From the NCBI GenBank assembly GCA_009720755.1, contig WNKV01000028.1, positions 1 to 40,540 of the forward strand: a stretch of DNA of 40,540 nucleotides. Direction: 5' to 3'. Source of the stretch: Rhodoplanes serenus. Its GTDB lineage: Bacteria > Pseudomonadota > Alphaproteobacteria > Rhizobiales > Xanthobacteraceae. The translations under genes were made by a program, and so were the position numbers. Of the stretch, positions 1 through 40,540 are shown piece after piece. Numbering within the stretch: position 1 is the stretch's first letter; the number at the start of each line of letters is the position of its first letter. Under the pieces are notes generated by a model. It worked only from the letters and a program-made list of their open reading frames with translations, did no database searches and was not told the origin of the DNA.

Positions 1-1121
1 CGCGTCACCTCCGAGGCGAAGCCGTTGAGCTGGTCCACCATGGTGTTGATGGTGTCCTTCAGCTCCAGGATCTCGCCGCGCACGTCCACGGTGATCTTGC
101 GCGAGAGATCGCCGCGCGCCACCGCGGTGGTCACCTCGGCGATGTTGCGCACCTGGTCGGTGAGATTGCCGCACATGGCGTTCACCGAATCGGTGAGGTC
201 CTTCCAGGTGCCGGCGACGCCGGGCACCAGCGCCTGGCCGCCGAGCTTGCCGTCGGTGCCCACCTCGCGGGCGACGCGCGTCACCTCCGAGGCGAAGGAG
301 CGGAGCTGATCGACCATCGTGTTGATGGCCTCCTTCAGCAATAGAATCTCGCCGCGCACGTCGACCGTGATCTTCTTGGAAAGGTCGCCGTTGGCGACCG
401 CGATGGTCACCTCGGCGATGTTGCGGACCTGGGCCGTCAGGTTGGAGGCCATGGAGTTGACGTTGTCGGTGAGGTCCTTCCACACGCCGCCGACCTCGGT
501 CACCTGGGCCTGGCCGCCGAGCTTGCCCTCGGTTCCCACCTCGCGGGCGACGCGCGTCACCTCCGAGGTGAACACCCCGAGCTGCTTGATCATGGTGTTG
601 ACGATGGTGGCCGATTCCAGGAACGCACCCTTCAGCGGGCGGCCGTCCACCTCGAGCCGCACCGTCTGCCGCAGGTCGCCCTGCGCCACAGCGGCCACCG
701 CGCGCGTCACCTCCTTGGTGGGCCACAGGAGATCGTCGATCAGCTCGTTGACCGAGGTCTCCATGTCGGCCCAGGCGCCGACCGCGGCGCCGAAGCGCAC
801 CCGGTCGCGCGTCTTGCCCTCGCGACCCACCGCCTGGCCGACCCGCTCCAGCTCCTTCGCCATGCGCTCATTGGTGGCGGCGATGTCGTTGAACACATCG
901 GCGATCTTGCCGGCGAGGCCGGCCTGATCACCCGGCATGCGGACCGAGAAGTCGCCGACCCGCATGGCCTGGAGGGCATGGAGCAGGGTCTTCAGCCCCG
1001 CCTCGTCGCTACCGGCGCTGCCGTTCGCCGGCGTCGGCGCCGCCTGCTCGGCGAGCGCGGCCGCCACCACGGGGGCCTCGACTGCGGCCTTGCCGCTGCG
1101 GCTCTCGCGCCTGGCCGTCAT
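1..1121 (-). CDS. HAMP-repeat (hybrid) sensor histidine kinase, N-terminal part
   Basis: Read on the minus strand from an ATG at 1121, with AGGA about 8 nt upstream. It runs off the window start, so about 373 N-terminal residues are visible. The first ~100 residues carry a short Ala-rich leader and a HAMP-like unit ([10 protein letters not shown]). From about residue 190 there is a tandem unit of 92 residues (276 nt; starts of equivalent positions at 1, 277 and 553) holding the motifs [24 protein letters not shown] and [19 protein letters not shown]. These are back-to-back HAMP linkers, known from very large soluble hybrid histidine kinases that continue into GAF, HisKA, HATPase and receiver domains. 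No membrane segment or signal peptide is seen in this part. The kinase core lies outside the window, so kinase identity is inferred from the repeat type. Confidence 0.85.
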
Positions 1122-1639
1122 GCTGGAGTCCTCGGATAAAAGGGGCAGGAGACGGTGCAGGCCGACACGGAGTGCCGGTCTGCACGCCAGAGTACCGATT
1201 TCGCGAACGACATCGGGGTCGATTGGTTCCGTGGAAAAGAGCTAACCGCCGCGTCGGCGGCGGGTTCCATCCCCGAACGGCCGCTGATGTCCGGTCGGCC
1301 GGGCCTCCGCGGCCCCGTGCGCCCGGAGGCTCTCGGCCAGGGACCACGATCCATCGCCCGGTTCGCGGTATGAAGATGACGACAGATGTCGTCGGGCCCA
1401 GCCGGATCAGTGACGCGAGATAGAGAACGACGCGCACCGATGCCGACATGACCCATGGCGCCATGTTCGGATCGTTCACGGCGGCATTATGGAATCGGCT
1501 CGGTTCTCCAGACACGCCGGCGCCGCGCCAGGCCGCTCTGTCGGGAAATCCGTTACCGGACGGCGAGCAGGTTCCAGACGGAGGTTCTATCGTGCCGCCG
1601 TCCGCATCATATTGCGCATCGGACTGCGGCGACGCGATG
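1122..1639. other. intergenic stretch between the HAMP kinase and uvrB
   Basis: About 520 bp without a convincing gene; open frames here have the composition of shadows. It must hold the promoter of the minus-strand HAMP kinase and the 3' end of the uvrB transcript. An 8-bp inverted repeat (GGACGGCG at 1558-1565, CGCCGTCC at 1596-1603) lies just downstream of the uvrB stop, but the loop is 30 nt and no T-run follows, so its role as a terminator is weak. I see no RNA gene. Confidence 0.5.
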
Positions 1640-4687
<3,048 letters not shown>

Positions 4688-4805
4688 CGGCGCAATATGG
4701 GCCGGCGACCGTGGCAGGGAAAGGGCCGGGCTGCCCCGTCGGCAGAGACGTCCTATATTACTCCCGGGGTGGTGCTCGCCCCGTACGTCAACCAGGGGAC
4801 GCCCG

Positions 4806-5204
4806 ATGATCACGCCTCCCGACGCCTATCTGGATCTGCTGACCGGCAAGAAGGCTTTCGCCAGCATCGCCACCGTGATGGCGGACGGCGCGCCGCAGGT
4901 GACGCCGGTGTGGTTCGACTTCACCGACGGCGTCGTCCGCGTCAACACCGCCAAGGGCCGGGTGAAGGCCCGGACGCTGACGCCGGGCGCCCGCGTCGCC
5001 CTCGCCATCATCGATCCCGACAACCCCTATCGCTATCTCCAGATCCGCGGCCGTGTCCGCCACGTCACCGAGGACGGTGCCGACGCCCACATCGATGCGC
5101 TGGCCAAGAAGTATCTCGGCGTCGATACCTATCCGTATCGGCAGCCGGGGGAGCAGCGCCTGTCGGTGGAGATCGAGCCCACCTCGGCGTCCGGGATGAG
5201 CTGA
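4806..5204 (+). CDS. PPOX-class (flavin/F420-type split barrel) oxidoreductase-like protein
   Basis: A 132-residue protein of the pyridoxamine-5'-phosphate-oxidase-like split-barrel fold, closest by eye to the TIGR03618 group. The typical opening is present ([28 protein letters not shown]), then [41 protein letters not shown] and a C-terminal helix with [10 protein letters not shown]. Members bind FMN or F420, but the substrate is unknown. It is divergent from uvrB with 118 bp between starts, so the two promoters lie back to back. A TATATT element at about 4752 could be its -10. It ends 38 bp before a convergent gene. The family assignment is firm; the cofactor cannot be read from sequence alone. 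Confidence 0.85.
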
Positions 5205-5242
5205 GTCGTATCGGCACCGCTCGCCGCCTGCCGGCGGTCACG

Positions 5243-5959
5243 TCACGGCGCCACCAGTGATGCCGACTGCCCGCTGGCCGCCAGCTCGCGGGCGACCAGC
5301 CCGCTGCGCTTCATCTCGTCGACCAGGCCGGTCAGGAAGGCGAGGGCGGCGGTGCGGCCCTTCGGCACGGCTACCGCCTGCTCGATGCCGACGAAGCGCC
5401 CCTCCATCACGCGCAGGCCCGGATGGGACGCCGCGAAGGCGACCAGCTCCTGCCGCACGCCGGCGACCGCCTCCAGCCCGTCGCGCAGGAACGCGGCACG
5501 CGCCTCCGGGCCGCTCGGCAGATGCACCAGGGTGGCGTGCTTCAGGGTGCGGGAGAGGTAGAGGTCGTAGGCGCTGCCGCGGGCGCCCGCGATGCGCACG
5601 CCCGGCTGATCGACATCGTCGATGGTCCGCAGCGGCGAGTCCTCCCGCACCACGCAGGAGGCTTCGATCAGCACATAGGGCGGCGTGAAGTCGAGCTCGG
5701 CGGCGCGCACCGGATCGATCGCCATGAAGGCGACATCCCACTCGTCGCCGGCCAGCGCGGCGAACACCTGGCCGGCTGCCGGATAGGTGGCGAAGGCGAC
5801 TGGCACGCCGAGCCGGGCGGCGATCTCGCGGGCGAGCGCCGCCTGCACGCCGCGCGGCTCGCCGGTGGTGGGGTCCGGCTGGGCCAGCACCGAATTGCCG
5901 AAGTTGATGGCGGCGCGCAGGCGCCCCTGCGGGGCGAGCTGCTTCGAGACGTCCTGCAT
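5243..5959 (-). CDS. periplasmic-binding-protein-like (SBP_bac_3 family) protein without signal peptide
   Basis: A 238-residue protein with the type 2 periplasmic-binding fold used by polar amino-acid ABC transporters: [62 protein letters not shown] and DQPGVRIAGARGSAYDLYL. The start at ATG 5959 has AGGAG 7 nt upstream. The odd point is the N-terminus: MQDVSKQLAPQGRL has no hydrophobic signal segment, so the protein should stay in the cytoplasm. No permease or ATPase gene lies beside it. It may be a stand-alone cytoplasmic ligand sensor or cyclohexadienyl-dehydratase-like enzyme of this fold; a wrongly chosen start is less likely because the ribosome site is good. Confidence 0.75.
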   Translation of the reverse strand: MQDVSKQLAPQGRLRAAINFGNSVLAQPDPTTGEPRGVQAALAREIAARLGVPVAFATYPAAGQVFAALAGDEWDVAFMAIDPVRAAELDFTPPYVLIEASCVVREDSPLRTIDDVDQPGVRIAGARGSAYDLYLSRTLKHATLVHLPSGPEARAAFLRDGLEAVAGVRQELVAFAASHPGLRVMEGRFVGIEQAVAVPKGRTAALAFLTGLVDEMKRSGLVARELAASGQSASLVAP

Positions 5960-6148
5960 GCGGGGCTCCTGGGCTGGCGGATGCGTCGGCGGGAGGGGCG
6001 ATCGTGGTTCGCCGGAGCGGGACCGCGCCGATCATAGGCCAAGCGGCGGCGTAGGTCGCGCCCGGCTGCCGCGCCCTCTTGCGCGGCGCGTGGCCATCGG
6101 GCACTAGACGGCGCCCCCGCTCCCTGAATGCCAGACTTTGGAGGCGTC

Positions 6149-6388
6149 ATGCCGCTCTACGGCTATGCGTGCAAGAGCTGTGGCCACATGTTCCAGACGC
6201 TCGTCCGCTCCTCGGACGTGCCGACCTGCCCGGCCTGTGCCGGCGGCGATCTCGAGCAGCAGCTGTCGTTGATCGCGTCGCCCGCCAAGGGCGGCTCCGA
6301 TCCCGAGCCGGTGTGCGCCGGCGGGGGTGGCGGCTGCGGCCAGTGCTGCGGCATGGGGGCCGGCATGGGACTGGGCGGCTGCGGCTGA
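6149..6388 (+). CDS. FmdB-family zinc ribbon protein
   Basis: A 79-residue protein with the FmdB (CxxC_CxxC_SSSS) domain: MPLYGYACKSCGHMF at the start, then a second CPAC knuckle, so two CxxC pairs can hold one zinc. The C-terminal third is Gly/Cys-rich (GGGGGCGQCCGMGAGMG). The family is widespread; it was first noted beside formamidase genes, where a regulatory role was proposed, but its general function is unknown. ATG 6149 was chosen over an ATG 21 nt upstream because MPLYxY is the family start and GGAGG lies 5 nt before it. Confidence 0.85.
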   Translation: MPLYGYACKSCGHMFQTLVRSSDVPTCPACAGGDLEQQLSLIASPAKGGSDPEPVCAGGGGGCGQCCGMGAGMGLGGCG

Positions 6389-6410
6389 GTGCCGACCCGA
6401 TCGAGCCGCG

Positions 6411-6430
6411 GCGGTGTCGGAAGACACCGC
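6411..6430. terminator. perfect 8-bp hairpin with GGAA loop
   Basis: GCGGTGTC and GACACCGC enclose the GNRA-type loop GGAA, 22 nt after the FmdB-family stop codon. No T-run follows, so it is not a classical intrinsic terminator; it may stabilise the 3' end of the message. Confidence 0.4.
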
Positions 6431-6484
6431 GCCCCGCCTGCGCCAATGGTTATTTCGGAAGGCCATCCCCGTGCAGGAGCGATC

Positions 6485-6505
6485 CGCCGGCGTCAGGCGC
6501 CGGCG
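6485..6505. terminator. 8-bp GC hairpin at the convergent gene ends
   Basis: CGCCGGCG, a 5-nt loop, then CGCCGGCG. It lies between the FmdB-family gene (ends 6388) and the minus-strand ABM gene (ends 6533), so it could close either transcript. No clear T-run. Confidence 0.35.
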
Positions 6506-6532
6506 TGACAGACCGGCGCCCGTGACACCCGG

Positions 6533-6832
6533 TCAGAAGCCGTGCACGACCTCTCGGACGTGCTCCACCTCGGGCGGCGCCGCGAAGGTATGCCCGACGC
6601 AGGCGCGCCATTCCTGGAAATCGGGCGAGCCGCGGAAATCGACCGTGTGGTTTTCGAGGGTTTCCCAGCGCACGAACAGCCGATAGCGGGTCGGCTTCTC
6701 GATGCTCCGTTGCAGCGTCACGCCGGAGCATCCCTTGGCCCGGCCGAAGAGCGGCACCGCCTTGGCGACGCCGGATTCGAACTCGGCCTCCTGGCCGGGC
6801 TTTACCTCGATCTGAGCGATCTCCAGAATCAT
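6533..6832 (-). CDS. antibiotic biosynthesis monooxygenase (ABM) fold protein
   Basis: A 99-residue dimeric alpha/beta-barrel protein. Visible features are MILEIAQIEVKPGQEAEFE, then GCSGVTLQRSIEKPTRYRLFVRWETLENH and FRGSPDFQEWRACVGHTF, the usual pattern of the ABM domain (Asn/Trp/His-bearing pocket, second half closing the barrel). Such proteins include cofactor-free quinone-forming monooxygenases and haem-degrading enzymes; the substrate here is unknown. Start is ATG 6832 with GAGG 5 nt upstream; the frame stays open into repeat-derived sequence upstream, which should not be taken as coding. Confidence 0.8.
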   Translation of the reverse strand: MILEIAQIEVKPGQEAEFESGVAKAVPLFGRAKGCSGVTLQRSIEKPTRYRLFVRWETLENHTVDFRGSPDFQEWRACVGHTFAAPPEVEHVREVVHGF

Positions 6833-6984
6833 CACGGCCTCGTCGCGCTGCGGGAAAGGTATCGACAATTCGCCATGATGCGTCGGGTATCGGAACCGTG
6901 CAATCGAGCCGACGGGGCGGCTGCCATGCAGGCGGGGCGGCTCCGGCGCAGCGCGGTCCGAGTTCCAAATGGTCTCTTGGAGTG

Positions 6985-7079
6985 GAGTCCGACTCAACTG
7001 GATCGGATTCCGCTCAGAGATCCTTAGATGATCGCATTTTCGACGGCGAACCGGCGTCCACTTCGCCGGAAAATGCTCT
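6985..7079 (-). repeat. dispersed REP-like element, copy A
   Basis: Core 7030-7079 (50 nt) matches the reverse complement of 24076-24125 at 47 of 50 positions. A second half (6985-7016, containing TGGATCGGATTCCGCTC) matches the palindromic half of the other copy at 24143-24174. Elements of this design (a motif close to TTCGCCGGAAAATGCTCT joined to a GGATCGGA palindrome) are frequent between genes in Bradyrhizobium-type genomes; this last point is from memory. Confidence 0.8.
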
Positions 7080-7494
7080 CGGTCCGGCCGCCGTGCCATG
7101 GGGGAAAGCCGCGTACCGTGAGTTCCCGTCGGCGATGACGAATTCGCCAGCCAATAGCATTTTTTCGGCAAAGCCGACGCCGGCGACGGTCGGAATGCGA
7201 TCGGGCAGGGACGTCTTCGGCTCGCATTCCACCCCAAGACGGATTCCTTACATGTAACTTTCAATCGTGCGCCGCCACGCTTTTTGGTTGCGAATTAGGT
7301 TGGTCATAGTACATTCCGGCCGGTGGGTGTTTCGTTGTTCGGCCCTGCATGTCCGACCGAGAGATTATCGTCATAGGACGATATGAACGGCTGCCGACGA
7401 GCAGCTTTCGGCAACCGAGGGTATGGCATTCCTCGGAACACAATCGAGCGGTGGGTTATTTGTCATGTTTTTTCTTGCGACGAGCCGAAACCCG

Positions 7495-7514
7495 TGACAG
7501 AGCTTTATCTGTCA
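7495..7514. promoter_or_regulatory. inverted repeat upstream of the H-NS gene
   Basis: TGACAGA - 6 nt - TCTGTCA, a perfect 7-bp dyad 78 nt before the H-NS-family start codon. Spacing and position suit a dimeric regulator's operator, but no regulator is identified. It could also form a small hairpin in the leader if transcription starts upstream. Confidence 0.4.
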
Positions 7515-7591
7515 AGTTGCCGCCCCCGGTTTTTTGCGACCGGATCACGTTCATCCGCTGAAACCGCCTCAATCCTTTTCAGGAGCCGAGA

Positions 7592-7975
7592 ATGGCTGCC
7601 GTCAATCTGAAGGCCATGGATGTCGACGCCCTGCTGGCCCTTCGTGCCGAGATCGACAGCACGTTGGAAGAGCGTAGTCGCGAGCTCAAGAAGCAGCTGA
7701 GCGCGCTCGAATCCGCCCGCGGACGCCCGGCACGCAGCGCCGCGTCGGGGCGCTCCAGCGCCCTGAAGGGGGTCAAGGTGGCGCCCAAGTATCGCGGCCC
7801 CAATGGTGAGACCTGGGCGGGGCGGGGTGCGCATCCGAAGTGGCTCGCGGCGCTCCTCGACGAAGGGCACAGCCTGGAGGAGTTCGCCATCGACGGTGGC
7901 GGCGAGGAGGCTGCCGAGGAGGAGAAGCCGGTCCGCAAGGCCAGCCGCGGCGGTGGCCGTCGCAAGCGCGGCTGA
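7592..7975 (+). CDS. H-NS family nucleoid-associated protein
   Basis: A 127-residue DNA-binding protein of the H-NS histone family. The N-terminal half (residues ~8-50) is a charged dimerisation helix (LKAMDVDALLALRAEIDSTLEERSRELKKQLSALE). The C-terminal DNA-binding core is KYRGPNGETWAGRGAHPKWL at about 69-88, with the conserved TWxGRGxxPxW signature that contacts the AT minor groove. It ends in an acidic stretch (GGEEAAEEEEK-like) and a basic tail RKASRGGGRRKRG, which is unusual for the family. In alphaproteobacteria relatives include HvrA of photosynthetic species. AGGAG lies 6 nt before ATG 7592. It is convergent with btaB. The target genes are unknown; silencing of AT-rich or acquired DNA is the family role. 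Confidence 0.9.
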   Translation: MAAVNLKAMDVDALLALRAEIDSTLEERSRELKKQLSALESARGRPARSAASGRSSALKGVKVAPKYRGPNGETWAGRGAHPKWLAALLDEGHSLEEFAIDGGGEEAAEEEKPVRKASRGGGRRKRG

Positions 7976-8047
7976 GCGGACGAGCGGGCCGCCTCCGCCG
8001 CGGTGGCGGGACGATCCGGCACGCGGCTTTCGTACGTCGATCAGGGC

Positions 8048-8125
8048 GCCGTGCGCAGCACGGCGTATCGATGAGCAGCCGTGGCAGCACGGCGTGTCTA
8101 TCAGCAGGCCGTGCGCAGCACGGCG
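8048..8125. repeat. three 30-nt tandem units at the btaB 3' end
   Basis: Units begin at 8048, 8078 and 8108. Each contains GCCGTG(C)GCAGCACGGCG, itself a hairpin (GCCGTGC-GCA-GCACGGC). The third unit lies inside the last codons of btaB (AVLRTAC-stop on the minus strand); the other two lie just downstream. This looks like local duplication of the gene's end. The hairpins sit between convergent genes and could stop transcription. Confidence 0.7.
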
Positions 8126-8796
8126 CGCTGGGAATAGCCGCGATAGGGGCGGGTGACCGACAGGGTGGCACCGATCGTCGCCGCCGAGGCCGCCAGGTAC
8201 TCTTCGAGACGATCGCGCGGCGTCACGTCGAACAGGGCCAGCCAGCGGCGCAGCGCCCTCCGCGCGGCGGCGGGCAGCCCCTCCTGGGTGCCGAAATCGA
8301 CGATCTGAAGCTCGCCCCCGGGGGCCACCGCGGCGAGCGCGCGGTCCAGCGCCGCCTCCCAGTCCGGGATCATCGACAGCGTGTAGGAGAAGTAGACGCG
8401 CTCGAATGCCGGCTCGCCGAACACGGCGGCGGGATCGAGCAGGGTGGCATCGGCCCGGGCGAGCCCGATGCGCGATGCGAGGCCGGCACGGGCGACGCCG
8501 CGCGCCGCGCTCGCCAGCATCTCGCCCGACACGTCGACGCCGAAGAAGCGCGCCGCCGGATAGCGCCGCGCCGCCCGCACCAGGTTGCGGCCGGTGCCGC
8601 AGCCGATCTCCAGCACGCGGTGGCCGGGCGCCGGCGCGAGATCGCGAATCAGCCCGTCGCGGCCGAGCAGATAATACTTGCGCGTCAGATCGTAGACGTG
8701 GCGCTGGTGGCGGTACATCCGGTCCATGCGGTGGGCCGCGTCGGCCGCGATCGTGGCACCCATGCGGTCCGGCCCAGCGGCGCTCCGCTCCAGCAT
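8101..8796 (-). CDS. btaB: BtaB-type N-methyltransferase of betaine lipid (DGTS) synthesis
   Basis: A 231-residue class I SAM methyltransferase. The N-terminal signature MDRMYRHQRHVYDLTRKYYLLGRD is characteristic of BtaB; the SAM loop is VLEIGCGTGRNL, followed by FFGVDVSGEML and VYFSYTLSMIPDWEAALDRA. BtaB methylates diacylglyceryl-homoserine three times to give diacylglyceryl-N,N,N-trimethylhomoserine, a phosphorus-free membrane lipid. It follows btaA with a 4-nt gap and is surely co-transcribed. ATG 8796 was chosen; a second in-frame ATG at 8763 (MGATIAAD) also fits because family members start close to the MDRMYRHQ motif. Its last codons carry one unit of a 30-nt repeat that continues downstream. 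Confidence 0.93.
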   Translation of the reverse strand: MLERSAAGPDRMGATIAADAAHRMDRMYRHQRHVYDLTRKYYLLGRDGLIRDLAPAPGHRVLEIGCGTGRNLVRAARRYPAARFFGVDVSGEMLASAARGVARAGLASRIGLARADATLLDPAAVFGEPAFERVYFSYTLSMIPDWEAALDRALAAVAPGGELQIVDFGTQEGLPAAARRALRRWLALFDVTPRDRLEEYLAASAATIGATLSVTRPYRGYSQRAVLRTAC

Positions 8797-8800
8797 GGCG

Positions 8801-10033
8801 TCAGTCCGCCAGGACATAGAGATGGAAGCCGCCATAGATGGCGGAGCGGTCGCGTGCCGTGAAGGCCCGCGAGGCCGCCTCCTCGTAGCGCCAGCGCGCC
8901 AGGATCGCGGCGTCGAGGCGGCCCGGCAGCAGGCTCGGCTCGGCGGCGGTGCGGAAGATGACGCGGGCGCCCGGCCGGGCGGTGCGGGTGATCTCGCCCC
9001 ACAGTGCATCGAGCTGGGCGTTTGTCATCCAGTCCTGGGCGTCGAGCAGGACGTAGCGGTCCACCGACGCGGCCGGCTGCGCGGCGAGATGCTCGGTCAT
9101 CACCGCGTTGACGACGGCCACGCGATGAGCCCGCGCGCTCACCGCCGGGAAGTTCGCCTGTTCCAGATAGGGCGGCACCGGGTCGTGCTCGCCGCCGCCG
9201 TAGCGGCGCCCGAACGCCTGCCAGGCGAAGTAGTTCTGATCGAGGTCGAAGCCGCAGGTGAGGCGCTCGACGCGGCTGCGCAGCACGCTCGCCATGTCGC
9301 TGCCGGCCGAGGCCAGCGCGGCATGCTGGGCCGGCGGGATGCCGAGCCCGTAGAGTGCGAACGGCCGCTCCGCAGCCCAGCGCACGAATCGCTTCTCGAA
9401 CAGCGGCGCCAGCAGCGTCTCGAAGGCGCGCGCCTGCTCGTCGCGTGAGCGAGCTTGCAGCACGGCCCGCAGGTCGACGCCATAGAGCCGTGCCACCGTG
9501 TGGCCGAGCCCGATGAAGCGGCCGAGCAGCCCGTGCCGATAGACATTGCGGGCGAACATCGAGATGCGCGGGCGGCCGATCCCGAAGGCGCCGCGGCCTT
9601 CCCAGTAGGCGCGCGTCGGTGCGTCGAGCCGCGGTGCGAGATGATTCCAATAGGCCGCGACATTGGCGGGGTCGTCGGCGCTGCCGAAGAAGCGATGGAA
9701 GGCGCGCCATGACGGCAGGTGCCGCGCTGCCGCGAGCTTGAGGCGCACCAGCGCCACATGCGCGGTGTTGACGTCGACCGCGGTGATGCGGGCCGGATCG
9801 GCGACCAGATACGAGAGCACGTTGCAGCCGCCCGACGCGATGGCGACGACGTGACAGCCGCGATCGATCGCCAGCGCCTCCATGTCGACGGCGGGGTCCT
9901 CCCAGATCTGGGGATAGACCAGACCACGAAACATCCAGGCGAACAGCGCCTCGGACAGGCCCTGACGCGAGAGCGTGGGCGTGCGGCGAACGGCGGCGCT
10001 GACGCCGCATCGAACCTTCGACGACGTGAGCAA
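8801..10033 (-). CDS. btaA: BtaA-type S-adenosylmethionine:diacylglycerol 3-amino-3-carboxypropyl transferase
   Basis: First enzyme of betaine lipid synthesis: moves the 3-amino-3-carboxypropyl group of SAM onto diacylglycerol. The 410-residue protein (DUF3419 family) has the typical N-terminal segment ALFAWMFRGLVYPQIWEDPAVDMEAL, a nucleotide-binding stretch HVVAIASGGCNVLSYLVADP followed by ITAVDVNTAHVALVRLKLAA, the FGIGRPRISMFARNVYRHGLLG region and a second Rossmann-like half with RYVLLDAQDWMTNAQLDALWGEI. The best start is TTG 10033 with GAGG about 6 nt upstream; no ATG is available before the conserved region, so the exact N-terminus is uncertain. A PHO-box-like site lies 80 nt upstream, matching phosphate-starvation control known in Sinorhizobium. 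It precedes btaB on the same strand. Confidence 0.93.
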   Translation of the reverse strand: MLTSSKVRCGVSAAVRRTPTLSRQGLSEALFAWMFRGLVYPQIWEDPAVDMEALAIDRGCHVVAIASGGCNVLSYLVADPARITAVDVNTAHVALVRLKLAAARHLPSWRAFHRFFGSADDPANVAAYWNHLAPRLDAPTRAYWEGRGAFGIGRPRISMFARNVYRHGLLGRFIGLGHTVARLYGVDLRAVLQARSRDEQARAFETLLAPLFEKRFVRWAAERPFALYGLGIPPAQHAALASAGSDMASVLRSRVERLTCGFDLDQNYFAWQAFGRRYGGGEHDPVPPYLEQANFPAVSARAHRVAVVNAVMTEHLAAQPAASVDRYVLLDAQDWMTNAQLDALWGEITRTARPGARVIFRTAAEPSLLPGRLDAAILARWRYEEAASRAFTARDRSAIYGGFHLYVLAD

Positions 10034-10449
10034 ACCGGGCCTCGATGTCTAAGAGCTCAGGGAAATGCCTGCCGACGGGGGAGCGGCTGCCGGCCTGTCT
10101 ATCGGCTGGCCGATGACGGCTTGATGACGCTCGCCTGTGGCGACGTTTGCGGACCGCCAGCCGACCCCCGCTGCAATGGGTCGCAGCACCCCGCGAAGTC
10201 GTGATCGAATCGTTATGCCCTCTCAGGTTGTGTTTCGAATGAGTCTCCGCAATAGTCGCATCACCCGAGTGTCCTCGACCGTCGCGTCTTCAACCGATCG
10301 TGCTCCCGCAAGCTCTGCGGCACAGGCCCCGCCTGGCTCCGCGGCGGATCGCACGCCGGCACCAAGATGCATGTCTTGGGTGCTTCGGGCTTGCCGCCGA
10401 TCCGTCCCGCGTCGCGCGGCCGGCGGCGGCGTGGATAAAAGGGGGATCC
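10034..10449. other. divergent intergenic region btaA / AGE-family gene
   Basis: About 415 bp. The only recognisable element is the PHO-box-like direct repeat at 10113-10130, facing btaA. The right half should contain the promoter of the plus-strand cluster starting at 10450, but I see no convincing operator, riboswitch or -35/-10 pair there. Confidence 0.45.
10113..10130 (-). promoter_or_regulatory. PHO-box-like PhoB site upstream of btaA
   Basis: Minus strand GCGTCATCAAGCCGTCAT: two 7-nt half-sites 11 nt apart, matching the direct-repeat consensus CTGTCAT-N4-CTGTCAT at 11 of 14 positions, both with intact GTCAT. It sits 80 nt before the btaA start codon. Phosphate-controlled btaAB is established in Sinorhizobium meliloti; the assignment here is by pattern. 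Confidence 0.6.
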
Positions 10450-12501
10450 ATGCGGCACAACTTCACGCAGACGATGACGCTCGCCGGCTCGGTCCAGGAC
10501 GTCGACGCCGCCACGTCGACCTTCAGCCTGAAGGCGCGCACCGGCGACGTGTTTCGGGTGACGGTGGGCGAGACCACCACCTATCAGGTGCTCACCAACC
10601 TCGATCAGATCGGCCGCGACCGCGTGCCGGAGCCGACGACGGCGTCGCCCGACGACGTGCGCCGCGCGCTGGCGAAGTACATCGTGTCGGGGCGCCCGCT
10701 GTTCGTCGCCGGCCTCTATCAGCTCGACGGCGAGCGCGAGCGATTCGAGGCGCGCACCGTCTATCTGCTGCACTCCGATCCTGGCCGCTATCTGTTCGAG
10801 GAGACGCACTGGTGGCTCGCCCAGGTCACCCAGATGGCCGATCGCATCCTCGACCATCTGTTCGATCAGCGCCGCAGCTACACCATCGACGACTTCGCCA
10901 AGTTCTACCGCACCAACCTCAACATTCTCGGCCAGCCGGTGGACGACGACGTGCAGGAGAGCGCGGTGCTGTCGCGGCTGCTCTACGATCTCTCCACCGC
11001 CTTCCTGATCACCGGCGCGGAGCGCTACTTCCTCGCCGCCAACGCCGCGATGAAGTATCTGCGCGAGGCGTTCCGCTCGATCAGCCACGACGGCGAGTAC
11101 TGCTTCTGGGCCTATGGCCGGCGGCGCCACGAGGAGGGCGAGAAGGGCGAGAGCCTGTTCTTCGCGTCCCAGGGACCCGACGACATCGGCACCATTCCAC
11201 TCTATGAACAGATCTACTCGATCGCCGGGCTCACCCAATACTATCGCATCACCCTCGACACCGAGGTGCTGGAGGACATCCGGCGCACCATCAACGCCTT
11301 CCAGGCGTTCTGGTGGGACCCGCCGGCGGCCCGCGACAAGGGCTTTGCCGGCACCGGCGGCTACTACTCGCATCTCGATCCGGTGACCATGCGGCCCGAT
11401 ACTCCGGCGCTCGGCGACAACTTCCGCCGCAAAAACTGGAACTCGATCGGCGACCATATTCCCGCCTATCTGATCAATCTGATCCTCACCCTCGAGCCGC
11501 TGCCGCAGGGCACCGGGCGGGGCTATTTCGATGCGCTGCTGCGCACCTGCCTCGGCATCCTGGAGGAGACGACGAGCCTCATCGTCGAGAAGTTTCCCGA
11601 TCCGAAATCGAGCTATGTCAACGAGCGCTTTCACGACGACTGGACGCCCGACCACACCTATCGATGGCAGCAGAACCGCGCCGTCGTCGGCCACAACCTG
11701 AAGATCGCCTGGAACCTGACGCGCTGCGCCAACTACTTCCACATGCGTGCGGCGCGCCGCCGCGCCATGGGCAAGGTGCCGGAGGCGGCGGGCGACGACG
11801 ATCGCGCCGCGCGCTGTCTCGCGATCGCTCGCCAGCTCGCCGACCGGATGGCGTCCGTCGGCCTCGACGTGATTCGCGGCGGCGTCTTCGACTGCGTCGA
11901 GCGCGAGCCCTCGGGTGGCATGCCGATCCAGTTCGCGTGGGGCGCCACCAAGGACTTCTGGCAGCAGGAGCAGGGCATCCTCGCCTATCTGGTGCTGCAC
12001 GGCGCGACGCCGAGCGACCCCCAGTATCTCGGGCTCGCGCGCGAATGCGAAGCCTTCTGGAATCTGTTCTTTCTCGATCGCGAGCGCCAGGGTTACTACT
12101 TCCGCACCACCGAGAACGGGCTGCCGATCATCGACGGCCAGTACGGCATGAAGAGCAGCCACGCCATCGGGTATCACGCTTTCGAGCTGGCCTATCTGGC
12201 CCATGTCTACACCCGCGCCTTCGTGGATGCGGGCCGCGAGGCCGACAACGGCTTCTGCCTGTTCTTCCGGCTGCGCAAGTCGTCGATCCAGACCAGCATC
12301 AACGTGCTGCCGGACTTCATGCCGCCCGGTCGCCTGTCGATCGAGCGCATCGTCGCCAACGGCATCGACGTGACGGCCGACAAGCGGCCCGCCAACCCGG
12401 ACGACTTCCAGATCCATCTCGACGGTCTCGACGGCGAGCGGACCGACGGCACCATCTCGCTGGTGGTGCAGTTCACCGCCATCGCCCCGACCGGCGCCTG
12501 A
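10450..12501 (+). CDS. N-acylglucosamine 2-epimerase (AGE) family protein with extra beta domains
   Basis: A 683-residue protein. Residues ~1-115 form an OB-like beta domain (VQDVDAATSTFSLKARTGDVFRVTV). The middle, ~120-605, is an (alpha/alpha)6 barrel of the AGE/cellobiose-epimerase superfamily: GHNLKIAWNLTR at 414-425, K501-x2-W504-Q-Q-E507 (family KxxWxQxE), and H571/H576 in SSHAIGYHAFEL, the place of the second catalytic His. The Glu common in GHxxE is Lys here (residue 418). The C-terminal ~75 residues look like another beta domain. AGE enzymes epimerise or isomerise free sugars through an enediolate; the sugar here is unknown. No signal peptide is seen, so it is cytosolic. It is the first gene of the 10450-17395 cluster, 30 bp before the DJ-1 gene. 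Start ATG 10450 follows GGGGGA; sequence upstream has no family similarity. Confidence 0.72.
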   Translation: MRHNFTQTMTLAGSVQDVDAATSTFSLKARTGDVFRVTVGETTTYQVLTNLDQIGRDRVPEPTTASPDDVRRALAKYIVSGRPLFVAGLYQLDGERERFEARTVYLLHSDPGRYLFEETHWWLAQVTQMADRILDHLFDQRRSYTIDDFAKFYRTNLNILGQPVDDDVQESAVLSRLLYDLSTAFLITGAERYFLAANAAMKYLREAFRSISHDGEYCFWAYGRRRHEEGEKGESLFFASQGPDDIGTIPLYEQIYSIAGLTQYYRITLDTEVLEDIRRTINAFQAFWWDPPAARDKGFAGTGGYYSHLDPVTMRPDTPALGDNFRRKNWNSIGDHIPAYLINLILTLEPLPQGTGRGYFDALLRTCLGILEETTSLIVEKFPDPKSSYVNERFHDDWTPDHTYRWQQNRAVVGHNLKIAWNLTRCANYFHMRAARRRAMGKVPEAAGDDDRAARCLAIARQLADRMASVGLDVIRGGVFDCVEREPSGGMPIQFAWGATKDFWQQEQGILAYLVLHGATPSDPQYLGLARECEAFWNLFFLDRERQGYYFRTTENGLPIIDGQYGMKSSHAIGYHAFELAYLAHVYTRAFVDAGREADNGFCLFFRLRKSSIQTSINVLPDFMPPGRLSIERIVANGIDVTADKRPANPDDFQIHLDGLDGERTDGTISLVVQFTAIAPTGA

Positions 12502-12531
12502 ACGTCACGTCGCGCAAGCCAGGAGACCGCG

Positions 12532-14079
12532 ATGACCAACACGCCCCTCGCCGGCAAGAAGATCGCCGTGCTCGTCGAGTCCCAGTATATCCCGGGCGAG
12601 ATCCGCCTCTACCGCGAACGCTTCGCCGCCTATGGTGCGACCGTCGATCTGGTGTCGCGCCTGTGGGGGCAGCCCAGCCTGCGCTTCTACTCGACGGTCG
12701 AGCCCGGCGTCGTCGACGAGATCGAATGGATCGAGGTCGACAAGGACGTCGCGACGGTGGCGCCGGAGGATTATGCCGCCGTCATCGTCTCGGCCAACTA
12801 CACCAGCGTGCGACTGCGCTGGAGCGAGCGCGAGGACGTGACCGCCGCCAATGCCGCCGAGGTGGCGCGGAGTGTGCCGGCCGCGCACTTCTTCCGCCGT
12901 GCCATGGCGGACCCGCGGATCGTCAAGGCCGCCGCCTGCCACGGCCTGTGGCTGCTGACCACCTCGCCCGATCTGCTCGCCGGCCGCAAGGTGATCTGCA
13001 ACAAGGTGGTGCTCGCCGACGTGGTCAATGCGGGTGGGCTCTACACGCCCTGCGTCGCCGGCACGCCGGAGGATCGCCAGGTGGTGGTCGACGGCGATCT
13101 CGTCACCAACAACTCCTGGCATGCCACCGAGGCGCTGATCGATGCGGTGAAGGATGCCATCGTGGCGGGACCCGCGGCGGGCGTGCCCGATCCGCTGCCC
13201 CCGCTCCCGGACCCGCGCGGAAAACGTCACGTCCTCGTGGTGCTGTCGGAATGGGGCTACTGGGGCGAGGAGCTGGTCGGGCCGCTGGACGAGTTCGACC
13301 GCGCCGGCTGGACGGTCGATTTCTGCACGCCGAACGGACGCCGGCCCAACGCGATTCCCGTCAGCATGGACCCGGACTTCTTCGACCCCGCCCTGATGCG
13401 GCCGGTGACGACGCCCGCGATGGCCGCCAAGGTGCGCGAGATCGACGATCCGTCGACCGCGCAGGGGCGCCGCCTGCAAACGCCGATCTCGCTCGCCGCC
13501 TGGTTCCCGGATCGGCCCTACTACTCGGCGCCGAGCTTCGTGCGCCTGCTCGAAGCCTACAATCGGGCCCTGGCGGCGGCGCGCGACAGCATCGCGCGTT
13601 ACGACGCGGTGCTGATCGTCGGCGGCTCAGGGCCGGTGGTCGACCTCGTCAACAACCAGCGCGTCCACGACCTGATCCTGGCGTTCCACGACGCCGGCAA
13701 GCCGATCGCGGCGGAGTGCTACGGCGTCGCCTGCCTGGCCTTCGCGCGCGACATGAACATCCGCAAGAGCATCATCTGGGGCAAGCACGTCACCGGGCAC
13801 TGCCTCGAATACGACTACAAAGATGGCACCGCCTTCGTGCGCGCCCGCAACACGTTCCTGGACTTCAACATGGGGCCGCCGCCCTATCCGCTGGAGTTCA
13901 TCCTGCGCGACGCGACCGGGCCGGACGGTGGATTCCACGGCAATTTCGGGCATCCGACCAGCGTGCTGGTCGACTACCCGTTCATCACCGGGCGCTCGAC
14001 GCCGGACAGCACGCTGACCGGCCGCAAGCTGATCGAGGTGCTCGACGGTGATCCGCCGCTTCGCCGCTGGGGCTGGTGA
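12532..14079 (+). CDS. tandem DJ-1/PfpI domain protein
   Basis: A 515-residue protein made of two DJ-1/PfpI (class I glutamine amidotransferase-like) domains. Domain 1 (~1-200) opens KKIAVLVESQYIPGEIRLYRERF and has a nucleophile elbow AACHGLWLL with Cys136. Domain 2 (~230-505) opens KRHVLVVLSEWGYWGEELVGPL, has DAVLIVGGSGPVVDL near 360 and a second elbow AECYGVACL with Cys396 preceded by Glu395. Both retain the cysteine, so both could be active. Known family activities are glyoxalase III, deglycase/hydratase and protease-like; domain 2 with its longer N-terminal part is closer to Hsp31-type members by eye. AGGAG precedes ATG 12532. It lies between a sugar epimerase-like gene and an EthD gene, which suggests action on sugar-derived carbonyls (inference). 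Confidence 0.8.
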   Translation: MTNTPLAGKKIAVLVESQYIPGEIRLYRERFAAYGATVDLVSRLWGQPSLRFYSTVEPGVVDEIEWIEVDKDVATVAPEDYAAVIVSANYTSVRLRWSEREDVTAANAAEVARSVPAAHFFRRAMADPRIVKAAACHGLWLLTTSPDLLAGRKVICNKVVLADVVNAGGLYTPCVAGTPEDRQVVVDGDLVTNNSWHATEALIDAVKDAIVAGPAAGVPDPLPPLPDPRGKRHVLVVLSEWGYWGEELVGPLDEFDRAGWTVDFCTPNGRRPNAIPVSMDPDFFDPALMRPVTTPAMAAKVREIDDPSTAQGRRLQTPISLAAWFPDRPYYSAPSFVRLLEAYNRALAAARDSIARYDAVLIVGGSGPVVDLVNNQRVHDLILAFHDAGKPIAAECYGVACLAFARDMNIRKSIIWGKHVTGHCLEYDYKDGTAFVRARNTFLDFNMGPPPYPLEFILRDATGPDGGFHGNFGHPTSVLVDYPFITGRSTPDSTLTGRKLIEVLDGDPPLRRWGW

Positions 14080-14092
14080 ACTCACGCGCCGG

Positions 14093-14200
14093 TCGTTCCC
14101 GGGAGCGCGGCGAAGCCGCGAACCCGGACGCCAGCATCCGATTCCGAAGCACGCAACGGAAGTCCGGGTTCGGCGCGTCGCGCCGTCCCGGAATGACGGA
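14093..14200. repeat. REP-like long imperfect inverted repeat between cluster genes
   Basis: The left arm begins TCGTTCCCGGGAGCGCGGCG and the right arm ends with CGTCCCGGAATGACGG-like sequence, with AACCCGGA and GTCCGGGTT as inner arms. The shape (CGTTCCCGGG... CCCGGAATGACGG) is that of intergenic elements common in Bradyrhizobium-type genomes. It fills the gap between the DJ-1 and EthD genes and may separate their expression or stabilise the message. Confidence 0.65.
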
Positions 14201-14211
14201 GCAGGTCGCCG

Positions 14212-14922
14212 ATGATCCAGCAGTTCATCTTCGCACATCCCAAGCCCGGGATGAGCGAGGCGGAGTTCCAGCGATACTGGGTCGAGGTGCATGCGGTGCG
14301 CTATGCGAGCCGCATCCCGCAGATCCGCAAGTACAAGGTGGATACCCGCATCGCTCGGCCGGGCGATCCCGCCGATCCGTTGTGGGACGGCGTCGCCGAG
14401 ATCTGGCTCGATGACGAGGCGGCCGAGGTGGCCTCGCTGGAGTCGCCCGAGCTGATCCAGGGCGCCCGCGCCGACGAGCCCAACTGGGCGGCGTTCTGGC
14501 GCACCGTGGTGCTCGACACCACGGCGCATCCGCGGCTGCCCGGGCCGCCCGAGACGCGCGACGCCGCCGGCGTGCTGCTGCTGGTCCTCACCAAGCGCCG
14601 CGAGGGCCTGCGTCTCGCCGACTTCCGCGCCCATCTGCTGGGGCCGCACGCCGACAAGGCGGAGGCGCTGCCGGGGCTGCGGCGCTATCAGATCGGCCTC
14701 GTCCGCGACGCCGCCTATGCGATCAGCGAATCGCCGCTCGATGCCGTCGAGCAATTCTGGTTCGACGATGCCGATGCGGTGGATGTCGCGGAAGCGTCGC
14801 TGCCGCATGCGCTGCTCGCGGCCGATTGGCGCCTGTGCGCCGAGCCGCGCTGGCTGCATCGGATGCTCGTGCGCGAGCACTGGATCATCGGGCCGGAGCT
14901 ACGGCCCTATCCGCCTGCATGA
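14212..14922 (+). CDS. tandem EthD-domain protein (dimeric alpha/beta barrel)
   Basis: A 236-residue protein with two EthD-like ferredoxin-fold halves. The first is MIQQFIFAHPKPGMSEAEFQRYWVEVHAVRYASRIPQIRKY (~1-100). The second starts near 118 with VLLLVLTKRREGLRLADFRAHLLGPHADKAEALPGLRRYQI. Single EthD domains normally dimerise to make the barrel; here the duplication can build it within one chain. EthD proteins include small accessory proteins of ether degradation and polyketide or catechol-type lyases and cyclases; the substrate cannot be deduced. The stop is 16 nt before the GH13 start, so co-expression with it is likely; an REP-like element separates it from the DJ-1 gene upstream. Confidence 0.75.
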   Translation: MIQQFIFAHPKPGMSEAEFQRYWVEVHAVRYASRIPQIRKYKVDTRIARPGDPADPLWDGVAEIWLDDEAAEVASLESPELIQGARADEPNWAAFWRTVVLDTTAHPRLPGPPETRDAAGVLLLVLTKRREGLRLADFRAHLLGPHADKAEALPGLRRYQIGLVRDAAYAISESPLDAVEQFWFDDADAVDVAEASLPHALLAADWRLCAEPRWLHRMLVREHWIIGPELRPYPPA

Positions 14923-14938
14923 CTTCTGCGAGGACCCC

Positions 14939-17395
14939 ATGCCGCAGATTCCCGTCCATTTCGAGTATCGCACCGGCCTGCGCCATATCGTGCTTCGCAA
15001 CATGCGCCTGACCGGGAGCTGGGACGCGGCCGGCCGGTCCTCGGCGCAGTGGTCGACGGTGCCGATGGAGGCCTTCACGGCCGACGACGGCTGCCCGGCG
15101 TTTCGCGCCACCATCGGGCTCGCCGCCGACGCCGTCGGCAACACGTTCCACTGGAGCGTCGTTGCCGAGACGGCGGCGGGCGAGAGCATCTCGGCCATTC
15201 CGACCGAGCCGAGCGAGGCGGATGCGACCGATCCGGTGCGCGCCTTCGTGCTCGCCGGCGCCGATCAGATCGAGCGATACCATCTCACCCATTGCCGACG
15301 CCTCGGCGCCAACCGGCTGGAGCGGCCGGGCGCGCCGCCGGCGGTGCGTTTTGCCGTCTGGGCGCCCTATGCCCAGAAGGTGGAGCTGGTGCGCGGCCTG
15401 CTCTCGGGCGCCGAGAACGACAAGGGCGGCTATATCTTCGACGACGGCCGCGGCATCAAAGAAACGGCACCGATGCATCGCGAGCCGGACGGCGTGTGGA
15501 GCACGCGGCCCGAGGATCTGCCCGAAGGCGGGTTGCTGACGGCCTACGATCACACCCTCTACATGTTCCGCATCACCCGCGACGACGGCAGTATCGTCTA
15601 CCGAACCGATCTCTACTCGCGCTGCCAGATCGGCAGCGGCAATGTCGATCCGGCTCGCGATCCGTCGTGGTGCGGCTGCCGCCGCAGCCTCGACGGCACC
15701 AAGAGCTGCTCCGTGATGGTCGATCCGGCGCGCGGCGTGACGACCAACTTCGAATCGACGGTGTTCCCGGAGACCGAGTGGACCGCCGAAGAGGAGTTCT
15801 GGCGCGACGAGTTCGATCCGGCGCGGCCGGTGCCGCAGCGGCTGGAGGATCTCGTCATCTACGAGCTGCATGTCGACGGGCTGGCGGCCGGCCAGGCGGC
15901 GCGCGGTCGGTTGAAGGACGCCATGGCGCTGCTGCCCTATCTGCGCGACCTCGGCGTCAACGCGATCGAGCTGATGCCGCTGTCCGAATACGAGGGCTGG
16001 GCGAGCTGGGGCTACGGCTCGTCGCACTACCTCGCCATCGAGTATGCGGGCGGCGGCCGCGACCAGTTCAAGCATTTCGTTCGCGAATGCCATCGCCATG
16101 GCATGGCGGTGATCATGGACGTGGTCTACAACCACTACATCAAGGATGCCGAGCGGGCCGAATGGGCCTACGATTCGACCGCGCCCGAGCGCAACATCTA
16201 TTACTGGTACGAGGGCAAGCCCGGCGACTATCGGTTTCCGGAGGGCGGCTATATCGACAACCAGTCGACCGGCTGGGCACCGCGCTTCTTCGAGGAGAAC
16301 GTCCGCAAGCTGTTCTGCTCCAGCGCCGCCATGCTGGTCGACGAGTTCCATGTCGACGGCTTCCGCGTCGACCAGACGACATCGCTGCATTCCTATGCGG
16401 TGCTGCACGCCGACGGGCGCGCCGCGAACACCGCCCGGATCTTCGGCCAGAAGTTTCTGCGCGAATGGACCCGCACGGTGCGGCTGGTGCGGCCCGACGT
16501 GATCCTGATCGCCGAGGATCATTCGGGCTGGCCGGCGGTGACGCAGCCGACCGCGGCGGGCGGGCTCGGCTTCGATGCCGCCTGGTATGCCGAGCACTAC
16601 CATCAGCTCATCGGCGACGCGACCAACGACAGCCAGCGCGCCCGGCTTCTCAATTTCGCCGGCTACGGCGACGACCGGCCGCTCGCCATGAGCTGGTTCG
16701 CCGGCACGCTGGCGGCGAGCACGCAGGGGCGGGTCGTCTATCACGAGTCCCACGACGAGGCGGGCAATTCGAGCTACGAGGAGAACGGCCGCAAGGTTTA
16801 CTCGGCCCGCACCATCGTGACGGCGGTGAACGGGGCGCCGCTCGTCGGCGCGACCCGCGACGTGGCCGAGGCGCGGGTGCGGGTCGTCGCCGCGCTCTCG
16901 CTGCTCGGCCCCGCGACCCCGATGTTCTTCATGGGCGAGGAGGTCGGCGCGTCGCAGCCCTACCGCTATGACGACTTCATCGATCACCGGGAGAACTTCC
17001 CGGCGATGCGGGAGTCCTGGGGGGCGCGGCTGTTCGGCTTCTATCGCGACGTGATCGCGCTGCGGCGGGAGAGCCCGGCGCTGCGCTCGCATGCGATCGA
17101 TATCCTCCACGTCCATGACGCCAACCGGGTGCTGGCGTTCCGCCGCGCCACCGACGGCGCCGCGCCGGGGGGCGAACTCCTGGTGATCGCCAGCCTCGCC
17201 AATCACGCCTACGCGGCAGGCTACCGCATCGCCCATCCGACGCTCGCCGACGGGCAATGGCGCGAGGTGCTGAACAGCGACGCCCCAATGTATGGCGGCA
17301 GCGGACTAGTCAATCCGGCGCTTGTCGAGTCGCAGCACGGCGCCGTGACGGTGCTGCTGCCGGCCACAGCGGTCGTGGTGCTGCAACGATCCTGA
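14939..17395 (+). CDS. GH13 alpha-amylase-family enzyme, GlgB (branching enzyme)-like
   Basis: An 818-residue alpha-glucan enzyme. Residues ~1-85 look like a small starch-binding domain (MRLTGSWDAAGRSSAQWSTV). A CBM48-like domain follows at ~135-280 (RFAVWAPYAQKVELVRG), then the TIM barrel. GH13 regions are intact: DVVYNH 394-399, GFRVDQ with nucleophile Asp478, IAEDHSGWPAVTQP with acid/base Glu526, and ESHDE with Asp606. Region III and FMGEEVG resemble glycogen branching enzymes more than amylases. A cysteine-rich insert starts at Cys229 (CQIG... CGC... SCSV). A C-terminal all-beta domain ends the chain. There is no signal peptide, so the site is cytosolic glycogen or malto-oligosaccharide. 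GAGGA is 5 nt before ATG 14939. It is the last gene of the cluster. The activity (branching, transfer or hydrolysis) is open. Confidence 0.87.
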   Translation: MPQIPVHFEYRTGLRHIVLRNMRLTGSWDAAGRSSAQWSTVPMEAFTADDGCPAFRATIGLAADAVGNTFHWSVVAETAAGESISAIPTEPSEADATDPVRAFVLAGADQIERYHLTHCRRLGANRLERPGAPPAVRFAVWAPYAQKVELVRGLLSGAENDKGGYIFDDGRGIKETAPMHREPDGVWSTRPEDLPEGGLLTAYDHTLYMFRITRDDGSIVYRTDLYSRCQIGSGNVDPARDPSWCGCRRSLDGTKSCSVMVDPARGVTTNFESTVFPETEWTAEEEFWRDEFDPARPVPQRLEDLVIYELHVDGLAAGQAARGRLKDAMALLPYLRDLGVNAIELMPLSEYEGWASWGYGSSHYLAIEYAGGGRDQFKHFVRECHRHGMAVIMDVVYNHYIKDAERAEWAYDSTAPERNIYYWYEGKPGDYRFPEGGYIDNQSTGWAPRFFEENVRKLFCSSAAMLVDEFHVDGFRVDQTTSLHSYAVLHADGRAANTARIFGQKFLREWTRTVRLVRPDVILIAEDHSGWPAVTQPTAAGGLGFDAAWYAEHYHQLIGDATNDSQRARLLNFAGYGDDRPLAMSWFAGTLAASTQGRVVYHESHDEAGNSSYEENGRKVYSARTIVTAVNGAPLVGATRDVAEARVRVVAALSLLGPATPMFFMGEEVGASQPYRYDDFIDHRENFPAMRESWGARLFGFYRDVIALRRESPALRSHAIDILHVHDANRVLAFRRATDGAAPGGELLVIASLANHAYAAGYRIAHPTLADGQWREVLNSDAPMYGGSGLVNPALVESQHGAVTVLLPATAVVVLQRS

Positions 17396-17531
17396 GTCCG
17401 TAGGAATACCGAGTGCGGCCTCCGGCTCATGATGGAGGTTTCAAGGTAACGCCAACGTTGAGGCCGCGGCCCTCGAACGCAGCCGATACCGCCGCTCATC
17501 CATTTGGATAATCTGACAAGATACGAGTCAC

Positions 17532-17563
17532 GGGAGATTCCCCCGTCATCGGCGGTATCTCCC
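17532..17563. promoter_or_regulatory. 7-bp inverted repeat upstream of the nap operon
   Basis: GGGAGAT at 17532-17538 and ATCTCCC at 17557-17563, 18 nt apart, directly upstream of the FNR-type box. It may bind an additional regulator or be the terminator stem of the GH13 message; no T-run follows. Confidence 0.3.
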
Positions 17564-17569
17564 TATTGA

Positions 17570-17583
17570 CTGATCCGGATCAA
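17570..17583 (+). promoter_or_regulatory. FNR/FixK/NNR-type box of the nap operon
   Basis: CTGATCCGGATCAA matches TTGAT-N4-ATCAA at 9 of 10 fixed positions. Its centre (17576.5) is 41.5 nt before position 17618, and a weak -10 (TATCTG, 17606-17611) falls exactly where a class II CRP/FNR activator needs it. This predicts oxygen- or NO-controlled transcription from about 17618, and means coding must begin after that point. Confidence 0.7.
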
Positions 17584-17674
17584 CGATCCCGCCGATTTGC
17601 TCGGCTATCTGTCGGCTCGATGTCCCGCCGCGTCGAGTCCGCTCGTCGAAACGAAGCTCTCGTCCCGACCTCAA

Positions 17675-18097
17675 GTGATCCCCGTGTTTCGTAATCCGTT
17701 GCCGTCAACCGGCCACCGGGTGGCCGCCGTCGATCGTCGCCGCTTCCTCGGGGGCACGTGGAGCCGTGACTCGAGCGGAGCAGCCGGAGCGCGGCCGGGC
17801 GCGGCCGAACCCAGCAGGGCGGTGGCGAGCGCGGCGGCCGAGGACGACAGCCCGGCGGCTGCCTGCCTGCTGGTTCGTGCGCACCCGGCTCGAATCGATG
17901 CCGTCGCGGCGGCGATCCCCGACATCGATGGAGTCGATCGTGTCACCGCCGCGCCGGGCGGCCGCCTGGTCGCCACCGTGTGGTGCGATCACGTCGCTGC
18001 GGCGCTCGGCGCCATCACGGCGCTCCCCGGCGTCCTCGCCGTTTCGATCCGCGATACCTCGCTCGACACCCAGACCGACCCGGAGAACCGCGCATGA
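17675..18097 (+). CDS. NapD-like protein with N-terminal twin-arginine-type motif
   Basis: 140 residues from GTG 17675. Residues ~70-137 are NapD-like: AACLLVRAHPARIDAVAAAIPDIDGVDRVTAAPGGRLVATV, ending PGVLAVSIRDTSLD, the place of the NapD VSLVYH strand. The N-terminus carries VDRRRFLGGTW, resembling a Tat motif or the start of NapF ferredoxins, followed by an Ala/Ser/Pro-rich linker. NapD proteins bind the NapA Tat signal to guide cofactor loading. The start is uncertain: no strong ribosome site is seen, and GTG 17684, TTG 17699 and GTG 17720 are alternatives; TTG 17597 is excluded if transcription starts near 17618. Its stop overlaps the next napD start (ATGA). It is a second NapD paralogue or a NapF-like N-terminus fused to NapD. 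Confidence 0.7.
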   Translation: MIPVFRNPLPSTGHRVAAVDRRRFLGGTWSRDSSGAAGARPGAAEPSRAVASAAAEDDSPAAACLLVRAHPARIDAVAAAIPDIDGVDRVTAAPGGRLVATVWCDHVAAALGAITALPGVLAVSIRDTSLDTQTDPENRA

Positions 18098-18360
18098 ATG
18101 TCTGCGGCGTCCTCGTCCACACCGTTCCGGACCGCGCCGACGAGGTGGCGCGCGCGCTCGGTGAGATTCCCGGCAGCGAGCTGCACGGCGCCGCCGATGG
18201 CGGTCGGCTGATCGTGACGCTGGAAGACACCCCGCAGGCGACCGCGCTCGACGGTCTCGCGGCCATTCACCGGCTCCCCGGCGTCGTCGCCGCGGCGCTC
18301 GTCTATCACGGATTCGACCAGGACCGCGGCTCCGCCGCCCCGCACGTCATGGAGGCTTGA
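18094..18360 (+). CDS. napD: NapD, chaperone of periplasmic nitrate reductase
   Basis: 88 residues, full-length Nap[45 protein letters not shown] with the C-terminal strand [17 protein letters not shown]. NapD binds the twin-arginine signal of NapA in the cytoplasm, preventing export before the molybdenum cofactor and 4Fe-4S cluster are inserted. Its ATG overlaps the stop of the preceding NapD-like gene by ATGA, and it ends 4 nt before napA with GGAGG inside its last codons, so the three are translationally coupled. Confidence 0.92.
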
Positions 18361-18364
18361 AGCA

Positions 18365-20887
18365 ATGTCCGAGCAGACGCGACGCGACACCATGAAGCTG
18401 GCCGCCGTGGCGGCCACCGCGGCGGCCGCCGGCGTGGCGCTTCCCGACACCGAGGCTGCGGCGCAGGTGACGCGGCCGGACGGCATCCGCTGGGACAAGG
18501 GCGTTTGCCGCTTCTGCGGCACCGGCTGCGGCGTGCTGATTGGCGTCAAGGCCGGCCGCATCGTGGCGACGCAGGGCGATCCCGATGCGCCGGTCAACCG
18601 CGGCCTCAACTGCATCAAGGGCTACTTCCTCTCCAAGATCATGTATGGCGAGGACCGCCTGACCCGGCCGCTGCTGCGCATGCGCAACGGCAAGTTCGAC
18701 AAGACCGGCGACTTCGCTCCGATCACCTGGGCGCAGGCGTTCGAGATCATGGCCGAGAAGTGGAAGGCGGCGCTCAAGAAGGGCGGCCCCTCGGCGGTCG
18801 GCATGTTCGGCTCCGGCCAGTGGACCGTGTGGGAAGGCTACGCCGCCGCCAAGCTCTACAAGGCCGGCTTCCGCTCCAACAATCTCGATCCCAATGCGCG
18901 GCACTGCATGGCGTCGGCGGTCGCCGGCTTCATGCGCACCTTCGGCATCGACGAGCCGATGGGCTGCTACGACGACCTCGAGCACGCCGACGGCTTCGTG
19001 CTGTGGGGCGCCAACATGGCCGAGATGCACCCGATCCTGTGGTCGCGCCTGACCGACCGGCGGCTGACCCACGACGGCTGCGAGGTGCATGTGCTCTCCA
19101 CCTACGAGCACCGCAGCTTCGAGCTGGCCGACAACGGCATGATCTTCGTGCCGCAGTCCGACCTGGCGATCCTCAACTTCATCGCCAACTGGATCATCCA
19201 GAACGGCGCCGTGAACCAGGACTTCGTCGGCAAGCACGTCGCCTTCGCCCACACGGTCGAGGACATCGGCTACGGCCTGCGGCCCAGCCATCCGCTGGAG
19301 GAGAAGGCGAAGAACGCCTCTCACAAGGCCGGCAAGGACGGCGCGCTCGATCCCGCCGGCATGCGCGACATCACCTTCGAGCAGTACAAGGAGGCGGTGT
19401 CCAAGTACACGCTCGACTACACGGCCAAGCTCTCCGGCGTCGAGCCCGAGAAGCTGGTGCGGCTGGCCAAGCTCTATGCCGACCCGAAGAAGAAGGTGGT
19501 GTCGTACTGGACCATGGGCTTCAACCAGCATGCCCGCGGCACCTGGGTGAACAATCTCGTCTACAACATCCATCTGCTCACCGGAAAAATCTCCGAGCCG
19601 GGCAACGGCCCGTTCTCGCTCACCGGTCAGCCGTCGGCCTGCGGCACTGCCCGCGAGGTCGGCACTTTCGCGCACCGGCTGCCCGCCGACATGGTGGTGA
19701 CCAGCCCGCAGCACCGGGCGATCAGCGAGAAGATCTGGCAGCTTCCCGAAGGCACCATCCCGGGCAACATCGGCTACCACGCCGTGGTGCAGCACCGGAT
19801 GCTCAAGGACGGCAAGCTCAACGCCTACTGGGTCCAGTGCACCAACAACATGCAGACGGCCCCGAACATGAACCAGGAGGGGCTGCCGGGCTACCGCAAC
19901 CCCGATGCGTTCGTGGTGGTGTCGGACCCGTACCCGACCGTCACGGCGCTCGCCGCCGACCTGATCCTGCCAACCGCCATGTGGATGGAGAAGGAAGGCG
20001 CATACGGCAATGCCGAGCGGCGCGGCCAGTTCTGGCGCCAGCAGGTCAAGGCGCCGGGCGAGGCGCGGTCCGACCTCTGGCAGACCATCGAGTTCTCGAA
20101 ATACTTCAAGGTCGAGGAGGTGTGGCCCGAGGAGCTGATCGCCAAGAAGCCGGAGTATCGCGGCAAGACGCTCTACGACGTGCTGTACGCCAACGGGGTC
20201 GTCAACAAGTTCCCGCTGTCGGAGCTTCAGCAGGGCTTCGACAACGACGAGTCCACCGCGTTCGGCTTCTATGTCCAGAAGGGGCTGTTCGAGGAGTACG
20301 CGGTGTTCGGCCGTGGCAAGGCGCACGACCTCGCGCCGTTCGAGACCTACCACAAGGCGCGTGGCCTGCGCTGGCCGGTGGTCGACGGCAAGGAGACGCT
20401 GTGGCGCTTCCGCGAGGGCTACGACCCCTACGTCAAGGCGGGCGAGGGCGTGAAGTTCTACGGCAAGCCGGACGGCCGCGCGCGCATCATCTTCTGCCCG
20501 TACGAGCCGGCGGCCGAGAGCCCCGACAAGGACTTCGATCTGTGGCTGTGCACCGGCCGCGTGCTGGAGCACTGGCATTCCGGCTCGATGACGCGCCGGG
20601 TGCCGGAGCTGCATCGCTCCTACCCGACCGCGCAGCTCTTCATGCATCCGGACGACGCGATGAGCCGCGGGCTGCGGCGCGGCCAGCTCGTCAAGGTGGC
20701 GACCCGCCGCGGCGAGGTGGTGACCCGGGTGGAGACGCGCGGCCGCAACAAGGTGCCGCCGGGCCTCGTCTTCATCCCGTTCTTCGACGAGGCGCAGTTG
20801 ATCAACAAGCTGACGCTCGACGCCACCTGCCCGATCTCCAAGGAGACCGACTTCAAGAAGGCGGCCTGCAAGGTGGTGCCGGTCTGA
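18365..20887 (+). CDS. napA: periplasmic nitrate reductase catalytic subunit NapA
   Basis: Reduces nitrate to nitrite in the periplasm with bis-MGD molybdenum and one 4Fe-4S cluster. It has 840 residues, the normal length. A Tat signal covers residues 1-34 ([19 protein letters not shown], cleavage probably after AAAQ). The cluster cysteines are Cys48, 51, 55 and 83 (CRFCGTGCG... NCIKG). The Mo ligand is Cys181 in [10 protein letters not shown]. Later motifs include [43 protein letters not shown] and a C-terminal molybdopterin-binding domain. The Tat motif is unusual: RRDTM instead of the common RR-x-F-L/I. It receives electrons from NapB. It follows napD by 4 nt and is separated from napG by 153 bp with a repeat. 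Confidence 0.98.
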
Positions 20888-20920
20888 GCCGACGGCGGTG
20901 CGTCGCGAGCAGATGAGGCC

Positions 20921-21012
20921 GTCATGGCCGGGCCTGACCCGGCCATCCATCGAACGACGACGGCGAGCGTCGTCTTCACAGGATGGATGCGCGGGTCGAG
21001 CCCGCGCATGAC
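20921..21012. repeat. REP-like palindromes between napA and napG
   Basis: Two hairpin units: 20921-20950 (GTCATGGCCGGG... CCCGGCCATCCAT) and 20980-21012 (GGATGGATGCGCGGG... CCCGCGCATGAC). Related units with the same GTCATGGCCGGG core occur at 33053-33080 and 34573-34602. Being inside an operon, it may set differential mRNA stability between napDA and napGHBC. Confidence 0.75.
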
Positions 21013-21040
21013 GGGTGACAGAAGGCGAATGTGAGTCGAG

Positions 21041-21793
21041 ATGGCGTCAGAGCCCCACCATAGCGTCAACCGCCGCCGCTTCGTGCAGGGCACCCTGCGC
21101 ACCGCGATGGGCGCGGGTGTCGGCGGTCTCGCGCTCGCGCTGCTCGCCCGCCAGTCGCGATCGCTGCCGGCCGATGCGCTGCGTCCGCCGGGCGCGCTGC
21201 CGGAGCCGAACTTCCTGGCGGCCTGCGTGCGCTGCGGCCTGTGCGTGCGGGCCTGCCCCTACGACACGCTCAAGCTGGCCGATCTCGCGGCCGGCCCCGC
21301 CGGCGGCACCCCGTACTTCCGGGCGCGAAACATCCCGTGCGAGATGTGCGAGGACATCCCGTGCGTGAAGGCGTGCCCGACCGGCGCCCTCGACAAGTCT
21401 CTCGTCGACATCACGGCGGCCCGCATGGGCGTCGCTGTCATCGTGTCGCGCGACACCTGCCTCAATCTCCAGGGCCTGCGCTGCGACGTCTGCTATCGCG
21501 TCTGCCCGGTGATCGACAAGGCGATCACCCTGGAGCAGTCCCACAATCGCCGCACCGGCAAGCACGCGGTGTTCGAGCCGGTGGTGCATCCGGACGCCTG
21601 CACCGGCTGCGGCAAGTGCGAGAAGTCCTGCGTGCTCACCGAGGCGGCCATCAAGGTGCTGCCGATCGGGCTCGCGGCCGGCCGCCAGGATGCGCACTAC
21701 CGGCGCGGCTGGGAGGAGAAGCGCAAGGCCGGCGAGGAGCTGGTGCCCGGGCTGATCGATCTGCCCGACCGGCTGCCGGAGATGAAGCCATGA
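21041..21793 (+). CDS. napG: NapG, MauM/NapG-type ferredoxin with four 4Fe-4S clusters
   Basis: A 250-residue periplasmic iron-sulfur protein that with NapH passes electrons from quinol toward NapA. Tat signal NRRRFVQG at residues 10-17 followed by a hydrophobic stretch. Four cysteine groups: [12 protein letters not shown] (from Cys62), [31 protein letters not shown] and [11 protein letters not shown], i.e. four 4Fe-4S clusters as in E. coli NapG. Its stop overlaps the napH start (ATGA). The ribosome site is weak, so expression may depend on readthrough past the upstream repeat. Start ATG 21041 gives a complete Tat signal. Confidence 0.95.
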
Positions 21794-22713
21794 CGGCCCG
21801 CCGCATTCCCGGCCGCGCCGCCTGGGCACAGCACGGCTTCTGGCGGGCGCACCGCCTGCTGGTGCTGCGCCGCCTCACCCAGCTCGGCGTGCTGGCGCTG
21901 TTCCTCAGCGGGCCGCTCGCCGGCGTCTGGATCGCCAAGGGCACGCTGTCGGCGAGCCTCACCGTCGACGTGATCCCGCTCACCGATCCATTCGTGGTGC
22001 TGCAATCGCTCGCCGCGCGCCACTGGCCGGAGGCGACGGCGCTCACCGGCCTCGGCATCGTGGTGGCGTTTTATCTGGTGTTCGGCGGCCGCACGTTCTG
22101 CGCCTGGGCTTGCCCGATCAACCCGGTCACCGATCTGGCTGCCTGGCTGCGCCGCCGCCTCGGTATCGAGAAGGGCTGGGTGATGCGCCGCGAGACGCGG
22201 TGGCTCGCCGCCTTCGCGATCCTGGCGGCGTCGGCCGCTACCGGCACCATCGCGTTCGAGCTGATCAACCCGGTGACGCTCGTCTACCGGGCGGCATTGT
22301 TCGGCGGGCTCGCCGGGCTCGCGGTGGTGGCCGCGGTGTTCGCCTTCGATCTCGTCGTCGCCCGCGACGGCTGGTGCGGCCATCTCTGCCCGGTCGGTGC
22401 CACCTACGGACTGATCGGCAAGGCGACGCTGCTGCGCGTCGCGGCGCGTGGCCGGGCCCGCTGCGACGACTGCCTCGACTGCTTCGCCGTCTGCCCGGAG
22501 CCGCACGTCATCGCGCCGGCGCTGCGCGGCCGCGAGGGCGCCGGCCCGGTGATCGTCTCGGGCGACTGCACGGTGTGCGGGCGCTGCATCGATGTCTGCC
22601 CCGAGCGGGTGTTCTCGCTCACCCACCGTTTCGACACGCGCGTGGACGCGCCGCCGGCGTCTGCCCCGCGCCCCGCCGGACGGCCGGCGCCGGCCGCACT
22701 GGAAAGGGCCTGA
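21790..22713 (+). CDS. napH: NapH, membrane quinol dehydrogenase subunit
   Basis: A 307-residue inner-membrane protein with four hydrophobic helices (around [48 protein letters not shown] and [18 protein letters not shown]). Cytoplasmic motifs [10 protein letters not shown] and CGHLCPVGA match the NapH/CcoG-type pattern. Two C-terminal 4Fe-4S sites, [12 protein letters not shown] and [12 protein letters not shown], complete the protein. It oxidises quinol and hands electrons to NapG. The C-terminal tail is Pro/Ala-rich. It is coupled to napG by overlap and followed by napB after 34 nt. Confidence 0.95.
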
Positions 22714-22747
22714 ACCGATGACCCCGTTTCGCCGATGGAGGACGATC

Positions 22748-23278
22748 ATGATCGACGACACGACAGCCCGTCGCGGCGAAGAGATCGCCGGCTCGCGGCG
22801 GCGTCGACAGGCCGGAGTGGGCGGCTTCGTCGCCGTCCTGGTCGCCGGGATCGCGGTGGTCGCGCTCACGCTCGCCGGGCCGGGCGTCGCGCAGGACCGC
22901 TCGCAGACCGTCAAGACGCTGCGCGGCGACATCGGGCTGGAGGAGCCGGCGCCGCCCCCCGCGGTGGTCAAGCAGGATACCCCGGCCGACGGCATGTTCG
23001 GGCGCGCCTATCGGCAGCAGCCGCCGCTGATCCCGCACCGGATCGAGACCTATCAGGTCACCAAGGACTTCAACCAGTGCATGACGTGTCACGACTGGCC
23101 CGCCAACATCAAGGCCGGCGCGCCGAAAGTGTCGGAGACGCACTACAACGACCGCGAGGGCAACCGGCTCGACAAGGTGTCCGGCACCCGGTTCTTCTGC
23201 ACCCAGTGCCACGTCCCGCAGCTCGACGCCAAGCCGCTCGTGCAGAGCACGTTCCAGAACGCCACCGAAGTGAAGTGA
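22748..23278 (+). CDS. napB: NapB, dihaem cytochrome c subunit of nitrate reductase
   Basis: A 176-residue periplasmic electron-transfer subunit that binds NapA. Two haem sites: CMTCH from Cys111 and CTQCH from Cys151, with conserved QPPLIPHRIETYQVT and NxxxTYN-like HYNDREG segments. The N-terminus has RRRRQ then a hydrophobic stretch (GGFVAVLVAGIAVVALTLAG) ending VAQD, a Sec signal with a somewhat long n-region. ATG 22748 was chosen because GGAGG is 6 nt upstream; an in-frame ATG at 22718 would add ten residues without a ribosome site. Confidence 0.95.
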   Translation: MIDDTTARRGEEIAGSRRRRQAGVGGFVAVLVAGIAVVALTLAGPGVAQDRSQTVKTLRGDIGLEEPAPPPAVVKQDTPADGMFGRAYRQQPPLIPHRIETYQVTKDFNQCMTCHDWPANIKAGAPKVSETHYNDREGNRLDKVSGTRFFCTQCHVPQLDAKPLVQSTFQNATEVK

Positions 23279-23339
23279 TGACGGTGCGGCGCCGGGGTGC
23301 GGACCCGTGTCCGGCCGGCGCAGGAAGAGGATCGGACCG

Positions 23340-24077
23340 ATGAACGACCAGTCCCCGAACCCGGGTCCGGCCGCGACGGGGCCGGTGCCCGCGGCCGAGG
23401 CGGCCGCGCCGCCTGCCTCCCGGCCCGGTGCCCTGCGCCGCCTGTGGCGATGGTTCTGGACGCCGTCCGGAACGCTGTCGCTCGGCGCGCTGCTGATTGT
23501 CGGCTTCTTCGCCGGCATTGCCTTCTGGGGTGGCTTCCACACCGTGGTGGAGGCGACCAACAGCGAGGCGTTCTGCATCTCGTGCCACGAGATGGAGGCG
23601 AACGTCTTCCGCGAGTATCGTCAGACCGTGCACTACACCAACCGCACCGGCGTGCGGGCGGTGTGCACCGACTGCCATGTCCCCAAGGATTGGCGCCACA
23701 AGATGGTGCGCAAGGTGCAGGCATCCAACGAGCTGCTGCACCATTTCCTCGGCAGCGTGAACACGCCCGAGAAGTTCAACGCCAAGCGGCTTCAGCTCGC
23801 CACCAATGTGTGGCGCACGATGAAGACCACCGACAGCCGCGAGTGCCGCAACTGCCACGACTTCATTCACATGGACTGGTCGGTGCAGGAGAAGCGCTCG
23901 GCCGAGAAGCACCAGGAGGCGGTGCGGAACGCCGGCACCTGCATCGATTGCCACCGCGGCATCGCCCATCGGCTGCCGCCGGGTGCCCAGGAGGCCGCCG
24001 ACAAGCTGTGGCGCGAATTGTCGCACGGCCAGGCGCCGGCTGTGCCGGCCGCAGGGGGCTTCGCGGCAGCGCGCTAG
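23340..24077 (+). CDS. napC: NapC, tetrahaem cytochrome c quinol dehydrogenase
   Basis: 245 residues of the NapC/NirT family. A Pro/Ala-rich cytoplasmic leader is followed by one membrane anchor (LSLGALLIVGFFAGIAFWGGF, ~45-66) and a periplasmic domain with four CxxCH sites: CISCH (79), CTDCH (109), CRNCH (169) and CIDCH (201). It oxidises quinol and reduces NapB. Because NapGH is also encoded, the cell has two possible quinol entry points. AGAGG lies before ATG 23340. The stop codon TAG merges with the edge of a dispersed repeat, so the C-terminal tail (GGFAAAR) may have been set by that insertion. Confidence 0.96.
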   Translation: MNDQSPNPGPAATGPVPAAEAAAPPASRPGALRRLWRWFWTPSGTLSLGALLIVGFFAGIAFWGGFHTVVEATNSEAFCISCHEMEANVFREYRQTVHYTNRTGVRAVCTDCHVPKDWRHKMVRKVQASNELLHHFLGSVNTPEKFNAKRLQLATNVWRTMKTTDSRECRNCHDFIHMDWSVQEKRSAEKHQEAVRNAGTCIDCHRGIAHRLPPGAQEAADKLWRELSHGQAPAVPAAGGFAAAR

Positions 24078-24177
24078 AGCATTGTCCGGCGAAATGGACT
24101 CCGGTTCGCCGTCGAAAATGCGATCACGCAAGAACTTCTAGAGCGGGTCCGATCCAGTTGGATCGGATTCCGCTCTG
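24076..24177 (+). repeat. dispersed REP-like element, copy B
   Basis: Core 24076-24125 is the inverted partner of 7030-7079 (47 of 50 nt equal). The second half contains a long imperfect palindrome, GAGCGGGTCCGATCC facing GGATCGGATTCCGCTC, that can form a strong hairpin. It begins within the napC stop codon, so it can serve as the 3' end of the nap message. Confidence 0.8.
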
Positions 24178-24928
24178 ACGGCCGCAGGCGGCGCCGGTGC
24201 CGGGCCGGCGTCGCTCCGAACACACATCCACGGCATTGCGGAAAGCGGCGGCGGTCCAAGAGGATCGCCGCCGCTGGCGTCTGCGGGCGCCGATTTGCGC
24301 GACCCTGCGCCGCACCATCTGCGTGTGCGACGACGTGACCGATTGTCGAGTCACACTTTTTTCAATACCAACATTCTGTTATGGGACCACTGCAAGTCGA
24401 ATGTGATTCGCGGCCTGAAGAGCCCAAGTACAATTTCGATTTTCGTCGAGTTGTTCCTCATCCTTTACTGTAGGTATCGGCTTGTTGCACGGAGCGTCTC
24501 TCCCCTCGCCATGAGACGTGCAGCAAATTTCTGCCGTATTCGTGCTCTGAATAGGAAACTGAACGGCTGTTAATAATGCCGTAACGCCGTGGGCGGGACA
24601 CTCCGCTGGAGGGGCCGCCGCGGTGGGGGGAGCCCGAGGGTGACGACCGGCTCGGTCGGAGGCCCGGAGTAAAGAGATCGATGTTCGTGGGATGACGACG
24701 CGGCGGCGGCGTGCCGCCCGGTTCGCCCGACCCTCTCGGTCACCATTTCGAGGGGCATGGCGAACAATCCCGTCATCCCGTGGGTTCGATCTCGGCGAGG
24801 TCCTCACGAGAATGACGCGACCCCGGCGGATGCGTATCCAACCGGGCACAACGAGCGGCCGTGATGCCGCACACGGCGTGGGCTCCCCGGCTCGCGTCCA
24901 ACTGTTTTTGTGACTGGAGATGACGACG
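24178..24928. other. intergenic region upstream of the RND efflux genes
   Basis: About 750 bp with no credible gene. Position ~24340-24590 is clearly poorer in GC than the rest of the window (runs such as ACTTTTTTC, and GTTAATAATG near 24570), and ~24600-24900 returns to high GC. It should contain the efflux promoter, but no regulator gene is adjacent and I recognise no operator. The AT-rich part could be a remnant of foreign DNA or a target for the H-NS-type protein (inference). Confidence 0.45.
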
Positions 24929-26143
24929 ATGACCTTGCCCACTGTTCGGGCCTTCGCGAACTGGCGCTCCGTGGTGCTTCTCGGGGTGCTCGGCCTCGCC
25001 GCCTGCACCGAGGCGCAGACATCGCCGCCGGCCGCCCACTCCGGCCCGCCGCAAGTCTCCGTCGTCACCCTGCATCCGGCGCCGCGCCCCTATGTGCGCG
25101 AGCTGCCCGGCCGCATCGCGCCGATCCGCATCGCCGAGGTGCGCGCCCGTGTGGCCGGCATCGTGGTCGAGCGGCCGTTCCTCCAGGGCGCCGACGTGCA
25201 GGCCGGCGACGTGCTCTATCGCATCGATCCGCGCCCCTACGAGGTCGAGCTCGACGCCGCCAAGGCGGCGCTCGCCAAGGCCGAGGCGGTGCTCGAGCAA
25301 TCCGAGAAGCAGGCCAAGCGCATGGACGAGCTGGCCAGCAGCCGCGCCGCCTCGCAGGTCCAGCACGAGACCGCGATCGCCACCTGGCGCCAGGCGCAGG
25401 CCGATGTCGCCGCCCGCAAGGCCGACGTCGCCCGCGCCGAGCTCAACCTCGGCTACACCAATGTGCGTTCCTCGATCCCCGGTCGCGTCGGCCGTGCCCT
25501 CGTCACCGAGGGCGCGCTGGTCGGGCAGGGCGAAGCGACCCATCTCACCACGGTGCAGCAGCTCGATCGCGTCTATGCCGACTTCACCCAGTCGGTGGAG
25601 GAGCTCCAGCAGCTTCGCCGTGACTTCGAGACCGGGGCGCTCGAGCAGGTGGCGCCGGACGCCGCCAAGGTGCGCCTGGTGCTCGGTGACGGCACCCTCT
25701 ATCCGCATCCCGGCCGGCTGCTGTTCTCCGACGCCAGCGTCGATCCCTCGACCGGCCAGGTGACGCTGCGCGGCGAGTTCCCCAACCCCAAGGGCGAGCT
25801 TCTGCCCGGCATGTATGTCCGCGTGCAGATCGAGCAGGGCATCGACGGTGATTCGCTCGCGGTGCCGCTCCAGGCGGTGCAGCGTGGCGACGACGGCGAC
25901 AGCCGCCTGTTCCTGGTCCGCGACGACAACCGCGCGCATCCGAAGCCCGTGCGGCTCGGCCGCGTCGTCGACGACCAGTGGCTGCTGCTGGACGGCGCCA
26001 AGCCCGGCGACCGGGTGGTCGTGGAGGGCTTCCAGAAGTTCGTGCCCGGCGATCTCGTCGATCCGGTGCCGTGGCAGCGCCGCCCGACCCGCGCGGCGGC
26101 CGTCGATCAGGCCGGTGACGCCACCGCCTCGATCACGCGCTGA
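24929..26143 (+). CDS. RND efflux periplasmic adaptor (AcrA/MexA-type) lipoprotein
   Basis: 404 residues. A lipoprotein signal ends in the lipobox LAAC with Cys26. It then has the beta-barrel/lipoyl start RELPGRIAPIRIAEVRARVAGIVVERPFLQGADVQAGDVLYRIDP, an alpha-hairpin coiled coil (~100-165), second lipoyl half VRSSIPGRVGRALVTEGALVGQGE, a beta-barrel GQVTLRGEFPNPKGELLPGMYVRV and a membrane-proximal domain. It links the inner-membrane pump to an outer-membrane channel. ATG 24929 was preferred over ATG 24920 because GGAG (24916-24919) touches the first ATG but is 9 nt from the second. The pump gene follows after 15 nt. Confidence 0.95.
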   Translation: MTLPTVRAFANWRSVVLLGVLGLAACTEAQTSPPAAHSGPPQVSVVTLHPAPRPYVRELPGRIAPIRIAEVRARVAGIVVERPFLQGADVQAGDVLYRIDPRPYEVELDAAKAALAKAEAVLEQSEKQAKRMDELASSRAASQVQHETAIATWRQAQADVAARKADVARAELNLGYTNVRSSIPGRVGRALVTEGALVGQGEATHLTTVQQLDRVYADFTQSVEELQQLRRDFETGALEQVAPDAAKVRLVLGDGTLYPHPGRLLFSDASVDPSTGQVTLRGEFPNPKGELLPGMYVRVQIEQGIDGDSLAVPLQAVQRGDDGDSRLFLVRDDNRAHPKPVRLGRVVDDQWLLLDGAKPGDRVVVEGFQKFVPGDLVDPVPWQRRPTRAAAVDQAGDATASITR

Positions 26144-26158
26144 GGGCGGTTTCGCACG

Positions 26159-29100
26159 ATGCCGGCCTTCTTCATCGACCGCCCCATCTTCGCGGTGGTG
26201 GTGGCGCTGTTCATCTGCCTGTTCGGGGCGCTGGCGATCCCGTTCCTGCCGGTGGCGCAGTATCCGATCATCGCGCCGCCCTCCATCTCGGTGTCGACCA
26301 GCTATCCGGGCGCCTCGCCCGAGAACCTGTACAACAGCGTCACCCGGCTGATCGAGGAGGAGCTGAACGGCGCCAGCGGCATCCTCAACTTCGAGTCGAC
26401 CTCCGATTCGCTCGGACAGGTCGAGATCCTCGCCAACTTCGTCCCCGGCACCGATCCGAGCCTCGCCTCCGTCGAGGTGCAGAACCGCATCAAGCGGGTG
26501 GAGGCGCGCCTGCCGCGCGCCGTGATCCAGCAGGGCATCCTGATCGAGGAGGCGTCGAGCGCCGTCCTCCAGATCATCACGCTGTCCTCGACCGACGGCA
26601 GCCTCGACGAGATCGGCCTCGGCGACTTCATGATCCGCAACGTGCTGGGCGAGATCCGGCGCATCCCGGGCGTTGGTCGCGCCACGCTGTACTCGACCGA
26701 GCGGGCGCTGCGCGTGTGGCTCGATCCCGCGCGGCTCGTCGGCTACAATCTCACGGCCGACGACGTCACCAAGGCGATCGAGGCGCAGAACGCCCAGGTC
26801 GCATCCGGCAGCATCGGAGCCGAGCCGAGCCGGACCGGCCAGCCGGTCTCCTCCATGGTGCTGGTCAAGGGTCAGCTCGCCTCGCCGAACGAGTTCGGCG
26901 CCATCGTGCTGCGCGCCAACGCCGACGGCTCGACGGTGCGGCTGCGCGACGTGGCGCGCATCGAGGTCGGCGGCCTCAACTACCAGTTCACCACCCGGCT
27001 GAACGGCCAGCCGACCGCCGGCCTCTCGGTGCTCTTGTCGCCGACCGGCAACGCGCTGGCCACCGCCCGCGCCGTGCAAGCCAAGATGGAGGAGCTGTCG
27101 AAGTTCTTCCCGCAGAACATCAAGTACCAGATCCCCTACGACATCACCCCGGTGGTGCAGGCGTCGATCAAGAAGGTGCTGATGACGCTGGCCGAGGCGG
27201 TGGTGCTGGTGTTCATCGTGATGTTCCTGTTCCTCCAGAACATCCGCTACACCATCATTCCCACCGTCGTGGTGCCGGTGGCGCTGCTCGGCACCTGCGC
27301 GGTGCTGCTGATCGGCGGCTTCTCCATCAACATGCTGACGCTGTTCGCCATGGTGCTGGCGATCGGCATCCTGGTCGACGACGCCATCGTGGTGGTCGAG
27401 AACGTCGAGCGCATCATGGTGGAGGAGCGCTTGCCGCCGCGCGAGGCCACCCGCAAGGCGATGCGGCAGATCTCCGGCGCCATTGTCGGCATCACGCTGG
27501 TGCTGATGGCGGTGTTCGTGCCGATGGCGTTCTTCCCCGGCTCGGTCGGCATCGTCTACCGCCAATTCTCCATCACCATGGTGGCGGCGATCGGCTTCTC
27601 GGCCCTGATGGCGCTGTCGCTGACGCCCGCGCTGTGCGCCACGCTGCTCAAGCCGGTGACTCACCACGGCGAGAAGCGCGGCGTGTTCGGCATCTTCAAC
27701 CGCGGCCTCGACCGTACGCGCGACGGTTACGGCCGCTTCGTCGGCTGGTCGCTGGCGCGCTCGGGGCGGATGCTGGTGGCCTTCCTGGCCATCGTGGTGG
27801 CGATGAGCTGGATGTTCGCGCGGCTGCCCGCCGGCTTCCTGCCGGTGGACGACCAGGGCTTCATCACCACCGACGTGCAGACGCCGCCCGACGCCTCGTT
27901 CAACCGCACGCTCGACGTGGTGCAGCGGGTCGAGCAGTTCCTGATGAACCGCGATGGCGTCGACAACATCACCTTCATCACCGGGTTCAGCTTCCTCGGC
28001 CAGGGCGCCAACACGGCGCAGGCGTTCGTCACCCTCGACGACTGGTCGAAGCGCGGCCCGAACGACTCGGCCGCCGCCATCGTGGCCGACGTCAACCGCA
28101 GCCTCGCCGGCATCAAGGACGCCGACATCTCGGCGCTCCAGCCGCCGCCGATCGACAACCTCGGCAACTCGTCCGGCTTCAGCTTCCGTCTCCAGGACCG
28201 CGGCCAGAAGGGCTATGCCGAGCTGATGCGGGCCCGTGACATGCTGCTCGACGCGGCCCGCAAGAGTCCGATCCTCCAGGACGTCTATGTCGAGGGCCTG
28301 CCGCCGGCGCCGCAGATCGAGCTGATGATCGACCGCGAGAAGGCGGCCGCCCTCGGGGTCGCCTTCCAGGAGATCAACTCCACCATCTCGACCAATCTCG
28401 GCTCGTCCTACATCAACGACTTCCCCAATCGCGGCCGCATGCAGCGCGTCATCGTGCAGGCCGACAACGGCGCCCGGATGAAGGCCGAGGACATCCTCGG
28501 CTTCAATGTCCGCAACGACAAGGGCACGCTGGTGCCGTTCTCGTCCTTCGCCACCGTCAAGTGGTCGGTCGGGCCGAGCCAGGTGGTCGGCTTCAACTAC
28601 TACCCGTCGGTGCGCGTCAGCGGCTCCGCCAAGCCGGGCTTCACCTCGGGCGACGCCATCGCCGAGATGGAACGGATCGCCGGCACGCTGCCGCGCGGCT
28701 TCGGCTTCGAGTGGACCGGCCAGTCGCTCCAGGAGAAGGCGGCGGGCTCGCAGGCGCCGTTCCTGCTGGCGCTGTCGGCCCTGGTGGTGTTCCTGGTGCT
28801 GGCCGCCTTCTACGAGAGCTGGACGATCCCGATCGCGGTGCTGCTGGTGGTGCCGCTCGGCATGCTCGGCGCCGTGCTGGCGGTGACCTCGCGCGCGATG
28901 CCCAACGACGTCTACTTCACCATCGGCCTGATCACCATCATCGGGCTCGCCGCCAAGGACGCCATCCTGATCGTCGGCTTCGCCCGCGACCTCAATCTCG
29001 CCGGTATGCCGCTCGCCCAGGCCACCGTCGAGGCGGCGCGGCTGCGCTTCCGCCCGATCCTGATGACCGGCTTCGCCTTCGTGTCGGGCGTCGCCCCCAT

Positions 29101-29350
29101 GGTGATCGCCTCCGGAGCCAGCGCCAAGAGCCAGCAGGCGCTCGGCACCGGCGTCGCCGGCGGCATGATCGCCGTGGTGGTGCTGGCGCTTCTGATGGTG
29201 CCGATGCTGTTCGTCGGCGTGCAGCGGCTGATGGGTGGCGAGCGCGGCGGCAAGGGCTGGCTGCGCCTCCAGGCGCGGCGGCGGGTGCTGCGGCGCTATC
29301 GGCGGCAGCGTCGGCTGGCGGCCGCCGAGGCCGCCGCTGCGGAGAGCTGA
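26159..29350 (+). CDS. RND multidrug efflux pump, HAE1 (AcrB/MexB) family
   Basis: Proton-driven inner-membrane exporter of 1063 residues, normal for the family. It starts MPAFFIDRPIFAVVVALFICL, has the two large periplasmic loops, and the proton-relay pair Asp407-Asp408 in GILVDDAIVVVENVER with the partner lysine Lys933 in GLAAKDAILIVGFARD. Twelve membrane helices are expected from the hydrophobic blocks (around 10-28, 340-500, 540-560, 870-1030). The C-terminal tail (RRRVLRRYRRQRRLAAAEAAAAES) is unusually basic and then Ala/Glu-rich. No TolC-type gene follows, so it must use a channel encoded elsewhere. The substrate range cannot be read from sequence. Confidence 0.97.
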   Translation: MPAFFIDRPIFAVVVALFICLFGALAIPFLPVAQYPIIAPPSISVSTSYPGASPENLYNSVTRLIEEELNGASGILNFESTSDSLGQVEILANFVPGTDPSLASVEVQNRIKRVEARLPRAVIQQGILIEEASSAVLQIITLSSTDGSLDEIGLGDFMIRNVLGEIRRIPGVGRATLYSTERALRVWLDPARLVGYNLTADDVTKAIEAQNAQVASGSIGAEPSRTGQPVSSMVLVKGQLASPNEFGAIVLRANADGSTVRLRDVARIEVGGLNYQFTTRLNGQPTAGLSVLLSPTGNALATARAVQAKMEELSKFFPQNIKYQIPYDITPVVQASIKKVLMTLAEAVVLVFIVMFLFLQNIRYTIIPTVVVPVALLGTCAVLLIGGFSINMLTLFAMVLAIGILVDDAIVVVENVERIMVEERLPPREATRKAMRQISGAIVGITLVLMAVFVPMAFFPGSVGIVYRQFSITMVAAIGFSALMALSLTPALCATLLKPVTHHGEKRGVFGIFNRGLDRTRDGYGRFVGWSLARSGRMLVAFLAIVVAMSWMFARLPAGFLPVDDQGFITTDVQTPPDASFNRTLDVVQRVEQFLMNRDGVDNITFITGFSFLGQGANTAQAFVTLDDWSKRGPNDSAAAIVADVNRSLAGIKDADISALQPPPIDNLGNSSGFSFRLQDRGQKGYAELMRARDMLLDAARKSPILQDVYVEGLPPAPQIELMIDREKAAALGVAFQEINSTISTNLGSSYINDFPNRGRMQRVIVQADNGARMKAEDILGFNVRNDKGTLVPFSSFATVKWSVGPSQVVGFNYYPSVRVSGSAKPGFTSGDAIAEMERIAGTLPRGFGFEWTGQSLQEKAAGSQAPFLLALSALVVFLVLAAFYESWTIPIAVLLVVPLGMLGAVLAVTSRAMPNDVYFTIGLITIIGLAAKDAILIVGFARDLNLAGMPLAQATVEAARLRFRPILMTGFAFVSGVAPMVIASGASAKSQQALGTGVAGGMIAVVVLALLMVPMLFVGVQRLMGGERGGKGWLRLQARRRVLRRYRRQRRLAAAEAAAAES

Positions 29351-29359
29351 CGCCGAAAC

Positions 29360-29743
29360 TCATCCGGCCGCGGCGACGCGGCCGGTCGTCTCTCCGCCGT
29401 CGGCACGGCGACGCCAGCGGCGGGCGGCGCTCCGTCGTCGCCCACAGATGTGCGCGACGCGGCGGGTCAGCAGCGAGAGCCGGGCGGTGGCGAGGTCGAC
29501 CCGCACCGCCTCCAGCCGAAAGCGACCGCCGATCCGGTCCAGCACCGCGTCGGGCGCGAGCGGCCAATCGTCGGCGGCGATCTCGCAGCGGCCCAGCAGG
29601 GCGCCGGTCTCGGTGTCCCAGGCGGTGACCCGCCAGGCGGTGACCCGCCAGGTCGGCATTTCAGGCGGCGGGGCGGCGCCACGTTCCACGGTCAGCGCGA
29701 TCCCGTCGCCACGCCAGGCCCGCCGGTCCGCCGAGTATCCCAC
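29360..29743 (-). CDS. hypothetical protein with in-frame WRVTA duplication
   Basis: A 127-residue protein that I do not recognise. GTG 29743 is preceded by AGGGGAGG at 6 nt, one of the best ribosome sites in the window, and third codon positions are GC-rich as in the neighbours, so it is probably real. The middle reads GALLGRCEIAADDWPLAPDAVLDRIGGRFRLEAVRVDLATARLSLL, compatible with a small alpha/beta fold; the C-terminus is very Arg/Ala-rich. A 15-nt direct repeat gives WRVTAWRVTAW (minus-strand reading of about 29620-29652). It is convergent with the efflux pump gene (9-bp gap) and divergent from the LysR gene. Confidence 0.6.
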   Translation of the reverse strand: MGYSADRRAWRGDGIALTVERGAAPPPEMPTWRVTAWRVTAWDTETGALLGRCEIAADDWPLAPDAVLDRIGGRFRLEAVRVDLATARLSLLTRRVAHICGRRRSAARRWRRRADGGETTGRVAAAG

Positions 29744-29932
29744 GACACGCCTCCCCTGAGTTCGACAACACCGTTAGCGTGTCGCCGGCTCCCTCTCCGG
29801 TGCGATAAGGCGAGCCGTGCCGGGCGGCGAATTTGCAGGCCGCGGTGAGCGGACCGTGAGGGAAACTCCTAAAATCGTCGCGGTCGGGCGTGCTGGGCTA
29901 CAGTGGCGCCGATCCCGTGCGAAGGAGCCGCC

Positions 29933-30829
29933 GTGCGCATCGACTTCCTCGGCCTGGAAGCGTTTCTCAGCATCGCCGAGCGCGGCAGCTTCCACCGCGC
30001 CGCGGCGCATCTCAACCTGTCGCAGACGGCGCTCAGCCACCGCATGCGCAAGCTGGAGGATGCGCTGGGCGTCAAGCTGCTGGCCCGCACCACCCGCCGG
30101 GTGGCGCTCACCCCGGCGGGGCTCGAGCTGCTGCCGCGGGCCCGCCGCATCGTCGAGGAGGCCAGCCAGTCGTTCGAGGATCTCCGGCGACAGGGGCGGG
30201 CCCGGCAGGCGCGGCTCGCCATCGGCTGCCTGCCGACCGTCTCGATCCGCTACATCCCGCGGGTGCTGGCCGAGTTCACGCGGCTCTATCCGGGCCTCGA
30301 GGTGCAGGTCTTCGACAACTCGGCGAGCGAGATCGCCGATCATGTGCAGGCCGGCCGCGCCGCGTTCGGCATCACCATCGTGTCGGCCAACCGCTGGGAC
30401 TTGGAGATCACCGAGCTCTTGAAGGAGCCGTTCGTCCTGGTCTGCCCGGCCGAGCACGAGTTCGCGGCGCGCAAGAGCATCACCTGGGCGGATCTGGAAG
30501 GCCAGCCGCTGGTGCGGGTGAGCCCGCAGACCGGCAATCGCATCCTGATCGACGACGCGCTCGGGGCGCGGCGCGATGCGCTGGCGTGGCGTTACGAGGT
30601 GCAGCACCTCTCCACCGCGGTCAGTCTAGTCAGCGCCGGCGTCGGCCTCGCGGTGGTGCCGCGCCTCGCCGTCGAGGCGAGCGGCCGCACCGGCATCGCC
30701 ACGGTGGCGCTGCGTCAGCCCGCGGTGTCGCGCTCGCTCGGCGTCGTGGTGAAGCGCGGCCTGCCGCTGTCGCCGGCCGCCGAGGATCTGTTGCGCATCA
30801 TCCGCCGCACCCTGCGCAGCCGTCCCTGA
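29933..30829 (+). CDS. LysR-family transcriptional regulator
   Basis: 298 residues. N-terminal winged HTH (~1-62: FLSIAERGSFHRAAAHLNLSQTALSHRMRKLEDALGVKLLAR), linker helix, then the LysR substrate domain from ~88 (ARLAIGCLPTVSIRYIPRVLAEFTRLYPGLEVQVFDNS). The start is GTG 29933, with AAGGAG 5 nt upstream; a longer frame upstream lacks a site. It lies directly before, and in the same direction as, the 4,5-cleavage pathway genes, so it is the likely activator of that operon, sensing an aromatic acid or pathway intermediate (inference). LysR regulators normally bind T-N11-A dyads; a strong dyad lies at 30897-30919. Confidence 0.93.
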   Translation: MRIDFLGLEAFLSIAERGSFHRAAAHLNLSQTALSHRMRKLEDALGVKLLARTTRRVALTPAGLELLPRARRIVEEASQSFEDLRRQGRARQARLAIGCLPTVSIRYIPRVLAEFTRLYPGLEVQVFDNSASEIADHVQAGRAAFGITIVSANRWDLEITELLKEPFVLVCPAEHEFAARKSITWADLEGQPLVRVSPQTGNRILIDDALGARRDALAWRYEVQHLSTAVSLVSAGVGLAVVPRLAVEASGRTGIATVALRQPAVSRSLGVVVKRGLPLSPAAEDLLRIIRRTLRSRP

Positions 30830-30896
30830 GAGCTGCGGCGGGGGCGTGACCTCGTGGCGGGACCCCGTGCACCGCGTGCCGCGCATTGATTCCCAG

Positions 30897-30919
30897 ATTG
30901 GTGAGCCGATCTCACCAAT
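30897..30919. promoter_or_regulatory. perfect 9-bp inverted repeat upstream of the 4,5-cleavage operon
   Basis: ATTGGTGAG, 5 nt, CTCACCAAT. It is followed by two further CCAATA half-sites (30915-30930) and an AT-rich patch containing AATAAT, in an otherwise GC-rich gap between the LysR gene and the hydrolase gene. It is a strong candidate operator for the adjacent LysR protein, or for a GntR-type regulator elsewhere given the TTGGT/ACCAA ends. Confidence 0.6.
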
Positions 30920-31104
30920 AGGCCCAATAATGTCATTTGTTCAGGGAGCGGCCCGGCGCCATGCTGCCGGTCGCGACGCGGCGATCGGCCGTGCCGGCCT
31001 CCGGTTTTCATCCCGCCCCGGATCGGCACGCCGATCGCCCGGCGCCGCGCCGGACTATCCGCGGGGCGGTTGCCCGTCCGTGCGGACCGCCAGGAAAGAT
31101 CCCG

Positions 31105-31983
31105 ATGAGTCCGATCCCGACCATCCCGCCGCCGCATCCCGATCCGCGGACGCCCCGCCTCGCCTTGCCGCCGCTCGCCTGCGATACCCACTGCCATGTG
31201 TTCGGGCCGGACGCGAAATACCCCTACGTGGCCGATCGTCCCTACACGCCGCCCGATGCGCCGCTCGCCAAGCTGCAATGGATGCAGGCGCGCATGGGCA
31301 TCGCGCGCGCCGTGCTGGTCAACGCGACCCCGCACGGCTGCGACAACCTGGTGGTGACCGACGCGATCGCGGCGAGCGGCGGCCGCTACAAGGGCATCGC
31401 CAATGTCGACGCGAGCTTCTCGGAGGCCGAGATCGGCCGCCTCGCCGCCTCCGGCATCGTCGGCTGCCGCTTCACCTTCCTGGCCCGCCTCGGCGGCCGG
31501 CCCGACATGTCGCGCTTCGACACGGTGGTGCGCCGCATCGCGCCGCACGGCTGGCATGTCGACCTCTATCTTCCGGCCAAGGATCTCGACGGCTTCGCGC
31601 CGGTGCTGGACCGCCTGCCGATCCCGTATGTGATCGACCACATCGGCGTCGTCGAGGCCCGCCTCGGCGTCGACCAGCCGGCGTTCCGGGCGCTGTGCGA
31701 CCGCTACGCCCGCGATCCGAAATGCTGGATCAAGCTCACCGGCGCTGAGCGCGTGTCGTCGGCGGGCGCGCCTTATCACGACGTCGTGCCCTTCGCGCAG
31801 CGGCTGATCGAGATCGATCCCAACCGCTTGCTGTGGGGCACCGACTGGCCGCACCCCAACGTGCCGGCGATGCCCGACGACGGCGACCTCGTCGACCTCG
31901 TCGCCCTCTATGCCCCTGACGCCTCCGTTCGGCAGAAGCTCCTGGTCGACAATCCGGCCCGTTTGTTCGGCTTCTCCGCGTGA
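31105..31983 (+). CDS. amidohydrolase, 2-pyrone-4,6-dicarboxylate lactonase (LigI)-like
   Basis: 292 residues of the amidohydrolase superfamily. The start of the barrel has CDTHCHVFGP with His29/His31, then KYPYVADRPYTPPDAPLAKLQWMQARMGIARAVLVNAT, LPIPYVIDHIG and the C-terminal GTDWPHPN with Asp247, as in LigI. LigI opens the lactone 2-pyrone-4,6-dicarboxylate to 4-oxalomesaconate. The assignment gains weight from the GalB-like and LigK-like genes downstream, which carry out the next two steps. AGGAAAG precedes ATG 31105. Related family members act on sulfomuconolactone or other lactones, so the exact substrate is not fixed. Confidence 0.8.
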   Translation: MSPIPTIPPPHPDPRTPRLALPPLACDTHCHVFGPDAKYPYVADRPYTPPDAPLAKLQWMQARMGIARAVLVNATPHGCDNLVVTDAIAASGGRYKGIANVDASFSEAEIGRLAASGIVGCRFTFLARLGGRPDMSRFDTVVRRIAPHGWHVDLYLPAKDLDGFAPVLDRLPIPYVIDHIGVVEARLGVDQPAFRALCDRYARDPKCWIKLTGAERVSSAGAPYHDVVPFAQRLIEIDPNRLLWGTDWPHPNVPAMPDDGDLVDLVALYAPDASVRQKLLVDNPARLFGFSA

Positions 31984-32011
31984 CCGGCGGCTTCACCACG
32001 AGGATTGAATC

Positions 32012-33025
32012 ATGACCCGAGACACCGCCCCTTTCCTGAGCCGCCGCACCCTGCTGTGCGGCCTCGCGGGCGCCGCTGCCGGCGGCCTCGCGGCCCCGGC
32101 CGTCCTGTCCGGCCCGGCCTTCGCGCAGGCGAAATATCCGGTGCGACCCATCAAGGTGGTGGTGCCGTTCGGCCCCGGCGGCGTCGCCGACATCACGGTG
32201 CGAATCGTCACCGAGCGGCTCGGCGACAAGCTCGGCCAGCGCTTTGTGATCGAGAACGCGCCCGGCGCTGGCGGTTCGCTCGCCGCCAGCCGGGTCGCCT
32301 CGGCGGCGCCGGATGGCTACACGCTGGCGCTGTTCTCCAACGGCACCGCGGTCAGCGTCGGCCTGTTCAAGCAGCTTCCGTTCGATCCGATCAACGAGTT
32401 CGTGCCGATCTCGACCCTCGGCCTGTTCGACTTCATCCTGGCGACCAACAAGCAGACCGGCTACACCAAGCTGGCCGACCTGCTCGCCGACGCCAAGGCC
32501 CGTCCCGGCGCCCTCAACATCGCCACCATCACGGCCGGCTCGACCCAGCATCTCAGCGCGGTGCTGTTCAAGGCCGAATCCGGCATCGACGCCCAGATCG
32601 TCACCTACCGCACCACGCCGGACGCCATGGTGTCGATGCTGCGCAACGATGCCCAGCTCATCGTCGATTCCTACGCCTCGCTGAAGGGCTCGGTCGAGGA
32701 CAAGAGCCTGGTGGCGCTCGCCACCTCGGGCGCCAAGCAGTCGGTGGTGCTGCCCGACGTGCCGCCGGCGGCGAGCACCGTGCCGGGCTTCGACGCCACC
32801 TCGTGGAACGCGCTGTTCGCCAGGAAGGGCACGCCCGAGGAGGCGTTGCGCGCGCTCAACGCCGGTCTCCAGGAGGTGCTGGTCGAGCCCGAGGTGAAGG
32901 CGAAGCTCCTGGAGCTCGGCATCGTGGCGACGCCGAGCACGCCGGCTGATCTCGGCGAACGCCTGGCGGTCGATATCCGCCGCTGGTCGGCCGTCATCGA
33001 CAAGGCCGGCATTCCGAAGCAGTAG
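32012..33025 (+). CDS. Bug-type (tripartite tricarboxylate transporter) solute-binding protein
   Basis: 337 residues. The N-terminal export signal has a twin-arginine-like start (LSRRTLLCGLAGAAAGGLAAPAVLSG) and ends about AFAQ. The mature part shows the Bug/TctC signature YPVRPIKVVVPFGPGGVADITVRIV, FVIENAPGAGGSLAASRVASAAPDGYTL and GALNIATITAGSTQHLSAVLFK. Bug proteins capture carboxylates in the periplasm for TctAB-type transporters. No TctA/TctB genes are in the window. Its place inside the 4,5-cleavage operon suggests it binds an aromatic or pyrone carboxylate (inference). Confidence 0.93.
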   Translation: MTRDTAPFLSRRTLLCGLAGAAAGGLAAPAVLSGPAFAQAKYPVRPIKVVVPFGPGGVADITVRIVTERLGDKLGQRFVIENAPGAGGSLAASRVASAAPDGYTLALFSNGTAVSVGLFKQLPFDPINEFVPISTLGLFDFILATNKQTGYTKLADLLADAKARPGALNIATITAGSTQHLSAVLFKAESGIDAQIVTYRTTPDAMVSMLRNDAQLIVDSYASLKGSVEDKSLVALATSGAKQSVVLPDVPPAASTVPGFDATSWNALFARKGTPEEALRALNAGLQEVLVEPEVKAKLLELGIVATPSTPADLGERLAVDIRRWSAVIDKAGIPKQ

Positions 33026-33052
33026 CCGCTCCCTGTAGCCTCTGCTCGCGGC

Positions 33053-33080
33053 GTCATGGCCGGGACAAGCCCGGCCGTGG
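33053..33080. repeat. REP-like palindrome (GTCATGGCCGGG type)
   Basis: A unit of the same type as at 20921 and 34573: GTCATGGCCGGG, ACAAG, CCCGGCC. It lies between the binding-protein gene and the GalB-like gene. Upstream in-frame extension of the GalB-like gene would read through it and is therefore rejected. Confidence 0.7.
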
Positions 33081-33133
33081 CGAACTCTGTGATCCGGACC
33101 AGAGCCGTCATGTCAGGCAAGAACGAGGCTCCC

Positions 33134-33850
33134 ATGAGCAAGACAGCACTCGTCGTCAGCGCCCATCCGGGCGATTTCGTCTGGCGTGCCGGCGGCGCCA
33201 TCGCGCTGCACGCCAAGAAGGGCTACCGCGTCAAGATCGTCTGCCTCGCCTACGGCGAGCGCGGCGAGAGCCAGTTCGCCTGGAAGCAGCCGGGCATGAC
33301 GCTCGACCAGGTGAAGGCCGGCCGCAAGGACGAGGCCGAGCGCGCCGCCGCGATGCTCGGCGCCGAGATCGAGTTCTTCGATGCCGGCGACTATCCGCTG
33401 CGCCTCGGCGCGCAGCATCTCGACCGGCTGATCGACATCTACCGCGAGCTCAATCCGAGCTTCGTGCTCACCCACGCGCTGGACGATCCCTACAATGTCG
33501 ATCATCCGGAGGCGTCGCGCTTCGCCCAGGAGGCCCGCATCCTGGCCCAGGCGATGGGCCACAAGCCGCAGGCGAGCTACAGCTACGCGGCGCCGCCGGT
33601 GTTCCTGTTCGAGCCGCACCAGCCGGAGATGTGCAACTTCAAGCCCCAGGTGATCCTCAACATCGACGAGGTGTGGGAGATCAAGCGCAAGACCTTCGAG
33701 ATCCTGGCGGCCCAGAAGCATCTGTGGGCCTATTACGAGCGCGTCGCGCTCCAGCGCGGCGTCCAGGGCGGCCGTAACACCGGCAAGCCGATGACCTATG
33801 GCGAAGCCTATCAGCGGCTGTTCCCGATGGCCCTGGAGGAGCTGGCATGA
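33134..33850 (+). CDS. galB: PIG-L family 4-oxalomesaconate hydratase (GalB)-like
   Basis: 238 residues of the PIG-L/LmbE fold. The N-terminus [38 protein letters not shown] matches the GalB variant of the family, where the usual AHPDDE zinc motif is altered to AHxxDF (His11, Asp14 here). [18 protein letters not shown] supplies further ligands. GalB of Pseudomonas putida hydrates 4-oxalomesaconate to 4-carboxy-4-hydroxy-2-oxoadipate in gallate degradation. GAGG lies 6 nt before ATG 33134. It overlaps the aldolase gene by ATGA, so hydratase and aldolase are translationally coupled, which fits consecutive reactions. Confidence 0.85.
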
Positions 33851-34539
33851 AGCCGGTCGTCGTTCGCAACATCTCGCGCGCGGAGTCGTCGGTCGTCGCG
33901 ACGCTCGCCGGTCTCGGCGTCGCCACCGTGCACGAGGCGATGGGCCGCGTCGGTCTGATGAAGCCCTACATGCGGCCGATCTATGCGGGAGCCGGCATCG
34001 CCGGTTCGGCCGTCACGGTGCTGGCGCAGCCGGGCGACAACTGGATGATCCATGTTGCCATCGAGCAATGCCGGCCCGGCGACGTGATGGTGGTGGGCGT
34101 CACCGCCGACAACACCGACGGCATGTTCGGCGATCTGCTCGCCACCTCGCTGAAGGCGCGCGGCGGCGTCGCGCTGGTCATCGATGCCGGCGTGCGCGAC
34201 GTCAAGACCATCACCGAGATGGGCTTTCCGATCTGGTCGCGGGCGATCTCGGCCAAGGGCACCGTCAAGGCGACGCTCGGCTCGGTCAACATCTCGGTCG
34301 TCTGCGCCGGTGCGCTGGTGAACCCGGGCGACGTGATCGTCGCCGACGACGACGGCGTCGTGGTGGTGCCGCGGGCCGACGCTGCCGCGGTCGCCAAGGC
34401 CGGCGCGGCGCGGGTCGCCGCCGAGGAGGAGAAGCGTCGTCGGCTCGCCTCCGGCGAGCTCGGCCTCGACATGTACAAGATGCGCGAGCCGCTGGCGAAG
34501 GCCGGATTGCGCTGGGTCGATTCGGCGGACGAGATCTAA
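33847..34539 (+). CDS. ligK: 4-carboxy-4-hydroxy-2-oxoadipate aldolase (LigK/GalC/ProA type)
   Basis: 230 residues of the RraA-like class II pyruvate aldolase family. Signature: [41 protein letters not shown], with the RD pair that binds substrate and the divalent metal, then [20 protein letters not shown]. It cleaves 4-carboxy-4-hydroxy-2-oxoadipate to pyruvate and oxaloacetate, the last step of the protocatechuate 4,5-cleavage and gallate pathways. The long C-terminal helix ([23 protein letters not shown]) is typical of LigK-type enzymes rather than RraA. It is the last gene of the operon; a palindrome followed by TTTTT lies 34 nt downstream. Confidence 0.9.
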
Positions 34540-34572
34540 CACCGGCGGCGGTGCTCTCGGACTGCATCCTCC

Positions 34573-34609
34573 GTCATGGCCGGGCTTGTCCCGGCCATCC
34601 ACGTTTTTG
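34573..34609 (+). terminator. REP-like palindrome followed by a T-run
   Basis: GTCATGGCCGGG, CTTGT, CCCGGCCATCC, then ACGTTTTTG. The 7-bp GGCCGGG/CCCGGCC stem and following T5 could end the ligK transcript. The same repeat family is at 20921 and 33053. Confidence 0.55.
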
Positions 34610-34672
34610 CTGCCGCTCGGCTCGAAGTCGTGGAGGCTCGGCACGACGAGTCTCGTCCGCCCGCCGTGCCGA

Positions 34673-35641
34673 TCAGCCTCCGGCGGCGGCGCGCGCCGGC
34701 TCCGGCGGCTGTCGCGACGCGCCGATCAGGTGCTGCGGATAGCGATTGCACAGCGTCGTCACCAGGGTGGCGAGCTCGGTGCGCAGCGGATCGCTCGGGC
34801 CGACCAGCGGCAGCCGCACCGTCGGGGTCATCAGCCCGAGCAGGCCGAGCGCGTATTTGAGCGGCGACGGGCTGGTCTCCTGGAACAGCGCGGCGGCGAT
34901 GCGGGCGACGACGATCTCGTGGCGCTGCGCCCGCGCCATCTGGCCGAGCCGCAAGGCCGGGATCATCTCGCCGTAGAGCCCGGGCGCCAGGTTGGCGACC
35001 ACCGAGATGCAGCCGTCGCCGCCGCGCAGCAGGAAGCTGAACACCGTCGCGTCGTCACCGGAGAGCAGGCGGAAGTCGCGGCCGAGCCGCGGCCGCAGCC
35101 GTGCCGGCCGGGCGATGTCGCCGCTGGCGTCCTTGAGCCCGATCACGGTGGGGCGCTCGGCGAGCCGCACCACGGTGTCGTCGGCGAGGCTGCATGCGGT
35201 GCGCGACGGCACATCGTACAGAATCACCGGCAGCGCCGTGGCGTCGGCGATCGCGCCGAAATGCGCCATGAGCCCGCCCTGCGTCGGCTTGTTGTAGTAG
35301 GGCACGACCGACAGGATGGCGTCGGCGTCGAGATCCTCGGCGGCGCGCGCCATCTCGATCGCCCGGGCGGTGGCGTTGGAGCCGGCGCCGGCGATCACCG
35401 GCACGCGGCCGGCCGCGACGTCGACGGCGCGTCTGATCAGCTCGCGGTGCTCGGCCGCCGACAGCGTCGCCGACTCGCCGGTGGTGCCGCAGACGACGAG
35501 CGTCGCCGCACCGGCCTCGATCTGGAGATCGCAGAAGCGCTCGAAGGCGGCGTAGTCGACCGCGCCGTCCTGGTCGAACGGGGTCGGCAGCGCCGGCGAG
35601 GCGCCGGCGAGCTGGGCGCGAAGGTCGCCGAAGCTGGTCAT
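34673..35641 (-). CDS. dapA: 4-hydroxy-tetrahydrodipicolinate synthase (DapA) family
   Basis: 322 residues of the DapA/NAL class I aldolase family. All key DapA elements are seen: CGTTGES (Thr53-Thr54), PYYNKPTQGG, ILYDVPSRT with Tyr142 and GLKDASGD with the Schiff-base Lys170. DapA condenses pyruvate with aspartate semialdehyde toward lysine and cell wall diaminopimelate. The protein carries about 25 extra C-terminal residues (IGASRQPPEPARAAAGG). It stands beside a pathway that yields pyruvate, so another pyruvate aldolase role is possible, but the motif set favours DapA. It is convergent with the ligK operon. ATG 35641 was chosen because it gives the normal N-terminus MTSFGDLRAQL. Confidence 0.87.
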   Translation of the reverse strand: MTSFGDLRAQLAGASPALPTPFDQDGAVDYAAFERFCDLQIEAGAATLVVCGTTGESATLSAAEHRELIRRAVDVAAGRVPVIAGAGSNATARAIEMARAAEDLDADAILSVVPYYNKPTQGGLMAHFGAIADATALPVILYDVPSRTACSLADDTVVRLAERPTVIGLKDASGDIARPARLRPRLGRDFRLLSGDDATVFSFLLRGGDGCISVVANLAPGLYGEMIPALRLGQMARAQRHEIVVARIAAALFQETSPSPLKYALGLLGLMTPTVRLPLVGPSDPLRTELATLVTTLCNRYPQHLIGASRQPPEPARAAAGG

Positions 35642-35676
35642 CGGTGCGGCTCCGTGTCGGTGGCGGGCGGTGTGGC

Positions 35677-35981
35677 TCAAGCGACGCGACGGCTGGCGAG
35701 CCGTGGGGTGACGGGCGAGACCGCGCAGGGCATGACTGCGCAGGGCAGCGGCGCGGCGGCGCGGCCGCTGAGGTCGAGCTCCAGAACGCCCGGCACCATC
35801 ATCACGGCTTGCGGACGGCGGCCGTTCTCGAACAGGGCGTAGCGCAGCGCCTCGGCGCGATCGACGAAGAAGCCGCCGCGGCGGCCGCTGTGGTCGCGCA
35901 CCACCCAGCGGTTCCGGCTGTCGCGGCCGATGAGTATTGGGGAGGCTCCGTGGTGCGCTCGCTGGCGGTCTGCGGGTTCAT
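35677..35981 (-). pseudogene. small conserved-type protein interrupted by a 1-nt frameshift
   Basis: From ATG 35981 (AAAGGATG just upstream) the frame reads MNPQTASERTTEPP and then leaves the conserved reading. The -1 frame takes over as SPILIGRDSRNRWVVRDHSG, then FFVDRAEALRYALFENGRRPQAVMMVPGVLELDLS, which I recall as the body of a short protein common in Bradyrhizobium-type genomes. The switch is at a run of four C (minus strand; plus 35939-35942). One extra C would restore a single ~100-residue protein with the join TTEPPPILIGRDS. This is a real mutation, a read error in a homopolymer, or less likely programmed slippage. Function unknown. Confidence 0.65.
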
Positions 35982-36200
35982 GGTGAACATCCTTTCGGAT
36001 CGAGACATCGGATCGACGCGGCGGGCTCGGTCGGGGGCTTGGCGCGCCGCTCCGCGTGCCGGCACGATCCCTTGCGTCTGTGCCAAGATGTGCCGCTCCC
36101 CGCATATGAAATCGAGACCGCGGCCGCCCCCTCCGCCATAAAGCCCGCATAGAGATGCGTCGCCGGTGCATGGACAGGACGTCGCAGCGGCGGTGCGGGC

Positions 36201-36479
36201 TCAGAGCCGCGAGAGCAGGCCGGCGCACAGGGCGTAGACGGCGGCCTCGTCGACATGCGTGAGCACGGGTCCAAATGGTGCCTCGCGGCGTTGCACCGCC
36301 ACCAGCAGGCAGTAGAAGGCGGCGAGCGCGAGCAGTGCCGCGAAGGTCGCCGCGAAGCCGCGGGTGCTCATCGCCGCGACGGCGGCCAGCCCGACGAGCC
36401 GCATGGCGAAACGCAGCAGCACATGCGCCGAAGGGAGGGGGTGCGGGACGAAAGAGGGGCGGTCCATGGGTGTGTCCAT
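36201..36479 (-). CDS. small two-helix membrane protein, unknown function
   Basis: 92 residues from ATG 36479 (MDTPMDRPSFVPHPLPSAHV; second Met at 36467 possible). Two hydrophobic stretches are visible, FAMRLVGLAAVAAMSTRGFA and FAATFAALLALAAFYCLLVAV, then a charged tail ending TGHVDEAAVYALCAGLLSRL-like. No family is recognised. No strong ribosome site is seen. It lies between the frameshifted gene and the SDR gene, on the opposite strand to the latter. Confidence 0.5.
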   Translation of the reverse strand: MDTPMDRPSFVPHPLPSAHVLLRFAMRLVGLAAVAAMSTRGFAATFAALLALAAFYCLLVAVQRREAPFGPVLTHVDEAAVYALCAGLLSRL

Positions 36480-36761
36480 GTCGATCGGCCGGACCGGCGG
36501 AGGTGCGGCCGGCGGGTCGCCGGACCGATAGGCGGGCACCACATAGGAAAACAATGGGGAGCCGACAGCCGGCCCGTAAAGGCCGTGTGTCACGCCGGCC
36601 CCGTGACCCGGCGACGAGGTCGGCGCGTTCGGCCGGCCTGTCTCCCGCGTGGGGCGCATTGCGTGCCGGGACGCCGCCGTGTAGGGCTCGGCGATCCGGG
36701 TCCTGCCGGACGCGGACCCGCCCCATCGACGACGCTCCCCAAGAACCAGAAAGGAACCGAG

Positions 36762-37547
36762 ATGGACCTCGGACTCGCGGGCAAGACGGCGCTGGTGCTC
36801 GGCGCCGGCGGCGGCCTCGGCGGCGCCATCGCGCTGGCGCTCGCTCAGGAAGGCGCCCGGGTCGCCATCGGCGACATCGACGGCGAGGCGCTGAAGAGGA
36901 CGGCGGCGGCGATCGAAGGCGCCGGCTCCAAGGCGCTGCCGCTGACCTGGGACCTCGCCGATCTCGCGGCGATCGAGGGCCATGTGGCGGCGATCGAGAC
37001 GACGTTCGGCCCGGTCGATGTTCTGGTCAACAACACCGGCGGTCCGCCGCCCACGCCGGCCAGCGGCCAGGACCCGGCGGTGTGGTCGAAGCACTTCCAG
37101 GCGATGGTGCTGTCGGTGATCGCGCTCACCGACCGCGTGCTGCCGCAGATGCGGGCGCGCAAATGGGGCCGCATCATCACCTCGACGTCGTCGGGGGTGA
37201 TCGCGCCGATCCCCAATCTCGGCATGTCGAACGCGCTGCGCCTGACGTTGGTCGGCTGGTCGAAGACGCTGGCCCGCGAGGTCGGCCGCGACGGCGTCAC
37301 CGTCAACATCGTGCTGCCGGGTCGCGTCGCGACGCCGCGCATCCGGTTCCTCGACGAGCAGAAGGCGAAGCGCGAGAGCCGCAGCGTCGACGACGTGTCG
37401 GCCGAGAGCACGGCGTCGATCCCGGTCGGCCGCTACGGCGAGCCGAAGGAGTACGGCGACGTGGTGGCGTTCCTGGCCTCGGCCCGCGCCTCCTATGTCA
37501 CCGGCTCGGTGATCCGCGTCGACGGCGGCTTCATCCCGAGCATCTGA
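36762..37547 (+). CDS. short-chain dehydrogenase/reductase lacking the usual Tyr-x3-Lys
   Basis: 261 residues with an SDR Rossmann fold: GKTALVLGAGGGLGGAIALALAQEGA for NAD(P), DVLVNNTGGPPP, and RIITSTSSGVIAPIP. The place of the catalytic YxxxK reads MSNALRLTLVGWSKTLARE, so both Tyr and Lys are absent. It ends with the normal SYVTGSVIRVDGGF. This is the pattern of the BKR-like SDR-like subgroup (cd05344 as I recall), whose chemistry is not settled. AAGGA precedes ATG 36762. It is a single gene, convergent with the cytochrome c gene. Confidence 0.88.
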   Translation: MDLGLAGKTALVLGAGGGLGGAIALALAQEGARVAIGDIDGEALKRTAAAIEGAGSKALPLTWDLADLAAIEGHVAAIETTFGPVDVLVNNTGGPPPTPASGQDPAVWSKHFQAMVLSVIALTDRVLPQMRARKWGRIITSTSSGVIAPIPNLGMSNALRLTLVGWSKTLAREVGRDGVTVNIVLPGRVATPRIRFLDEQKAKRESRSVDDVSAESTASIPVGRYGEPKEYGDVVAFLASARASYVTGSVIRVDGGFIPSI

Positions 37548-37573
37548 TCACCCGCGTCCTGCGGCGGCGGCGC

Positions 37574-37990
37574 TCACGGCGCCGCCGTCGTCGCCAGATA
37601 GGCCACGATGGCGGCGCGTAGATCGGGGTCGGCGAGCGGCGGCAGGCTCATGCGGGTGCCCGGCACCACCGCCTGCGGGTCGGCGACGAAGCGGTCGAGA
37701 GTCGTGGCGTCCCACACTAGGCCGGCGTCGCCGGCGGCCCGCATGGCGTCGGAGTAGTCGAAGCCCGGGCGCGTCGCGGCGCGCCGGCCGACGATCCCGG
37801 CGAGCATCGGTCCTTCCAGAGTCGCGGTCTCGGCCGGATCGACCATGTGGCAGGAATAGCAACGCTGGAAGGCGCGGGCGCCGCGCGCGACCGCGTCCTC
37901 GGCGCCGGCTGGGCCGTGCCCCGACACGGCGAGGACGGCGCCCAGCACCGCGGCCGCCGTGATCGCGGCGGCCCGACGCGGACGGCACAT
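37574..37990 (-). CDS. class I cytochrome c, periplasmic
   Basis: 138 residues. Sec signal (AAAITAAAVLGAVLAVSGHGPAGA) then a mature domain with the haem site CYSCH and EGPMLAGIVGR, and the Met ligand in PGTRMSLPP; the size and order match small class I (cytochrome c2-like) proteins. Its start overlaps the stop of the beta-propeller gene by one base (TGATG), so the two are translated together and probably work together; the electron partner is unknown. Confidence 0.92.
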   Translation of the reverse strand: MCRPRRAAAITAAAVLGAVLAVSGHGPAGAEDAVARGARAFQRCYSCHMVDPAETATLEGPMLAGIVGRRAATRPGFDYSDAMRAAGDAGLVWDATTLDRFVADPQAVVPGTRMSLPPLADPDLRAAIVAYLATTAAP

Positions 37991-38985
37991 CACTTGGCGT
38001 CGTAGCGGATGACCCGCACCCGGTCGGTGCCGGATTCGGCGATCCACGCCTCGCCCTTGCGGCCGAGGAGCTGGCGCACATTGGCGCCGGGCCGGTCGCT
38101 CGGAAAGCTCTCGAACCGCTCGGTCGCCGGATCGAAGCGCAGCACCGCGTTGGCGCCCCAGTCGGTCAGCCACACGCCGTCGTCCGGATCGACCCAGACG
38201 GCGTAGGTGCGCGGCTTGTCGCCCGGCAGCCGCCACGTCTTCCAGCTCGCCGCGGCGGGATCGTAGACGCTGACGTTGCCGCTGTTCCACTCGCTGATCC
38301 ACAGGCGGCCCTTGGAGTCCGACCACACCCGACGGGCGCCCTGGTTCCTGGTCGGCGGCTCGTGGACGGTGGCGGCGCCACTCTCCAGGTCGACCTGCGC
38401 CAGATAGCTGCCGGCGAGCGACACGAACCAGATGTCGCCGCGCGGCGTGCCGGTGATGCCGTAGGGGCCGCGGCCTTTCGGCGCGTCCCACACCCGCATG
38501 TCGCCAGTCATCGGGTCGAGCCGGCCGTAGACGCCGTTCTGGCCGGTGAACCAGATGCGGCCCTTGCCGTCGAACGCAGCGGTGTTGAGGTTGACGTAGG
38601 GCATCCGCTCGGGCGGCAGCGGCCACACCTTCACGGCCTTGGTGGTGGGATCGACCCGCACGATGGCGTTCTGGCCGCCGTCGGTGAACCACGGGGCGCC
38701 GTCGGGGCCGACGATGACGCCGTGCGGCGACGAGCCCTGACCGAGCGGGATGCGCTCGATCGCGCCGGTCTCCGGATCGAGCCGGCCGGCGATGCCGAGG
38801 CGCTGGCCGGCGTACCAGACCTCGCCGGCGGGACCGACCGCGACGTCGTGCGGATAGTCGCCCTTCGGCAGCTCGTAATAGCGCTGGGAGGGCCGCTCCT
38901 CGGCATCCGCCCGGGCGGGCAGGAGGGCGAGCGACAGGGCTGGGACGAGGACGAGCGTCAGCGCGAGCCGGACCGGCAGCCGCAT
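37990..38985 (-). CDS. periplasmic Vgb-like (virginiamycin B lyase family) beta-propeller
   Basis: 331 residues. Signal peptide LALTLVLVPALSLALLPARADA, then repeated blades of the type PHDVAVGPAGEVWYAGQ, SPHGVIVGPDGAPWFTDG, AAFDGKGRIWFTGQNGVYGRLDP and RVWSDSKGRLWISEWNSGNVSVYDP: a seven-bladed propeller as in Vgb. Vgb opens streptogramin B lactones, but most chromosomal relatives have no known resistance role; the coupling to a cytochrome c (1-nt overlap) suggests a redox-linked or sensing task instead (inference). GGAGG lies 5 nt before ATG 38985. Confidence 0.88.
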   Translation of the reverse strand: MRLPVRLALTLVLVPALSLALLPARADAEERPSQRYYELPKGDYPHDVAVGPAGEVWYAGQRLGIAGRLDPETGAIERIPLGQGSSPHGVIVGPDGAPWFTDGGQNAIVRVDPTTKAVKVWPLPPERMPYVNLNTAAFDGKGRIWFTGQNGVYGRLDPMTGDMRVWDAPKGRGPYGITGTPRGDIWFVSLAGSYLAQVDLESGAATVHEPPTRNQGARRVWSDSKGRLWISEWNSGNVSVYDPAAASWKTWRLPGDKPRTYAVWVDPDDGVWLTDWGANAVLRFDPATERFESFPSDRPGANVRQLLGRKGEAWIAESGTDRVRVIRYDAK

Positions 38986-39060
38986 GAAAGCCTCCGACGA
39001 GAGCGTGATGGTGTCGTCCGTACCTTAACGGCCGACCGCCCCGCGGCCGTCTTCACAAGA

Positions 39061-39087
39061 ACGGGATCGCACGTCGTGCGATCCCGT
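39061..39087 (-). terminator. 12-bp perfect hairpin downstream of the OmpA gene
   Basis: ACGGGATCGCAC, 3 nt, GTGCGATCCCGT. On the minus strand it is followed by TCTTGTG, a weak U-tract, and begins 85 nt after the OmpA stop. It is the strongest simple hairpin in the window and a likely intrinsic terminator for the OmpA message. Confidence 0.65.
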
Positions 39088-39171
39088 GAGCCTCACTTGC
39101 GAGGAGGCGGTGCAGGTCCCGTCGGGTCGGCGAAGGACCGTCGCACCGCCGATGTCAGCGCATCGCGGCCG

Positions 39172-40540
39172 TCACTGCGGCTGCGGCTGGGCCTGGCCGG
39201 TGAGCAGCGGCGTGATGCGGCGGACGGTGACGCGGCGGTTCTCCCGCAGCGGTCCGTCGGTCTGCACCTTGAGGTACTGCTCGCCGTAGCCCTGGGTGGT
39301 CAGGTTCTCGGCCGGCACCCCGAACTGCTGGGTGAGGACGAGCGCCACCGATTCGGCGCGGCGATCCGACAGCGACAGGTTGTCGACGTCGGCGCCGACC
39401 GCGTCGGTGTGACCCTCGATCAGGTACACCTCCTGCGGGTTCTGTTGGATGGCGCGGTTGAGGCCGTCGGCGATGCCGGCGAGGAGCTGGATCTGCGCCG
39501 GGCCGAGCTCCCACGAGCCGGACTCGAACGTCACCGTGTCGAGATCGATGCGGCGCATGCGGTCGCGGATCGGTGCGTTGTAGCGGATCTCGTCGAGCGT
39601 GTAGGCGCGCTCGATGGTGTCGACCGGCGGTGCCGTCAGCGTCTCGTAGAGCAGCGCCGGATCGGCCCGCTCGGTCTCGACGATGTAGCGTTCGCGCGGG
39701 ATGCGCACCACCGGCGGCGGGACGTCCACCATCACGGCGCCGAGGCCGAAGCCGACCGCGGCGCCGACCGCGAGCCCGGTGCCGAAGCCGGGACCGCGCG
39801 GGCCGGGGCCGGGAGGTCCAGGCGGGTAGCCGGCGCCGCCGCCCCAGCCGTGGCGCGGCCGGTTGTCGATCAGCACGTATTCACGGCCGTCCGGCATCAC
39901 GCGCGTCCGGCGCAGCAGGTAGCCGTTGTCGTCCACCACGGTGACGACGCGGTCGCCACTCGGCCGCTCGATCACGGTGACGTGCTCGCCGCCGCGCCGC
40001 TCGACGCGGACGTCGCGGGCGCCATAGCGGAAGCGGTCGATCTCGTTGTGGCGGATGATCGTCCGGTCGCCCTCGCGGATGATGGTGCGGTCGGGCTCGC
40101 GGATGATGGTGCGGCCGCCCTCGACGATCTCGCGGCGCTCGCCACGCAGGTCGTCCATGCGGCGCAGCGGCTGGCCTTGCGCCGACTGCGGCACGAAGCC
40201 CGCTGCGGCGCCGCTCGGGGCCACCGGGATCGGGCGTGCCTGCTGGGCCGTCGGCGCCGGCACGCCGGCGGGTGTCAGCGGCTGCCCTTGCGTCGACGGC
40301 ACGACGACGGGGGCCACCGCCTGGCCCGGAGGTGGTGCCATGGGCTGGCCCTGAGCGGCGGGCGGCGGCAGCGGTGCGCCGGGGCGCTGGCCTTCGGCGG
40401 CCGGGGGCGGAGCGACCGGGCGACCGGGCACGCCGGGCGGCTGCTGGCCCTGGGCGGCGGGCGGCGGCAGCGGTGCGCCGGGACGCTGGCCCTCGGCAGC
40501 AGGCGGCGGAGCGACCGGGCGGCCGGGAACGGCGGGCGGC
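39172..40540 (-). CDS. OmpA-family envelope protein, N-terminus outside window
   Basis: The visible part (~455 residues) ends in an OmpA peptidoglycan-binding domain: FESGSWELGPAQIQLLAGIADGLNRAI, VYLIEGHTDAVGADVDNLSLSDRRAESV and the final ENRRVTVRRI. The N-terminal visible part is a Pro/Ala/Gln-rich repeat: a block containing PGRPVAPPP, EGQRPGAPLPPPAAQGQ occurs twice in tandem (about 99 nt each, from ~40534 and ~40435), followed by further AQGQP units. Between them lies a charged segment with three RTIIRE/RTIIRH units, a DUF-like VERRGGEHVTVIERPSGDRVVTVVDDNG region and one Gly-rich hydrophobic stretch. The protein probably anchors the outer membrane to the cell wall. A GTG at 40431 is not the start because the repeat continues upstream in frame. 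Confidence 0.9.
   Translation of the reverse strand, partial: PPAVPGRPVAPPPAAEGQRPGAPLPPPAAQGQQPPGVPGRPVAPPPAAEGQRPGAPLPPPAAQGQPMAPPPGQAVAPVVVPSTQGQPLTPAGVPAPTAQQARPIPVAPSGAAAGFVPQSAQGQPLRRMDDLRGERREIVEGGRTIIREPDRTIIREGDRTIIRHNEIDRFRYGARDVRVERRGGEHVTVIERPSGDRVVTVVDDNGYLLRRTRVMPDGREYVLIDNRPRHGWGGGAGYPPGPPGPGPRGPGFGTGLAVGAAVGFGLGAVMVDVPPPVVRIPRERYIVETERADPALLYETLTAPPVDTIERAYTLDEIRYNAPIRDRMRRIDLDTVTFESGSWELGPAQIQLLAGIADGLNRAIQQNPQEVYLIEGHTDAVGADVDNLSLSDRRAESVALVLTQQFGVPAENLTTQGYGEQYLKVQTDGPLRENRRVTVRRITPLLTGQAQPQPQ

Follow-up and report, generated by a model that had tools for sequence, protein, structure and literature searches.

Do four adjacent genes in Rhodoplanes serenus, for an AGE-superfamily protein, a two-domain DJ-1 protein, a two-domain EthD protein and a GH13 enzyme, form a metabolic unit, and what might such a unit do? 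The genes lie at 10450-17395 of the window (the whole stretch of DNA analysed, 40,540 nucleotides), which makes up all of contig C20 in a draft genome of 5.5 Mb. A first-pass annotation had suggested that as a cluster they handle alpha-glucan and a reactive sugar intermediate. Judging from sequence, we tentatively regard the window's genes as the short form of a larger metabolic module, patchy in its distribution, with a core of AGE, DJ-1 and GH13, a reading to which we give somewhat less than an even chance.

The four genes and their products

The genes and the features around them are as follows.

10450..12501, plus strand: AGE-superfamily protein, 683 aa, with K418 in the active-site motif (PF07221, hhalign)
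12532-14079, plus strand: two-domain DJ-1 gene
12532..13176, plus strand: first DJ-1 domain, residues 1-215 (TIGR01382 and PF01965 matches)
13204..14079, plus strand: second DJ-1 domain of the same gene, residues 225-515, PF17124 type (PF17124)
14080..14211, no strand: dispersed palindromic repeat, intergenic (inverted repeat 14110-14129/14162-14181)
14212..14922, plus strand: two-domain EthD protein, 236 aa, an optional part of the module (PF07110)
14939..17395, plus strand: GH13 enzyme, 818 aa, with CBM48 (PF00128, PF02806, PF02922)
17597-21793, plus strand: NapD-type, molybdopterin oxidoreductase and 4Fe-4S genes, downstream of the four genes

The first-pass annotation had claimed four same-strand genes of these families, separated by 30, 132 and 16 nt. 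We confirmed intact reading frames with Pfam scores above the curated cut-offs, and gaps of exactly these lengths (12502-12531, 14080-14211 and 14923-14938). Purifying selection acts on each of the four genes, with dN/dS of 0.17-0.39 in eight comparisons with loci L007 and L009. No signal peptides were seen when the N-termini of the module proteins were read by eye, and the proteins are thus taken as cytoplasmic. The 132-nt gap had been described as repeat-filled, and a palindromic repeat is indeed found there. It matches at least 36 other places in this genome (a lower bound, as 40 of 182 candidate matches were scored) and, being dispersed, was rejected as an element of the module. Elsewhere the window encodes UvrB (1640-4813, minus strand), an AcrB-type RND pump (26159-29350, plus strand), and a methyltransferase (8101-9009, minus strand) beside a DUF3419 gene (8801-10033, minus strand), a pair like BtaB/BtaA of betaine-lipid synthesis.

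Proteins of the AGE superfamily have two catalytic-type histidines and a conserved arginine. The window's protein matches PF07221 at 32.4 bits (curated cut-off 23.4), and 29 of 40 relatives match this model at E 0.001. A single-sequence search of solved structures gave no significant match; hhalign of the AGE profile against six ordinary AGE proteins (E. coli YihS and five others) gave a probability of 94%. In the profile alignment R176, E392, H415 and W504 sit on R55, E218, H248 and W316 of YihS, a protein of 413 aa as against 683, and H576 is aligned to the YH-motif histidine of cellobiose 2-epimerase 5zig. H336 and E507 are also invariant, but are not aligned exactly on H176 and E320. H415, H576 and R176 are kept in 43 of 43 aligned relatives. 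In a wider set of 89 rows, in which the window is present twice, they occur in 87, 85 and 86 rows, the rest being gaps or single changes. K418 is equally constant (43/43 and 87/89), and it occupies the position of Glu251 of YihS (E251), a residue that is Glu in all six comparison proteins. Because the Glu of the GHxxE motif is replaced by Lys, we file the protein as a divergent relative rather than as a known AGE enzyme; with this change it could be that it does not isomerise at all.

The DJ-1 gene matches PF01965 (67.7 bits) and PF17124 (70.3 bits), both above the curated cut-offs. Its first domain fails the TIGR01382 (DJ-1/PfpI/YhbO) cut-off, with 82.2 against 139.05 bits. E16, C136 and H137 of the first domain are kept in 68 of 68 sequences and C396 of the second in 51 of 51. 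Tandem duplication had been suggested for both the DJ-1 and the EthD protein. For DJ-1 no duplication is visible: the halves best fit different models and have no significant BLASTP similarity (best E 1.7). The halves of EthD do look duplicated (27% identical, E 2e-6). The EthD protein matches PF07110 at 74 bits and TIGR02118 at 56.2 (cut-off 30.5).

The GH13 enzyme matches PF00128 (75.2), PF02806 (43.2) and CBM48 (PF02922, 27.9 against a cut-off of 22.4). Its catalytic triad, D478/E526/D606, is intact in 27 of 27 sequences. The enzyme shares a CBM48, a GH13 domain and an intact triad with GlgB and TreZ, to which it is related, but it is distinct from both. The protein falls far below the equivalog cut-offs for GlgB (178.9 against 577 for NF008967; 177.7 against 741 for NF003811) and below that for TreZ (173.1 against 538.8). 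The genome's own GlgB and TreZ score 957.5 and 600, true GlgB, GlgX, TreS, TreY and TreZ are encoded elsewhere in it, and the GH13 motifs differ from those of its GlgB, TreZ and GlgX. An ordinary GlgB or TreZ is ruled out by the cut-offs and the true copies. The low-temperature amylase gene of cyanobacteria, lti2, was considered as a possible relative, a lead that came to nothing. An anti-phage defence system was rejected, as the only match to the PADLOC models was that of the GlgB model to the GH13 protein. Taken together, the conserved catalytic residues of AGE, GH13 and DJ-1 suggest that these are active enzymes.

Linkage of AGE, DJ-1 and GH13 across bacteria

We scanned 84,980 genomes with exact short AGE peptides and identified 66 loci in many phyla, a count that is a lower bound and biased to close relatives because exact peptides are needed. 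The loci were hand-assigned to 20 taxonomic groups, several of which are classes or orders, and many of the records are metagenome bins. Among named records, the closest loci are three from Rhodoplanes and one labelled Rhodovulum sp. PH10. In the genomes sampled, AGE is present in five of six from the window's own genus (the one without it is 58% complete) and in four of 100 from the family, all within this genus. One genome of 150 in the order and one of 385 in the class encode it, in both cases the window's own. No AGE relative was found in 50,697 phage records, and a phage-borne module was rejected on this ground.

Neighbouring genes were counted with profile HMMs made from recurrent neighbours and run on all ORFs of the 66 loci, so that weak hits may be favoured in these counts, the models having been built from the loci they count. 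The first DJ-1 domain is encoded in 60 loci, always on the AGE strand, and in 54 it is directly downstream (within 600 bp). The second occurs in 48 loci; the two share a single gene in 24 and form separate genes in the other 24. GH13 is present in 47 loci, on the AGE strand in 46, and missing from 19, some of them truncated by contig ends. Genomes were searched for 50 of the loci; GH13 was identified in 39 of these genomes, and 11 have no match at E 1e-60. Among the 44 loci with longer flanks, 41 encode DJ-1 and 39 GH13. Three loci have no partner genes: L013 and L028 end 313 and 10 bases from AGE, and L056, which is fully flanked, is a true miss. Proximity is kept across lineages while gene order differs.

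Checked for co-occurrence across genera, the proposed cluster held for AGE, DJ-1 and GH13, which are found together in 44 of the 66 loci, but not for the exact four-family set, which occurs in 11 (four of them in the window's own genus), nor for a constant order. EthD is present in 13 loci. Given these counts, and a module larger than four genes, the four-gene claim was too narrow. EthD is an optional part of the module, and accidental neighbourhood could partly hold for it.

Tests in Nostocaceae and on plasmids are independent of the HMMs. GH13 was identified in eight of 145 Nostocaceae genomes, and in seven of these the closely related AGE is on the same strand, no more than 12 kb away; the eighth, G748, retains GH13 together with fragments of DJ-1 and a short remnant of AGE. 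In another genome (G727) an AGE at 47% identity is accompanied by a DJ-1 gene, with GH13 absent from its vicinity. AGE matches were found in 50 of the 145 genomes overall, the rest of them belonging to a second, diverged type with identities of about 39-44%. Sixteen regions were hand-picked from the positions of these GH13 and AGE matches.

Among 72,556 plasmids, AGE is present on 18. DJ-1 (E <= 1e-40, mostly the second domain) is on 14, all among those 18, although the 14 cases are not independent, since several of the eight Streptomyces plasmids look alike. The two genes are within 5 kb of each other on ten plasmids and within 10 kb on 12, and about 13.5 and 25 kb apart on the other two. GH13 was identified on a single plasmid of the 72,556, where AGE is present too. 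In L051:9992-12598 (868 aa) and L052:9983-12610 (875 aa), and likewise in the partial L068, a single ORF encodes AGE together with the first DJ-1 domain.

The linkage of AGE, DJ-1 and GH13 is not accidental. The case for chance would be that AGE is rare in relatives of the window's organism and that few loci have the exact four-family set. The linkage across phyla, the reciprocal tests in Nostocaceae and on plasmids, and the fusions refute it for these three genes, and that all four are mere neighbours by accident is extremely improbable.

The larger module and its short version

The frequent extras of the module are the second DJ-1 domain, a thiamine-diphosphate (ThDP) enzyme, GMC oxidoreductases, and SnoaL-like, VOC, EthD and ankyrin proteins. 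Over the 66 loci, ThDP was identified in 31, SnoaL-like and ankyrin-type proteins in 18 each, GMC in 17 and VOC in nine. Four cyanobacterial loci and Thiosymbion encode AGE, DJ-1, DJ-1, ThDP, several SnoaL-like proteins, GMC, VOC and GH13, and a Rhodospirillales bin (L012) has a similar order without the second DJ-1. A tautomerase domain is found on one SnoaL-like protein in L026 and L027. Muconolactone isomerase, carboxymuconolactone decarboxylase and aldo/keto reductase are also present in the clusters. Of 38 internal unassigned ORFs, 28 were scanned, with 25 of 35 families listed. Some loci encode further proteins: an ankyrin/SnoaL-type protein fused to a ThDP enzyme (L044:9126-12398), DJ-1 fused to an ankyrin part (L035:11956-13677 and L061:11948-13669), and, adjoining module genes, proteins of 190 and 188 aa with no Pfam match (L030:16652-17224 and L089:11888-12454, minus strand).

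The second type is a separate AGE clade (support 100) with DJ-1, AGE and a GlgX-like GH13. All three genes were identified in 21 of 22 second-type loci, which had been chosen for holding AGE. DJ-1 is missing from the stretch of L077 examined, and in L110 the GH13, with a score of only 77 bits, may be an amylase that lies next to the cluster. Several of the loci L075, L076, L082, L083, L108 and L110 also have genes for STAS, SpoIIE or an anti-sigma-type ATPase. The Streptomyces plasmid copies, which are of this type, adjoin a gene annotated as a GlgE-type maltosyltransferase together with GlgB or TreS. A Nostoc plasmid module block adjoins MalQ. In another observation on a Nostoc plasmid copy, two genes at L073:20164-20824 are annotated as Nif11-like leader peptide natural-product precursors.

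In quick trees with a single likelihood support value, the window's AGE falls into a group (support 100) with two loci of Rhodospirillales whose clusters include ThDP and GMC genes. The AGE tree has 68 rows, after five too-short rows were dropped, and long branches were flagged. The AGEs of Alphaproteobacteria do not form a single clade (AU p 0.001), a result consistent with transfer or with an old duplication. Separation of the window's clade plus Rhodospirillales from actinomycetes is not rejected (p 0.218), so direct transfer between these two groups is not shown.

A ThDP enzyme of the module's family is encoded elsewhere in all four genomes of the genus searched, with 48-51% identity to that of L011 and 62% to Sphingobium module copies, next to which it is nested within the module's ThDP tree (support 100). 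Its gene (L101:9063-10901; G000:C9:43161-44894) adjoins an SDR and nitrogen-fixation-type genes (NifH/frxC, a radical SAM protein with a FeMo-cofactor domain, and NifZ), not AGE. GMC relatives in the genus are distant (36-42%) in two of four genomes, and the other two, including the window's, have none at E 1e-40.

Proposed function and comparison with known systems

The module is probably concerned with stored sugar and with reactive products of sugars. Its likely function, as deduced from gene content, would be to convert intracellular alpha-glucan to a reactive sugar-derived carbonyl compound, or to clear glucan of one. GH13 would trim or transfer short glucans from stored alpha-glucan in the cell. 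AGE would open the reducing sugar and isomerise it at C2 via H415 and H576, with K418 altering the substrate range. Reactive carbonyl species would be converted or cleared by the DJ-1 domains. In loci that have them, the ThDP enzyme may make or break a C-C bond on a 2-oxo compound and the GMC enzyme may oxidise an alcohol, while the small EthD, SnoaL and VOC proteins may bind intermediates or isomerise them. The end product would be a carbonyl compound derived from sugar, or else a metabolite, protective or specialised, that is made from it. The ThDP and GMC counts imply that the later steps are not universal. The alpha-glucan part of the first-pass reading gains from the GlgE-type, TreS, GlgB and MalQ genes beside some plasmid copies and from the GlgX-like GH13 of the second type; its osone or keto-sugar part is conjectural.

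A bolder reading, which we consider less likely than not, is a previously undescribed pathway passed between many bacterial phyla, in which a lysine-type AGE and a catalytic (non-repair) DJ-1 would turn alpha-glucan into a new sugar metabolite, and in which later steps of the ThDP, GMC and SnoaL type have been gained, lost and relocated. We consider it unlikely that the loci are instead specialised-metabolite clusters, in which ThDP builds a skeleton, SnoaL, EthD, muconolactone-isomerase-like and VOC proteins cyclise or isomerise it, GMC oxidises it, and AGE and GH13 supply or attach a sugar. Long clusters rich in small cyclase- or isomerase-type proteins, GMC and ThDP would suit such a role, as would the Nif11-type precursors in one plasmid copy and the patchy distribution, with alphaproteobacterial AGEs forming more than one clade. 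However, no PKS, NRPS or terpene synthase is among the recurrent families, the window's cluster is without ThDP and GMC genes, and the core common to both types is AGE, DJ-1 and GH13 rather than ThDP and GMC.

Equally doubtful is a stress or repair module, in which stress mobilises alpha-glucan, DJ-1, VOC and EthD-type proteins deal with carbonyl damage by detoxification or repair, and AGE recycles sugars. The fusion of AGE to DJ-1 is unneeded for detoxification. The STAS, SpoIIE and anti-sigma-type genes that speak for this explanation are found in several second-type loci, whereas the first type lacks STAS and SpoIIE save for one SpoIIE match among the 28 cluster-internal genes scanned. Glyoxalase-type and DJ-1 families are present, as expected for repair, and methionine sulfoxide reductase is encoded near one copy (L030).

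The first-pass annotation knew of no described pathway of this make-up, and a search of open papers gave none, a provisional result. A paper on Gloeocapsopsis dulcis (PMC10516996) makes no mention of epimerase, glgX, DJ-1 or debranching, and one on Nostoc punctiforme (PMC7660261) makes none of epimerase, amylase, PfpI or thiamine. Provisionally, what is new is the combination; the enzyme superfamilies themselves are known. Should the linked genes form a single pathway, cyanobacteria, actinomycetes, spirochaetes, myxobacteria and proteobacteria would share a use of alpha-glucan not described before, and both DJ-1 proteins and this AGE subfamily, whose active site is altered, could be tested in their native setting. 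For expression and assay, the four compactly arranged genes as found in the window's genus make a handy minimal set.

The true activity of DJ-1 proteins is disputed. The window's DJ-1 protein has a family match and Glu/Cys/His residues in common with DJ-1/PfpI/YhbO and HSP31-like proteins, but unlike these it has two different domains per chain and is tied to AGE. The GlgE/TreS alpha-glucan loci of Streptomyces adjoin second-type copies and are not in first-type clusters; unlike the Streptomyces plasmid copies, the window's four genes have no GlgE or TreS gene beside them. In fungi, alpha-glucan lyase and pyranose-oxidase routes lead to anhydrofructose and glucosone. The module differs from these in that no GH31 lyase was noticed in passing among its recurrent neighbour families, and in that GMC is confined to a minority of loci (17/66) and absent from the window's cluster. 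What it may have in common with the fungal routes is a GMC oxidase and the idea of a path from alpha-glucan to a reactive dicarbonyl sugar.
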